A DNA stretch of 49,463 nucleotides. Origin: a virus. The translations under genes and the position numbers were made by a program. Of this stretch, positions 1-49,463 are shown piece by piece. How positions within the stretch are numbered: position 1 is the stretch's first letter; each line of letters begins with the position of its first letter. The DNA is taken from positions 1-49,463 of the IMG/VR virus record IMGVR_UViG_3300036804_000075; one strand, 5' to 3'. Under the pieces are notes generated by a model that was given only the letters and a program-made list of their open reading frames with translations, was not told where the DNA came from and did no database searches.

Positions 1-1200
1 GAAGGCGGATCGCTGCCACTTTACATCGGCGGCGATCTCTATCGCATCGGCGTCGCACCTGGCGCCGACGCAATGTCGGTCGCGGAAACGCTTGCGGCAA
101 CCATCAACGACGATCCGTTCGGCCTGACCTATGCCGAGGCGACAACCGGCGTGTTCCTATCGGCGCCAGACGCGGCTTCGATCACCCTGACCGCGAAGCA
201 AGCAGGCGAGCTCGGCAATCACATCCATCTGCGTGTTGCTTGGCGCGGGCTCGCGGCCGGCGAGCAGATCCCGCCCGGCCTCTCGGTCACGGTACAGCCG
301 ATGGCGGACGGCGCAGGCGTGCCTGATCTCAAGCCCGCGCTCGATGCGATGGGCGACGATGTTTACGACTACTGTGCGCAGCCCTGGACCGACGCCGCAT
401 CGCTCAACGCGGTGCAGGCAGCGATGGACGACAACGTCGGGCGCTGGGCCTGGGACCGCCAAGTCTACGGACATTTCTTCACCGCCAAAATGGGCACCGT
501 CAGCGACCTCGCGTCGTTCGGCCCGTCGCGCAATGACCAGCACAACACCGTGCACGGCTTCGCGCCCTCGCCGTCGCCGTCGTGGCGCCGCGCCGCCGCG
601 CTAACCGCGCAGGCCGCGACAAGTCTGCGCATCGACCCAGCGCGCCCATTGCAGACGCTACCGCTGCTCGGTGTGCTGCCGCCGGATCGCGGGCAGAAGT
701 TCACCATCTCGCAGCGGCAAACGCTGCTGTATCGCGGCATCGCGGTCGAGGATGAGGTCGACGGTCAGGTTCGCATCAACCGCTGCATCACCACCTATCA
801 GCGCAACGCGTGGGGGCAACCGGATCCGTCCTATCTCGACGTCACCACGCCAGCGACGGTGCAGTACTTCATCCGCTTTATCCGCCAGCGGATCTTGCAG
901 AAGTTCCCGCGCCACAAGCTCGCCGACGATGGCACGGTGTTCGGGCCGGGTCAGGCGATCGTCACGCCGCGCATCATCAAGGCCGAGATCATCGCCGCCT
1001 ATTTGGAGATGGTCGAGAACGGCATTGTCGAGAACGTCGACAGCTTCGCCGCGCTGCTAATCGTCGAGCGCGATGCGAACGATCCGAACCGGGTCAACGT
1101 GCTGGCCTCGCCCGATCTCATCAACCAACTGCGCGTGCTCGGCATGCTGGTGGCGTTCCGCCTGCAAACGACATCCGCGCAGCTCGCGGCCGTCGCATAG
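1..1200 (+). CDS. Contractile tail sheath protein (C-terminal part; gene wraps from 49001)
   Basis: This is the C-terminal 399 codons of a Mu gpL-like tail sheath protein. The N-terminal part is at 49001-49463, and the two join through the 127-bp end overlap into a 511-residue protein, close to Mu gpL in size. The sheath polymerises around the tail tube and contracts at infection. Position 1 is in frame (E-G-G-S-L-P...). The segment has typical sheath content, such as a D-R-G-Q-K-F-T turn followed by a conserved C-terminal region (R-I-N-R-C-I-T-T-Y, then the Y-L-D-V-T-T-P stretch). The tube gene follows after 12 bases, the expected sheath-tube order. The family call rests on residue patterns and synteny. 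Confidence 0.9.
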   Translation, partial: EGGSLPLYIGGDLYRIGVAPGADAMSVAETLAATINDDPFGLTYAEATTGVFLSAPDAASITLTAKQAGELGNHIHLRVAWRGLAAGEQIPPGLSVTVQPMADGAGVPDLKPALDAMGDDVYDYCAQPWTDAASLNAVQAAMDDNVGRWAWDRQVYGHFFTAKMGTVSDLASFGPSRNDQHNTVHGFAPSPSPSWRRAAALTAQAATSLRIDPARPLQTLPLLGVLPPDRGQKFTISQRQTLLYRGIAVEDEVDGQVRINRCITTYQRNAWGQPDPSYLDVTTPATVQYFIRFIRQRILQKFPRHKLADDGTVFGPGQAIVTPRIIKAEIIAAYLEMVENGIVENVDSFAALLIVERDANDPNRVNVLASPDLINQLRVLGMLVAFRLQTTSAQLAAVA

Positions 1201-1212
1201 GGAGGATGATCT

Positions 1213-1587
1213 ATGGCCTATTGTCCCAACGCCATCGCTGGCGTCGCTTACGTCAAGGTTGACGGCGAGCAGTACGCATTGCGCGGCGACCTGACGGTCT
1301 CGATCGATGCGGTCGAGCGTGCTGGCATCGCCGGCCTCGACGGCGTGCACGGTTATACCGAGACGCCGCGTGTGCCATTCATCGAAGGCAGCTTTTCCGA
1401 TATCGGCGGCATGTCGCTCAAGCGCATCGGCGAGATTTGCAACTCGACGGTCACCGCCGAACTGCTCAACGGCAAGTCCTACCTATTGCGCAACGCATGG
1501 TCCTCGACCGCGCGCGAACTGAATGGCGCCGAGGGATCGGTCACGATCCGCTTCGAGGGCATGAGCGGCACAGAGATCATGCCATGA
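1213..1587 (+). CDS. Tail tube protein, Mu gpM-like
   Basis: A 124-residue protein of the Mu-type tail tube family. It forms the inner tube through which DNA passes and around which the sheath contracts. It begins M-A-Y-C-P-N-A-I-A-G-V and contains the family-like blocks Y-V-K-V-D-G-E and R-V-P-F-I-E-G-S-F, then L-N-G-K-S-Y-L-L-R-N-A. The start has GGGAGGA at 1200-1206, about 6 bases upstream. It lies directly after the sheath gene and overlaps the tail chaperone start by ATGA. Confidence 0.88.
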   Translation: MAYCPNAIAGVAYVKVDGEQYALRGDLTVSIDAVERAGIAGLDGVHGYTETPRVPFIEGSFSDIGGMSLKRIGEICNSTVTAELLNGKSYLLRNAWSSTARELNGAEGSVTIRFEGMSGTEIMP

Positions 1588-1997
1588 GCGACAACCTCGA
1601 ACCCGACTATGATTTCGAACTGGTGGCGCCCGCACAGGCGCATGGCGAGGAGATCCGCAAGCTGACGCTACGGCCGATCCGCGCCGAGGATATCGCGGCG
1701 TGCGGCTATCCGTTCACCGTGAAGAACGCGCGCGCGATGCAGGAAGCGCCCGACACCACCGAGCCCGAGTTCGACTTTCATGCACCCGCCATCATCGCGA
1801 TGACGTCGCGTCTGGCGGGCGTACCACGCTCGACCGTCGCAGCGCTGTCGGGCGGCGATCTGTGGAAGCTCGGGTTCAAGTTGCTAGAGCTTTTTTTTAT
1901 CTCAGCCCCGGCGAAATCCTCGACACGTGCTTCGACCTCGCCTGGACCTGGCGACAACCGCCAGCCGCTTTCCTTGGCCTCCGCATCACGGAACTAG
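1584..1997 (+). CDS. Tail assembly chaperone, short product (E-type)
   Basis: A 137-residue zero-frame product in the position of the Mu/P2 tail assembly chaperone between tube and tape-measure genes. Such proteins coat the tape measure during tail assembly and are absent from virions. It starts at the ATG overlapping the tube stop. The N-terminal region reads L-T-L-R-P-I-R-A-E-D-I, as in phage tail chaperone families. After a T8 run near codon 104, the zero frame continues as about 32 serine- and proline-rich residues that look noncoding, while the -1 frame carries normal protein. The gene is therefore best read with the frameshifted product. Confidence 0.8.
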   Translation: MSDNLEPDYDFELVAPAQAHGEEIRKLTLRPIRAEDIAACGYPFTVKNARAMQEAPDTTEPEFDFHAPAIIAMTSRLAGVPRSTVAALSGGDLWKLGFKLLELFFISAPAKSSTRASTSPGPGDNRQPLSLASASRN

Positions 1998-2077
1998 CGC
2001 TCTACCTCGAACAGACCAAACGCATCGCCGAACGGAACGAGCGCATGCGGCAAATGGAGCAAGGCAGGATTAGATGA
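1584..2077 (+). CDS. Tail assembly chaperone, -1 frameshift product (E-E'-type)
   Basis: A predicted fusion of about 164 residues made when ribosomes slip back one base in the T run at 1891-1898. The first 105 codons are shared with the short product, then translation continues L-S-P-G-E-I-L-D-T-C-F-D-L-A-W-T-W to a charged helical tail ending at the TGA at 2075-2077. This two-product arrangement is established for tail chaperones of many long-tailed phages. The downstream part has no start codon that would suit an independent gene of this position. Its stop overlaps the tape-measure ATG. Slippage itself is inferred; a real base deletion or an assembly error in the homopolymer is the alternative. 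Confidence 0.75.
1892..1898 (+). promoter_or_regulatory. -1 ribosomal frameshift slippery heptamer
   Basis: The zero-frame codons are CTT TTT TTT ATC, so the heptamer T TTT TTT fits the X XXY YYZ rule. Both tRNAs can re-pair perfectly after slipping back one base. The next codon is then TAT instead of ATC, and the downstream chaperone frame opens. Confidence 0.75.
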
Positions 2078-4116
2078 GCGACCGGGTCGAAGTCTCTGCC
2101 GTCGTCAAGGTCACCGATCAGGCCAGCGGGCCGATCGCGCAGATCAAAGGCGCGCTTCAGACCATCAAGAGCCAAGCGCAATCGGTCGGCAGCGCGTTCA
2201 AGTCAATGGGCACGATGCAAAACCTGGGCGGCGCTATGCGCGGCCTCGGCTCATCGCTGCGCAATCTCGGCGGCATGGTCATGTCGGTCGTCAAGCCGCT
2301 CGCGGCAGTCGCCGGCATCGCTGGCGGCATCGGCATGGCCGAGGCAGTCGCAGGAATGCAGGGCTACGTCGACAACGTCAAAGAGCTGTCGCGCACCGCG
2401 CCTATCATCGGCACATCGGTCGAACGACTATCGGAACTGCAACTTGCCGCCAGCCGCGTCGGGATTAGCGCCGAGACAATGACCGCGGCGATGCTCAGGG
2501 CTAATCAGTCGATCGCCAAGGCGGCGACCGGCAAGGGCACCGACCTGACGCTGCTATTCGACAGGATGCGGATCAAGCTACGCGATAGCACCGGACAGAT
2601 GCGTTCGTCGGTCGATGTGCTGGGCGAGTTTGCCAACGCGATCACGCGGCAGACTAATCCGGTGTTGAAGCAGCGCATGGCGATGGAGCTATTCGGGCGC
2701 GCGCACGGCCCCGAGCTGCTCAAGCTGCTCAATGAGGGCAAGGGCGGTATCGACGCATTCATCGCCGAGGCACGAAGATTAAACTTAGTAGTTGGGCCGG
2801 AACGAGAGAAGGAAGCGCTCGCATTCGCCAGTGCGCAGGGCACGGTGCGCCGGTCATGGGAGGCGATGAGCATTCAGCTCAGTCAAAACTTAGTGCCCAT
2901 CATGACAAGGGTGGTCACGCTATTCGGCAAGCTGTTTGAGGAAAACCGCGAGGCGATTGTCCAGGCGATTACCAGGGCCTTCAAGGCGATGGGGGACGCG
3001 CTGGACTCGGTCAATTGGGAAAAGACGATCGCGGACATCAAGGCGTGGGGCGCTACGATCCAATGGATCGTCGGACTGATCGGCGGCTGGAAAACGGTGA
3101 TCGGTCTTGTTATCGCGGCGATGGGTGCGCCGTTCATCGCGGCGATGCTATCGGTCGTCGCCGCCATCACCAAGGTCGGCGTCGTGCTCGCGTCACTGGC
3201 GGTTGCTAATCCGATCATCGCCGCGATCATTGTCGGCGTCGCTGCGCTCGCCTATGCAGGATATCTAATTTACAAGCACTGGGGCGCAGTCAAACAATTC
3301 TTCGTCGATCTGTGGGACGGCGTAAAAGCGGCGTTCGTCGCGTTCGATGAATGGCTAGGGCCGTGGGGCAACCTGTTTGCGCCGACACTGATCTATCGCA
3401 ACTGGGACAGCATAGCCTCGTTCTTCTCCGGACTGTGGGACGGCGTCAAAGCGGTGTTCACCGCCGTCGCGGACTGGCTCGGTCCGTGGGGAAATCTCTT
3501 TCTGCCGTTTGCGATCTACAACAACTGGGAGGGAATCAAAGAGTTCTTCGTCGCACTCTGGGAAAGCCCGAAAGAAACCTTTCTCAAGGCAATCGACTGG
3601 CTGGTCGGTTTCTATACAGCGTTCACGTGGGAACCGTTGAAGGCGGTATGGGAGGCGCTTCCTCGGTTCTTCGACGAACGATGGAAGCTTGTGACCGCGA
3701 TCTTTGAGCGTGCGTGGGCGATCATCAAACCGATTGTCGACGCGATCAAAACCGCGATCGGCTGGATCACCGACAACGTGCCGTCGCTCGGCAAGGTCGG
3801 CGATGCGTTGAAAGGTGCCGGCGCGGCAGTGTTCAATGCGCCCGGCCGCGCGCTCGATTGGGCTGGCGGCAAGCTCGGCTTCGGTGGCGGCGCGGCACCA
3901 GACACGGCCGGCGATCGCGTGCGCAATGCCTTTGCTGGCAACAACAACGGCGCGGTTCTACAGGCCGCGCCGAGCGCCACGCCGGCGCGCGTCGACGGCG
4001 AGGTCGACGTCAAGATCCACATGACCGGCGCGCCACCCGGCACCACCATCGAAACGCGCGAGCAAGGTCAGGTGCGCGCGGCAGGCGATCCTGGCATGTC
4101 AATGGCGCCGGCATGA
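2074..4116 (+). CDS. Tail tape measure protein
   Basis: A 680-residue protein that sets tail length and threads the tail tube. Residues 1-110 are rich in small residues and helix-forming segments. Several hydrophobic segments lie near residues 330-400 (I-V-G-L-I-G-G-W, then repeated A-A-I/I-I-A stretches). From about residue 400 there are two and a half copies of a 41-residue tryptophan-rich repeat (L-W-D-G-V-K-A.F and W-L-G-P-W-G-N-L-F). The C-terminus is glycine/alanine rich. At roughly 0.15 nm per residue a tail near 100 nm would follow (rule of thumb). Its ATG overlaps the chaperone stop, and its stop overlaps the next gene by ATGA. Confidence 0.9.
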   Translation: MSDRVEVSAVVKVTDQASGPIAQIKGALQTIKSQAQSVGSAFKSMGTMQNLGGAMRGLGSSLRNLGGMVMSVVKPLAAVAGIAGGIGMAEAVAGMQGYVDNVKELSRTAPIIGTSVERLSELQLAASRVGISAETMTAAMLRANQSIAKAATGKGTDLTLLFDRMRIKLRDSTGQMRSSVDVLGEFANAITRQTNPVLKQRMAMELFGRAHGPELLKLLNEGKGGIDAFIAEARRLNLVVGPEREKEALAFASAQGTVRRSWEAMSIQLSQNLVPIMTRVVTLFGKLFEENREAIVQAITRAFKAMGDALDSVNWEKTIADIKAWGATIQWIVGLIGGWKTVIGLVIAAMGAPFIAAMLSVVAAITKVGVVLASLAVANPIIAAIIVGVAALAYAGYLIYKHWGAVKQFFVDLWDGVKAAFVAFDEWLGPWGNLFAPTLIYRNWDSIASFFSGLWDGVKAVFTAVADWLGPWGNLFLPFAIYNNWEGIKEFFVALWESPKETFLKAIDWLVGFYTAFTWEPLKAVWEALPRFFDERWKLVTAIFERAWAIIKPIVDAIKTAIGWITDNVPSLGKVGDALKGAGAAVFNAPGRALDWAGGKLGFGGGAAPDTAGDRVRNAFAGNNNGAVLQAAPSATPARVDGEVDVKIHMTGAPPGTTIETREQGQVRAAGDPGMSMAPA

Positions 4117-5405
4117 GCGGCGCGCTCGCCACCATTGCCGGCGCGGTATCGAACGCATGGCTGCGGCTGTTGCGGCCTGCGTCGTTCCGAGGCGTGCCGT
4201 TCTACTATGAGCGGGTTACGCATACGCATGGCCGGCGCTACGCGATGCACCAGTATCCCGGCCGCGACGTTCCCTATGCCGAGGATCTGGGCCGCTCGCA
4301 GCGCGAGTGGAGCTTTAGCGCTTACGTCATCGGCGACACCTTCCACGCCGAGCGCATGGCGCTGTTGCGCGCGTGCGAAGAGGCCGGGCCGGGCAGTCTG
4401 ATCCTGCCATTCGTTGGGCGCGTCGAAGCGGTCTGTACCGAATTCACATTCGAGGATGCGCGCGGGGTGGGCCGTCATTCCGCGATCAGCCTTAGTTTCG
4501 CCGAGGCCGGGCAAGAGAAGTTTCCAAGCGGCGCCGAGGACACGCACTCGCAGATCGGTGGTGCGGCTGAACAACTCGGCAGCGCGGAGCGCGGTGCTTT
4601 CGTCGGCGGCTTTTCGGTCGGTAGCCCGGTCGCGATGGGCATCCCGATCGCACCGATTTTCGCCGCGATGACCACCGTCAGCACGCTCGCCAGCGCGGCA
4701 TCGACAAATGTCAGGTCATTCGCCGCGCTCATGGCAATGGCGCGGATGCCGACGGTAGAGTTGGACCAAGCGCCGCTCACCGCCGCGATCGATCGGCTCA
4801 CCCGGCAGGCGGATAATCTGGTCTACGCCTCGGCGGAATTGTTCGATGCGGTTGACCACGCGTTTGAAACTTATACCGACGCACACACCGCCGACGCCGC
4901 TTTCGTCGGCATGCTGACGCTGGCAGCGACCTATACCGCGCAGCAAGTGCCGGTGTCCGATCTTCAGTCGGTCAGCACGCCAGAGCTGCGCGCCGCCGAG
5001 GTGCGCAACGCCGATCTGTTTCAGAGCCTCGTCCGGCGGCTCGCCTTGCGCGAGCTTGGCTATGCGGTGCCCGGTGTCGATCTGGACAACACCGAGCATG
5101 CGGTCGCCACGCGGCGCGTGGTGTTCGACGCCTTCACCGCGGAGTCCGATCTCGCCGCCGATACCAACGACGATGACCTGTTCGCCGCGCTGATCAATCT
5201 CGCGCAACGCCTGCTTGACGATCTGGACAACCGCGCCGCGCAACTGCCGTCGCTTGCATGGTATCGCACGGCGCGCAGCTTCAACGCGATCACGCTCGCT
5301 TACCAGCTCTACGCCGACGCCGAGCGGAACCTCGAAATCGTCACGCGTGTCGGCGCGATCAATCCGGCCTTCATGCCGCTCAACGGCCGGGTCCTCCACC
5401 GATGA
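4113..5405 (+). CDS. Tail/DNA circularisation protein, Mu gpN-like
   Basis: A 430-residue protein with the N-terminal DNA-circularisation domain of Mu gpN: R-P-A-S-F-R-G-V-P-F near residue 20, then G-R-R-Y-A-M-H-Q-Y-P and W-S-F-S-A-Y-V-I-G-D. In Mu, gpN belongs to the tail hub region. The remainder is mostly alpha-helical and alanine rich. The ATG at 4113 overlaps the tape-measure stop by ATGA. An upstream extension of the same open frame crosses the tape-measure gene and is composed of arginine-rich out-of-frame sequence, so it was not used. Confidence 0.82.
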   Translation: MSGALATIAGAVSNAWLRLLRPASFRGVPFYYERVTHTHGRRYAMHQYPGRDVPYAEDLGRSQREWSFSAYVIGDTFHAERMALLRACEEAGPGSLILPFVGRVEAVCTEFTFEDARGVGRHSAISLSFAEAGQEKFPSGAEDTHSQIGGAAEQLGSAERGAFVGGFSVGSPVAMGIPIAPIFAAMTTVSTLASAASTNVRSFAALMAMARMPTVELDQAPLTAAIDRLTRQADNLVYASAELFDAVDHAFETYTDAHTADAAFVGMLTLAATYTAQQVPVSDLQSVSTPELRAAEVRNADLFQSLVRRLALRELGYAVPGVDLDNTEHAVATRRVVFDAFTAESDLAADTNDDDLFAALINLAQRLLDDLDNRAAQLPSLAWYRTARSFNAITLAYQLYADAERNLEIVTRVGAINPAFMPLNGRVLHR

Positions 5406-5599
5406 AGATATATCGCTTTCATCCGGCGTTGGATGTTCTTGGTTCTGCATTGCGCGCCTGGACAAATAGCGATGAGCAGGCAGCCGCCGCCGCAATGCTC
5501 GTCATGAATCGCTTATCCGAGCTTGGTTACGTCACCCCTCCGGTCGAGTGGCATGGCGATGCGTGCTGCATCCGTGACGACGCGGAGCCGGCCCGATGA
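5402..5599 (+). CDS. Small protein between gpN-like and gp44-like genes
   Basis: A 65-residue protein of unknown function, beginning M-K-I-Y-R-F-H-P-A-L-D-V. It overlaps both neighbours by ATGA, which argues for a translated tail gene. No signal peptide or membrane segment is visible. It contains a cysteine pair near residue 55. A baseplate or tail-assembly role is suggested only by position. Confidence 0.6.
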   Translation: MKIYRFHPALDVLGSALRAWTNSDEQAAAAAMLVMNRLSELGYVTPPVEWHGDACCIRDDAEPAR

Positions 5600-6924
5600 A
5601 CGTTATGACGCTCCTGATCGACGGCGAGCGCTATGGCGGTTGGAAAACCATCCACGTCAAGCGAGGATTAGAGCGCGCCGCCGCATCGTTCGAACTCTCA
5701 GTCAGTTCGCGCGAGCCCTGGCCTGTCTATACCGGTGCCGAGTGCCAGGTCTTCATTGACAACGACCGCGTCGTGACCGGCTGGGTCGATGCGTACCGGC
5801 CCGGCTGCAGCGCGACCGACCACCGCATCGAGATCACCGGGCGGTCGAAGACCTGCGACTTTGTTGATTCAAGCGTCACCCTCGATGGCGGGCAACTGAA
5901 TGGCCTCACCGTGCGCCAGATCGCGGAGCGGCTGGCCGAGCCGTTTGGTATCAAGGTCGTCGCCGAGGTCGAGGGCGATCCGGTGCCGGAAGTACAGGTC
6001 CAGCAAGGCGAAACTTGCTTCAAGCTGGTCGAGCGGTTGGCGCGGCTGCAAGAGCTGTTAGTCACCGATGATACCGAGGGGCGCCTCGTGCTGACCCGCG
6101 CCGGCAATAGGGAAACTGACACCGCGCTGGTGTTCGGCGTCAACGTTAAGGAAGCCAACGCCGACCTCGATGATAGCGAGCGCTTCTCCGATTACATCGT
6201 CAAGGCGCAGCGGCCCGGCAACCGCACCAACGACAGCAAGATCGCCGAGGGCAAAAACCCCCATTGGACGCAAGAGGCCGTACCTCCACCGACCAGGAGA
6301 CCCGAAGATGCAGATGTTTGGCGTGCCGCATGGCGGCGGCAGATGCGGCTTGTGCACGAGAACACGCGCCGTCGCGCACAACGCCTGGACGAGCTTGACG
6401 AGGATGCGATCGACAGTGGGGAGTGGGACGGTGCACCGGGTAGCGGCACCGACACCCAAACCGACCGAGGCATCGCCGTCATCACCCAGATCGTCGGAAC
6501 CGCCCGCGACCCCGGAATCACCCGATACCGACCCAAAGTAATCGTCGCCGAGGCGCAGGCCGACGACAACAACGCCGAGAAGCGCGCGGACTGGGAACTG
6601 CGCCGCCGCATCGCGCGCGCGGTCAAGGCGACCGTCACCGTCAACGGCTGGCGCCAGGACGACGGCGCGCTCTGGGCCACTAACCTGATGGTTTACGTCG
6701 ACGTTCCCTGGCTCGGCCTCGACCGTGAAATGCTGATCGGCGAGGTCGCGTTCTCGATCGAGGACGGCGGTGAAATCACCGCGCTTAGTCTGACGCTGCC
6801 CGACGCGTTCCTGCCCGAAAAGGTGCGCAAGGCGAAGCGCGGCAAGGGCGGCAAGAGCGGCAAGAAAAAGGGTAAGGGCAAGAAGGATCCGGGCGATCAC
6901 TGGGTGATGGAGACGAACCGATGA
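5596..6924 (+). CDS. Baseplate hub protein, Mu gp44 (gpP)-like
   Basis: A 442-residue protein of the Mu gp44 / T4 gp27-like hub family, which forms the trimeric hub on which the tail spike and tube sit. The N-terminus (L-I-D-G-E-R-Y-G-G-W, then G-W-V-D-A-Y) and the central I-T-G-R-S-K-T-C-D-F-V-D-S-S motif are characteristic. It is longer than Mu gp44. One oddity is the C-terminal stretch of about 25 residues made almost entirely of lysine and glycine (residues near 412-435), which may contact DNA or neighbouring baseplate subunits. ATGA overlaps occur on both sides. Confidence 0.85.
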   Translation: MNVMTLLIDGERYGGWKTIHVKRGLERAAASFELSVSSREPWPVYTGAECQVFIDNDRVVTGWVDAYRPGCSATDHRIEITGRSKTCDFVDSSVTLDGGQLNGLTVRQIAERLAEPFGIKVVAEVEGDPVPEVQVQQGETCFKLVERLARLQELLVTDDTEGRLVLTRAGNRETDTALVFGVNVKEANADLDDSERFSDYIVKAQRPGNRTNDSKIAEGKNPHWTQEAVPPPTRRPEDADVWRAAWRRQMRLVHENTRRRAQRLDELDEDAIDSGEWDGAPGSGTDTQTDRGIAVITQIVGTARDPGITRYRPKVIVAEAQADDNNAEKRADWELRRRIARAVKATVTVNGWRQDDGALWATNLMVYVDVPWLGLDREMLIGEVAFSIEDGGEITALSLTLPDAFLPEKVRKAKRGKGGKSGKKKGKGKKDPGDHWVMETNR

Positions 6925-7439
6925 GCGACACGCAGCAGCGCGTCATGAACATGATCGCGCGCGGTCGTCTCTCGGCGGTCGATGATGCCGATGGCATGCA
7001 GTTCACTCAGGTATCGCTGCTGCGCGGCGAAGCCAAGGCCAAGGTCGAACGGTTTCAGCAATACGGATTTTCCGGCAATCCGCCGCGCGGGTCCGAGGTG
7101 GTGGTCGTGTTCGTCGGCGGCAATCGCGACCACGGCGTCGTCATGTCGATCGACAACCGCGCGTCGCGCATTCGCGGCATGGCCGAAGGCGAGGTCGCGA
7201 TCTATTCCGACGAGGGCGACTATCTCGTCCTCAAGCGCGGCAACCAGATCGAGCTAGGCACCGATCATCTGCTCATCAAAGCAGAGGTCGATATCACGAT
7301 CGAAGCGCCGCGCATCGTCATCCGCTGCCCGGATATCACGATAGAAGGCACCATTGCGCTGACCGGCGACTTGAATGTCACCGGCAACATTAGCGCGACC
7401 GGGTCGATCAACGCGCCGAACGGGCACGTCGGACCATGA
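6921..7439 (+). CDS. Baseplate spike protein, Mu gp45-like
   Basis: A 172-residue baseplate spike of the gpV/Mu gp45 family that punctures the outer membrane. The OB-fold-type N-terminal part has G-V-V-M-S-I-D-N-R. The C-terminal third shows the short alternating hydrophobic pattern of an intertwined beta-helix (I-T-I-E-A, I-V-I-R-C, I-T-I-E-G, L-N-V-T-G). It ends in N-G-H-V-G-P. The HxH iron site described at the tip of Mu and P2 spikes is not visible. Confidence 0.87.
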   Translation: MSDTQQRVMNMIARGRLSAVDDADGMQFTQVSLLRGEAKAKVERFQQYGFSGNPPRGSEVVVVFVGGNRDHGVVMSIDNRASRIRGMAEGEVAIYSDEGDYLVLKRGNQIELGTDHLLIKAEVDITIEAPRIVIRCPDITIEGTIALTGDLNVTGNISATGSINAPNGHVGP

Positions 7440-7906
7440 CCGACATCCGCACGACGTGGAGCCCGCTGCTCTATGCCGGCGACTGGTTGATTGATCCGCC
7501 TGACCTGGCGGGCGGCGCCGATCTGGAAACGGCGACCCTGCTGTCGTTGTTCACCGACGCGCGCGCCGCTGACGACGATCGCCTGCCGGGCAGCTTGGAC
7601 GATCGGCGCGGCTGGTGGGCGGCGCCGCTCGGTTCGCGGCTATGGCTGCTGTCGCGCGAGGTTGCCACCAACGAGGTGCGGCTACGCGCCGAAGACTATT
7701 GCCGCGAGGCGTTGCAATGGATGCTCGACGACGGTGTCGCCGACCAGATCGACGTCGCCGCGGAGTGGGCCGCGCCACCGGATCAGCGGCGGCTTGAGAT
7801 CGAGGTCGTGATCTATCGCGCAGGCAACATCGTCTTTGCCCGTCGCTTTGACTGGGCTTGGAATCAACAGCGCCAGCGCGCGCTTACCACGGAGCTTACG
7901 GCCTAA
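7436..7906 (+). CDS. Baseplate protein, Mu gp46-like (gp25/gpW-type)
   Basis: A 156-residue protein in the Mu gp46 position between spike and gp47-like wedge protein. It contains the region E-T-A-T-L-L-S-L-F-T-D-A-R-A and R-G-W-W, and a beta-rich C-terminal half. This is typical of gp46 family proteins that link wedge and sheath. The stop shares one base with the next ATG (TAATG). Confidence 0.83.
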   Translation: MTDIRTTWSPLLYAGDWLIDPPDLAGGADLETATLLSLFTDARAADDDRLPGSLDDRRGWWAAPLGSRLWLLSREVATNEVRLRAEDYCREALQWMLDDGVADQIDVAAEWAAPPDQRRLEIEVVIYRAGNIVFARRFDWAWNQQRQRALTTELTA

Positions 7907-8970
7907 TGCCCTTCACGCGCCCCGCGCTCGATGATCTGCGCCGCCGCGTCAAGGCGGACATCATGGTGCGCCTGCCCGGCACCGATGCGCTGCTGCGCAA
8001 TAACAACCTCAATATTCTCGGCGAGGTCGAAGCCGGCACCGCGCATCTGCTGTATGGGCGACTGGACTGGTCATTCCGGCAACTGTTCCCGGATACGGCC
8101 GAGGGCGAGTTCTTAGAAAGATGGGCCTCGATCTGGGGTGTGCAGCGGATCGCGGCGACGAAGGCAACCGGGTTCGCATCCTTTCCGGCCGAGGCGTCAA
8201 CCGAGATCCAACGCGACGCTATTCTCTCGCGGCGCGACGGCGTGCGCTATCTGGTCAACACCGGGGCGTCGGTGATCGAGGACACGATCACCGTGCAGAT
8301 CGATGCGGAGGAGTTCGGCGCGGCCGGAAATGCGGCGCCAGATGTGCAGCTCTCGATGGTGACAACGGTCAACAACGTCGCACCGCTCGGCCGCGTGCTG
8401 GCGCCCGGCGTCGTCGGCGGCGCCGATGAGGAAAGCGACGAGCAACTGTTGGTTCGGCTACTCGCGCGCATCCGCCTCCCACCGCGCGGCGGCACGAAGC
8501 ACGACTACGAATACTGGGCGATGGAGGTGCCAGGTGTAACGCGCGCGTGGTGCTACCCGCTTGAAGACGGGCCCGGCACTGTCGTGGTGCGCTTCATGAT
8601 GGACGACGTGCGCGCCGATCAGGAGGGCATACCGACCGAGGGCGACGTCGCGCTGGTCCAAGGGCACATCGACGAAAGCCGGCCTATCACGGCAGGGGCC
8701 TTTGTCATCGCACCGATCGCCGATCCGCTCGCCATACAAATTGCGCAGCTAGAGCCGGACACACCGGAGATCCGGTCAAACATTGAGATCGAGCTGCGCT
8801 ATCTGATCCGCCGCGAGACCGCGCCGGGCGAGGAGCTTTACCAGTCGCGCATCTTTGCCGCGATCAACGCAGCACCCGGCGTCGCGCGCTTTCGGCTGCT
8901 ACAGCCCGAGTCCGACGTGCTGACCGAGCCGGGCCACATCATCGTATTCGGAAGTACCGAATATGTCTGA
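7906..8970 (+). CDS. Baseplate wedge protein J-like, Mu gp47
   Basis: A 354-residue baseplate J-like protein that builds the outer wedges. Signatures include an N-terminal R-P-A-L-D-D-L-R-R-R-V helix, the central T-V-N-N-V-A-P-L-G block, and G-G-A-D-E-E-S-D-E-Q-L-L-V-R-L-L-A-R-I-R, which matches the gp47 family closely. The ATG at 7906 is preferred because it overlaps the upstream stop. An in-frame extension to 7858 would run into the previous gene. Confidence 0.9.
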   Translation: MPFTRPALDDLRRRVKADIMVRLPGTDALLRNNNLNILGEVEAGTAHLLYGRLDWSFRQLFPDTAEGEFLERWASIWGVQRIAATKATGFASFPAEASTEIQRDAILSRRDGVRYLVNTGASVIEDTITVQIDAEEFGAAGNAAPDVQLSMVTTVNNVAPLGRVLAPGVVGGADEESDEQLLVRLLARIRLPPRGGTKHDYEYWAMEVPGVTRAWCYPLEDGPGTVVVRFMMDDVRADQEGIPTEGDVALVQGHIDESRPITAGAFVIAPIADPLAIQIAQLEPDTPEIRSNIEIELRYLIRRETAPGEELYQSRIFAAINAAPGVARFRLLQPESDVLTEPGHIIVFGSTEYV

Positions 8971-9652
8971 CGTGACCGAAATCCAGTCGCAAGCGGTCTG
9001 CGGCTTTACGCCGGACGATCTCACGCAGGTCATGGCCGATCTGCTGCCGGTCGGTGCGGTCTGGCCGCGCGACGCGCGCAGCGTGCAGCAACGCACGATC
9101 GCTGGCCTCGCCGTCGAGTATGCGCGCGTCTATACGCGTGACTGCGATCTGTTGAATGAGTCCTATCCGTGCAATTCGCTCGAGACGCTGACCGACTGGG
9201 AACGCGTGCTTGGCCTGCCTGATCCATGCACCGGATTGCTCGACACCATTCAACAACGTCGCGCTGCGATCTGCGCCAAGATGGCGGTTGTCGGTAGTGC
9301 GACGTTGCAGAGCGTCGAGGATTACCTCAACGACCTCGGCTACGACGTCGAAGTCGAAGAGGGACCGGGCCGCTTCGACTTCACAGTCTGGACGGCGGGC
9401 ACGACGCCCGTCTGGTTTCGCGCTGGCAATTCGGTGTCGGGCGAGCCGATCCGCGTCTGGGGCAATCTGCTGCTTGAATGCGGCATTGAATACATCAAGC
9501 CGGCGCACACGCGCCCCGAGCTGCATTACCTGGTGCCCGCCGATTGGGACCAGGAGGAGTCGATCTGGGACCTCGGCGAGACGTGGTGGGATGAGGGCGT
9601 GCGCCCGCCGCCTGACTGGATACCGCCAGCCATATTGAGAACGACGCCATGA
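8963..9652 (+). CDS. Tail protein, Mu gp48-like (DUF2313/YmfQ)
   Basis: A 229-residue member of the Mu gp48 family at the bottom of the baseplate. It carries L-L-P-V-G-A-V-W-P-R-D near residue 30, the E-Y-A-R-V-Y-T-R-D block, and L-T-D-W-E-R-V-L-G-L-P-D followed by Q-Q-R-R-A-A, all recognisable family motifs. It lies directly after gp47-like and overlaps the fibre gene by ATGA, as in other Mu-type tails. Confidence 0.87.
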   Translation: MSDVTEIQSQAVCGFTPDDLTQVMADLLPVGAVWPRDARSVQQRTIAGLAVEYARVYTRDCDLLNESYPCNSLETLTDWERVLGLPDPCTGLLDTIQQRRAAICAKMAVVGSATLQSVEDYLNDLGYDVEVEEGPGRFDFTVWTAGTTPVWFRAGNSVSGEPIRVWGNLLLECGIEYIKPAHTRPELHYLVPADWDQEESIWDLGETWWDEGVRPPPDWIPPAILRTTP

Positions 9653-10914
9653 GCAGAATTGACCCTACCAAACCGGTATTCGGAAATCCGACGACGGCGA
9701 GCGTGCGCGACAACTTTGCGATCGCCAAGTCTGAGATTGAAGGTCTCGAAGCGTCGAAGGCACCGCGCACGGAGCTTGCAAATTATCTGCCGCTGGCCGG
9801 CGGCGTGATGACGGGGCCGATCACACTCGCGGCCGATCCAACCGCGCCGACGCAGCCGGCGACGATGCGCTACGTCGATGCTGCCGTCGCGAACCTCGAT
9901 AGCAGCGCGACGGGGCGCTTCCTGCCGCTGGCTGGCGGCACGATGACCGGACCTCTGGTGCTCGCGGCCGATCCAGCCGCGCCGATGCAGCCCGCAACAC
10001 GCAACTATGTGGACAACGCACCATTCCTGCGCTTGGCGGGTGGCGCGATGACCGGGCCATTGCTGCTGGCGGGTGGTCCGGCCACCGCGAACGGCGCGGC
10101 AACCAGGCAGTTTGTTGAAGATACGATCAGTGGCGCGGTCGGTGTCACCGAGGCACCGGAAGACGGGCGCATCTATGCGCGTGGCGACCGCGCCTGGCAC
10201 CTGTTCGGCGCGGTGCCGGTCGGCGGCATGCTCGACTGGCCATCGCGGAATATTCCCCCACGCTGGCTGCTCTGCGACGGCCGCGAACTGTCCCGCACGC
10301 AATACTCGCAGCTCTTTGCTGCGGTCGGCACCGACTGGGGTGAAGGCGACGGCGAGACAAGTTTCAATCTGCCGGACTTTCGCGGTCGAGGCTCAATCGG
10401 CTTGGATGTGCAGGACAGTGGCGGCAATTACGCGCAGCGTGTCACCGCCACGATATCGGGCATCGATGCAACGGCGATCGGCGCGGCAGGTGGTGATGAG
10501 CGTATGCACGCGCATGGACACGATATCAGTGATCCAACACACGGACATGGCGTCGCTGACGGCGGACACAATCACAACTTTCCTGATCCCGGACATGCGC
10601 ACGGTGTCTCCGATGGCGGGCACAGCCACTATTATGAAAACTCGTGGATCTTCGGGCCGGGCGGAGGAGGTCAACTCGCAGGAGCGGTAGGCGACGGCTT
10701 TTCGCCGGGCATGCAGGGCGCCTGGACCGGAGGCGCCGGCGCCGGCATCGGTATCTGGGCCGGAGGCACCGGACGCTGGATTGATGCAGCGGGCACCGGC
10801 ATCGGCATTTACGGCTCTGCGACCAACATCGCGGTCATAGGTAACGGTGCAGGCACAGCGCAGAACATGCCGCCAAGCGTCGTCTGCCCGAAGATCATCT
10901 ATGCAGGGGTATGA
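9649..10914 (+). CDS. Tail fibre protein with collar domain
   Basis: A 421-residue fibre. Residues 1-40 form a short attachment region. Residues about 45-160 hold three copies of a fibre repeat with core L-P-L-A-G-G-x-M-T-G-P and Q-P-A-T-x-x-Y-V-D. A tail collar domain follows at about residues 190-250 (P-P-R-W-L-L-C-D-G-R-E-L, L-P-D-F-R-G-R-G). Next is a stretch of HxH clusters (H-A-H-G-H, T-H-G-H-G, H-N-H, P-G-H-A-H-G, H-S-H) and a glycine-rich end. In T4-type fibres such HxH motifs bind iron in a trimeric needle. This is the likely host-recognition fibre. Confidence 0.88.
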   Translation: MSRIDPTKPVFGNPTTASVRDNFAIAKSEIEGLEASKAPRTELANYLPLAGGVMTGPITLAADPTAPTQPATMRYVDAAVANLDSSATGRFLPLAGGTMTGPLVLAADPAAPMQPATRNYVDNAPFLRLAGGAMTGPLLLAGGPATANGAATRQFVEDTISGAVGVTEAPEDGRIYARGDRAWHLFGAVPVGGMLDWPSRNIPPRWLLCDGRELSRTQYSQLFAAVGTDWGEGDGETSFNLPDFRGRGSIGLDVQDSGGNYAQRVTATISGIDATAIGAAGGDERMHAHGHDISDPTHGHGVADGGHNHNFPDPGHAHGVSDGGHSHYYENSWIFGPGGGGQLAGAVGDGFSPGMQGAWTGGAGAGIGIWAGGTGRWIDAAGTGIGIYGSATNIAVIGNGAGTAQNMPPSVVCPKIIYAGV

Positions 10915-10934
10915 ACGAGAAGGAGATCCGAACC

Positions 10935-11342
10935 ATGTCCGCCGCAACCGATCAGGCCACGCAGACCTTACAACAGATGTTTGAGATGCAGGCCGGTGCC
11001 GTAGTGACCGGTCCGGATGCCGCGCAACTAAAATATACGTTCGATGGGCAGAAGGTCTATGAGCTGAGTTATCTCGGCGTCATGCTCGGCGGCTTTGCAA
11101 CCGAGGCCGACATGCGCACCGAAGTGCAGCGCTTCGTCATGTCACGTGAGTTCAACGTGCTCGGCAATCCCGTGCGGCTGCAAAAGGCTTGGAATGCAGC
11201 GGGCGCGGTCGAGGGCATTCCGCAGGGGCCGATCCTGATTTGGCGGCAGGGTCACACGATCTCGGTCACGTCCGATGGCAACGGCTGGTCGGTATCGATG
11301 GCCTATGCGGTGCTGCCGCCCTATGCGCGCCTCGCCACATGA
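10935..11342 (+). CDS. Conserved phage protein after tail fibre
   Basis: A 135-residue soluble protein of unknown function, with a helical N-terminus (residues 1-25) and a beta-rich rest (I-L-I-W-R-Q-G-H-T-I-S-V-T). The ATG at 10935 has AAGGAG 10 bases upstream. An alternative ATG at 10911 overlaps the fibre stop but has no such site. Position between two fibre-type genes suggests a fibre-associated or fibre-assembly role, which is inference only. Confidence 0.6.
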   Translation: MSAATDQATQTLQQMFEMQAGAVVTGPDAAQLKYTFDGQKVYELSYLGVMLGGFATEADMRTEVQRFVMSREFNVLGNPVRLQKAWNAAGAVEGIPQGPILIWRQGHTISVTSDGNGWSVSMAYAVLPPYARLAT

Positions 11343-11515
11343 ACGACGACGACCTGCTGACGGTAACTATGAAAGCGGTCTTGTGGAATCGCGCGCTCGC
11401 GTTGCTCGGCGACCAACCTTCTAAGGTCTCAGCCGAGGTGTTCATCGAAGTCTTAAAGCAGTGCACGACGCAGCAAAGACAGGATCAACAAGGGCCAGAC
11501 CATGCATCGTGTTGA
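11339..11515 (+). CDS. Small protein in tail fibre cluster
   Basis: A 58-residue protein of unknown function. It begins M-N-D-D-D-L-L-T-V, is helical in its first 40 residues and glutamine rich at the end. It overlaps the upstream stop by ATGA and the next fibre gene by 14 bases. No membrane segment is present. Confidence 0.5.
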   Translation: MNDDDLLTVTMKAVLWNRALALLGDQPSKVSAEVFIEVLKQCTTQQRQDQQGPDHASC

Positions 11516-12584
11516 CCACCCGTCGAACGTCCCGGTTCTGCCGACGCTACAGCCGACCGGCAATCCGGGCTTCTTCTCGAACGGCAGCCCGCGCACCGGC
11601 AAGCCTGCCACGATCGTTGAGCAGGATTGGCTGAATACGGTCCAAGAGGAAATTAGCAACGTCATCGAGGGCGCGGGGATCGCGCTGGACAAGGCGCGGC
11701 TCGATCAGCTTTTTCTCGCCATTCAACTGATCGTCGATAATCGTCTGCCGCCGATGCCGTTCCTGCCGTTGTTGGGCGGCACGATGCAAGGCCCGATTTA
11801 TCAACATCTCGAGCCAACGCAGGCGGCTGAACTCACTAACAAGAACTATGTCGATACGCGCGACAATGACGTCATCAATTACGCGAACTCGCGCGCGATT
11901 CAGGAAGGCGACCGTGCACAAAATCAGGCGTATGCCTGGGATCAGGCGATCTGGGACCGCGTCAACTGGATCGACAACACGCAGGGCGGGATCGCTTTCT
12001 ACGGAAGCAACGGCGTCTTCACTGTCCCAGGCGCGGCGCGCCTGATCGAAGTCATCTGCACGGGCGGCGGTGGCGGCGGTGGCGGCAATCATGCGCCCGG
12101 TTATGGCGGCGGGGCCGGTGGCGCGGGCGGCACGGGCATCTTCGCATTCAATGTCTCACCCGGCTCACAGTTCAACGTCACCGTTGGGGGCGGTGGCGGT
12201 GGCGGCGCGGGGGACGGCAGTTCGGGCGGATCAGGCGGGGCCAGTCAATTCGCTGATGTCATCGGGGCAAGCGGCGGTCAGGGCGGTGCCGGGTCGAACG
12301 TCGGCGACCCGTACGGTGGTGAGGGCGGTGTCGGTTATGGCACGGGATTGATAATAACTGGCGGCATGGGCGGCGACGGCTGGAACCGAGGCGCGAACAA
12401 CACTAACGGGCGCGGCGGTGATGGCGGCGCGTCATTCTTCGGCGGCGGCGGGCGAGCCGGTGCACCGAGCGGCGCCAGTGGCAGGGCCTTCGGCAGTGGA
12501 GGAGGCGGCGCCTATTCCTACGGCACAGCCGGCAACGGCGGCGTCGGTGGCTCCGGTCTCGTTCTAATCAGGTGGAATCGCTGA
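11502..12584 (+). CDS. Glycine-rich tail fibre/receptor-binding protein
   Basis: A 360-residue second fibre-type protein. Its N-terminal region (D-H-P-S-N-V, G-F-F-S-N-G-S-P, I-V-E-Q-D-W-L-N-T-V-Q-E-E) is common in phage fibre baseplate-binding ends. At about residue 85 is one copy of the L-P-L-L-G-G-T-M-Q-G-P ... N-K-N-Y-V-D repeat also found in the first fibre. Residues about 180-360 are extremely glycine rich in runs separated by single residues. This resembles the polyglycine-helix tip adhesins of T-even-like phages (gp38 type). It ends V-L-I-R-W-N-R. It is likely a receptor-binding tip. Confidence 0.8.
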   Translation: MHRVDHPSNVPVLPTLQPTGNPGFFSNGSPRTGKPATIVEQDWLNTVQEEISNVIEGAGIALDKARLDQLFLAIQLIVDNRLPPMPFLPLLGGTMQGPIYQHLEPTQAAELTNKNYVDTRDNDVINYANSRAIQEGDRAQNQAYAWDQAIWDRVNWIDNTQGGIAFYGSNGVFTVPGAARLIEVICTGGGGGGGGNHAPGYGGGAGGAGGTGIFAFNVSPGSQFNVTVGGGGGGGAGDGSSGGSGGASQFADVIGASGGQGGAGSNVGDPYGGEGGVGYGTGLIITGGMGGDGWNRGANNTNGRGGDGGASFFGGGGRAGAPSGASGRAFGSGGGGAYSYGTAGNGGVGGSGLVLIRWNR

Positions 12585-12865
12585 TGGCAACACGACGACT
12601 TGCGCTTGTTATCCCGCCTGACCGCACGGTGCGGCAGGTGCTGGAAACTGACACCGACATCGGCAATCCCGGCATGGTCTGGCACGACGTGACCGATCAA
12701 CCGCAGGTCAAAGCTGGCTGGACATTCACCGCCGCGCAGACCTTTCAAGCGCCACCGCCGCAACCGCGCGCGCCTGATCCGCCACCAACACCAACCGCCG
12801 CGCAGCTCAAGGCGCAGCTCGACGCGCTCGCCGTGCAGATCGCGGCGTTGCAAGCGAAGTCTTAA
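12584..12865 (+). CDS. Small proline-rich protein, possible fibre accessory
   Basis: A 93-residue protein. The first half is beta-rich and ends G-W-T-F-T-A-A-Q-T-F-Q-A-P. A proline-rich linker follows, then a C-terminal amphipathic helix (A-Q-L-K-A-Q-L-D-A-L-A-V-Q-I-A-A-L) that could form a coiled coil. Layout and position are like small fibre-assembly or fibre-associated proteins, but no family was recognised with certainty. The ATG overlaps the upstream stop (TGATG); a GTG at 12572 is an alternative start. Confidence 0.55.
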   Translation: MATRRLALVIPPDRTVRQVLETDTDIGNPGMVWHDVTDQPQVKAGWTFTAAQTFQAPPPQPRAPDPPPTPTAAQLKAQLDALAVQIAALQAKS

Positions 12866-12886
12866 CAACCTGAGAGGGACAAACAA

Positions 12887-13093
12887 ATGTCACACAGTCA
12901 TACAATCGTCGATCCAGGGCATTCGCACGGTATCGTCGATCCGGGTCATACGCACGGCACCGTCGATCCGGGTCACAGCCATGACCTCGTCGATCTGCTT
13001 GACGACATCTGCAAGGAGGTGGTCGAGCGGACAGTGGTGAAACCACAACGCGCCGCCGATAAGGCTGTGCTACGCGCGATCCGATTTGGCTAA
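12887..13093 (+). CDS. Histidine-repeat small protein
   Basis: A 68-residue protein. Residues 2-35 are a tandem repeat with consensus V-D-P-G-H-(S/T)-H-G/D, in which HxH pairs recur every 10-11 residues. A helical C-terminus follows (L-V-D-L-L-D-D-I-C-K-E-V-V, then R-A-A-D-K-A-V-L-R-A-I-R-F-G). The same D-P-G-H-x-H-G motif occurs in the main fibre. GAGAGGG lies about 10 bases upstream of the ATG. A metal-binding, fibre-associated role is inferred from the shared motif and location; no family is known to me. Confidence 0.65.
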   Translation: MSHSHTIVDPGHSHGIVDPGHTHGTVDPGHSHDLVDLLDDICKEVVERTVVKPQRAADKAVLRAIRFG

Positions 13094-13096
13094 GGC

Positions 13097-13417
13097 ATGG
13101 AAAACCCGATAACCGGCTCTTTCTCCTGGGACCTGGTCGGCGACTTCACCGGCTGCGTCGCCGTGACGATGCTGATCATGCGCGCACTAGCGCAAGCCGG
13201 GTTCGGTTGGCTCGATCGCATTCCCTCCATCGTCGAGGCGTATGTCATCGGCGCTTTGTTGTTGGTCTGCTCGGATGTCTTCCTGCCGCCACCGCCAACG
13301 GTAAGCAGCATCGCGCTTTGTCTCGTCAACGGCTTCGGCGTCGCCGTCACCGCAGTCGGCGGCAGTGCGGTGTTCGGGATCGCGGTCAAGCCGACCGCGC
13401 CAGACAAACCAAAATAA
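13097..13417 (+). CDS. Putative holin
   Basis: A 106-residue protein with three hydrophobic segments at about residues 17-33, 46-64 and 72-98, a short N-terminus and a charged C-terminus. It starts 3 bases after the preceding stop and lies just before the endolysin. Holins form inner-membrane lesions that release endolysin. The assignment rests on membrane topology and position, since holins are too diverse to call from motifs. Confidence 0.65.
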   Translation: MENPITGSFSWDLVGDFTGCVAVTMLIMRALAQAGFGWLDRIPSIVEAYVIGALLLVCSDVFLPPPPTVSSIALCLVNGFGVAVTAVGGSAVFGIAVKPTAPDKPK

Positions 13418-13431
13418 CGGAGACCACGGCC

Positions 13432-13956
13432 ATGACCACGTTTGAGGAGGCGTTCGAGATCATCATCGGCCACGAGGGCGGCTTTCAGAACGGCCGCAAC
13501 GACCCCGGCAACTGGACCAGCGGCAAAGTAGGCTCGGGCACGTTGAAGGGCACGAAGTTCGGAATCTCGGCGGCAGCCTACCCAAGCCTCAATATCGCGG
13601 CGCTGACACTTGACGACGCGAGGGCGATCTATAAGCGCGACTATTGGGACCGCGTGGAGGGCGATACGTGGGAGCCTATTCTCGCGGTGATCGCCTTCGA
13701 CGCGGCGATCAACAACGGACCCGCGCGCGCAATCCAATGGATGCAGACGGCGGTAGGCGTGCCGGCGGACGGTATCATCGGCCCGGTCACCCGCAACGCG
13801 ATCTTAAATAGCGACCAGGACGATATCGGCTATGAGCTGCACGCGTTGCGGCTGTTCTTCATGGCTAGTCTCGACAACTGGAAAACCTACGGCCTTGGCT
13901 GGGCGCGCCGCCTTGCGCGACTGCCAGGTCAGGCCGCAACGCTCGTCCAGACCTGA
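13432..13956 (+). CDS. Endolysin, GH108 N-acetylmuramidase-type
   Basis: A 174-residue peptidoglycan hydrolase. The N-terminal domain has the family motif G-H-E-G-G-F with the likely catalytic glutamate at residue 15, followed by N-D-P-G-N-W-T-S-G and T-K-F-G-I-S. The C-terminal part (about residues 95-165: G-V-P-A-D-G-I-I-G-P-V-T-R-N-A) matches a peptidoglycan-binding type 3 domain. The ATG at 13432 has GGAGA upstream. There is no signal peptide, so export depends on the adjacent putative holin. Confidence 0.88.
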   Translation: MTTFEEAFEIIIGHEGGFQNGRNDPGNWTSGKVGSGTLKGTKFGISAAAYPSLNIAALTLDDARAIYKRDYWDRVEGDTWEPILAVIAFDAAINNGPARAIQWMQTAVGVPADGIIGPVTRNAILNSDQDDIGYELHALRLFFMASLDNWKTYGLGWARRLARLPGQAATLVQT

Positions 13957-13970
13957 AGGGAGGCAGAACT

Positions 13971-14462
13971 ATGCCAAAATCTCTAGCGGGCAATAACCTA
14001 CTCCGGCACGGTCACTGCGTGAATAGAACTAGGACGAAGTTCGCTGAAACGTGGTCGCAAATGAAAGCGCGATGCAATAACGCTAACAGCATCAGCTTCA
14101 AATACTACGGCGCGCGCGGGGTTAAGGTCTGCGATCGCTGGCGTGATAGCTTTGAGGCGTTCCTAGCCGACGTGACGCCCTGCCCCGGCCCTGACTTTAC
14201 ACTCGACCGCATCGACCCCGATGGAGACTATGAGCCGTCAAATTGTCGATGGGCGACCGCCTCTCAGCAGCAACACAATCGGCGCGATGCGAAGCTATCT
14301 TCGGCGAGGGTGATCGAAATCCGTCGACTTGTGCAAGCCGGATCGACGCAAGCCTCGGTCGCAGCAAGGTTTGGAATACATCAATGCACCGTTTCGCGTA
14401 TCGCGAACGGGGAACGATGGGCCGCAGAGGAGGTGAGCCATGCCCCTACGTCACGCACGTAA
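13971..14462 (+). CDS. HNH-like DNA-binding protein with C-terminal HTH
   Basis: A 163-residue protein. Residues about 25-110 have the pattern W-S-Q-M-K-A-R-C-N-N, Y-Y-G-A-R-G-V-K-V-C-D-R-W, T-L-D-R-I-D-P-D-G-D-Y and S-N-C-R-W-A-T, ending Q-Q-H-N-R-R. Such phage proteins are often annotated as HNH endonucleases. Residues about 118-150 form a helix-turn-helix (S-T-Q-A-S-V-A-A-R-F-G-I-H). It could be a free-standing homing-type endonuclease. GGGAGG lies upstream of the ATG. Base composition is slightly more AT-rich than its neighbours, consistent with acquisition. Confidence 0.68.
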   Translation: MPKSLAGNNLLRHGHCVNRTRTKFAETWSQMKARCNNANSISFKYYGARGVKVCDRWRDSFEAFLADVTPCPGPDFTLDRIDPDGDYEPSNCRWATASQQQHNRRDAKLSSARVIEIRRLVQAGSTQASVAARFGIHQCTVSRIANGERWAAEEVSHAPTSRT

Positions 14463-14628
14463 AGCCAAGACGATCCGCGCGAACATCGGCAAGAACATCG
14501 CGACCGAACGCAAGGCGGGCCGGCCGATGAAGCAGTCGGTCGCGATCGCGCTTTCCACCGCTCGCAGCGATGCCAAGGCGGCGCATATCCGCCCGCCGAA
14601 AGGGACCGGGAAGCCGCGCGCCGAGTAG
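14440..14628 (+). CDS. Small basic conserved phage protein
   Basis: A 62-residue, highly basic protein overlapping the HNH-like gene by 23 bases. It has the pattern K-A-K-T-I-R-A-N-I-G-K-N-I near the start and M-K-Q-S-V-A-I-A-L-S-T-A-R, seen in small phage proteins of unknown function that lie among structural or packaging genes. GAGGTGAGCC precedes the ATG. A nucleic-acid-binding role is possible from charge alone. Confidence 0.6.
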   Translation: MPLRHARKAKTIRANIGKNIATERKAGRPMKQSVAIALSTARSDAKAAHIRPPKGTGKPRAE

Positions 14629-14690
14629 GGGCCATTTGACGGTGCTGGTGCACTGGCTGCACATGCAGTCAGTCATCTGGGAGCACCGCC

Positions 14691-15377
14691 GTGCCAAGCA
14701 CGCAAGATCGCATTGCCGCCGTTCACTGGTTCCATCAATTCGACTTCGGGAATGGCCTTTATACGCATGGCGCCGACGCGGCCGGACCTATGCGGCACAA
14801 GGCCGAGCTGGTCTTTCGCCATCCGGTCGCCGGCAAGACAGTGCTCGATATCGGGGCGTGGGACGGCTACTTCTCATTCGATGCGGAACGGCGCGGCGCA
14901 TCCCGCGTTCTGGCCACCGACTATTTCTGTTGGGGCGGGCCGGGCTGGGGCACGCAAGACGGTTTCAACCTGGCCCGTGAGCTGCTGCACTCCCGCGTCG
15001 AGGACCGTGAGATCGACGTTCTCGATATCTCGCCCGACACAGTTGGCACATTCGATGTCGTGCTCTTTCTGGGCGTCCTCTATCATGTGACTGATCCGAT
15101 CGCATATCTGCACCGGGTCTATTCGGTCACGCGCGAGATGGCGGTGATCGAGACGGCGCTTGATCTGGAGGACATCGACCGCCCGGCGCTGTCCTTTGTG
15201 AATTGCAGGGATCGGCCGACCGATCCTCGCGCGCCCCTGAGCAATGACCCCACCAACTTCTTCGGCCCAAATTCGCTCGCCGTTATTGCGATGCTTGAGC
15301 ACGTCGGTTTTTCCCGCGTGGAGAAGGAGATCGTGTGGGAAGAAATACCGCGCGGCTATTTCTACGCGTTTCGATAG
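14691..15377 (+). CDS. Class I SAM-dependent methyltransferase (CmoB-like)
   Basis: A 228-residue Rossmann-fold methyltransferase. Motif I is V-L-D-I-G-A-W-D-G-Y-F at residues 51-61. The post-motif acidic residue is in A-T-D-Y, and L-G-V-L-Y-H-V at about 127-133 is the pattern seen in CmoB-type and sugar-modifying methyltransferases. The start is GTG with GGGAG upstream. It is the last rightward gene after lysis and ends 5 bases from the convergent glycosyltransferase. A role in methylating a glycan or tRNA is possible; the neighbouring glycosyltransferase favours a glycan (inference). Confidence 0.78.
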   Translation: MPSTQDRIAAVHWFHQFDFGNGLYTHGADAAGPMRHKAELVFRHPVAGKTVLDIGAWDGYFSFDAERRGASRVLATDYFCWGGPGWGTQDGFNLARELLHSRVEDREIDVLDISPDTVGTFDVVLFLGVLYHVTDPIAYLHRVYSVTREMAVIETALDLEDIDRPALSFVNCRDRPTDPRAPLSNDPTNFFGPNSLAVIAMLEHVGFSRVEKEIVWEEIPRGYFYAFR

Positions 15378-15382
15378 CGGGC

Positions 15383-17368
15383 TCAGGCTGGTCGCAGCCA
15401 CGCATGCTGCTGGGTCATCGCGGCGCGTAGCTGAGCGGCTCCGGCAGCGCCCGCACGGTGGCTCATCGAGTCCGAATGCACGCGATACTCGGCGAGCGGC
15501 TCGTCGCCCGCATGCACGCCGCGCAGACCCAACTCGGCAAGGCGGCACCACAGGTCGTAGTCTTCCCAACCTTCCGTGGTGCAGACCGACTGATAGCCTC
15601 CAACCGCCGCCCAGGCGCCGCGCGCGATCAGCGCCAGCGCGTCGATGTAATTGCCGCCGATGAAGTGCGCCGGGTCATAGGCGCGATCGCCGCGCGTGCC
15701 GTGGTCCTCGCCGAAGTGCTGCAACGTCGGATAGGCGAAGACCGCGTCTGACGCTTCTACCGCCGTCAGTAAAGTCCGAACGCAAGTCGGCCGCAGCCGG
15801 TTGTCGGCGTCGAGTGCCAGGACCCACGGCGTCTCGGCATGCGCGAAGCCGGTATTGCGTGCGGCGGCGAGGCCAGCATTCGCCCGGTGCTGCAGCAGCA
15901 TGGCGCGGCCGAAGCGGGCGGTATGGTCTGTCAGCCATGCGCGCGCCCGCTTGCGCGACCCATCGCGTGAGCCGTCGTCGACCACGATCAGGTCGAGGTC
16001 GGGCACAGTCTGCGCCACGACCGAATCCAGCGCCTCGACAATGAACTCGGCATAGTCGAACAGCGGGATCACGACCGTCACGGCCGCGCGCTGGTGCTGC
16101 TCGGCGACGAACCGGGTGGTGGCATCGACAAGTGGGACCTGGCGCGTGCGATGCACCTGCGTCGCCCGAGCAAACGCCTGCGCGGCACGTCGCCCACCAC
16201 CTGCCAGGTCAATCGCGTCGGCGATCAGCTCGGCGCGGCGTTCCGGCCCGAACGTCCAGAGCACGTCGCGCTTGGCTGCAGCGGCGAGGCGCTGTCGCTC
16301 GGCCGGGCGCTCAATGAGCTTCATGATGCCGGTCAGCCAGTCCGCGCGGGTGCGTGCGAGGATACCGGTTTCGTTGTGGCGAATGGCGCGCGCGAACGGG
16401 CCGGTCGGCGAGGCAATGGTCGGCACGCCGACGAGCGCGGCCTCGAAGAACTTTAGCTCGCTCTTGGCTTCGCAGAACGGATTGCCGGTCTCGATCGGCG
16501 CCAGATTGATATCGAAGCGCGCCAGCTCGGCGGGCAGCGCGTCCGGCTCGCACCATTTGCGGATCTCGACCCGGTCGCCGAGGTCATACAGTTGAGCGAA
16601 TTCAGAGATGTCGACCAGCGGTCGTCCGTTGAAGGAGAACAGCACCAGCCGGGTCTGCGGATAGTGGCAGAGCGCGAAGCAGATCGCGGCGGCGCCGATG
16701 ACGAAATCGCGCTGGTGCGTCCGACTGCCGGCGGCGTAGCCGATCCGCAGCAAACCATCATCCGGCCGCGTCGCTGCCGCCGCCCGAGCGCGCATCGCCA
16801 GCGCATGGTCGAAGCCGTTCGGGATGACCAGCGTGGGCACGCCTGCCGCGCGCATGTGCCCGGCCAGTTCCTCGGTCGATGCGATGCAGAGATCCGCACG
16901 CAGCATGCATGCGCGCGCGGCCTCGAAATAGGCAGCGACCGACGCCGTCGTCTGCCGCTGGCTGCGCATGCCGTCAATGATGCGCGGCACCGCGAGCTGA
17001 GGATCGATCATCAGGTCGTCGATGTCGTAGATGATCCGCGCGCCACCGCGCCGCGCCGCTTCGATCGCTGCACTGACCGGCGTGGTCAGTCGCGTGCGCC
17101 ACAGCCAGAGCACAGCCGCGTGGCTGATCGTGCTGAGATGATCGCGCACAGCTGCGGCCGTGAGCACGACGTTGGCGAGGCCCGTTGCGGTGGCGGCGTC
17201 AGACGCGCGAGCGACCCGGTAAAGATGACCTGGTGTCGCCGGTTCGCCGGACAGGAACACGACGACCGGTCGTGTGGCGGGACGCGCCACGGGTGCGGGC
17301 GCCGCGCGCCGGGTGGGGACTGCGACACGCTCGCGCGGATGCGGGCGGAACGGGACGGCGGCCATCAT
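15383..17368 (-). CDS. Bifunctional glycosyltransferase (GT-B domain + GT2 domain)
   Basis: A 661-residue two-domain enzyme. Residues about 30-400 resemble a GT-B glycosyltransferase: R-I-I-Y-D-I-D-D-L at 111-119 and a glutamate-rich nucleotide-sugar region C-E-A-K-S-E-L-K-F-F-E near 299-309. Residues about 428-650 are a family 2 (GT-A) domain: V-V-I-P-L-F-D-Y, D-D-G-S at 464-467, the metal-binding D-A-D at 520-522, and W-E-D-Y-D-L-W at 601-607 with the likely catalytic base. No membrane segments are seen. It probably glycosylates a host surface polymer (lysogenic conversion) or a virion protein. It is read leftward after the excisionase-like gene. Confidence 0.82.
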   Translation of the reverse strand: MMAAVPFRPHPRERVAVPTRRAAPAPVARPATRPVVVFLSGEPATPGHLYRVARASDAATATGLANVVLTAAAVRDHLSTISHAAVLWLWRTRLTTPVSAAIEAARRGGARIIYDIDDLMIDPQLAVPRIIDGMRSQRQTTASVAAYFEAARACMLRADLCIASTEELAGHMRAAGVPTLVIPNGFDHALAMRARAAAATRPDDGLLRIGYAAGSRTHQRDFVIGAAAICFALCHYPQTRLVLFSFNGRPLVDISEFAQLYDLGDRVEIRKWCEPDALPAELARFDINLAPIETGNPFCEAKSELKFFEAALVGVPTIASPTGPFARAIRHNETGILARTRADWLTGIMKLIERPAERQRLAAAAKRDVLWTFGPERRAELIADAIDLAGGGRRAAQAFARATQVHRTRQVPLVDATTRFVAEQHQRAAVTVVIPLFDYAEFIVEALDSVVAQTVPDLDLIVVDDGSRDGSRKRARAWLTDHTARFGRAMLLQHRANAGLAAARNTGFAHAETPWVLALDADNRLRPTCVRTLLTAVEASDAVFAYPTLQHFGEDHGTRGDRAYDPAHFIGGNYIDALALIARGAWAAVGGYQSVCTTEGWEDYDLWCRLAELGLRGVHAGDEPLAEYRVHSDSMSHRAGAAGAAQLRAAMTQQHAWLRPA

Positions 17369-17376
17369 CGCCGGGC

Positions 17377-17751
17377 TTATCCAAGCGATCGCTGGCGCCT
17401 GCGCGAACGCCTCTGACGGCCAGCGCCATCAGGGGCGGGTGAAGCTGATGGTGCGGTTGGTGCGGCGTGCTGCGCCACAGAAGGCCCATGCGTGGCCGAA
17501 ACACCACCCGCTGCTGCGGCTGCATCGAGCCACGCGTGCCAATCCACGCGGCGGCAATAGACGCGGCGACCGAGCGTGAAGACTGTCGGTCCCTTGCCGG
17601 CTGCCAGCAACTTGTTGAGCGTATCTGGGGGCAGGTCATAGAGTTGACACCAAACAATCAGTCGTGCCGCGTGCGGCTCTACGCCGATTGACCGGCCGGG
17701 GGTCAGTGGTTCGTCGCTAGGGTAATCGAAATCGTTGAAATCTGCGTTCAT
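17377..17751 (-). CDS. Excisionase/AlpA-like DNA-binding protein
   Basis: A 124-residue protein. Residues about 25-80 show the AlpA/excisionase winged-helix pattern: Y-D-L-P-P-D-T-L-N-K-L-L-A-A-G-K-G-P, then F-T-L-G-R-R-V-Y-C-R-R-V-D-W-H-A-W-L-D. The tail is alanine/proline rich and basic. The ATG at 17751 has GGGAGG 9 bases upstream. It lies downstream of the integrase, with the glycosyltransferase 8 bases further on. It could direct excision, regulate the integrase region, or both. Confidence 0.62.
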   Translation of the reverse strand: MNADFNDFDYPSDEPLTPGRSIGVEPHAARLIVWCQLYDLPPDTLNKLLAAGKGPTVFTLGRRVYCRRVDWHAWLDAAAAAGGVSATHGPSVAQHAAPTAPSASPAPDGAGRQRRSRRRQRSLG

Positions 17752-17910
17752 GACGGGAGCCCTCCCGCATGACCAATTACCGCTCACCGCGGCGATGACA
17801 AGCAATCACACGATATGCCTCGCAATGACACCATAGACACGAGGCGCGGTATCGGACGGCAATGAACGACAATCGACAACAAATTATCAGCCTGCCTCGC
17901 AGGCTGTTGA
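17752..17910. other. Integrase-excisionase spacer with short repeats
   Basis: No gene is seen in these 159 bases. Four imperfect copies of GCRATGACA-like sequence occur (17792-17800, 17802-17810, 17822-17830, 17859-17867). They could be binding sites for the excisionase-like protein or the integrase. The stretch is more AT-rich than the flanking genes. Confidence 0.35.
17888..17906 (-). terminator. Hairpin downstream of integrase
   Basis: A perfect 8-bp inverted repeat, CAGCCTGC and GCAGGCTG with a 3-base loop, lies 4 bases after the integrase stop. On the minus strand it is followed by ATAATTTGTT, a weak T-rich tract. It may terminate or attenuate leftward transcription between the integrase and the excisionase-like gene. 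Confidence 0.5.
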
Positions 17911-19257
17911 TCAGTCCAACCGCAGCGCGTCGTTGCCGAGGGTGCTGATCCAGCGGGAGTAGGACCGCTCGATCATGGGCGTGCTGGTGTCGAGGTGCTC
18001 GGCGATCAGGCGCAGCGGTACGCCCGCCATGATCAGCTTGCAGATGCGCGCATGGCGGAATTGATAGAACTTGCCTTCAAAGCCGGCCTCTTTGGCGGCG
18101 CGTACCCAATCGTTCCGCCCCCATGGCCGTTCGCCAACGATCTCCCAGCCCATTTTATCGCGCTCTCTGATCCTCGCCTTCTTCGGCAGGGTAAACAGGA
18201 ATGCGTCGCGAGGGCGCACCTTCGCGAGAGCGACAAGCTCCTCCGCCAGCGCCGTCCCGATTGGCACATGCGCCAGACGTTTGTTGGCCGACCCATAGCG
18301 GCCCTTTTCCGAGGGTCGCACCACCAGCTTGTAGCCTGATGATTCCCGCTGCAGGTCGCGCACCTGCAGCATGGCGAGCTGGCTTGGCCGAACACCGGTG
18401 CCCGCTATGGTGGCGGCGAAAACACCGAATCGGGGGTTGACCTGGCGGGCGGCGGCGACGCGCCTTGCGACCTCTGCATCGTCCGGCACGTCACCCACGC
18501 TATCCGTGTCCTCCGAATAGGGTCGCCGCGTTTGCGTCAGTTGCAGATTCATCGCTTTAATGACTGCGAGAGGCGGCCGGATCGCCGCGGGCAGACGGTT
18601 GAACGCCGCCTTGACGCTGGCTATCACCCGCGCCGGCGTCTTCTCAGCAAACAGGTGAGCGCTGGTCTCGGTGACGTTCGTGAGCCGGCTTGCGCCGAAA
18701 TCGCCGAGCCACTTACCGAACCTCCAACGCGCCTCTCGCGCTGGGCGCGGACCGCGCCGTTCTAGAGTTCTCGCATAGCGCTCGCACGCGGCGGCGACGG
18801 TGGTGAGGTCTGACAGGCCGTCCTGGATGACGATCGTGCGAGACGCGGCAGCTTGTTCGGCGGCGGCCTGGACGATCGCATGAGCGCGCTGCACGGCCTG
18901 CCTATGATCAAGCACGTCGGTTCCATCCGCCGGCGTCAGATCGTCGGCATCCGCAAACGATTGTTTGACGTAGCGATTGGCGTCGAAATCACGCCAGCGG
19001 ACCCACCAGGCGCCGGGGTCGTTTGCGTCTGCCGGACGACGATAGCCGAGTGCCACACCCCTGCTGATCACCTGCCAGACGAGCGCTTTGGGTTCGAGTT
19101 TGGCGCGCGCCGTGGGCGATCCAAACGACCTGGATTGACCGGATCGCGTGGGCGTGGACACCGGCACGATGACTGGGATCTCGATAGGGCGCCGGAGCGC
19201 TTTCCGGGGGCGTAGCGTCGAGGGCTGGGGGCGCAGTGTCGTGGGTAACGTGGGCAT
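17911..19257 (-). CDS. int: Tyrosine site-specific integrase
   Basis: A 448-residue phage integrase of the tyrosine recombinase family, catalysing attP-attB recombination. The C-terminal catalytic domain has the first arginine in G-T-G-V-R-P-S-Q-L (about residue 290), the second arginine in Y-Q-F-R-H-A-R (about 401, with Tyr in place of the usual first His), a histidine in A-E-H-L-D-T (about 421) and the nucleophilic tyrosine in I-E-R-S-Y-S-R (about 433). The N-terminal 60 residues are proline/arginine rich and low complexity. ATG at 19257 was chosen; a TTG at 19269 would add four residues. Confidence 0.92.
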   Translation of the reverse strand: MPTLPTTLRPQPSTLRPRKALRRPIEIPVIVPVSTPTRSGQSRSFGSPTARAKLEPKALVWQVISRGVALGYRRPADANDPGAWWVRWRDFDANRYVKQSFADADDLTPADGTDVLDHRQAVQRAHAIVQAAAEQAAASRTIVIQDGLSDLTTVAAACERYARTLERRGPRPAREARWRFGKWLGDFGASRLTNVTETSAHLFAEKTPARVIASVKAAFNRLPAAIRPPLAVIKAMNLQLTQTRRPYSEDTDSVGDVPDDAEVARRVAAARQVNPRFGVFAATIAGTGVRPSQLAMLQVRDLQRESSGYKLVVRPSEKGRYGSANKRLAHVPIGTALAEELVALAKVRPRDAFLFTLPKKARIRERDKMGWEIVGERPWGRNDWVRAAKEAGFEGKFYQFRHARICKLIMAGVPLRLIAEHLDTSTPMIERSYSRWISTLGNDALRLD

Positions 19258-19632
19258 TTTCTCACTCAACCAGTGCGGGAATATCAGTGCGGCAAAATGG
19301 GTTCATGGGTAATGGCGTGGGTAAAACCATATGGCTAGTTACGACAACGTATGCAAGACCAATGACGGTTTTTCAATAAGTTAGTGTGGGCCGAAAGGCC
19401 TCGTCATGGCAATTTTGACGCCTTCCCAGTGCGGCATATCAGGCCGAAATCAGTTCAGATAAATCAGCGATAACAATATATTAGCTCGATATTTGGCCCG
19501 CGTGGGCAATAGCGTAGGTAACAGTGGTCGCCGTGGGTAATTGCGCGTCACCGGTTGCCGTCAGGGGTCGCTTGTTGCCATTGGCCGGAATGAGATGCTA
19601 GCGGCGTCAGCGCGGCCGAAGGCAAGGCGCGA
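19258..19632. other. Candidate attP and integrase promoter region
   Basis: These 375 bases hold no gene and are markedly AT-richer than their surroundings. Copies of a CGTGGGTAA-like repeat lie at 19240-19248 (inside the integrase start region), 19249-19257 (CGTGGGCAT), 19304-19312, 19316-19324, 19501-19509, 19513-19521 and 19532-19540. CAGTGCGG occurs at 19271, 19285 and 19427. Two repeat clusters flanking an AT-rich centre (about 19330-19500) are how arm-type integrase sites flank a crossover core. The core itself cannot be named without a host junction. Confidence 0.55.
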
Positions 19633-20388
19633 ATGTTCGACGTCAGGATTTCCGCCACACTGCTTGCGATCCTCGGTTTGCTGGCCCTCGGCCGGACCTA
19701 CTTGCGCCGCCGAAGTCGGCGCAAGGCCGAGGCTAAGCCAGACGTGCCGCCGGCGCTCGGGGTTGCCCATGGGTTGCGGGTTATCCGCGACGCCGAGGAT
19801 GACGATCACTACAAGCAATTCGTCGACGAAATGTGGGCCTCCAGCGACGCGCGTCCCGTCCGTGTCCGACTGGAGCGCAACGGCGAAGATTCGTTCGTCC
19901 GGTCGATCGTGGATCGCCCAGGAACAATCTACGTGAACACGCTCGAGGCCGGCGAACGCAAGACCTACGTCGCGGACCGCCACAGATGGACGCGCGACGG
20001 ATTAAAGGTCAGCGACGCGGGCTTCCGTGCGATCCTATTCGGCGTCCCGCCCGACGAGGCCCTCCGCTTCAACAGGCCGCCCGCCTCCGTTGAAGAGGCG
20101 CTGGCGCCCGCGAACAATCACCTCGCGGCCGAGAATTCGCTGGTCATCAATTACCGGGACGCTGAGGGCGAGGACTCCTATCGCGTGATCAGCGAAATCC
20201 GCCGAGGGGATGATCGCTTCACGTCGCGCTGTCATTGGCGCTGGGGTGAGCGTCGGACGTTCCTCTATGGACGCCTGATCCGCGTCATCAATCCAGTCGA
20301 CGGGAAGGAGATTCCGATCGAGCAATTCAGGACCCCGCGCAAACCATTTGGGACGTTGGCTAAGCGGCTGAGACGAAAGAGGGCGTGA
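19633..20388 (+). CDS. Membrane-anchored protein with WYL-like domain
   Basis: A 251-residue protein. Residues 5-22 are a single hydrophobic segment followed by an arginine cluster (Y-L-R-R-R-S-R-R-K), so the rest is predicted to be cytoplasmic. Residues about 165-225 (L-V-I-N-Y-R-D-A-E-G-E-D-S-Y-R, S-R-C-H-W-R, R-R-T-F-L-Y-G-R-L-I-R-V) resemble a WYL ligand-sensing domain. It is a lone rightward gene beside the attP candidate, a typical place for morons expressed in lysogens. Superinfection exclusion or host modification is possible but not shown. Confidence 0.6.
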   Translation: MFDVRISATLLAILGLLALGRTYLRRRSRRKAEAKPDVPPALGVAHGLRVIRDAEDDDHYKQFVDEMWASSDARPVRVRLERNGEDSFVRSIVDRPGTIYVNTLEAGERKTYVADRHRWTRDGLKVSDAGFRAILFGVPPDEALRFNRPPASVEEALAPANNHLAAENSLVINYRDAEGEDSYRVISEIRRGDDRFTSRCHWRWGERRTFLYGRLIRVINPVDGKEIPIEQFRTPRKPFGTLAKRLRRKRA

Positions 20389-20407
20389 CCCCAGCCATCG
20401 CGCCACG

Positions 20408-20785
20408 TCAGAACGGCCGATCGTCCTCGTCCGCGCCGTCATCCTCGCCCGCGTCCGGCGCCGCGAGCCTGGCCTGGACGCGAGCCTCGCGCTCGCGCTT
20501 CCAGCGATCGTGTTCCTCGCGCCGACGCTTCTGGTCGGCGATGTGCGCGTCGATCTCGCCCTGTGTCAGCGGCGTCAGCGAGAAGATCGCGGCGGCACCG
20601 TACATGTGCACCGTCTCAGTATCCACGTCGCGCACCTCCAGGAGCTTCCCGCCGGCGATCTCAACGTCGCGGATCTCGCCGTAGTGCTGCCGGTGACCGA
20701 ATATTTCGACCAGCGCGTAGGCCGGCTTGGGCGGCTCAGGCTCGGGCGGTGTAACGGCGTCGAATTGAGTGGCGAAATCGTCCAT
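20408..20785 (-). CDS. Conserved phage protein of unknown function
   Basis: A 125-residue protein, last gene of the leftward early operon. The middle (A-L-V-E-I-F-G-H-R-Q-H-Y-G-E-I-R-D-V-E) and Y-G-A-A-A-I-F-S-L-T-P recur in small phage proteins of unknown role. The C-terminus is a charged helix ending in an acidic tail. The ATG has AGGAG 7 bases upstream. It ends 19 bases from the convergent WYL-like gene. Confidence 0.65.
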   Translation of the reverse strand: MDDFATQFDAVTPPEPEPPKPAYALVEIFGHRQHYGEIRDVEIAGGKLLEVRDVDTETVHMYGAAAIFSLTPLTQGEIDAHIADQKRRREEHDRWKREREARVQARLAAPDAGEDDGADEDDRPF

Positions 20786-20800
20786 CACTATCTCCTGCGG

Positions 20801-21286
20801 TCAGGTGTTGGGCGGCGTCCAATGCCAAATCCCTTGCCGACCCTTCGCCGGCACGAACGGCTGCACCGCCTCGATGTCGGTCAGCGGCCAGCCCCATTTC
20901 GTGTGGTCGACGCGGTCGCTGTCGGCCGCCCGGATGCCGCCGTGCCATTCTGCGTAGGATGCGGCGGTGATCGGCTCGCCCAAGGTCGCGAGACAAAGCA
21001 CCGAGGAAAGCGGCAGGCTTCCTGGCGATGTCAGCCACTGATCAAGCAGCGGGACCGCTCTCGGGACATCCAGGCTTGTGAGATCGGGGTGCCGGTAGCG
21101 CAGCTCGTAGAGCAATTGCGCAAGCTCGCAGGTCTGAACCCGACGCGCGCCGGCGTGAATGGCGATTCGCTTGCCGACCAGGCGCCTCGGCGCCCGCCAG
21201 CCGCGCCACTCATAAGGCTTCGCGCCTGCGGCGATCAACGACGCCCACGGCTGCCAGATCGTAATGGCGGGAAATGTCTCGATCAT
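20801..21286 (-). CDS. ASCH/PUA-like domain protein
   Basis: A 161-residue protein with an N-terminal ASCH-type fold: A-I-T-I-W-Q-P-W-A-S-L-I-A-A-G-A-K-P-Y-E-W-R-G-W near residues 7-30 and I-A-I-H-A-G near 41-46. ASCH domains bind RNA or act on modified nucleosides, and small phage copies are common in early operons. The C-terminus (K-W-G-W-P-L-T, W-H-W-T) fits the family. Substrate is unknown. Confidence 0.75.
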   Translation of the reverse strand: MIETFPAITIWQPWASLIAAGAKPYEWRGWRAPRRLVGKRIAIHAGARRVQTCELAQLLYELRYRHPDLTSLDVPRAVPLLDQWLTSPGSLPLSSVLCLATLGEPITAASYAEWHGGIRAADSDRVDHTKWGWPLTDIEAVQPFVPAKGRQGIWHWTPPNT

Positions 21287-21296
21287 GGCGCGTCAC

Positions 21297-21485
21297 TCAT
21301 GGCCGCGCCTCCAACTTTTGCCTGATCACAGCGCAGTCGCGCTCGATTTGGCGCAGCCTCGTCTGGTCCTCGGCCCGCCGCTCCCGCCGCTCCTTGCTCG
21401 ATATTTCGTGGAGATGACCGAGGCAAAACCCAACGAAGACGCCGCCAACGGTCATGACAATCAGCAGCGGGATCGCGTCACTCAT
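21297..21485 (-). CDS. Small single-span membrane protein
   Basis: A 62-residue protein with one membrane segment at about residues 5-24 (I-P-L-L-I-V-M-T-V-G-G-V-F-V-G-F) and a charged coiled-coil-like C-terminus (S-S-K-E-R-R-E-R-R-A-E-D-Q). The topology recalls phage spanin or Rz-like and exclusion proteins, but position in the early operon argues against lysis. Its start is inside a copy of the 34-bp linker repeat at 21478-21511. Confidence 0.6.
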   Translation of the reverse strand: MSDAIPLLIVMTVGGVFVGFCLGHLHEISSKERRERRAEDQTRLRQIERDCAVIRQKLEARP

Positions 21486-21628
21486 TTCGCTCGTCCTTCG
21501 GCGCGCGGATGCCAGCGCACGAGACGCCAGCCCTTCCGCGTCCATTTCCAGGCACTGCCGGCGGCATCGCGATAGCGGTCCTGCGTGCGTATCGTCGGCT
21601 TTCGCTTCGCCGTCTGCTGGTCACTCAT
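21482..21628 (-). CDS. Small basic protein
   Basis: A 48-residue, strongly basic and tryptophan-containing protein (W-K-W-T-R-K-G-W-R-L-V-R-W). It begins M-S-D-Q-Q. Its stop overlaps the next start by ATGA inside the linker repeat. Function unknown; nucleic-acid binding is possible from charge. Confidence 0.5.
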   Translation of the reverse strand: MSDQQTAKRKPTIRTQDRYRDAAGSAWKWTRKGWRLVRWHPRAEGRAK

Positions 21629-21647
21629 CACGCGGCTCCAACTGTTG

Positions 21648-21767
21648 CTAAAGCAGCCAGTCGCACCGACATTCGACGTCCCGCGCTTCACATGCCAGCA
21701 GCTTGCACTCCGGACAGACGCGCGGCCGGTTCAACCACCAGCGCATCAGGCGTGCCCACAGGCTCAT
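21648..21767 (-). CDS. 39-residue cysteine-rich protein
   Basis: A very short gene that begins M-S-L-W-A-R-L-M-R-W-W-L-N-R-P-R and then C-P-E-C-K-L-L-A-C, with two more cysteines in V-E-C-R-C-D. The spacing suggests a small zinc-binding knuckle. AAAGGTGG lies about 7 bases upstream, and the ATG overlaps the stop of the upstream gene (ATGA), which supports translation by coupling. Confidence 0.5.
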   Translation of the reverse strand: MSLWARLMRWWLNRPRVCPECKLLACEARDVECRCDWLL

Positions 21768-22093
21768 GCCCGGCCACCTTTCTTGTCGCCACCCAGGATC
21801 GCTGCCGTTGCAAGCTGCTTCGCTTCGGTCTCTTTCAGCGTCGGCAACGCCTCGGCCATGGTAGTGAAGCGCGTCCGCCCGACTTCGTAGCGCCAGGTGT
21901 CGCTTGGCGCGTAGCAGATGCCGCAGAATGGATTGAGGGTGCCGTCACCGACCAACTCCTCCACCTGTGCTCGTAGCGGGTGCATTATCTTGTCGCGCGC
22001 CTCGCGGTAGCTTTCGGCCTCTCCCACACTCGCCAGGATCGCGTGACGCGCGGGACAAAGGCATTGCGCGATCCAGACGCGGCGGGCGGTCAT
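21764..22093 (-). CDS. Conserved small phage protein with cysteine motifs
   Basis: A 109-residue protein of unknown function. The N-terminus reads W-I-A-Q-C-L-C-P-A-R-H and the middle N-P-F-C-G-I-C-Y-A-P, so two cysteine pairs could bind a metal. The C-terminus is helical and lysine rich. It overlaps the methyltransferase stop by ATGA and the 39-residue gene start by ATGA. Confidence 0.6.
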   Translation of the reverse strand: MTARRVWIAQCLCPARHAILASVGEAESYREARDKIMHPLRAQVEELVGDGTLNPFCGICYAPSDTWRYEVGRTRFTTMAEALPTLKETEAKQLATAAILGGDKKGGRA

Positions 22094-22989
22094 GCTGCAG
22101 CCTCTGCAAATGAGAACAGGTCGGCCTGCTCTTCTTCGTCTTCGTCATCCGACGGCTTGGCCACGCTCGCGACCGGACGTCCGCGCATCAATTTGATTCC
22201 GGTCTGCGCCTCAACACATCGACCAAACATGTCACGCGCACCAAATCCGCCCTCCTCGAGGATCTGCAGCAGCTGCTCGACGACCGGCAGGCCATCCTCC
22301 GTCACCATCGACGTGATCCCCGGGACATTCTCCATGATGCATGTGTGGGGCCGGAGATCGCAGACGAAGCGCGCCCACTCGAACACCAGCGAATTGCGCG
22401 GATCCATCACGTCACGGCGGCCGGCACGGCTGAATCCCTGACATGGTGGGCCGCCGAACACACACCCCAACTCGTCAGGCTGCATTCCGATCGCGTTGAG
22501 CAAGCGCTCTGACGTCAACTTGCGGATGTCGCCGACGAACACATGCGCTGTTCCGCGGTGGCTGGGGTGTCCTGCAATCCAACCAGAGCCAGCGCGCAAC
22601 GGCGCTTTGCCTTCGAATGAGCCATCGTCGACCAACTCACCATCGAGCACCCTCAAGCCGTCGCGGCGATATTGATCCGCCAGGAACTTCTCCATGCGCT
22701 CTTGGTCGGATGGCTCGATGAAGTTCATCGACACCTCGCCATAACGACAGAGATTGACCATGTAGGTGCAGACCGAGGCACAGTCGTACTCTACCGCGGC
22801 AACCACACGACAACCGGCCTGGACAAAGCCGAGGTCCATCCCACCGCATCCGGAAAACAGGCTGACGCCGGTGAAGTCGACCTGACGCGCTCGCCGTTCG
22901 GCGATGTAGTGCGGGACCAGAAGGCCACTCGGCAGCAGCACGCCGTCATGCAGCTCCTCGCCGATCAGTGGTACGCGCATGTCACTCAT
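22090..22989 (-). CDS. DNA C5-cytosine methyltransferase, C-terminally short
   Basis: A 299-residue protein with clear C5-methyltransferase motifs: motif I F-S-G-C-G-G-M-D-L at 45-53, motif IV G-G-P-P-C-Q-G-F-S at 179-187 with catalytic Cys183, and motif VI E-N-V-P-G at 220-224. The QxRxR motif VIII, the target-recognition domain and motifs IX-X are not visible. After residue 255 the sequence becomes a low-complexity acidic tail. The segment between motifs I and IV is longer than usual. It could be a catalytic half that needs a partner, a degenerate enzyme, or a protein with another role. Confidence 0.78.
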   Translation of the reverse strand: MSDMRVPLIGEELHDGVLLPSGLLVPHYIAERRARQVDFTGVSLFSGCGGMDLGFVQAGCRVVAAVEYDCASVCTYMVNLCRYGEVSMNFIEPSDQERMEKFLADQYRRDGLRVLDGELVDDGSFEGKAPLRAGSGWIAGHPSHRGTAHVFVGDIRKLTSERLLNAIGMQPDELGCVFGGPPCQGFSRAGRRDVMDPRNSLVFEWARFVCDLRPHTCIMENVPGITSMVTEDGLPVVEQLLQILEEGGFGARDMFGRCVEAQTGIKLMRGRPVASVAKPSDDEDEEEQADLFSFAEAAA

Positions 22990-23209
22990 CGATTCTACGT
23001 AAGCCCTCCAGCGTCTGCCGCACCTTCTCCATCACGACGATCTTTCGCTCCGCCTGGCGCGCGTTCATCTTGTGGAGCTGCACCAACTTGTTGAGCTGAA
23101 CCTTTCGCCATTCGCACTCGCGCCTAACCTCGCGAATCATCTCATCGAGATCGACCGGGTGCAGGCCGGCATCGGCGGGTTCTTCAGCTTCGCAGCGCTC
23201 GCCAGTCAT
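22982..23209 (-). CDS. Small helical protein
   Basis: A 75-residue protein rich in charged residues and predicted to be almost wholly helical (E-M-I-R-E-V-R-R-E-C-E-W-R-K, then a long K/R/E helix ending G-L-R-R-I-D-E). It overlaps the methyltransferase start by 8 bases (ATGAGTGA) and the upstream stop by ATGA. Function unknown. Confidence 0.55.
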   Translation of the reverse strand: MTGERCEAEEPADAGLHPVDLDEMIREVRRECEWRKVQLNKLVQLHKMNARQAERKIVVMEKVRQTLEGLRRIDE

Positions 23210-23460
23210 GGGCCGACCCGCTGTGCCAGACCGCAGACGCCAGCCGGCTCCGTAGAAGGACTTTCCGCCGCCGCTTGCTGCGGCCAGACATACCATTCCC
23301 ATGCCATGCAGCCTGAGGCGATGCAGCGGGTACCCTCCGACACCTCGGACCGCTCGCTCGGCACGCCGATCGGACGGTTGACAGTTACGCCGCCATTGAC
23401 GGTAAGGATCCCAACGCGCGCGAACGGGCACCACTTCTGCTTCGCTTCAGCTTCGGTCAT
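23206..23460 (-). CDS. Cysteine-containing conserved phage protein
   Basis: An 84-residue protein with K-W-C-P-F-A-R-V near the start, then C-I-A-S-G-C-M-A-W-E-W and a final G-V-C-G-L-A. This C-P-F / C-x4-C-M-x-W / C-G-L pattern recurs in small phage and prophage proteins of unknown function and suggests a bound metal. ATGA overlaps occur on both sides. Confidence 0.62.
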   Translation of the reverse strand: MTEAEAKQKWCPFARVGILTVNGGVTVNRPIGVPSERSEVSEGTRCIASGCMAWEWYVWPQQAAAESPSTEPAGVCGLAQRVGP

Positions 23461-23636
23461 ACGCGCTCCGCCTCCTGCTGCAAGCGTTCCAGACCGCAGT
23501 CGATACGGGCGAGTTGTACGAGCTGCGCCGCGAGCACGATCGCCGCGATGCCAATCTCATTGTCTCCGGTGGCAAACGCCTCGCGGGCGAGATCGGACGC
23601 CTCACCGGCCAGCTGCAGTGCCTGCTCGCCGGTCAT
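23457..23636 (-). CDS. Small helical protein
   Basis: A 59-residue alanine- and leucine-rich protein (G-E-A-S-D-L-A-R-E-A-F-A, then I-A-A-I-V-L-A-A-Q-L-V-Q-L), probably an amphipathic helical hairpin. It is not hydrophobic enough for a membrane span with confidence. ATGA coupling at both ends. Function unknown. Confidence 0.5.
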   Translation of the reverse strand: MTGEQALQLAGEASDLAREAFATGDNEIGIAAIVLAAQLVQLARIDCGLERLQQEAERV

Positions 23637-24304
23637 GCCGCTCCCGCCCACACATAGCCGGTGTGCCGCCCCTCGGCGTCGCGCACCGGCACCAATCCAT
23701 TCCGTTCCCGCAGCGCGTCCATTGGGTTGCGCCAGGCGCCGGCATGCGCGCCGATCGTCGCCTCCTTCTCGAACCACGTGCCGTCCTTGGTGAGCGGCGG
23801 CGCGGCCACGACGACGGCGCGCGTTGCGCTAAGCCGAATCATCGCGGCCATCCGATCGGTCTCGGCCACGCGCACGAGATACGCGCGAAGCGCGCGATCG
23901 CGGCGCCAGGCGTCCGGGCGCACCGGATCAGCCCAGATCTGCACCACCGGCCAGGAGACAACCTCGCCGACCGCTTCGGCTTCGCGGACGCCGATGAAAT
24001 CGGGGGTGATGTCGACCACGTAGCCCGCGTGATCCGGCCGGCGTAGGCCATGTGCGGCGGGATCAACCAGCCAGCGGCATGACCAGAGGCGGCAATCTGG
24101 CGATACCAGCTCGAGGTCAGCATAGACCTTGCAGCCGGTGCGGGACTGGTGCCGACAGCGGGTTCGTGCCGGCTTGCCAATGCGCTCGACCGGAAGGAGA
24201 CGGCAGCACAGCGTGCAACTGCCGCAGCGTCGCGTCGGCGGCTCGGTCGAGCTGACTGCGCGGATTTTGAATGCTTCTGTCGTGACTTCGTTCTGGTCAC
24301 TCAC
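23633..24304 (-). CDS. YkgJ-type cysteine-cluster protein
   Basis: A 223-residue protein. Residues about 27-80 carry the YkgJ/UPF0153-like cluster C-G-S-C-T-L-C-C-R, then C-R-H, G-C-K-V-Y and P-D-C-R-L-W-S-C-R-W, which is expected to bind zinc or an iron-sulfur centre. The rest is mixed alpha/beta with no recognised domain. The start is GTG (GTG AGT GAC), in the junction element at 24297. Function in phages is unknown. Confidence 0.66.
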   Translation of the reverse strand: MSDQNEVTTEAFKIRAVSSTEPPTRRCGSCTLCCRLLPVERIGKPARTRCRHQSRTGCKVYADLELVSPDCRLWSCRWLVDPAAHGLRRPDHAGYVVDITPDFIGVREAEAVGEVVSWPVVQIWADPVRPDAWRRDRALRAYLVRVAETDRMAAMIRLSATRAVVVAAPPLTKDGTWFEKEATIGAHAGAWRNPMDALRERNGLVPVRDAEGRHTGYVWAGAA

Positions 24305-24506
24305 CACGCTTGTCCTTCAGCGCGCGGATGACCTTGGCGAAGAAGTCGCCGTGTTTCGGGTCGCCGGGCACCTGCTCACAGAGATGCGCCGCTTCTTCCA
24401 GGCCCTCGGCATGGCCAGATCGGAATGCCCGCTCGATCATGTGCTCCTCGCGCGTTGTCAGGTTGCCGAGCTTGTCCTGATACGCGCTCCAGGCTCGATC
24501 ACTCAT
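24297..24506 (-). CDS. Small acidic-basic protein of the RALKDKR family (copy 1)
   Basis: A 69-residue protein whose last residues are V-I-R-A-L-K-D-K-R-G-E. The two genes upstream in the operon end the same way, so the three C-termini are related through the shared 34-bp junction element. The middle contains E-G-L-E-E-A-A-H-L-C-E, similar to A-L-E-E-A-A in the other two, which suggests tandem duplication and divergence. Function unknown. Confidence 0.55.
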   Translation of the reverse strand: MSDRAWSAYQDKLGNLTTREEHMIERAFRSGHAEGLEEAAHLCEQVPGDPKHGDFFAKVIRALKDKRGE

Positions 24507-24897
24507 CGCGTTTGTCCTTCAGCGCGCGGATGTTTTCGGCTCCCCATAGCAGGGCGTTGATGTAGCCACGCAGGTAGTCGTCCTCGTGCTGGCGGAGTTG
24601 GTCATCGGCCACATCGCCGGATGACTTGCTGTCGGCAATCTCGTGGAGCTTGAGCGCCGCTTCTTCCAATGCCTCGGCGCGGGCCTCGGCAACAGCTCCG
24701 TCCTGTGCTTTGCCTATGGCTTCGATTGCCATGCGCTTATACATTTCCACATCATCACGCAGCGCCACGATCTCGTCGCGGGCGCGCCTGGCAAGGGTTT
24801 GAATCTGCACCCGGAACGGCAACCCCTCGACTCGGTCGAGTTCCGCATCCAGTTCCGCCACCAGGTCCGGACGAAGCTGACGAACAAATTCACTCAT
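24499..24897 (-). CDS. Helical protein of the RALKDKR family (copy 2)
   Basis: A 132-residue helical protein with A-R-D-E-I-V-A-L-R-D-D, A-R-A-E-A-L-E-E-A-A-L-K-L and the end N-I-R-A-L-K-D-K-R-D-E. Copy 3 shares A-R-D-E-I-L-A-L-R-D-N and V-R-A-E-A-L-E-E-A-A, so the two are paralogues. It overlaps copy 1 by the 8-base ATGAGTGA. Function unknown; a multimeric coiled coil is likely. Confidence 0.58.
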   Translation of the reverse strand: MSEFVRQLRPDLVAELDAELDRVEGLPFRVQIQTLARRARDEIVALRDDVEMYKRMAIEAIGKAQDGAVAEARAEALEEAALKLHEIADSKSSGDVADDQLRQHEDDYLRGYINALLWGAENIRALKDKRDE

Positions 24898-25258
24898 CGC
24901 GCTTGTCCTTCAACGCACGGATGGCGTCGGCACACTCAATCGCCATCGCCTCAATTTCCTCTGCATAATCACGGTCGGAACAGACGCCACGATACTGGCT
25001 CTCACACGCCCGCGCCGCTTCTTCCAGCGCCTCGGCGCGGACCTGATCGACGGCGAACACGCTAGATTCTCGAAAGAGGCCCGCACAGGTTTCCCGCACC
25101 GCCTTGCGCACCTTTGCGTCGTTGTCTCGCAGCGCCAGGATTTCGTCGCGGGCGCGGACCAAGAACGCTCTCACGACATGATCTTCGATAAAGTGCGGGC
25201 TTCCGTCATGTATGAGAATCAACCTGTTCAAGTCAGGCACCACGTCCGGCTCACTCAT
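24890..25258 (-). CDS. Helical protein of the RALKDKR family (copy 3)
   Basis: A 122-residue paralogue of the preceding gene, with A-R-D-E-I-L-A-L-R-D-N, V-R-A-E-A-L-E-E-A-A-R-A-C-E and the end D-A-I-R-A-L-K-D-K-R-D-E. The start at 25258 (M-S-E-P-D-V) was chosen over a longer open frame because AAGGAG lies 7 bases upstream and the stop of the preceding gene overlaps it. Function unknown. Confidence 0.58.
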   Translation of the reverse strand: MSEPDVVPDLNRLILIHDGSPHFIEDHVVRAFLVRARDEILALRDNDAKVRKAVRETCAGLFRESSVFAVDQVRAEALEEAARACESQYRGVCSDRDYAEEIEAMAIECADAIRALKDKRDE

Positions 25259-25424
25259 CGCTTTGCTCCTTGACCAGCTCCTCGACGACCGCGCCGATCC
25301 GACGTATGGCGTTGTAGAGGTATTGCTCGAACGCTGACGGGTTCTCCCAGGCTGTGTCGTTGACCGCACGATCTAGCCAGTGCACCGCGTTATCCAGGTG
25401 CTTAAGTTTTTCGGCTTTTGTCAT
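25251..25424 (-). CDS. Small helical protein
   Basis: A 57-residue protein (M-T-K-A-E-K-L-K-H-L-D-N-A-V-H-W-L) with a helical pattern to the end (V-E-E-L-V-K-E-Q-S-D-E). An ATG at 25445 would give 64 residues and overlap the upstream gene by 14 bases. Neither start has a strong ribosome site. Function unknown. Confidence 0.5.
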   Translation of the reverse strand: MTKAEKLKHLDNAVHWLDRAVNDTAWENPSAFEQYLYNAIRRIGAVVEELVKEQSDE

Positions 25425-25431
25425 CCGGTCG

Positions 25432-25647
25432 CTAATCGCTAACATCCCAGCCGCCAAAGTCCCACTCTTCGATCAGGTATCGCATCGCGTCCGCTTCCTC
25501 CGGATTGGGCGGCGTAGTGCGACGCCATACCCAATCACGGCCGAGCTTCCAGCCGCGCACGGTCAGGAAATGCATGGCATATTCCGTGCCGGTCGGGTCG
25601 AAGCTGGGACACCAGCGCGCGCGCGTTTCGTCATCGGTCTGCGGCAT
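25432..25647 (-). CDS. Small protein with W-rich centre
   Basis: A 71-residue protein with R-W-C-P-S-F-D-P, then V-R-G-W-K-L-G-R-D-W-V-W and an acidic C-terminus (E-E-W-D-F-G-G-W-D). The ATG shares one base with the upstream TAA (TAATG). No family recognised. Confidence 0.5.
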   Translation of the reverse strand: MPQTDDETRARWCPSFDPTGTEYAMHFLTVRGWKLGRDWVWRRTTPPNPEEADAMRYLIEEWDFGGWDVSD

Positions 25648-25940
25648 TACGTATCCCGCTCCCCCTTGCACCGCAGCGCTTTCATAGCCGCCTCCTCACC
25701 CGTGCGAACGCCGAGCGGATGGAAGGTAGCGAACTCACCGTTATGCGTAAGCAACTGGTCCCAGATGCCCATTGTGTCGCGGTAGACGATCACGCACTTA
25801 TCCACCCTGACCCCGCGCTCCACGAGGTCGCGGATAACGCCCTCGGCGTCGTTGGTGACCGAGCGAGTCTCGCCGGCGGCATCCTCAAGCAGCACGGCAT
25901 CACCGATCCGGCGCATGGTGTAGCGGGCGCGGTGCATCAT
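25647..25940 (-). CDS. Small protein of unknown function
   Basis: A 97-residue protein, begun at the ATG that overlaps the upstream stop by ATGA (M-M-H-R-A-R-Y-T). It is mainly beta-type with no cysteine cluster or membrane segment. A longer open frame reads into the upstream gene and was rejected. Confidence 0.52.
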   Translation of the reverse strand: MMHRARYTMRRIGDAVLLEDAAGETRSVTNDAEGVIRDLVERGVRVDKCVIVYRDTMGIWDQLLTHNGEFATFHPLGVRTGEEAAMKALRCKGERDT

Positions 25941-26248
25941 CCGCGGCCTCTGATTTCCTCGGCCGCCGCCATGGCCTTCTCGCGTTCGACCAGCCGCGGG
26001 CGCTGCATACGCCGCTTGCTCCAACTCGGTAGATCGCGCAGCCACCGCTCGATGTCCGACTGTCGCCAGCGTCGCGACGACAATGCTCGCACCGGCGTCG
26101 GAAAGCTCCCGGCCGCCGCGTGCCGCGCGAGCGTCTCGCGGTCAAAGCCGGTAATTGCCTCAACCTGCTCGATGCGCAGCAGTCGGTCCGGCTCGGGAAC
26201 CGGGGTCTGCTGCTGACCTGGCGCGTCAAGCATGGATGTCGGCGACAT
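25937..26248 (-). CDS. AlpA/MerR-like HTH regulator
   Basis: A 103-residue protein. The N-terminal linker is followed at about residues 22-70 by L-L-R-I-E-Q-V-E-A-I-T-G-F-D-R-E-T-L, A-A-G-S-F-P-T-P-V and R-R-W-R-Q-S-D-I-E-R-W-L, the AlpA-type winged helix pattern. The C-terminus is a basic helix. The ATG at 26248 has AGGA upstream; another at 26233 overlaps the previous stop. It may regulate the early operon or act as a second excisionase. Confidence 0.66.
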   Translation of the reverse strand: MSPTSMLDAPGQQQTPVPEPDRLLRIEQVEAITGFDRETLARHAAAGSFPTPVRALSSRRWRQSDIERWLRDLPSWSKRRMQRPRLVEREKAMAAAEEIRGRG

Positions 26249-26531
26249 GACACCGCACATCCTGACCAAGCTCCGTAAGCCGCCACAACGCGTTAGATCT
26301 GACAGGTCGCACAAGCTGTGCGATGATATGGCGGTATACGCGCAGCTGGCGCAGTTCCTGCAGCGATCGCTGCAGGCTTGGACTGATCGAAGTCACAGCG
26401 CCATCGCCGTCGAGCGCCAGCAATGCCCGCCTGTGCATCGGCGTCAATTGTTGCGCCACATCGTGGATGAACGAGCGATCAGACTTCCAGAACGGCGGAG
26501 CGGTCTGAATCTGGCCTAACGGCGTTTCCAT
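26226..26531 (-). CDS. Small winged-helix-like protein
   Basis: A 101-residue protein with L-T-P-M-H-R-R-A-L-L-A-L near residue 30 and a C-terminal W-R-L-T-E-L-G-Q-D-V, an outline of a winged helix. AGGAGGG lies just upstream of the ATG (a GTG three bases earlier is also possible). Function unknown. Confidence 0.52.
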   Translation of the reverse strand: METPLGQIQTAPPFWKSDRSFIHDVAQQLTPMHRRALLALDGDGAVTSISPSLQRSLQELRQLRVYRHIIAQLVRPVRSNALWRLTELGQDVRCHVADIHA

Positions 26532-26570
26532 CACTCCCTCCTGTTGATGTCCGGGGCGAATGAACGACAG

Positions 26571-26678
26571 TCATCGCTGCACCTGCACCCGCATGACTTC
26601 GTGGATTTTCATCAGGGTTCGGGCGATGCTCTCGGGTCGTATTCGACCGGCTGCTCGCCATGTTTTCCTCCTGGCCAT
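26571..26678 (-). CDS. Possible 35-residue basic protein
   Basis: A short frame starting one base after the ATPase stop (M-A-R-R-K-T-W-R-A-A-G) and ending M-K-I-H-E-V-M-R-V-Q-V-Q-R, which looks like a real helix. It lacks its own strong ribosome site. An overlapping frame beginning at 26661 has a strong AGGAGG site but an unnatural composition. The right frame in 26535-26679 is therefore uncertain. Confidence 0.33.
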   Translation of the reverse strand: MARRKTWRAAGRIRPESIARTLMKIHEVMRVQVQR

Positions 26679-26679
26679 C

Positions 26680-27786
26680 TCACAGTTTCAGCCCAACCTG
26701 CTCGGGCTGACGCTTCGGGTCCGTGCGCTGCCAACTGGCACGCAACGCCGCGTCGACTCGCGTGTGCAGCTCGGGACGGTTCTTCTTCAGCCAGGTGATC
26801 TGCTTGCGATTGGCCTCGATATCGACCAGCGCCAGGTGGTCCGCGCGCGTCTCTGTGCCCAGGAAGGCTGTTTCGAGCCGCTCGACACCGGCCAGGATTT
26901 CGTGCTCGGCCGGTTGTCGCTTCTGCGTGCGCTGGGTCGGCGACGGCGCGGGCAACGGCGGCGATGGCGTTTGGGGCGCCGGGGCTTCGACCTCAGCGCC
27001 GCGTGCCCAGGCGGCCAGTCGCGTGCCCAATGCTTCGTCCATCGGTCGGTCCAATGGTATCAGTGGTTTCAGATTATCGAGCAGTGGCTTGATGACGACC
27101 GGCACGCCTGGCTTCTCCACATTCAGCATGAAGCTCATCGTCATGGCGTATGGAATATCCGCACCGCAGATCGGCTGTAACCCTTGGTCGATCCACTCGG
27201 TTTTGCCTTTGTCGTTCTTGGACAGGGCAATCTTCTTCTCGGCCTGACAACAAATCAAAATGTGCGTGTTCAACTGCCAAAGCCGCTGCAGCATGTGCTT
27301 ATGCTCGCCTTTTGGCTTGATCCAGGCCGACGCTTTCATGCGCTCGCGCGCGTCGCTTTCGTTGAAGTCGCGACGATACCGCTCGGCCTGTTCGCGCTGC
27401 CGCTCGACCAGCCGGGTCAACTCTTCCTCGTGATAGTCCAAGAGGCCACCGGGCCCGACGTGTTCATGCGAAAAGGAATCACAGATGAAGACCACGGCCT
27501 TCTGCTGCTGCGCGGCCACCGCCGCGGCCTCGAATTTCTCCGGCCGGAATGGCTCGCTCAACGACAGATGCGAGAACTTGAAGCGGTCGGCGTAATAAAG
27601 CGCGCGGTCGTTCTCGGTGTCGCAAAACGCAATGACGCCATCGGGGCCGGCCAGGCCGACAGCCAGGCGCAGCGCGGAGAGGGTCTTACCCGTGCCCGAA
27701 GCGCCGGCGAGCATCACCATCAGCCCGACCTGCTTGCGCACCGCTGGCTGGTAGATCAGCTTCGACGGGTCGAAGACCGCGTTCAT
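26680..27786 (-). CDS. RecA-fold ATPase, Sak4-like single-strand annealing protein
   Basis: A 368-residue nucleotide-binding protein. Walker A is G-A-S-G-T-G-K-T at 28-35, with D-T-E-N-D-R near 57 and a Walker B-like A-V-V-F-I-C-D-S near 97-104. Such phage RecA-fold ATPases (Sak4 / AAA_24 type) promote annealing or strand exchange. The C-terminal 100 residues are a proline-rich linker and a charged helix. It lies two genes from the RecE-like nuclease, as expected for a two-component recombination system. Confidence 0.76.
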   Translation of the reverse strand: MNAVFDPSKLIYQPAVRKQVGLMVMLAGASGTGKTLSALRLAVGLAGPDGVIAFCDTENDRALYYADRFKFSHLSLSEPFRPEKFEAAAVAAQQQKAVVFICDSFSHEHVGPGGLLDYHEEELTRLVERQREQAERYRRDFNESDARERMKASAWIKPKGEHKHMLQRLWQLNTHILICCQAEKKIALSKNDKGKTEWIDQGLQPICGADIPYAMTMSFMLNVEKPGVPVVIKPLLDNLKPLIPLDRPMDEALGTRLAAWARGAEVEAPAPQTPSPPLPAPSPTQRTQKRQPAEHEILAGVERLETAFLGTETRADHLALVDIEANRKQITWLKKNRPELHTRVDAALRASWQRTDPKRQPEQVGLKL

Positions 27787-28061
27787 CCGCGACCGGTCAT
27801 TTCAGGCTGACCCTCGAAGCGCGCGATCATCTCCTTGAACAGCGTCACGATGTCGCGCCGATTGGCGCCGTTGCTGATGAAATTACAACGGCTGGCCGGA
27901 TCGTCGCCGAAGCGGAATACGAGCAGCACAAAGCCTACCTCTCGCGCCGGCCCCTTTGTCTTGCCATTGAAGAACTCGTCGAGCCCCGCTGCAACCGCGC
28001 GCATCGGCTCGCGGTAGGCTTCCTCGATCGGCGCGTCGCCGAGGCGTTCCGGTTTCTTCAT
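27783..28061 (-). CDS. Conserved phage protein between nuclease and ATPase
   Basis: A 92-residue protein (M-K-K-P-E-R-L-G-D) with G-P-A-R-E-V-G-F-V-L-L-V-F-R-F-G and A-N-R-R-D-I-V-T-L-F-K-E-M. ATGA coupling on both sides ties it to the recombination genes. It is often seen in this position in phages of GC-rich Proteobacteria (from memory). Accessory role inferred. Confidence 0.6.
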   Translation of the reverse strand: MKKPERLGDAPIEEAYREPMRAVAAGLDEFFNGKTKGPAREVGFVLLVFRFGDDPASRCNFISNGANRRDIVTLFKEMIARFEGQPEMTGRG

Positions 28062-29020
28062 CCGCCGAATTGTCCGGCATCGAGGATGCGCCGGGTCGCG
28101 GCCTCGCGGATCGCCGTGCGCTCTTCCCAGGTGAAGTTCTGCTGGCGCATCTTCCAGTCCCACTCGCGCTGCACAAAGACCGGCGCATCGATCCACTCGG
28201 GATCAATCGGGTAGGTGGGCCACTGCTTTTCCTTCATGCAGTGCTCCCAGAGGCCGCGCGCGTAGTGGAGCCGCTGGTTGCCGACCTCAAGGGCATCGGG
28301 TGACAGTTCAAAGCGACGAATGCCAAAGGGCGCTCTGGTCTCGGCCACGATGAATTGCATCGTCGTGACTTCGCCCTCGCGCAGCTCGGCCGCGCCTTCG
28401 CAGTACAGCACCGCCTGCAGGTCGAAACCCTTATCGAATGCGCCACGCGCCCAGGCGCTCGATCTGGCGCGACCGCCCGTGGTTTTCAGATCCAACAGCG
28501 GTTCGGCCGGATCGTCCGGCAACCAGTCCACCATCGCGCGGCACCAGACGTCACCGACTTGCCAGACCAGGGTTTGCTCGGGCTTTCCCTTCGTGAAAAA
28601 CCCCGTGCTCGCGCGCATCTTTTCCAGCACGTCCACCAGCCGCATCACATCATCATATTTACTCTGCTTCAGCGGTACGCGGCCGGCGGTCAGCGCGGCA
28701 TCGCGCATCTCGCGCGCTGCCTTTGTGTTGTAGGTATCGAACGGAATGCGCTCGATGATGTCCTCGCCGCGCAGAAAGATCGCATGCGCTGCTGTGCCGG
28801 CGTCGCGGTCTTCCTTCGCATCAGGCACGACAACGGCGTCATCAGGGTCATCATCCATGCCAGCGCCCAGGCGCGGGTGCGCGGCCTCGGCATGTGCGGG
28901 GGAAAGATCGCACAGCAGCAACGCAACCGTCCGCGATAATGACGGCACGACAACAGGGTCGGCGTGATACGTTGCCGCACTCAGATCATAGATGCCCGGC
29001 GTGCTGATGCGCTCTGTCAT
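28058..29020 (-). CDS. RecE/RecB-like PD-(D/E)XK exonuclease (DUF3799 type)
   Basis: A 320-residue nuclease. Motifs are G-T-A-A-H-A-I-F near residue 77, V-D-W-L-P-D near 160 and L-L-D-L-K-T-T near 173, where D and the E/D-x-K pair bind metal. G-I-Y-D-L-S-A-A-T-Y-H at the N-terminus is typical of RecE C-terminal-type phage exonucleases. It degrades dsDNA 5' to 3' in the family and would feed the Sak4-like ATPase. The ATG at 29020 follows the upstream stop by 7 bases. Confidence 0.78.
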   Translation of the reverse strand: MTERISTPGIYDLSAATYHADPVVVPSLSRTVALLLCDLSPAHAEAAHPRLGAGMDDDPDDAVVVPDAKEDRDAGTAAHAIFLRGEDIIERIPFDTYNTKAAREMRDAALTAGRVPLKQSKYDDVMRLVDVLEKMRASTGFFTKGKPEQTLVWQVGDVWCRAMVDWLPDDPAEPLLDLKTTGGRARSSAWARGAFDKGFDLQAVLYCEGAAELREGEVTTMQFIVAETRAPFGIRRFELSPDALEVGNQRLHYARGLWEHCMKEKQWPTYPIDPEWIDAPVFVQREWDWKMRQQNFTWEERTAIREAATRRILDAGQFGG

Positions 29021-29027
29021 TGGCTGA

Positions 29028-29288
29028 TCACCGCGGAGCCTCCGCACCGCACTCCACGCAACGCAGCGGACCGAAGCCGGTGGGCCGCAGGTCGCCGCCG
29101 CATTCCTCGCAATGGTTCGACGTCGACCTCTCGTGCCAGAGCAGCGTCTCGAGGAGGCCTAGCGCCTGGGCCACGTCCATGCAGCCTTGGGAGTGCTCCG
29201 CCTCGCAGGAAGGAGCACGCAGCCTGAAGCCTGCGGAGCGCAGCTTGTCGATCGACTTGGTTAGCAGCTCGAGATGGAACGGGTCCAT
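29028..29288 (-). CDS. Small zinc-ribbon protein
   Basis: An 86-residue protein with a C-terminal zinc ribbon, C-E-E-C-G-G-D and C-V-E-C-G-A-E, and a helical N-terminal half containing D-V-A-Q-A-L-G-L-L-E-T-L-L. The ATG shares one base with the upstream TGA (TGATG). Role unknown, possibly a DNA-binding adaptor. Confidence 0.58.
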   Translation of the reverse strand: MDPFHLELLTKSIDKLRSAGFRLRAPSCEAEHSQGCMDVAQALGLLETLLWHERSTSNHCEECGGDLRPTGFGPLRCVECGAEAPR

Positions 29289-29542
29289 CACGCAGTACCG
29301 CCGGGGCCATGAGGGAGCGTTGGCCGGCTGCGGCCACCGTCGAGAACCCGAAAGCGCTTGGGTACCGGCCGCGCCTCCATCGCCTCGATGAACGGCAGTA
29401 GCGCGTTAATCGTGCCGGCAACCTGGTGCAGCTCCTCGACCGACAGCGGCGCGACTTCGTCGGCGCGCTCGTCGAGGTAGTCGGCGAGGAATTGGAGCTT
29501 GCTGCTGACGGGGCCGGGACCGGCGGTGGGATCGGCGTTCAT
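29288..29542 (-). CDS. First gene of leftward early operon, unknown function
   Basis: An 84-residue protein with a central helical part (Q-F-L-A-D-Y-L-D-E-R-A, E-E-L-H-Q-V-A-G-T-I) and a basic glycine-rich end. GGAG lies upstream of the ATG. It is the first gene after the putative leftward promoter and a 215-base leader. Function unknown. Confidence 0.55.
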   Translation of the reverse strand: MNADPTAGPGPVSSKLQFLADYLDERADEVAPLSVEELHQVAGTINALLPFIEAMEARPVPKRFRVLDGGRSRPTLPHGPGGTA

Positions 29543-29764
29543 AGCGGACTCCGGCTGATCTGTGGTTGACAGCCGATAGCCGGTCGTGTTGCCCCGCTAA
29601 CGCGCGGTCGATCGAGTGCCGACATCATGGCGCGATGCCTTGCTCAGAGTGTGCTGCCGACTCAAAAGCCGGTTCACCGAGCGGCGGGCGTGAGGCCCGG
29701 CTTCAACCCCCGGGGAACGATGACGGCCGATGACGACAAAAGTCGGCGGTCAACGTTAGCTCCA

Positions 29765-29793
29765 ATTTGAGGCAGATTTGGTCGCGGATGCAA
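29765..29793 (-). promoter_or_regulatory. Putative leftward early promoter
   Basis: On the minus strand TTGCAT (29788-29793) and TCAAAT (29765-29770) are separated by 17 bases, a fair match to a sigma-70-type promoter. The operator-like palindrome abuts the -35. It would drive the operon that begins at 29542. Confidence 0.45.
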
Positions 29794-29807
29794 GCGAAAA
29801 TTTTCGC
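29794..29807. promoter_or_regulatory. Operator-like palindrome (left)
   Basis: GCGAAAATTTTCGC is a perfect 14-bp palindrome in GC-rich surroundings. It lies next to the putative leftward -35 and downstream of the repressor gene. A near copy is at 30591-30605 on the other side of the repressor, as expected for an operator pair. Confidence 0.55.
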
Positions 29808-29843
29808 CCATGATGTTCCGCGCAACTCAGATTGGTTCGATGG

Positions 29844-30245
29844 TTATCTTGATCTTGGTCGGTTCGACCGTCGCTGATCCGACTTTTTGACACCGGTATG
29901 ACGGTAGCCCCAAAGGGCTGCTCGGATAGCAGAAATCCGCGGTTCAGGCTGTTGCGCGGCCAAATTCGGGTACTCCTCGCGCACTAGTCGCGCCCACGGC
30001 GGCGGCAGCGCATAGAGATCCCCTTTGATTAAAAAGTCCGTCGTGATGCCGAGCACTTCGGTGATTTCATCGAGTAGCTTCATGGGGATTTCTCGTTCGC
30101 CGGACTCATAATTAACCCATGTTTGACGCGGAATACCGAAATCCCTCGCCCATCTGGGTTGGCTCACGCCCACGAGCTCTCGGAGCGCTCGCAGCCGTCG
30201 GCCAACGCTGGCCTGTAACGCCAATTGCTCAGGACTTTTCGCCAT
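29844..30245 (-). CDS. Xre-family transcriptional repressor (cI-like)
   Basis: A 133-residue protein with an HTH of the Xre type at about residues 12-65: V-G-R-R-L-R-A-L-R-E-L-V-G-V-S-Q, W-A-R-D-F-G-I-P-R-Q-T-W-V-N-Y-E-S-G-E-R. The C-terminal part is short and has no LexA-type peptidase domain, so SOS self-cleavage is not expected from sequence. It sits divergently from the Cro-like gene and between two palindromes, the layout of a lysogeny switch. Confidence 0.75.
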   Translation of the reverse strand: MAKSPEQLALQASVGRRLRALRELVGVSQPRWARDFGIPRQTWVNYESGEREIPMKLLDEITEVLGITTDFLIKGDLYALPPPWARLVREEYPNLAAQQPEPRISAIRAALWGYRHTGVKKSDQRRSNRPRSR

Positions 30246-30590
30246 CGTGGTCCATGTTCTTCCGCCGCGTAACGGCGCTGCACGACGTTCAACGGCGAAT
30301 GACGGCAAACTTGCAAGGCGTTCGTCGGACGCCGGCGGATGCTGGGTGCCTCAAAATGGGTGCAATTAAATTTCCGTCGTGGACCTGTCATGAATATGTC
30401 TGGAGCGCTAACGCGCAGGACGTTGGTCCTAGTTGGCGAGTGTGCAGGCCGGTCTTCGGGATGCCGGCGCCGAGCTGGCCTGAACGGACGCCCCGGCGCT
30501 CAATCCCGCGATGCCGCCAGACATGCCCCCGAGGCGGGCAGCTCACGGCGCGCTTCGCTCGCCGCGGCAATGCGTTGGTAGGAGCGACCA

Positions 30591-30605
30591 CAAAAATTTT
30601 TCGCG
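30591..30605. promoter_or_regulatory. Operator-like palindrome (right)
   Basis: CAAAAATTTTTCGCG contains AAAAATTTTT and shares the TTTTCGC half and AT core with the perfect palindrome at 29794-29807. It lies between repressor and Cro-like genes, where a right operator is expected. Confidence 0.45.
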
Positions 30606-30668
30606 GGCCTCGATTTGAGCAATGGCGAGCAATGGCAGCGCGTGACATTCAACGGAAATCTACGGAAT

Positions 30669-30705
30669 GAAAACAAGGCGTTAGATCGCCTTGGGACCGG
30701 TTTTC
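30669..30705. terminator. Dyad with terminator-like form on the minus strand
   Basis: CAAGGCG and CGCCTTG (30674-30680 and 30687-30693) form a 7-bp stem with loop TTAGAT. Read leftward the stem is followed directly by TTTTC. Outer arms GAAAAC and GTTTTC can extend it. It could be a leftward terminator, an attenuator in the rightward leader, or an operator. Confidence 0.42.
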
Positions 30706-30757
30706 ATGCCCCGATTTGGGCTTGCCTCAGGGCCGCAGCCGGACCGATAGAATCGTC

Positions 30758-31069
30758 ATGCGGGATCACGCGACCCTCCTCCACGCGATCGGACTGGACG
30801 CCGTTGCGCTGGCAACCGGGACATCGCGCAGCGCCGTCAAGCACTGGCGTGAGCGCAATTGCATTCCCGGCCGCCACTGGCTCGTCGTCGCCGAGCTCGC
30901 CGGGCGGTGCGAATTGGACGTGACCGTTCAAGCCATCGCCGAAGCAGCGCCGCCGCGACGGCAGCGGGCGCCGACCGAGACAACGCCTGGATCAGATGCC
31001 ACTGACCCAGCGGACTCTGCTGACGCCTGCGCGGCCGGCTCGCCGGCGGCCTGCGGGTCGCGCGTCTGA
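30758..31069 (+). CDS. Cro-like HTH regulator
   Basis: A 103-residue protein, first rightward early gene. Residues about 5-45 form a helix-turn-helix (I-G-L-D-A-V-A-L-A-T-G-T-S-R-S-A-V-K-H-W-R-E-R). The C-terminal half is a disordered alanine/proline-rich tail. Its place opposite the repressor supports a Cro- or CII-like role. It is joined to the GcrA gene by TGATG. Confidence 0.68.
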   Translation: MRDHATLLHAIGLDAVALATGTSRSAVKHWRERNCIPGRHWLVVAELAGRCELDVTVQAIAEAAPPRRQRAPTETTPGSDATDPADSADACAAGSPAACGSRV

Positions 31070-31584
31070 TGGCGGGACGCGGAGCCGGCGTGCGCCACGG
31101 GCGTCTGCCGCCCTGGCCGGCAGAAGATCGCGCCAAGCTGGAACTCCTCTGGGCAGAAGGTCTTTCGTCCGGCGTCATCGCTGAGACGCTGGGGCGCAGC
31201 AGAAACGCGGTTGTCGGCATGAAGGCCCGGCTCGGCCTGTCGCCGCGGCCATCGCCCATTCGGCACCACGACGGATCGCCGCCTCCCCAGCGCCAGCCGT
31301 CGCGCGTCCCGACCCTGCCCCCTCTAAACATCGCCGCTCCCGCCGCGCCGCGGCAGACGCCCGTCGCGTGCCTGCGGGCGGACGAGACACTGACGCCGGA
31401 TGCCGTCGAGACGCCTCCTGAGGCCGCCGGCTTGAGTGCGAGCGCGCGCACCTGCCAGTGGGTCAACTCGGACCGCCGCCCGTGGGCCTTCTGTGGGTGC
31501 CCGGCACGGCGCGGTACCGCCTGGTGCGAGGCGCATTACCGCTGCGTTTATTCGTCCCACCGCCACGAGGCTTTGCCAGCCTGA
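31069..31584 (+). CDS. GcrA-family cell-cycle regulator
   Basis: A 171-residue GcrA-like protein. The N-terminal HTH reads W-P-A-E-D-R-A-K-L-E-L-L-W-A-E-G-L-S-S, then I-A-E-T-L-G-R-S-R-N-A-V-V-G and R-P-S-P-I. The C-terminus has the cysteine pattern C-Q-W, F-C-G, W-C-E-A-H-Y-R-C-V-Y seen in GcrA. In Caulobacter, GcrA binds methylated DNA and sigma-70 RNA polymerase to activate cell-cycle genes. The phage copy could redirect host or phage transcription. The long proline-rich linker is a difference from host GcrA. Confidence 0.85.
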   Translation: MAGRGAGVRHGRLPPWPAEDRAKLELLWAEGLSSGVIAETLGRSRNAVVGMKARLGLSPRPSPIRHHDGSPPPQRQPSRVPTLPPLNIAAPAAPRQTPVACLRADETLTPDAVETPPEAAGLSASARTCQWVNSDRRPWAFCGCPARRGTAWCEAHYRCVYSSHRHEALPA

Positions 31585-31617
31585 AATTTCTCACACACCC
31601 AAAGGGGGAGGACTGCC

Positions 31618-32184
31618 ATGTCTGAAGGTTCGCTCGCAGAAGCCCGCTCACATAACGTCCGCCCGGATGTGTTTCTGCGACACTACCGCGAGATACGCGA
31701 CTGCAAGACTGCGCACCACGACACCGGCATGGCGCTGGCCCGAGCGAAGAAATCGGCCAAGGGTGACGGCATTGACCTTGATGCGCTCAAGCTCCTCGAG
31801 AAGTTTGCCGACCTCGACACCGACGAAGCTGAGATGCAACTGAGCCATCTGCGCCAGTACGCCGCATGGATCGAGCTACCCATCGGCACGCAACTGGATG
31901 CGTTCGGCCAGCACAAGGCCCCGAGCCTGGCCGAGACAGAGAAGCAACGCGCCCACACTGCGAGATCGGATGGCGAAGCTGCAGGGAAAGCAGGCCACGA
32001 ACGAGGGACCAATCGATACGGTCCAGGCACCGCCGGGTACGTCGCTTGGGACAAAGGCTGGCTCAAGGGCAACAAGACTTGGCTGGCCGGGCAGAAGTCG
32101 CTCGCCGGCGATCTGGCGCGCAACGCGAACGGCCGAGGCCGCGGCCGACCGCGCAAGAACGGAGCCGACGCCCCGGCCAACTAA
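31618..32184 (+). CDS. Phage protein with RMF-like segment and AT-hook tail
   Basis: A 188-residue protein with three parts. Residues 10-95 are helical (F-L-R-H-Y-R-E-I-R-D-C-K-T-A-H-H). Residues about 118-160 (G-E-A-A-G-K-A-G-H-E-R-G-T-N-R-Y, A-W-D-K-G-W-L-K-G) resemble ribosome modulation factor/CrpP-type segments. The C-terminus has R-G-R-G-R-P-R-K, an AT-hook-like motif. GGGGGAGGA is 8 bases upstream of the ATG, predicting strong translation. Confidence 0.6.
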   Translation: MSEGSLAEARSHNVRPDVFLRHYREIRDCKTAHHDTGMALARAKKSAKGDGIDLDALKLLEKFADLDTDEAEMQLSHLRQYAAWIELPIGTQLDAFGQHKAPSLAETEKQRAHTARSDGEAAGKAGHERGTNRYGPGTAGYVAWDKGWLKGNKTWLAGQKSLAGDLARNANGRGRGRPRKNGADAPAN

Positions 32185-32196
32185 GCGGGTCCGGTC

Positions 32197-32622
32197 ATGG
32201 CCCGCGCACACCTGCTTCAACTACAGCCACCCGAGCCGTCTGAGCACGAGCTGCAGAAGGCGTGCACGAAGCTGCTGCATGCCATCCTGCTGCCTGACGT
32301 CTGTTGGACGGCGATCGATCATGCGCACTCGCTCGACTGGCGGGAGGGCCGATCCGGTAAGCCGATCGGCCTGATCGAGATGCAGAAACGCAAGGCACGC
32401 GGGGTCCGATCGGGAATCTGGGATTACGTCTTCTGGCACCGCGGCATCACGCATTTCATCGAGCTGAAGGTTGGCGACAATGATCTGTCCGATGAGCAGG
32501 AGCTGTTCGGTCGTCAATTGATTAAGGCTGGCATCAGTCGCCTCAAGGTGTGTTGGAATTCTGAGCAGGTGTTCAACACCGTTGTTGAGTGGGGACTGAC
32601 GCGGAAGGCGGTGATGACATGA
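32197..32622 (+). CDS. VRR-NUC domain nuclease
   Basis: A 141-residue nuclease of the VRR-NUC branch of the PD-(D/E)XK fold. Key blocks are S-E-H-E-L-Q-K-A-C near residue 15, G-I-W-D-Y-V-F-W near 73 with the metal-binding Asp, F-I-E-L-K-V-G near 88 (E-x-K), and L-S-D-E-Q-E-L-F near 97. Phage copies may resolve branched DNA or process ends during replication. Confidence 0.8.
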   Translation: MARAHLLQLQPPEPSEHELQKACTKLLHAILLPDVCWTAIDHAHSLDWREGRSGKPIGLIEMQKRKARGVRSGIWDYVFWHRGITHFIELKVGDNDLSDEQELFGRQLIKAGISRLKVCWNSEQVFNTVVEWGLTRKAVMT

Positions 32623-33518
32623 ACAAACAACTGCCCATTCCGCTGCCATTTACTAATGAGATTGGCCTTCACGCGCGGGCTGACCGCATCCGCAATCTCG
32701 TCAACGTTGCCCGCGGTTGCATCATCGAGATTGGCCGCGAACTGATCGCAGCGAAGGCTGAGTTGCGGCATGGGGAATGGTTGCCGTGGCTGGAACATGA
32801 ATTCGGTTGGCCGGCTCGCACGGCGCAAGGATATATGCAAGTTGCAGAAGCATTCAGCCAAATACGCGAGACTCGCGTATTTGATGGCCTGACTATCGAC
32901 GCTACCGCCCTCTACGCCTTGTCCGCTCCCGACGTACCGCAGCCCGTGCGTGATGAAGCAGTCTCACGTGCTGAGGCTGGCGAGCACATCACCAAGGCAC
33001 AGGCCGATCAGATCATCGCTGATGCGGAGCAGCAGTTCAGAGAAAAACTGACCAGCATCCGCGACGATGCGGAAGCCGAAGCGGAGGCGGCGATCGCGCG
33101 CGCAGGGAAGAACTTCGAGCGAACCAAAGCGGCACTAGAGGCGGAAATCCAGCGCCTAACCGAGGCTGGCGAGCTGCCTGGTGTGCCGGAAGTCGTCGAT
33201 GCGCTCTGCAAACTTACCGGCCAGCCAAAGCTGACGCCGAAGCAGTTCGGCCTGGTCGCTCAGGTTCTGAACACCTCTGTCACCGACGGCCACCGAGTGT
33301 ACCAGCCTGTACCCGAAGAGACCGTCAAGCGCATGGAAGTCGATCTGCAGATCAGCGGCGCCATGGTCCGCGCTCTTGAGTATTTCGCCGGTGCGCCGGA
33401 TCCGGCCGAGGCATGGCGCGCATGCCCGAAGCCACTTCGTGATGCGGCAAAGCGCAATGCACAAACAGCAACTGATTGGTTGAAGCGCTTTCATGCCCTG
33501 CTCAAAATGGAGGACTGA
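32619..33518 (+). CDS. DUF3102-like protein
   Basis: A 299-residue protein. Residues about 15-75 show the DUF3102 pattern: I-R-N-L-V-N-V-A-R-G-C-I-I-E-I-G-R-E-L-I-A-A-K, H-G-E-W-L-P-W-L and F-G-W-P-A-R-T-A-Q-G-Y-M. A long charged coiled coil lies at about 115-185 (A-E-A-E-A-A-I-A-R). DUF3102 proteins are frequent on phages and plasmids; function is unknown. ATGA overlap with the nuclease gene. Confidence 0.72.
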   Translation: MNKQLPIPLPFTNEIGLHARADRIRNLVNVARGCIIEIGRELIAAKAELRHGEWLPWLEHEFGWPARTAQGYMQVAEAFSQIRETRVFDGLTIDATALYALSAPDVPQPVRDEAVSRAEAGEHITKAQADQIIADAEQQFREKLTSIRDDAEAEAEAAIARAGKNFERTKAALEAEIQRLTEAGELPGVPEVVDALCKLTGQPKLTPKQFGLVAQVLNTSVTDGHRVYQPVPEETVKRMEVDLQISGAMVRALEYFAGAPDPAEAWRACPKPLRDAAKRNAQTATDWLKRFHALLKMED

Positions 33519-33520
33519 AG

Positions 33521-34024
33521 ATGCCGGCTGCTGTGGAGTTTCGTGCGAGCATCGTCGGTCGATTCAATGATCTGTTGATGGTCGAACTGCAGAAGCGCGG
33601 AGATGCGCCGGTGTCGGCACGCGACCTGCGGGTCGCTGTTATCGATGAGTGTTTGCAGGTGGCCGAGCCATACTATCGCGAGTTGGTCGAGGCCAAAGTT
33701 GACCAGCAAGCGGGATGGCTGCTGCAGAGGACGCGGCCCGCTAAAGCGGAAGCGCTGCCGACGCTGATCCCTGGCCTTGATCTGCCATTTCGAATTCCCA
33801 CGCGTGGCGCCTGGGGCGACGCCGACGACGTGCGGCAACAATGGGTACCACTACACAACGCGACGGTGGCTGACCTGCGCCACCACAAATCAAAGATCGA
33901 CCATGAGATGCAGTTGAAGACTCGCTACCAAGACGCGATCAACCTGCTGTTCGCTACGGTCATCGCGCGTTGTGATGGCGATGAGACCAGGACTGTCGGT
34001 GAAGTTCTGGCCGACGAGTGCTAG
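33521..34024 (+). CDS. Conserved protein of unknown function
   Basis: A 167-residue soluble protein following GGAGG at 33509-33513. It contains S-A-R-D-L-R-V-A-V-I-D-E-C-L, G-L-D-L-P-F-R-I-P-T-R-G and a helical C-terminus (R-H-H-K-S-K-I-D-H-E-M). No motif suggests catalysis. Position among nuclease and replication genes suggests DNA metabolism. Confidence 0.58.
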   Translation: MPAAVEFRASIVGRFNDLLMVELQKRGDAPVSARDLRVAVIDECLQVAEPYYRELVEAKVDQQAGWLLQRTRPAKAEALPTLIPGLDLPFRIPTRGAWGDADDVRQQWVPLHNATVADLRHHKSKIDHEMQLKTRYQDAINLLFATVIARCDGDETRTVGEVLADEC

Positions 34025-34026
34025 CC

Positions 34027-34428
34027 ATGCCAATCCGGGCTGAATGCCGCCATCTCTATCCGAAAGACTGGTCAGGCATCAGCGCACGCGTGCGTGCCGC
34101 AGCTGATCATTGTTGCGAGTGGTGTGGCGTACGCAACGGCGCGTGGGGTTATCGGGATGAACGCGGCACCTTCCACGAGACCGGACGCGATGGCTTTCCA
34201 ATCGGACTGCGCCCGCCGTTTCAGTGGGGCGTCTGGCGCATCATCCGGATCGTACTCACCGTGGCTCATATCAATCACGACGAGACCGACTGCTCTGCCG
34301 GCAATTTGGCCGCGCTCTGCCAGCGGTGTCATCTGCGCCACGATGTGAACCAGCACCAGCGCAATCGGGCCGCCAGGCCGCGCGCGGAACTGGCGACGGC
34401 GGAACTCCTGCCGGACGTCTCGCCATGA
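34027..34428 (+). CDS. HNH endonuclease-like protein
   Basis: A 133-residue HNH-type protein. Metal-binding cysteines occur in C-C-E-W-C near residue 26 and C-Q-R-C-H near 98. The catalytic His and Asp are in A-H-I-N-H-D and the Asn in N-L-A-A-L-C. The C-terminal H-L-R-H-D completes the motif. ATG at 34027 was chosen; a GTG at 34018 would overlap the previous gene. Confidence 0.75.
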   Translation: MPIRAECRHLYPKDWSGISARVRAAADHCCEWCGVRNGAWGYRDERGTFHETGRDGFPIGLRPPFQWGVWRIIRIVLTVAHINHDETDCSAGNLAALCQRCHLRHDVNQHQRNRAARPRAELATAELLPDVSP

Positions 34429-34664
34429 GCGCGCATCTTTGCATCGACTGTCGTTTCCATAGCCAGGCGGGCAGTGGGCGCGACGACTGCGTACATCCAA
34501 GCGCCAGCGTCAAACAAGCGAGCCTCGTGACTGGCGTTGAATATGTCCTTCTCTACGATTGCGACTGGCAGCGTGATCCGCTCGCATTGTTCAGGGATGG
34601 CTGCGGCCCCAACGGAAGATTCTGGGAGCCGAAGCAGCCTGATGAGCGGGCTGGATTCGTTTGA
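34425..34664 (+). CDS. Small cysteine-rich phage protein
   Basis: A 79-residue protein with C-I-D-C-R-F-H, then C-V-H-P, C-D-W-Q-R and C-G-P-N-G-R-F-W-E-P. This five-cysteine pattern is common to small phage proteins of unknown function and suggests a zinc site. ATGA coupling upstream. Confidence 0.6.
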   Translation: MSAHLCIDCRFHSQAGSGRDDCVHPSASVKQASLVTGVEYVLLYDCDWQRDPLALFRDGCGPNGRFWEPKQPDERAGFV

Positions 34665-34891
34665 TGACACAGCAGCAACGCGAGCAATTGCAGGCATGGC
34701 ATACAGAGGCCGCCGCAGCATTTGCCGCGCGTCGCTGCTGTCGCCCGGGCTGCAAAAAGCCGGTTTTCATGGTCGTTATCGGCAGCCAACGCGAACGCGC
34801 GCCAGGCGGGTTCATCGTCCAGCGCAGCATTCCGGACGTCAATTACTGCAAGCGACATGCGCCAGGTCTGCGAGCGGAGGCCGTGGCATGA
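34664..34891 (+). CDS. Small cysteine-containing protein
   Basis: A 75-residue protein with C-C-R-P-G-C near residue 25 and a late C-K-R-H, which may form one zinc site. The start shares a base with the upstream stop (TGATG). Function unknown. Confidence 0.52.
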   Translation: MTQQQREQLQAWHTEAAAAFAARRCCRPGCKKPVFMVVIGSQRERAPGGFIVQRSIPDVNYCKRHAPGLRAEAVA

Positions 34892-35058
34892 ATGGGTCGC
34901 GACAACGCTGGGTTGTCTATCTGCTCTGGGACAGCGACAAGCGCGAAACCGTCTTTACCGAAAAGCCAGAACTTTGGCGGTACAGAGCGGGATGTGCGGT
35001 GTTGGCCTGTCTGCTGGTGCCGCAGATCACCGTGACGGCACGGCGGGTGTGGCGATGA
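34888..35058 (+). CDS. Small putative membrane protein
   Basis: A 56-residue protein with a C-terminal hydrophobic stretch (A-G-C-A-V-L-A-C-L-L-V-P-Q-I-T-V) and basic ends. One weak membrane span is possible. ATGA coupling on both sides. Function unknown. Confidence 0.48.
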   Translation: MNGSRQRWVVYLLWDSDKRETVFTEKPELWRYRAGCAVLACLLVPQITVTARRVWR

Positions 35059-35414
35059 GCGATCTCTTCGACCTGGCGGAGCGGCGCGTTGCGTCCCATC
35101 GCAGGCGCGGGACAGCCGACCGTGGGCACACCGCGGCCGATCGCAAGAGCGCCGTGCACGCGGCGGTGGAGACATATCACGCGGCGCTGGCAGCAAAGGG
35201 CGCCGGCGCAACGAGCGGTCCCTGCTTTGCCTGCATGCTCGCCACGTGCCCTGGCTGCCAGCACGACGCGGCGGCGCTGTGTGCGGCCGATTCGCGACAC
35301 AAGCGTGGCTACAGGTTTCTAGCTGATGATGGGACACCGGCCGGGGATGGGCAGGTGTGCGCGCAGTGTTTCTGGCGACGAGACGCCTCGGTCATACGAG
35401 AGGGAATGTCATGA
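35055..35414 (+). CDS. Cysteine-rich zinc-finger-like protein
   Basis: A 119-residue protein. A basic N-terminal half (A-S-H-R-R-R-G-T-A-D-R) is followed by C-F-A-C-M-L-A-T-C-P-G-C at about residues 57-68 and C-A-Q-C near 104, which could hold two zinc ions. DNA binding is plausible but unproven. Confidence 0.55.
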   Translation: MSDLFDLAERRVASHRRRGTADRGHTAADRKSAVHAAVETYHAALAAKGAGATSGPCFACMLATCPGCQHDAAALCAADSRHKRGYRFLADDGTPAGDGQVCAQCFWRRDASVIREGMS

Positions 35415-35480
35415 CGCATGTAATCGGACCGCGCCCTCGATCGTCAGGAAGGTTCCGCGGTGCCTGCCCGTAGGCGCGCC

Positions 35481-36323
35481 ATGTCACGAATTCGCAGCAT
35501 CCATCCGCGCTTCTGGACAGACGAGGCCGTGGTGTCGGTCTCGCGCGATGCGCGCCTGCTGTACATCGGCCTCTGGACGGAGTGCGACGACAAGGGTGCA
35601 TTCGAGTGGAAACCGCTGTCCCTGAAGATGCGGCTGTTTCCCGCAGACGGCCTCGACGTGATCCCCCTGCTCGGCGAATTGACCCGCGCCCAGTTGGTCA
35701 AAAGCTATGTCGTGGGGGGGCAGAAGTTCGGGGCAATCAAGAACTTTCTGAAATACCAGCGACCGAAGAAGCCGAATGACCTCTATCCAATGCCAGATTC
35801 CATCAGGGCTTTTTCCAAGGCGATCCCCACCGGTTCGGAACCAGTGGAGAACCGGTCCGAGAAAGTCGAATCAGATGGAGGGGGGAGGAGGGAGAAGGAA
35901 GATGGAAAGGAAGACTCCCCCCCTACCCCCCTCGCAAGCGAGGGGGACGCGCACCCCGCTGACGCGGGGACCCCGCGCAAGGGGGAGGGGAAGGCTTCTC
36001 GCGCCAATGGGAGCAATCCGCGCGCACGCGGCGCCAACCCACGTGCGCTCGCCGACAATTTGCGCCCCGTGAGCGGGAACCCGCACGCCACCGCAGCAAC
36101 GCCACCCGGCGTTGCGGGGACAGCCGTGGCACCGGTCAGTGCGGCAGGAACCGGCCCACCCACCACGGACGCCCATCCGCGCGATGGCCCCGGCATGCGC
36201 AACGGCTTCATCGCCAGCGCCTTCAACGACCTGCAGCAGAGGACCGATCATGCCGACGGCGAAGATCCACATCGAGACGGTTCGACGGTGGTGCCAATCA
36301 CTCGGCGCGCTGACTGCCGTTAG
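35481..36323 (+). CDS. Putative phage replication initiator
   Basis: A 280-residue protein. The N-terminal domain (S-R-I-R-S-I-H-P-R-F-W-T-D-E-A-V, D-A-R-L-L-Y-I-G-L-W, D-D-K-G-A-F-E-W, then I-K-N-F-L-K-Y-Q-R-P-K-K-P-N) is the winged-helix-like region common to phage replication proteins of the O/DnaD-like class. The middle (about residues 118-230) is low-complexity proline/glycine/arginine sequence over a cluster of DNA hairpins. A disordered linker here could carry the origin, as lambda O does. Confidence 0.65.
   Translation: MSRIRSIHPRFWTDEAVVSVSRDARLLYIGLWTECDDKGAFEWKPLSLKMRLFPADGLDVIPLLGELTRAQLVKSYVVGGQKFGAIKNFLKYQRPKKPNDLYPMPDSIRAFSKAIPTGSEPVENRSEKVESDGGGRREKEDGKEDSPPTPLASEGDAHPADAGTPRKGEGKASRANGSNPRARGANPRALADNLRPVSGNPHATAATPPGVAGTAVAPVSAAGTGPPTTDAHPRDGPGMRNGFIASAFNDLQQRTDHADGEDPHRDGSTVVPITRRADCR
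35926..35969. other. Hairpin cluster in replication gene, possible origin
   Basis: CCCCCTCGC and GCGAGGGGG (35927-35935 and 35938-35946) form a near loopless 9-bp dyad. A second dyad CCCCGC/GCGGGG follows a few bases on. Purine-rich G tracts flank both sides. Lambda-type phages place their origin inside the initiator gene, so this is a candidate origin; no iterons were recognised. Confidence 0.35.
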
Positions 36324-36771
36324 CCTGTCGAGGCAGGAAGCGGAGGCCAAACTTGCGGTCTACGTGCCGATGCTCATGCGCGAGTTCGGCGACGATCAGG
36401 CGTTCACCGCGGACAGCCTCAATCACGTCGCGCGTGCGTGCATCGCCGGCTTCCCGCCCTACCCCGTTCTCTGCGTGCATTTGGGGGAATGGTGGCGCGG
36501 CAATCGTCCGCTGCCACCGCTCCTGCCGGCGTGTGAGGCTCCGCCGCCACCGCCGCGTGAGCCGCCGACTGACGCGGAACGCGCGACCGTGCACGCCCTG
36601 GTGCAACAGTTCGTCTCCGACGTGACCTATCGCGAACGGTCGTATCCTACGAGCCGGGCGCTGCCCGATGAGCCGCAGCCGGCGCGCCCGCGCTACCTAC
36701 CGCCCGACGTGCTCGATCGGATCAACCCACTGCCGAACGGAAGGAAACGTGCCGATGCCGCCGATCGCTGA
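36250..36771 (+). CDS. Replication-region protein of unknown function
   Basis: A 173-residue protein overlapping the initiator by 74 bases, with GAGGA about 6 bases upstream of its ATG. The N-terminal half is helical (L-S-R-Q-E-A-E-A-K-L-A-V-Y, N-H-V-A-R-A-C-I-A-G-F-P). A proline run follows. The position after an initiator is where helicase loaders or primosome adaptors often lie, but no AAA motif is present. Confidence 0.55.
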   Translation: MPTAKIHIETVRRWCQSLGALTAVSLSRQEAEAKLAVYVPMLMREFGDDQAFTADSLNHVARACIAGFPPYPVLCVHLGEWWRGNRPLPPLLPACEAPPPPPREPPTDAERATVHALVQQFVSDVTYRERSYPTSRALPDEPQPARPRYLPPDVLDRINPLPNGRKRADAADR

Positions 36772-36850
36772 CACTGTCCGCCAAACCGCCGAGGCGCTTC
36801 ACCAGGCGCACCGTCGCCGGACCGGCCTGCCCCTCGGACGACGACGATGA
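36755..36850 (+). CDS. Possible 31-residue basic peptide
   Basis: A short coupled frame (M-P-P-I-A-D-T-V-R-Q-T-A-E-A-L) ending in a run of arginines. AAGGA is about 10 bases upstream, and it overlaps the next ATG by ATGA. It may serve mainly as a translational link. Confidence 0.38.
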   Translation: MPPIADTVRQTAEALHQAHRRRTGLPLGRRR

Positions 36851-37326
36851 CCGCGCGGCCCACCGCCGAATTTCAGACACACCACGACATCGACGCTCCG
36901 AGCGTGGACGCCCGCTCGTTCCGCCAGGCGTGGCGCGTCCGAACGCGTCTCGACGGATTGTTGCGCGATGGCTTCGTCTCCTTGGCAGCGTATGATGCGG
37001 GCAAGCGCTGGCGGAAGGATTGGGAAATGGCGCTCGAGCGCTCGGCCGGCACACGCCTCGATGCCGTGGGCTGCGGCAATGGTGGCGCGTCCGGCGGACC
37101 GATCGTCCGGATCGCCGCGATGGGTCGGCTGCGCGTGGTGGCGGACGCTGTTGGTGGCTATGCCTGGTGCATGCTCGTTCTTGTCGTCGCACAAGACCGG
37201 CCCTGGACCGAGGTGGGCCGCCAGCTCGGCTGCGCTCACACCACCGCCCCTCGTCACGCGGCCAAGGCGCTGACGGCGCTCGCACGGCACTACCAGCGCG
37301 TGGATGCCGCCGCCGCGGCGAGGTGA
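36847..37326 (+). CDS. DUF6456-like regulator
   Basis: A 159-residue protein. S-L-A-A-Y-D-A-G-K-R-W-R-K-D-W-E, R-L-D-A-V-G and the C-terminal W-T-E-V-G-R-Q-L-G-C-A-H-T-T-A-P-R-H-A-A-K-A-L look like the DUF6456 pattern of alphaproteobacterial HTH proteins. It precedes the late region, so it could be a late-gene activator. This is a position-based guess. Confidence 0.52.
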   Translation: MTARPTAEFQTHHDIDAPSVDARSFRQAWRVRTRLDGLLRDGFVSLAAYDAGKRWRKDWEMALERSAGTRLDAVGCGNGGASGGPIVRIAAMGRLRVVADAVGGYAWCMLVLVVAQDRPWTEVGRQLGCAHTTAPRHAAKALTALARHYQRVDAAAAAR

Positions 37327-37401
37327 CTTATCCACCAAAGATCTAGCGATGTTCCCGATTTTCCCCCATAATGGATGGCTTCCAGCATAAGGCCGATTCG
37401 C

Positions 37402-38373
37402 ATGCCGACGACGCCCCAGCAGCTTGATATGGGCACTCAGCTTTGCACCGTGGACTTCCACGGGCAGGTGCTGCAGGTGGTGGAACGTGACGGTGACGCT
37501 TACGTCCCGATCAAGCCGATCTGCGTCAATCTCGGCATCGACTGGGTGGGGCAGTATCAAAGAATCAAGCGAGATGAGGTGCTTAACCAAGGCATGTGTG
37601 TCATACACACACCTTCCGGCGGCGGGTTGCAGGACATGGTGTGTCTGCCGCTGGAGTACCTGAACGGATGGCTGTTCGGCATTGACGACCGGCGCGTTGC
37701 GCCTGGCATTCGGGACGCCCTGATTCTTTACAAGCGAGAAGCCTACAAGGTCCTGCATGCCTACTTCATTCGCGGCTATGCTCTGAATGAACGTCGACTG
37801 GCGCAGGACGTCGCCGCACTTGACGAGCTGGCGGCAAAGGTTCGCGCGCTCCGCGCGGATGAGCGTAACATTTATCAATCCGTCCGAGATGTGTTCGCCT
37901 TCGGGTCAGTCGATTACCGCAAGGATTCGCCAGAGGCGCATAGCTTCTTCGCAAAGCTGCAAGACAAGTTCCTCTATGCGGTGACTGAGAAGACTGCGGC
38001 GCAGTTAAAGCTGGAACGCGCCGACCATCGATTGCCGGTGATGGGACTCCAGTCGATGCGAGGCGAGTTGCCCGAGCGCTATGACGCCGATGTGGGGAAG
38101 AATTATTTGGGCAGACAAGAACTGTATGCCCTTCACATTCTGTGCGAACAATTCCTGCTGTTCATTGAGTCCAAAGCAGTGCGCGGCCAGCGTCTCACGA
38201 TGGCCACCCTATCCGCCAAGTTTGATGAACTGCTGATTGTTCAAGGTCATGTGGTGTTCGTGCGCTATGACGAGTTTCTGGCCCAGAAAGCCCGTTCTCA
38301 TGCACAGCGGGAATTTGATCTGTGGCGGGAGCGGACCAGACGACTGCCGACGGCGCAACGCAGAGTGGCCTAG
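37402..38373 (+). CDS. Antirepressor-type protein (P22AR N-terminal + RhuM-like)
   Basis: A 323-residue protein. The N-terminal P22 antirepressor-type domain has Y-V-P-I-K-P-I-C-V-N-L-G-I-D-W and L-E-Y-L-N-G-W-L-F-G-I. The C-terminal half (L-Y-A-L-H-I-L-C-E-Q-F-L-L-F-I-E-S-K-A) resembles RhuM. Such proteins inactivate repressors in some phages. ATG at 37402 has AAGG about 9 bases upstream; ATG at 37375 is possible. It is flanked by small gaps, like an independently acquired gene. Confidence 0.73.
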   Translation: MPTTPQQLDMGTQLCTVDFHGQVLQVVERDGDAYVPIKPICVNLGIDWVGQYQRIKRDEVLNQGMCVIHTPSGGGLQDMVCLPLEYLNGWLFGIDDRRVAPGIRDALILYKREAYKVLHAYFIRGYALNERRLAQDVAALDELAAKVRALRADERNIYQSVRDVFAFGSVDYRKDSPEAHSFFAKLQDKFLYAVTEKTAAQLKLERADHRLPVMGLQSMRGELPERYDADVGKNYLGRQELYALHILCEQFLLFIESKAVRGQRLTMATLSAKFDELLIVQGHVVFVRYDEFLAQKARSHAQREFDLWRERTRRLPTAQRRVA

Positions 38374-38431
38374 AGGAGGCCGCAGCCCCTCAGACCGCCC
38401 GGGGTGCACCGAGTGCAGCGGCCATGCTAGT

Positions 38432-38439
38432 ATAGGTGC
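38432..38439 (+). promoter_or_regulatory. Possible -10 element for the DUF29 gene
   Basis: TAGTATAGG lies about 5-13 bases ahead of the ATG at 38440 (approximate span) in GC-rich DNA. No convincing -35 is visible. No ribosome site fits, so leaderless translation is possible. Confidence 0.28.
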
Positions 38440-38868
38440 ATGAGCAACCTCTACGACTCCGACGTTCTCACTTGGTCCGAGCAGCAGGCCGCGCTGTTGC
38501 GCCGGCTCGCGACCGGCGAGCGCGTCAACAATCAGGTCGACTGGGAAAACGTCATCGAGGAGGTCGAGAGCGTGGGGCGGAGCGAGGTTAAGGGCGTGCG
38601 CTCAGCCATCGTCCAGGCGCTTCTGCACGACCTCAAGGCGGAGGCGTGGCCGCTCTCGCGTGGCGTCCCGCACTGGCGGGCCGAGGCGCGCGGCCGGCGC
38701 GACGATGCCCGGGACGATTTCACCGAGAGCATGCGCGGTAAGATCGACATGGCGGACCTCTACCGCCGGGCGCGGCGCTTGATGCCTGACACGATCGACG
38801 GCCAAGCACCGCTACCGCTGCCTGATACCTGCCCGGTCACGCTCGACGAGCTGCTGAACGAGCTGTGA
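38440..38868 (+). CDS. DUF29 family protein
   Basis: A 142-residue DUF29 protein: L-Y-D-S-D-V-L-T-W-S-E-Q-Q-A-A-L-L-R-R, V-D-W-E-N-V-I-E-E-V-E-S-V-G-R-S and L-L-H-D-L-K. DUF29 is widespread in Cyanobacteria and Alphaproteobacteria and its role is unknown. A TAGTATAG element ends a few bases before the ATG, so the message may be leaderless. Confidence 0.8.
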   Translation: MSNLYDSDVLTWSEQQAALLRRLATGERVNNQVDWENVIEEVESVGRSEVKGVRSAIVQALLHDLKAEAWPLSRGVPHWRAEARGRRDDARDDFTESMRGKIDMADLYRRARRLMPDTIDGQAPLPLPDTCPVTLDELLNEL

Positions 38869-39013
38869 GGCGGCGGTGCTTTGCCGGGCGTTGTCATTGT
38901 AGCGTCGCACAAGTTTGCCATAAACGCTTGACAACCCCGCTCATCTGGGTGCAGCCATTTGGCCAATCTGGCGTATTTGCGCCTGAGCAGTTGCCTCCTT
39001 CTCAACCGTCAAT

Positions 39014-39589
39014 GTGACAAACTCCCCGCTGGGCCGGGGCGATCTGATTCGCTCCGGTCCGGCATTCTTTCTCATCGATCACATCCGGCCCGAGGGGGCG
39101 ACGCTCGGCTATCGCCTAGTGCGCCAGACCCAGCTCAGGACGCGCAACGAGTATCTGCTGCCATCCACCACCACGCGCCTGCTCGGCCTGCCGCCGAGAG
39201 CGGCCTGGCTCGTCCGGGTACATCTGACCCGCATCCCAACCGAGGCAAATCGAGAGCATGTCTCGTGCGCCTCGGACGAGCTGCTGGATGAGATCGCACG
39301 CCAGCGCGTACGCATTGCTGCCGCGGCAGCAGCGGAGGCCGCTGCGACACCACGCATCGTTGCCGCCGTCGCCGCCACCGCACTCGCCCTTTCCTCGTGC
39401 AACGCGGTCCCAACCGAAGCGTCGACGCAGGTCTTTCGGCATGCGCGGCGCGTCGCCTGCCCCGCCAATTGCGCCGATATCGCCCAAGCGCTGGCCATGC
39501 CGGGGGGGATTCAAGACCGCTGGCTCAGCGCGGGTCCTTATCGCAAAGTCGATCCTAGTGCGCACGGAACAGGCCCGATTTTTCGCTAG
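39014..39589 (+). CDS. Protein of unknown function upstream of terminase
   Basis: A 191-residue frame with GTG start and normal GC-rich codon bias. The N-terminal half is compact (L-I-R-S-G-P-A-F-F-L-I-D-H-I-R-P, V-R-V-H-L-T-R-I). The centre is an alanine-rich helix and the end is loosely composed. No strong ribosome site is seen, so the start is uncertain. Not recognised. Confidence 0.5.
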   Translation: MTNSPLGRGDLIRSGPAFFLIDHIRPEGATLGYRLVRQTQLRTRNEYLLPSTTTRLLGLPPRAAWLVRVHLTRIPTEANREHVSCASDELLDEIARQRVRIAAAAAAEAAATPRIVAAVAATALALSSCNAVPTEASTQVFRHARRVACPANCADIAQALAMPGGIQDRWLSAGPYRKVDPSAHGTGPIFR

Positions 39590-39625
39590 CGTGAGCGCGA
39601 CGATTTACGTAACGACCGGAACGAC

Positions 39626-40123
39626 ATGCCCCGCCGGCGCCGCTTGATGACCATTGCTGCCTATGCGCGCGAGCGTGGCGTCTCACGGAAGACGATCTGG
39701 GAGGCCGTACAGGCGCACCGTATCCGCTCGTACGATGGCCGGATCGATCCGGTCGAGGCCGACGCGACGTGGTATCGCGCCTACCTGATGCGGCAACACG
39801 CACGCACGAGCGATCCTGAGATCGCCGGCGAGGCGGCCGCGGGGCGCGAGGATGAGACGATGGAGCGCCGCTCCAATGCGGTCATGGAGCGGCGTACCGC
39901 GCAGGCGACGCAGATGCGGCGCAAGGTCGAAGTGGCGCGCAACGGCTATGCCGAGCGTGCGCGCGCGCATGTCGAGATCGGCGCGACCATCTCGGGGCTG
40001 CATACATGGCTCGCGGAGAACGTGCCGGCTGATCCGCTATCACGCGATATCGGCGCCGCGATCGCTGGTGATCTCGGCAATCTGCTAGCGCGAAGTACGA
40101 CCGTCCTGCGGTTCGATGAGTGA
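39626..40123 (+). CDS. Terminase small subunit
   Basis: A 165-residue packaging protein. The N-terminal HTH reads M-T-I-A-A-Y-A-R-E-R-G-V-S-R-K-T-I-W-E-A-V, as in Nu1-type subunits that bind the packaging site. A helical middle and the C-terminal L-G-N-L-L-A-R-S-T-T contact the large subunit in the family. It overlaps the large-subunit gene by 8 bases. Confidence 0.78.
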   Translation: MPRRRRLMTIAAYARERGVSRKTIWEAVQAHRIRSYDGRIDPVEADATWYRAYLMRQHARTSDPEIAGEAAAGREDETMERRSNAVMERRTAQATQMRRKVEVARNGYAERARAHVEIGATISGLHTWLAENVPADPLSRDIGAAIAGDLGNLLARSTTVLRFDE

Positions 40124-42371
40124 CACGACCGAACAATCCATCGTCGAACGGATGTACGCGGCCGAGACCGAGCTGCAGGTCGCCAAGGCCGCGCACGAGA
40201 CAATCCTCGCACGTGTCGCCGCGCGCGAGCTGGTCAATCGCAAGAAGCTAGAGGACCGCGAGTTCCAGTTCTTCCGTGGCCTCCGCGATCAGCTACTCGG
40301 GATGTCCGCACGGCACGCCGCCGTTATCGCCGCGCGCTATGACCGTGATCCTACCGACGTCGCGGCGATCGTCGATGACCTGATGTATCGCTGCGTGTCG
40401 GCATTGGCCGACCAGGCCGTCGACAACCCAGTTATCTCCCGCGCGCTCCATCCCGATCCGATCCTCACCGTCAGCGAGTGGGCCGATCAGCATCGGATGC
40501 TATCCTCGCGCGGCGCGTCCGAGGCCGGTCCGTATCGGACCGACCGCGCGCCTTACATGCGCGAGATCATGGACTGCCTCTCGGTCACGTCGCCGGTCCG
40601 TCGTGTCGTGTTCAAGAAAGGCAGCCAGCTCGGCGCGACTGAGGCAGGCAACTGCTGGGTCGGTTATATCATCGACCATGCACCCGGGCCGATGCTGGCC
40701 GTGCAGCCGACGGTCGAGACAGCCAAGCGCTTCTCCAGGCAGCGCATCGAGCCGCTGATCGCCGAGAGTCCGCGCCTGCGCGACCGCGTGGCGCCGAGCC
40801 GCACGCGCGATAGCGGCAACACGGTGCTGATGAAGGAGTTTACCGGCGGCGTGCTGGTAATAACCGGGGCGAACAGTGCGGTCGGCCTGCGCTCGATGCC
40901 GGCGCGCTATCTCTTTCTCGATGAGGTCGATGCCTACCCCGGCGACGTCGGCGACGAAGGCGACCCGATCACACTGGCCGAAGCCCGCACGCGGACATTC
41001 TCCTATCGCGCCAAAACCTTCCTCGCGAGCACGCCACTCATGAAGGGCACGTCCGTCATCAGCCGCGAGTATGAGCGTAGCGACCAGCGCCGCTATTTCG
41101 TGCCGTGCCCGTTCTGCGGCCAGGAGCAAGTGCTCGTCTTCGATCGCTTCCGCTACGACAAACACGATCCGGCCGAGGTCCACTATGAGTGCGAGCACTG
41201 CAATCGCCTGATAGCGGAGCATCACAAGACGGATATGCTGGCGCGCGGACGCTGGAAGCCGACCGTGGAGGGCGACGATCCGCACGTGCGCGGCTATCAT
41301 CTATCGGCGCTCTATTCACCAGTCGGCTGGCTGTCGTGGGTAACGATCGCGCGGCAGTGGGAGAACGAGGCATCCAAGTCGCCCGACGCGCGCAAGGGCT
41401 TCGTCAACACGATCCTTGGCGAAGAGTGGGAAGAAGAAGCCGATGCGGTGCCAGACTGGCAACGCCTCTACGAGCGACGCGAAGACTGGCCACATGGGGA
41501 GATCCCGGAGCGCGGCCTGTTCCTGACGGCCGGCGCCGACGTCCAGATCGACCGCATCGAGGTCGACGTCTGGGCTTGGGGTCGCAACCTAGAATCATGG
41601 TTGGTTGATCACCTGGTCATTCCCGGCGACCCCGGCCGCGTCGACACGTGGCATGGGATGAGCGCCTTGCTGTCGCAGACCTGGCCGCACCACTCGGGCA
41701 GGCGGCTCGCGTTACAGCGCCTCGCGGTCGATACCGGCGCCTTCACGCAGCACGTCTATTCATGGGCGCGCGCGCAAAACAAAGAGACCGTGCTCGCGAT
41801 CAAGGGCGTGCCGCAATACGACCGTACCGTCCCGGTCTCTGGCCCGACCTATATCGAGATCACGCAGCACGGCAGGAAGATCAAGCGCGGCATCGCGCTA
41901 TGGACCGTCAGTTCGTCCTTCTTCAAGCGCGAACTATACAAGCATCTCAATCTGCCGAAGCCGACCGATGAGGAGTTAGACGGCGGTGCGCGCTACCCGC
42001 AGGGCTTCGTGCATCTGTCGCACGCGGCAGGCGACGAATGGTGCAAGCAGCTCGTGGCCGAGCAGCAGATCCTGGTACGCTCGCGCCGTGGCTTTGCCCT
42101 CCGCACCGAGTGGCGATTGCTCAGGCCGCGCAACGAGGCACTGGACTGCCGGGTCTATGCGCGCGCCGCGACCTGGCTCGCGGGCGCCGACCGCTGGCCC
42201 GAGCACCGCTGGCGCGCCCTCGAACAGCAGCTCGGTCTCGATCCTCCGCCACCACCGCCCTCGCCCGTGCAGCCGAACGAAGTCGACGCGCCCAGTCTGG
42301 CCGGGAACATCCGGCGTCTGCGTCCCGTGCCGCGCCGCCCCCGCATGATGCTCAATCCGGGCCGACGCTGA
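40116..42371 (+). CDS. Terminase large subunit, GpA family
   Basis: A 751-residue lambda GpA-type terminase. The ATPase domain has V-V-F-K-K-G-S-Q-L-G-A-T-E-A near 164-177 and Walker B-like Y-L-F-L-D-E-V-D near 267. A zinc-like C-P-F-C ... C-E-H-C lies near 330-365, and the nuclease domain follows (G-A-D-V-Q-I-D near 472). GpA-type terminases usually cut at cos, which suggests cohesive ends. The C-terminus ends in a proline/arginine tail. Confidence 0.92.
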   Translation: MSDTTEQSIVERMYAAETELQVAKAAHETILARVAARELVNRKKLEDREFQFFRGLRDQLLGMSARHAAVIAARYDRDPTDVAAIVDDLMYRCVSALADQAVDNPVISRALHPDPILTVSEWADQHRMLSSRGASEAGPYRTDRAPYMREIMDCLSVTSPVRRVVFKKGSQLGATEAGNCWVGYIIDHAPGPMLAVQPTVETAKRFSRQRIEPLIAESPRLRDRVAPSRTRDSGNTVLMKEFTGGVLVITGANSAVGLRSMPARYLFLDEVDAYPGDVGDEGDPITLAEARTRTFSYRAKTFLASTPLMKGTSVISREYERSDQRRYFVPCPFCGQEQVLVFDRFRYDKHDPAEVHYECEHCNRLIAEHHKTDMLARGRWKPTVEGDDPHVRGYHLSALYSPVGWLSWVTIARQWENEASKSPDARKGFVNTILGEEWEEEADAVPDWQRLYERREDWPHGEIPERGLFLTAGADVQIDRIEVDVWAWGRNLESWLVDHLVIPGDPGRVDTWHGMSALLSQTWPHHSGRRLALQRLAVDTGAFTQHVYSWARAQNKETVLAIKGVPQYDRTVPVSGPTYIEITQHGRKIKRGIALWTVSSSFFKRELYKHLNLPKPTDEELDGGARYPQGFVHLSHAAGDEWCKQLVAEQQILVRSRRGFALRTEWRLLRPRNEALDCRVYARAATWLAGADRWPEHRWRALEQQLGLDPPPPPPSPVQPNEVDAPSLAGNIRRLRPVPRRPRMMLNPGRR

Positions 42372-42937
42372 TGGCGGACGGCAACGCCTTCCTATCCGTC
42401 AACGTCGATACCACCGCGCTCGATGCGGCGTTGTCGGGCCTGACCCGGCCACGTCTCGACGCGCCGGTTGCTAAGGCGCTCTCCGACACGCTCAAGAACG
42501 CCAAGACCAAAGCGTCTTCACTCATCGCAAAACGGACGGGTCTCAAGTCAACGACGGTCGTGCGCCCGCGCATTCTGACCGACTATGTCAAGCCCGGTGA
42601 TTATCAGGCTCGCATCCGGTCGAGCCGTAAGCCTATCCCGCTGATCGACTTCCGCAGCACGCGACAGGTTGCGTCCGGCGTTTCGACCCGCGCATGGGGC
42701 AAGCCGCAGGTGTTGCGTAGTGCATTCGTCGCGACAATGCCGACCGGCCATCGCGGCGTATACCGGCGCAGCAAAGGCGTCGGCCGGTTACCGATCGATC
42801 AGCAATGGGGGCCGACGATTGCCGGCACGTTCGCGACACCGGACGTCGCCACGCTGATCGAGGCGACGATCAAGCAACGCATCGACTTCAATCTACGCCG
42901 ACGCATCCGGTCCGAGCTGCGGCGAGGTGGACGATGA
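42371..42937 (+). CDS. Minor tail protein Z-like (GPZ)
   Basis: A 188-residue protein resembling the prophage minor tail protein Z family (D-A-L-S-D-T-L-K-N-A-K-T-K-A, I-P-L-I-D-F-R). In lambda, Z is a tail protein encoded after the head genes, so a site between terminase and gpW-like genes is unusual, although seen in other mosaics. Starts at TGATG. Confidence 0.6.
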   Translation: MADGNAFLSVNVDTTALDAALSGLTRPRLDAPVAKALSDTLKNAKTKASSLIAKRTGLKSTTVVRPRILTDYVKPGDYQARIRSSRKPIPLIDFRSTRQVASGVSTRAWGKPQVLRSAFVATMPTGHRGVYRRSKGVGRLPIDQQWGPTIAGTFATPDVATLIEATIKQRIDFNLRRRIRSELRRGGR

Positions 42938-43209
42938 GCGAATCCGTCACGCCGTCCGGGCCTTACATCGGTGGCCTCGACTGCTCACCGCAGGCGCAGG
43001 CGGATCGGCGCCGGCGTCTGATCGAGTTGGAGGGGATCTATTACGGCGGCGCCGCGTCCATCTCCGATCGCAACCGGTCGGTTAGCTTTCGCGGTCGTGG
43101 CGACCTGGCCGGCATCCTGGCCGCGCTGCGTCGGGAGATCGCGATCTGCGACGGCTGTCCGCTGCGCCGCCGTCGCGTGTTCTATGTGTCACAGGTGAAA
43201 GACCTATGA
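42934..43209 (+). CDS. gpW-like head-tail connector
   Basis: A 91-residue protein in the lambda gpW position just before the portal. It contains R-R-R-L-I-E-L-E-G-I-Y-Y-G-G and S-V-S-F-R-G-R-G-D-L-A-G-I-L-A-A-L-R-R-E-I, the helix-beta-helix outline of gpW. gpW closes the head after packaging. ATGA overlaps on both sides. Confidence 0.62.
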   Translation: MSESVTPSGPYIGGLDCSPQAQADRRRRLIELEGIYYGGAASISDRNRSVSFRGRGDLAGILAALRREIAICDGCPLRRRRVFYVSQVKDL

Positions 43210-44783
43210 ACATCTGGCGCCGCATGATGCAGGCGGTCGGCATGCCGGGCGGCGAGCCGAACGCGGTCGGCCAGTGGGGCCGGTTCGCACCGATGCCCGG
43301 CCTAGAGTCGGGCGCGGCACGTCGCCGCATGGCGCCGTTCGTGCCGACCAGCGAGCACATCAACTCGTTGCTACGCAACGCGGGTGACACGACGCTAGCG
43401 CGGGCGCGATGGCTGGTGCGGAATAACGGCTACGCGAAGGCGGCGTTGCGAAGCTGGGCCACCGCAACAGTCGGGCCCGGCATCAAGCCGTCACCGCGCA
43501 TCGACGACGCCGAGATCAAGAAGGCGGTCACGCAAGCCTTCACCGATTGGACCGATGAGGCCGACGCGGAGAACGTCACCGACTTCTACGGCATTGCGCG
43601 CCGCGTCTCGCGCGAATGCTTCCTAGCCGGCGAGACGTTCGTGCGGCTCGTGCCGCGTCCCGCAACCAGTGGCCTCGCGGTGCCGTTGCAATTGCGCGTG
43701 TTGCCATCCGAACAACTACCGTTGTGGAAAAACGAACAGGCACCGAACGGACGCGCCATCCGACTAGGCATCGAGTTCGACGACCAGGGCAACCGCGCCG
43801 CCTATTGGTTCTGGCGCGCCAATCCGACCGACGCAACGTTGAGCTTCGCAATGGCGGTTGCGAGCAATCAGTTGGTCCGCGTGCCGGCCGAGGAAGTGCT
43901 ACACGTCTACGACCCGGTTGAGGCCGGCCAGTTGCGCGGCCTGTCATCCTATGCGCCGGCCATCGTCAAGCTGTTCATGATGGACGTTTATGACGATGCG
44001 GAGTTGGAGCGGAAGAAGCAGGCGGCGCGGTTCGCAACGTTCATCACCCGGCCCGCGACCAACCTAGAAAATATCGAGCAGGACATCGACCAGCCCGGCA
44101 CCGTGCCCGATGCGGGCGGCAACGACACGCTCGACCCGTATTATGGGCCGGGCGCCTTCATGATGCTAGGCGAGGGCGACGACGTGAAGTTCTCCGCACC
44201 GGCCGACGTCGGCGGCGGATATGAGCCGTTCCAATATCGCGTGCTGCTGCAAATCTGTTCGGCGTTGGGCGTGCCGTATGGCGAACTGTCCTACGACCTG
44301 AGCAAGGCGACCTATGCGTCATCGCGCGCCGGGCTGTTGGCATTTCGTGGCGACGTCGAGGCGTTCCAATACGCGGTGCTGGTCTACCAATTCCTGCGCC
44401 CCGTCTATTTGCGTTGGCTACAGACCGCCGTCGTGGCGGGCGCGGTGCCGATTCCGGTTGCCGCATGGAATCGCGACCGCGCGCGGTTCGCACGTTTCCA
44501 GGCCATCACGCCACGCGCGCCGTGGGTCGATCCGGTCAAGGATGTGCAGGCCGAGGCGTTGAGCGTCAACAACGGATTCAAGTCGCGTAGCGCGGTCATC
44601 GAGGCGCAGGGGTATGACGCCGAGGAGGTCGATCAACAGATCGCCGCCGAACGCGAGCGCGCCGAGGAGTTGGGCCTGCCCGAGTTTCCGATCAAGTCGG
44701 CCGTGTCGATCCAGGCGCAACGCGCGACCGCGCCGTCACCACAGACCGAACAAACCACGCAGGGGGAGGAGGAAGCCGCATGA
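43206..44783 (+). CDS. Portal protein, lambda gpB-like
   Basis: A 525-residue portal subunit that forms the dodecameric DNA gate. Motifs are A-R-W-L-V-R-N-N-G-Y-A-K-A-A near 60-73, T-V-G-P-G-I-K-P near 83, R-E-C-F-L-A-G-E-T-F-V-R near 138, G-V-P-Y-G-E-L-S-Y-D-L-S near 357 and Y-A-S-S-R-A-G-L-L. The C-terminus is acidic. Confidence 0.92.
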   Translation: MNIWRRMMQAVGMPGGEPNAVGQWGRFAPMPGLESGAARRRMAPFVPTSEHINSLLRNAGDTTLARARWLVRNNGYAKAALRSWATATVGPGIKPSPRIDDAEIKKAVTQAFTDWTDEADAENVTDFYGIARRVSRECFLAGETFVRLVPRPATSGLAVPLQLRVLPSEQLPLWKNEQAPNGRAIRLGIEFDDQGNRAAYWFWRANPTDATLSFAMAVASNQLVRVPAEEVLHVYDPVEAGQLRGLSSYAPAIVKLFMMDVYDDAELERKKQAARFATFITRPATNLENIEQDIDQPGTVPDAGGNDTLDPYYGPGAFMMLGEGDDVKFSAPADVGGGYEPFQYRVLLQICSALGVPYGELSYDLSKATYASSRAGLLAFRGDVEAFQYAVLVYQFLRPVYLRWLQTAVVAGAVPIPVAAWNRDRARFARFQAITPRAPWVDPVKDVQAEALSVNNGFKSRSAVIEAQGYDAEEVDQQIAAERERAEELGLPEFPIKSAVSIQAQRATAPSPQTEQTTQGEEEAA

Positions 44784-45994
44784 ACCGGTCATTGCCGTAT
44801 TTGTTTGGCTCCGTCTTCAACACGCCGCTTCTGATCAATCCCGCCAAGCTCGATGCGTTCATGGTCACACTTCCGGCCATGTTCACGCGCGGCAGCTTCG
44901 CCTTCGACAAGGACGACGATGACGACGCAATCGCGCAGCGCCGGCCGTCCGGCTATACGATCGCGAACGGTGTCGCGACGTTGCCGATTCACGGCGTGCT
45001 GGTGCGTCGTGCCGGGCAGATCGACGCAACCACGTCGGACCCGTTGCAGTCTTACGAAACCATCAACCGCTCGTTCCAGGCCGCGCAGTCCGACGCCCGC
45101 GTGCGCGCGATTCTGCTCGACATCGACAGCCCCGGCGGCGAGAGCGGCATGGTCATGGACCTCGCGCGCAACATCCGCGCGACGCAGAGGAAGCCGGTCT
45201 GGGCGATCGCCAATGACGACGGGTTCTCGGCCGCGTATGCGATCGCGTCCGCCGCCGATCGCATATGGACCACGCGCACGGGCGGCGTCGGTTCGATCGG
45301 CACCGTCGCGTTGCACACCGATCAAAGCGCCTATGACGAGAAGGAAGGTCTCCGCTACAACTACATCGCCAGTAGCAAACGCAAGACCGACGCCAACTCC
45401 CACCAGCCGCTATCACCGGAGGCGCGTGCGGTCATCCAGGGCGAGGTCGATCGGCTGCAAGGCATGTTCGTCGATCTCGTCGCGCAGCACCGCGGCCTGC
45501 CGCACGATCAGATCCGCGCCCAAGAGGCCGGACTGTATTTCGGACATGACGCCATTCACGCACGGCTCGCCGACCAGATCGGCACCGCAGGCGACGCGCA
45601 TGGTGCGCTCGCCGCCCAGGTCGCAACCGCAAGAGGGAGGACTGCCGCTATGGCGGAATCAATCGAAGTCGTGGCCGACGCGGACCCGCCCGCGCCGGTT
45701 GTTGAAGACAACACCGTCATCTCGTTGGGCGCGGCGCGGCAACAGGGCGCAGACCGCGCGGTGGAGATCATGGAGTTGTGCATCGCGGCGAACCGCGCAC
45801 CGCTCGGCACGCAGCTCGCGCGCAGCGACATGACCACCGATCAGGTGCGCCGGCATCTGATGGATCTCGCCGCCGCCGAGGTCGCCGCGCCTGTCGTGCC
45901 GGTGCAGACGGCCGAGACGGTAACGCCGGGTCCGGCGATGCCCAAGCCGATCACGAGTGCCGAGTCATTCGCAGTCATGCGCAGGAGGAACTGA
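44780..45994 (+). CDS. Head maturation protease, S49 family (lambda gpC-like)
   Basis: A 404-residue protein. Residues about 60-290 form an S49/SppA-type protease domain with L-P-I-H-G-V-L, D-I-D-S-P-G-G-E and the probable nucleophile serine in D-D-G-F-S-A-A-Y-A-I-A-S-A-A. A lysine in the following strand region is the expected partner. The C-terminal 114 residues are a helical scaffold-like segment that also has its own start (45650). The protease matures the procapsid. Confidence 0.9.
   Translation: MNRSLPYLFGSVFNTPLLINPAKLDAFMVTLPAMFTRGSFAFDKDDDDDAIAQRRPSGYTIANGVATLPIHGVLVRRAGQIDATTSDPLQSYETINRSFQAAQSDARVRAILLDIDSPGGESGMVMDLARNIRATQRKPVWAIANDDGFSAAYAIASAADRIWTTRTGGVGSIGTVALHTDQSAYDEKEGLRYNYIASSKRKTDANSHQPLSPEARAVIQGEVDRLQGMFVDLVAQHRGLPHDQIRAQEAGLYFGHDAIHARLADQIGTAGDAHGALAAQVATARGRTAAMAESIEVVADADPPAPVVEDNTVISLGAARQQGADRAVEIMELCIAANRAPLGTQLARSDMTTDQVRRHLMDLAAAEVAAPVVPVQTAETVTPGPAMPKPITSAESFAVMRRRN
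45650..45994 (+). CDS. Nested scaffolding protein (Nu3-like)
   Basis: An in-frame internal start inside the protease gene. GGGAGGA at 45635-45641 is 8 bases before an ATG at 45650, giving a 114-residue protein identical to the protease C-terminus (M-A-E-S-I-E-V-V-A-D). Lambda C and Nu3 use exactly this nested design, with Nu3 as capsid scaffold. The segment is acidic and helical, as scaffolds are. Confidence 0.68.
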   Translation: MAESIEVVADADPPAPVVEDNTVISLGAARQQGADRAVEIMELCIAANRAPLGTQLARSDMTTDQVRRHLMDLAAAEVAAPVVPVQTAETVTPGPAMPKPITSAESFAVMRRRN

Positions 45995-45997
45995 ACA

Positions 45998-46405
45998 ATG
46001 TCTGGGACCGGATTCATCATGGCGCCGCCGCTGGTGCTCGACATGATCGCGAGCGAAGCGAACGGCGAACGCTCGCGCGATCAGATTACGGTCACGGGCG
46101 ACGAGTTGTTGCCGCCCGGCACGCTGCTGGCCGGTGAGGTCGGCGGCGAGTTCACCAAGGCGGGCGGGGCCGGCGACTGCACGGCGGTCTTGCTCTACTG
46201 GGCCGACCCGCGCGAAGGCCCGACGCAGGCCTCGGCGATGACGCGCGATTGCGAGTTGAACGACGCGTATCTCGTCTATGCCGGTATGGACGAGACCGAG
46301 GTCGCGACCGCTTTGCGCGCGAAGAACATCATCCTGCGACGCGGTGTGCTGACCAATCCAGCGACCCCGTTCGCAATGTCGCGCCAACCTTGGCCGGCAG
46401 AATAG
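45998..46405 (+). CDS. Capsid decoration protein, lambda gpD-like
   Basis: A 135-residue head decoration protein that stabilises the expanded capsid at threefold positions. Family-like blocks are P-P-G-T-L-L-A-G-E-V, a central A-V-L-L-Y-W, and N-I-I-L-R-R-G-V-L-T. It lies between protease and capsid genes, as in lambda. Confidence 0.85.
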   Translation: MSGTGFIMAPPLVLDMIASEANGERSRDQITVTGDELLPPGTLLAGEVGGEFTKAGGAGDCTAVLLYWADPREGPTQASAMTRDCELNDAYLVYAGMDETEVATALRAKNIILRRGVLTNPATPFAMSRQPWPAE

Positions 46406-46418
46406 GGGGGCTGCACCA

Positions 46419-47543
46419 ATGGATCTCAACAGCGTCATGTCGAACCCGCTGTTCAACGTGTTTTCGTTGACAGCGAACATCAACCGCTTTCCCTTTGAGC
46501 CGGGCCTGATCGGGCGCATGAACTTGTTTGCGCCGCGTCCGATCACGACGACCACGGCCTACATCGAGCAGCGGAACAACCGGCTCGCTTTAATTCCCGA
46601 AGTTCCACGCGGCGCGCCGGCCAACCGCAACGTCATGGGTGAGCGCGGCGTTCTGCCGTTCGTCGTGCCGCACTTCCCGCTTAGTGACACGGTCATGGCC
46701 GACAGCATTCTCGGCGTCCGCGCGTTCGGGTCCGAGGACCAGCTGATGGGGATCAACGACACCATCAGCAACCACATGGAGTCGATGAACCGCAAGCACG
46801 ACGTTACCCTTGAACATCTACGACTCGGCGCCATTCGGGGCGAGATCATCACCATCGTCAACCGCGAGACCGGCGCGATCGAACGGACGATCGACCTTTT
46901 CCAGCATTTCGGCGTGCAGCGGCCAGCGGTCGTTGAGTGGCCGATCGTCCACCCGCCTTCCACGATCACCGAAGCGCCGGCATGGAGCGCGCCCATTCGC
47001 GGCATGATCACCGCGATGCAGCGACGCATGGCGGACGTGCTGGGCGGCATGCCGTTCGAGTCGATGTTCGCACTCTGCGGTGCGGACTTCTTCGACGCGA
47101 TCGCGGGCGCGCCCGAGCTGCGCCAGGTCTCGCTTGCTTCGGAAGCGGCTGCCCTGCGCGACCCGACCTGGGGCACCGCCGTGCGCTATGCCGGCTGCAC
47201 CTTCCGCGAGCTGATGGGCCGCGTCGGCAACTATCAGTTCATTGAACCTGACTCGGCGTACTTCTTCCCGATGGGCGTGTCAGACTTGTTCATCGAGGTC
47301 TACGCGCCGGCACCCTACATCGAGACCGTCAACACGCTCGCCTTGAGGCGCTATGCCAAGCAACAGGTCATGGACTTCGACAAGGGCGTGATGATCGAGA
47401 CGCAGCAAAACGTCCTGCCGCTTTGCACCATCCCCGAGGTGCTGTTCTCGGCCAAGGCGACCGCCGCACCCGCGGCCCAGTCCTCTGGCATCGCGCCGCA
47501 GAGTGCGCCGACGCATAACACCCGCTCGCGCGTTCCGGCCTAA
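46419..47543 (+). CDS. Major capsid protein, lambda gpE-like
   Basis: A 374-residue HK97-fold capsid protein of the lambda gpE family (F-E-P-G-L-I-G-R-M-N-L-F near residue 27, T-T-T-A-Y-I-E, R-K-H-D-V-T-L-E near 127). The last 30 residues are a proline/alanine-rich tail. GGGGGG about 10 bases upstream predicts strong expression. Confidence 0.92.
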   Translation: MDLNSVMSNPLFNVFSLTANINRFPFEPGLIGRMNLFAPRPITTTTAYIEQRNNRLALIPEVPRGAPANRNVMGERGVLPFVVPHFPLSDTVMADSILGVRAFGSEDQLMGINDTISNHMESMNRKHDVTLEHLRLGAIRGEIITIVNRETGAIERTIDLFQHFGVQRPAVVEWPIVHPPSTITEAPAWSAPIRGMITAMQRRMADVLGGMPFESMFALCGADFFDAIAGAPELRQVSLASEAAALRDPTWGTAVRYAGCTFRELMGRVGNYQFIEPDSAYFFPMGVSDLFIEVYAPAPYIETVNTLALRRYAKQQVMDFDKGVMIETQQNVLPLCTIPEVLFSAKATAAPAAQSSGIAPQSAPTHNTRSRVPA

Positions 47544-47555
47544 GCGGCCTGACGC

Positions 47556-48113
47556 ATGAACTGGGCGCGCATGCCGGGCTTGCTCCCGGCATTGCGCAAC
47601 GTCTTTGGCGAGCCGGCGTACTGGGCGACGCCCGGCAGCCAGCTCGTCAGTATCGTCGGGCGGTTCCGCATCGATCCGTATGAGGTTCCGCTCGGCGGGC
47701 AGTCGGAAAGCCTAAACGTCACGCAGACCTGGTTCTACTGCGATCAGGCCGACGTGCCGACGCCAGCCAAGCCGCGCCTCGGCGACAACCTGACGATCCG
47801 CGGGCAGAACTGGGAGATCGTGGAGATCGCCGCCGACGACATCGGCGAGCTCGGCTTTCGGCTGGTCAAGGTGGAGGACACCCTCTCATCCACCGATGTC
47901 GAGCAGCGCCGGCCGGGCCGTCCCAGTCTGCGGGATGAGATCGAACGTGCCTACGCCTTAGTGGCGCCGACGCTGCCGCCAGACGCGCCGCTCACCGCCG
48001 CCTACCCCGCGATCCGCCGCACCCTTACGGGCAGCGAGGCGCCCAGCCAAGGCCTCACCGACAAGACGCTGCGCAAGACGCTGACGCCGCTGCGCCGCCA
48101 AGCTGGCGAGTGA
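47556..48113 (+). CDS. Head-tail joining protein, FII-like
   Basis: A 185-residue protein. The first 110 residues (P-A-L-R-N-V-F-G-E-P, G-D-N-L-T-I-R-G-Q-N-W-E-I) have the lambda FII-type beta-barrel outline and the right position after the capsid gene. The C-terminal 75 residues are an added helical part. It marks the end of the lambda-like head module. Confidence 0.6.
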   Translation: MNWARMPGLLPALRNVFGEPAYWATPGSQLVSIVGRFRIDPYEVPLGGQSESLNVTQTWFYCDQADVPTPAKPRLGDNLTIRGQNWEIVEIAADDIGELGFRLVKVEDTLSSTDVEQRRPGRPSLRDEIERAYALVAPTLPPDAPLTAAYPAIRRTLTGSEAPSQGLTDKTLRKTLTPLRRQAGE

Positions 48114-48207
48114 CCAAAACTATAAATCGGCCGACCTTTTATAGCAGATTTTCGGGCAGCCCTTTCCTGCTACGTCGCAAGCGTCGCTGGTCGGGTTTGA
48201 GAGGCAG
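48114..48207. other. Gap at the head-tail module boundary
   Basis: These 94 bases are noncoding in an otherwise gap-free late operon. CTATAAA (48120-48126) and TTTATAG (48138-48144) are an AT-rich inverted repeat around TCGGCCGA. It may be a recombination scar, a transcription signal or an RNA processing site. Confidence 0.4.
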
Positions 48208-48957
48208 ATGCAGCCGCCGGAACTCTATCGCACCAGACTGCGCACCGCCGTCACCAAGCTCCTGAGCGAGCTGCAGGCGTTCCACGGGCATGTGTATAAC
48301 ATGCGCACGCCGGTCATGCGCCGCGACATGCTGCCGGCCGTGCGGGTCTTCACCCTGCAGGACAGTCGGGTCAACAGCGCCGCTGCGCACGATATCGGCG
48401 TGCTCGACGGCACTTTGACGCTGCGCATCCAAGTCATCGTCGAACAGCCGGCCGACCCGAAGCTATCCGACAACCTCGACTGGCACTGCTGGCTCGCCGA
48501 GACCGCGCTGCTGTCGGACCCGAAGGTCCGCCGCGAGCTGCGCTGTATCAACTCCATCGACACATCGATCGACCTCGATGTGCAGGGCGAGATGCGCACC
48601 GCTACCGCGACGATGGACTATGACGTCCGTTACAACGACTGCTTTGAGCTGGTGCTGCCGGACGAGCTGCGCACGCTCCACTTCAATCTCGACTTCATCG
48701 ATCCACCCGCCGATCCGAACACCGGCCCGCCCGGTACGCCGCCAAATGTCGAGGGCGGTTATCCCGGCGGCTATCCCGGCCCGGATGGCCGCATCGAAAA
48801 CCAGTTCGAGGTCACGTTCCCCACTGATGCACAAGACGATCCCCCCGAGCTCACCGCCGCGCAGCCACCGACAAGCGAAAGCAGCAGACGCCGAGCCGCG
48901 TCTCGCAAGGCCCGAGATGCAGCCCGGCAAGAAAGAGATCCCGACGACCAAGCGTAA
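48208..48957 (+). CDS. Tail terminator/completion-like protein
   Basis: A 249-residue protein. The N-terminal 150 residues (R-L-R-T-A-V-T-K-L-L-S-E-L, L-R-I-Q-V-I-V-E-Q-P) look like tail terminator proteins of the gpU or Mu gpK position. Residues about 170-200 are glycine/proline rich and the tail is basic. It precedes the sheath gene, which supports a tail-completion role. Confidence 0.48.
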   Translation: MQPPELYRTRLRTAVTKLLSELQAFHGHVYNMRTPVMRRDMLPAVRVFTLQDSRVNSAAAHDIGVLDGTLTLRIQVIVEQPADPKLSDNLDWHCWLAETALLSDPKVRRELRCINSIDTSIDLDVQGEMRTATATMDYDVRYNDCFELVLPDELRTLHFNLDFIDPPADPNTGPPGTPPNVEGGYPGGYPGPDGRIENQFEVTFPTDAQDDPPELTAAQPPTSESSRRRAASRKARDAARQERDPDDQA

Positions 48958-48994
48958 GCGCCCAAAGCGCAAGCCTGATCCAGTGAAGGAGTGA
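48917..48994 (+). CDS. Possible 25-residue lysine-rich peptide
   Basis: A short frame overlapping the previous gene by 41 bases (M-Q-P-G-K-K-E-I-P) and ending six bases before the sheath ATG. It is almost all K, R, P and E. It has no strong ribosome site of its own and may be spurious or a translational link. Confidence 0.25.
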   Translation: MQPGKKEIPTTKRKRPKRKPDPVKE

Positions 48995-49000
48995 GCACCG

Positions 49001-49463
49001 ATGCCCGTCTCGTTCTCCCACATTCCGGCCAACATCCGCGTACCGTTATTTTACGCAGAAGTATCGAACGAGCTTGCGGGCCATCTGTCGATGCAGCAGC
49101 CCGCGCTGATCATCGGCCCGGTCACCGACGCCGACCCGGAAGTCCTCAATCAGCCGGTGCTGGTTGCCTCGACCTCGATGGCGTACGAGACGTTCGGTGC
49201 CGGTTCAATCCTCGCCGACATGGTCAACGCCTACCGGCAGAACGACACGTTCGGGGAGCTCTGGGTCATCCCGGTTGACCCTGGCGTTGGCGCCAACGCG
49301 GCGAGCGGGCGGGTCGACATTCGCGGCCCGGCGACCGAAGGCGGATCGCTGCCACTTTACATCGGCGGCGATCTCTATCGCATCGGCGTCGCACCTGGCG
49401 CCGACGCAATGTCGGTCGCGGAAACGCTTGCGGCAACCATCAACGACGATCCGTTCGGCCTGA
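49001..49463 (+). CDS. Contractile tail sheath protein (N-terminal part; continues at position 1)
   Basis: The first 154 codons of the Mu gpL-like sheath gene (M-P-V-S-F-S-H-I-P-A-N-I-R-V-P-L-F-Y-A-E), a very typical sheath start. GAAGGAG lies about 9 bases upstream. The last 127 bases repeat the start of the window exactly and in frame, so the gene is intact in the circle (511 residues). Confidence 0.92.
   Translation, partial: MPVSFSHIPANIRVPLFYAEVSNELAGHLSMQQPALIIGPVTDADPEVLNQPVLVASTSMAYETFGAGSILADMVNAYRQNDTFGELWVIPVDPGVGANAASGRVDIRGPATEGGSLPLYIGGDLYRIGVAPGADAMSVAETLAATINDDPFGL
49337..49463. repeat. 127-bp terminal redundancy identical to 1-127
   Basis: The last 127 bases match the first 127 exactly. 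The length equals a common assembler word size, and both copies sit in the middle of the same gene. This is best read as the overlap of a circular contig, not a biological terminal repeat. Confidence 0.92.

Follow-up and report, generated by a model that had tools for sequence, protein, structure and literature searches.

In the serotype-converting phages of Shigella, the gtr genes always abut attP-int (PMC3636060). For the methyltransferase CmoB, a unique N-terminal domain has been described and Lys-91 is critical for carboxy-SAM (PMC4482062), and the phage enzyme CmoX has given precedent for the use of carboxy-SAM on DNA (PMC12783734). Here we compared with these systems a glycosyltransferase gene and a methyltransferase gene that sit between the lysis genes and the integrase of a viral genome. 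The window, i.e. the whole stretch of DNA analyzed, is IMG/VR record IMGVR_UViG_3300036804_000075 with a length of 49,463 nucleotides, and its features relevant to this study are as follows.

1-127 and 49337-49463: exact 127-bp direct repeat (genome terminal repeat)
12887-13093: 68-aa open reading frame in which D-P-G-H-S/T-H motifs recur, shortly before the holin-like gene
13097-13417, plus strand: holin-like membrane protein
13432-13956, plus strand: GH108-type endolysin
13971-14462, plus strand: HNH endonuclease with a C-terminal HTH, between endolysin and methyltransferase
14440-14628, plus strand: small gene (phrog_2423), immediately 5' of the methyltransferase
14691-15377, plus strand: class I SAM-dependent methyltransferase, 228 aa, GTG start
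15383-17368, minus strand: fused glycosyltransferase (GT), 661 aa
17377-17805, minus strand: HTH_17-like small DNA-binding protein, its stop 8 nt from the start of the GT gene
17806-17910: short intergenic stretch, the place where attP would be expected
17888-17906, minus strand: terminator-type hairpin, perfect 8-bp, directly past the integrase stop
17911-19269, minus strand: tyrosine integrase, 452 aa

Because its first 127 bases recur exactly at the end, the genome in this record is complete and can be closed to a circle, with 49336 unique bases. A lambda-type portal and a GpA-type terminase are encoded together with a tape measure, a baseplate hub, a baseplate wedge, an anti-repressor and an integrase, and the genome is therefore that of a temperate myophage. 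The large terminase (TerL) has relatives of up to 62% in Acetobacteraceae genomes and of 58% in Rhodobacter phages, so that an alphaproteobacterial host is likely as judged from sequence kinship. By megablast, bases 1-20000 gave no match to phage isolates. Related phages in which the slot is empty were sought with the integrase, which retrieved no relative in IMG/VR, and with a tail-fibre query, which gave partial matches only; the prophages sharing TerL (up to 62%) did not have the tail-lysis-int region in common with the window. A C5-cytosine DNA methylase at 22090-22989 gave a partial profile match split in two stretches, and may be truncated or insertion-bearing.

On the plus strand, the order is tail fibres, holin, endolysin, HNH endonuclease, small gene and methyltransferase, and the methyltransferase looks like the last late gene, following the lysis genes. 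The 68-aa frame at the head of this region is possibly a metal-binding fibre piece, and the HNH endonuclease gene, whose G+C content (57%) is below that of its neighbours, is possibly a homing-type insertion. On the minus strand, the order is integrase, hairpin terminator, HTH_17-like gene and GT, and the GT appears to belong to the lysogeny side. The earlier note had placed the GT downstream of integrase and excisionase-like genes; the order stands, and the HTH_17-like protein is plausibly an excisionase by its sequence, but the HTH_17 match is weak (E 0.0023, under the curated cut-off). Moreover, since the hairpin separates the integrase from the HTH_17-like gene and the GT, the GT is downstream of the integrase but may not share its transcript. 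An attP at 17806-17910 would suit a lambda-type arrangement. Sequence comparison with 200 Acetobacteraceae genomes revealed no attP, a result of little weight since the host need not be among these.

The GT and methyltransferase genes are convergent with 5 bases (15378-15382) between their stops, exactly as had been described, and both encode intact catalytic motifs and confidently modelled folds. The GT frame encodes 661 aa, whereas 30 Markov-shuffled sequences as long as the window had no open frame beyond 476 codons, and the G+C by codon position is of the coding type in both genes; therefore, neither is a chance open reading frame. Two domains of the GT were delimited by Pfam and the AlphaFold model (pLDDT 90, pTM 0.89), which bears out the description of the protein as a fused GT-B/GT2 enzyme.

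16169-17266, minus strand: GT-B (GT4-type) domain, aa ~35-400
17012-17029, minus strand: GT-B motif YDIDDL
16436-16474, minus strand: GT-B motif CEAKSELKFFEAA
15404-16123, minus strand: GT2 (GT-A) domain, aa ~416-655
15962-15985, minus strand: GT2 motif DDGSRD
15800-15814, minus strand: GT2 motif DAD
15554-15571, minus strand: GT2 motif GWEDYD

The GT2 domain matched PF00535 (2.5e-25), and the GT-B domain matched PF13524, PF00534 and PF13692 (each about 1e-9). In an alignment of 32 GT homologues (37-52% identity), residues D115, D117, D118, K302, E304 and E309 of the GT-B domain were invariant, and D465, D520, E602 and D603 of the GT2 domain were conserved. Fold matches in the PDB were the GT4 enzymes HepE, PglA, MshA and PimA and the GT2 enzymes WrtF and K4CP. 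No 19-residue window of the GT exceeded the usual transmembrane threshold, indicating that the protein is soluble; its GT2 domain matched phrog_841 (GtrB-like) at the domain level only.

Scanning one genome per species, we found ~50 bacterial loci with a full-length or near-full-length GT homologue (roughly 32-51% identity), most of them from Acetobacter, Gluconacetobacter and Gluconobacter. The locus in these acetic acid bacteria is conserved, its neighbourhood also encoding an RgpF-like protein and another GT4; nothing specific on it was found in the literature. Both GT domains were matched by all 19 homologues outside this main set, and a methyltransferase domain within the same polypeptide was detected in up to 8 of these 19 (PF08241; 6 by PF13578). 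A homologue of Lamprocystis showed 51% identity, that of a Roseomonas plasmid (49%) has galE and rfbA/C/D nearby, and that of a Methylovirgula plasmid (46%) adjoins rfbF/G/H and heptose-type genes. The occurrence of homologues in O-antigen, LPS and polysaccharide clusters and their fusions to methyltransferases support surface-polysaccharide synthesis, which is most likely the job of the GT. Some of the bacterial GT-B/GT2 proteins are very large (L005, L008, L076, L309 and L310) and carry in addition a sulfotransferase-like domain or methyltransferase domains, the latter at one end or at both.

Full-length fused GTs (43-44%) are also encoded by two other IMG/VR phages, IMGVR_UViG_3300050493_000049 and IMGVR_UViG_3300009944_000238 (L002 and L003), where the gene has its place between the tail and the lysis genes, directly downstream of a methyltransferase gene. 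The PF13578 assignment of this methyltransferase comes from a domain scan of L002, to whose gene that of L003 is closely homologous in sequence. The three phage GTs did not clearly trace back to one origin (80/31). The earlier note had called a fused dual glycosyltransferase at such a place unusual, a view contradicted by the ~50 bacterial homologues and the two phages; judging from these homologues, such an enzyme is neither new nor unusual in phages.

The methyltransferase gene is preceded by a GGGAG-type ribosome site ~7 nt upstream of its GTG, and its product belongs to class I by Pfam (PF13489, 2.3e-7; PF08003, 2.4e-7), with an AlphaFold model of pLDDT 91 and pTM 0.90.

14841-14867, plus strand: methyltransferase motif I, VLDIGAWDG
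15072-15086, plus strand: methyltransferase motif GVLYH

CmoB was the best PDB profile match (3.5e-17) and among the best by fold, and EvdMO1, which was crystallised with D-fucose, was also a structural match. Thus, the proposal that the enzyme is CmoB-like holds for the Rossmann domain only. Membership in CmoB itself was rejected: the scores against the NCBIfam equivalog cut-offs were 44.4 vs 209 and 39.9 vs 275 bits, and the CmoB-unique N-terminal domain (~100 residues) is absent, the alignment starting from CmoB residue 117, ahead of which the window methyltransferase has ~45 residues. Of three CmoB residues compared, Tyr-200 is aligned within the conserved GVLYH motif and the other two are beyond the alignment; Lys-91 lies outside the aligned region. 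Carboxy-SAM chemistry was rejected as well, as the window has no CmoA gene. The best NCBIfam match was TIGR04290 / DUF1698 (70.5 bits, curated cut-off 300).

A profile scan of IMG/VR gave 110 viral relatives, and the methyltransferase belongs to a family separate from CmoB and common in viral contigs. In a tree of 55 sequences, it grouped with three viral relatives (L149, L150 and L154; 96/93). That of L154 is flanked by two glycosyltransferase genes, that of L150 is convergent with a tail-spike/EPS-depolymerase-like gene, an endolysin-like gene being close by, and that of L149 has an FkbM methyltransferase near. Two further relatives have similar surroundings, L153 abutting a tail-spike gene and L151 having a depolymerase-type tail protein nearby. 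The sister clade (100/99) comprises nine phage loci (L155, L157, L160, L163, L167, L168, L169, L177 and L181) at which the gene neighbours that of a DNA polymerase and/or one of RecA/UvsX type; this clade is possibly a nucleic-acid modification enzyme, so that the substrate of the window methyltransferase need not be a sugar. The neighbours of the closest bacterial relatives showed no consistent pathway and mostly were not glycan clusters; the relative on a Rhodovastum plasmid lies among glycosyltransferases and FkbM methyltransferases. A glycan is our best guess for the substrate, with real doubt. Neither the methyltransferase nor the GT matched a known anti-phage defence protein in PADLOC.

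We lean, by somewhat better than even chances, toward the explanation that both are moron genes of a temperate myophage, the GT serving lysogenic conversion of the host surface polysaccharide and the methyltransferase most likely sugar O-methylation. The GT would be a cytoplasmic two-site enzyme drawing on host sugar nucleotides, and its GT4-type and GT2 domains would most likely attach one sugar after the other to a host glycan carried on a lipid. Its slot beside the integrase, like that of gtrABC in the Shigella phages, supports a surface-glycan role. A PF04138 search of the record, in which control genomes were positive, yielded no GtrA-type flippase, and the annotated genes include neither a polymerase nor a sugar-nucleotide gene; the GT would therefore have to feed on a host pathway. 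If made in the lysogen, it would alter the surface polysaccharide of the host, by which adsorption of similar phages would be hindered, and the methyltransferase would most likely O-methylate a sugar, possibly capping the same glycan.

The closest competitor of this explanation, to which we assign somewhat less than an even chance, is that the two genes are unrelated morons, where the GT would still act in lysogenic conversion but the methyltransferase, as a late gene, would have a substrate of its own (a virion protein, a nucleic acid or a host metabolite), and the two would be neighbours only through use of the same accessory slot. The two genes differ in strand and, with the terminator after the integrase, apparently also in transcription unit, and no other bacterial or viral locus pairs a window-type methyltransferase with the fused GT, the methyltransferases linked to the fused GT elsewhere belonging to another family. 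For these reasons, the modification cassette proposed in the earlier note is unproven, although the surface-glycan role of the GT and a general link of this GT type to methylation agree with it; overall, the earlier interpretation is partly supported. The varied contexts of the methyltransferase family, including the nine loci with DNA polymerase and/or RecA/UvsX-like genes, and the location of bacterial relatives mostly outside glycan clusters also point to unrelated genes. On the other hand, the window methyltransferase groups with glycan- and spike-associated members and not with the DNA-polymerase clade, and the fused GT is repeatedly tied to methyltransferases. The latter tie and the glycan/receptor genes adjoining the nearest viral kin of the methyltransferase would speak for functional coupling of the two enzymes, which we nevertheless regard as rather unlikely. 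A more elaborate version is improbable, namely that a widespread viral CmoB-fold methyltransferase family is re-used in glycan/receptor, tail-spike and DNA polymerase-RecA settings and here caps the product of the fused GT, giving a self-contained, methyl-terminated glycan conversion without membrane Gtr proteins.

There is also a small chance that the enzymes, singly or together, act on the virion in the lytic cycle by glycosylating or methylating the tail fibres or some other structural protein. The methyltransferase is indeed on the tail/lysis strand, its relatives in L150 and L153 abut tail-spike genes, with the depolymerase-type tail protein near that of L151, and the GTs of L002 and L003 are beside tail genes; however, the window GT is on the integrase strand and not the late strand, its bacterial homologues are in polysaccharide and not protein-glycosylation loci, and tail-adjacent morons are common without acting on tails. 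We consider it very improbable that the methyltransferase is a CmoB-type tRNA or DNA modifier, possibly using carboxy-SAM: the PDB profile and fold matches, the Tyr-200 position in GVLYH and the precedent of CmoX are in its favor, but are countered by the score far under the CmoB cut-off, the missing N-terminal domain, Lys-91 outside the alignment (PMC4482062) and a window without CmoA.

The two genes are ordinary phage cargo, most likely borrowed from bacterial surface-sugar pathways. If the preferred explanation is true, in which the GT converts the host surface and the methyltransferase most likely modifies a sugar, this would be a simple design of lysogenic conversion, where one soluble two-site glycosyltransferase redirects the surface-polysaccharide pathway of the host, and would suggest that phages of Acetobacteraceae-like bacteria take polysaccharide enzymes from their hosts. 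The larger point is the viral methyltransferase family, one clade of which is beside replication genes.

Among known systems, the gtrABC modules of P22-like and Shigella phages resemble the window in having a glycosyltransferase next to the integrase of a temperate phage, the GT, HTH_17-like and integrase genes being consecutive on the minus strand here, where attP was not located. Membership in the GtrABC-type modules was rejected, as the window has no GtrA and no membrane GtrB or polytopic GtrC; whereas gtrABC has the membrane proteins GtrB and GtrC, the window phage has a single soluble two-domain enzyme. The methyltransferase has the class I Rossmann fold in common with CmoB and EvdMO1 at 16-22% identity and lacks the N-terminal domain of CmoB; its best match, TIGR04290 / DUF1698, has a Rhizobium phaseoli member in a polysaccharide-type cluster, but the window protein is far under the curated cut-off of that family. 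L002 and L003 likewise carry a full-length fused GT as a moron in the vicinity of tail and lysis genes, the L002 GT with an N-terminal extension of ~95 aa, but their GT and methyltransferase genes are co-oriented, unlike those of the window, and the methyltransferase is of the PF13578 type. The phage GT has the same domains, domain order and invariant residues as the GT-B/GT2 fusions encoded on Acetobacteraceae chromosomes and on plasmids of Alphaproteobacteria (L010-L049, L309 and L310); most bacterial fused GTs measure ~930-1500 aa and bear additional domains, either N-terminal or of the methyltransferase type, whereas the phage GT is the bare 661-aa pair.
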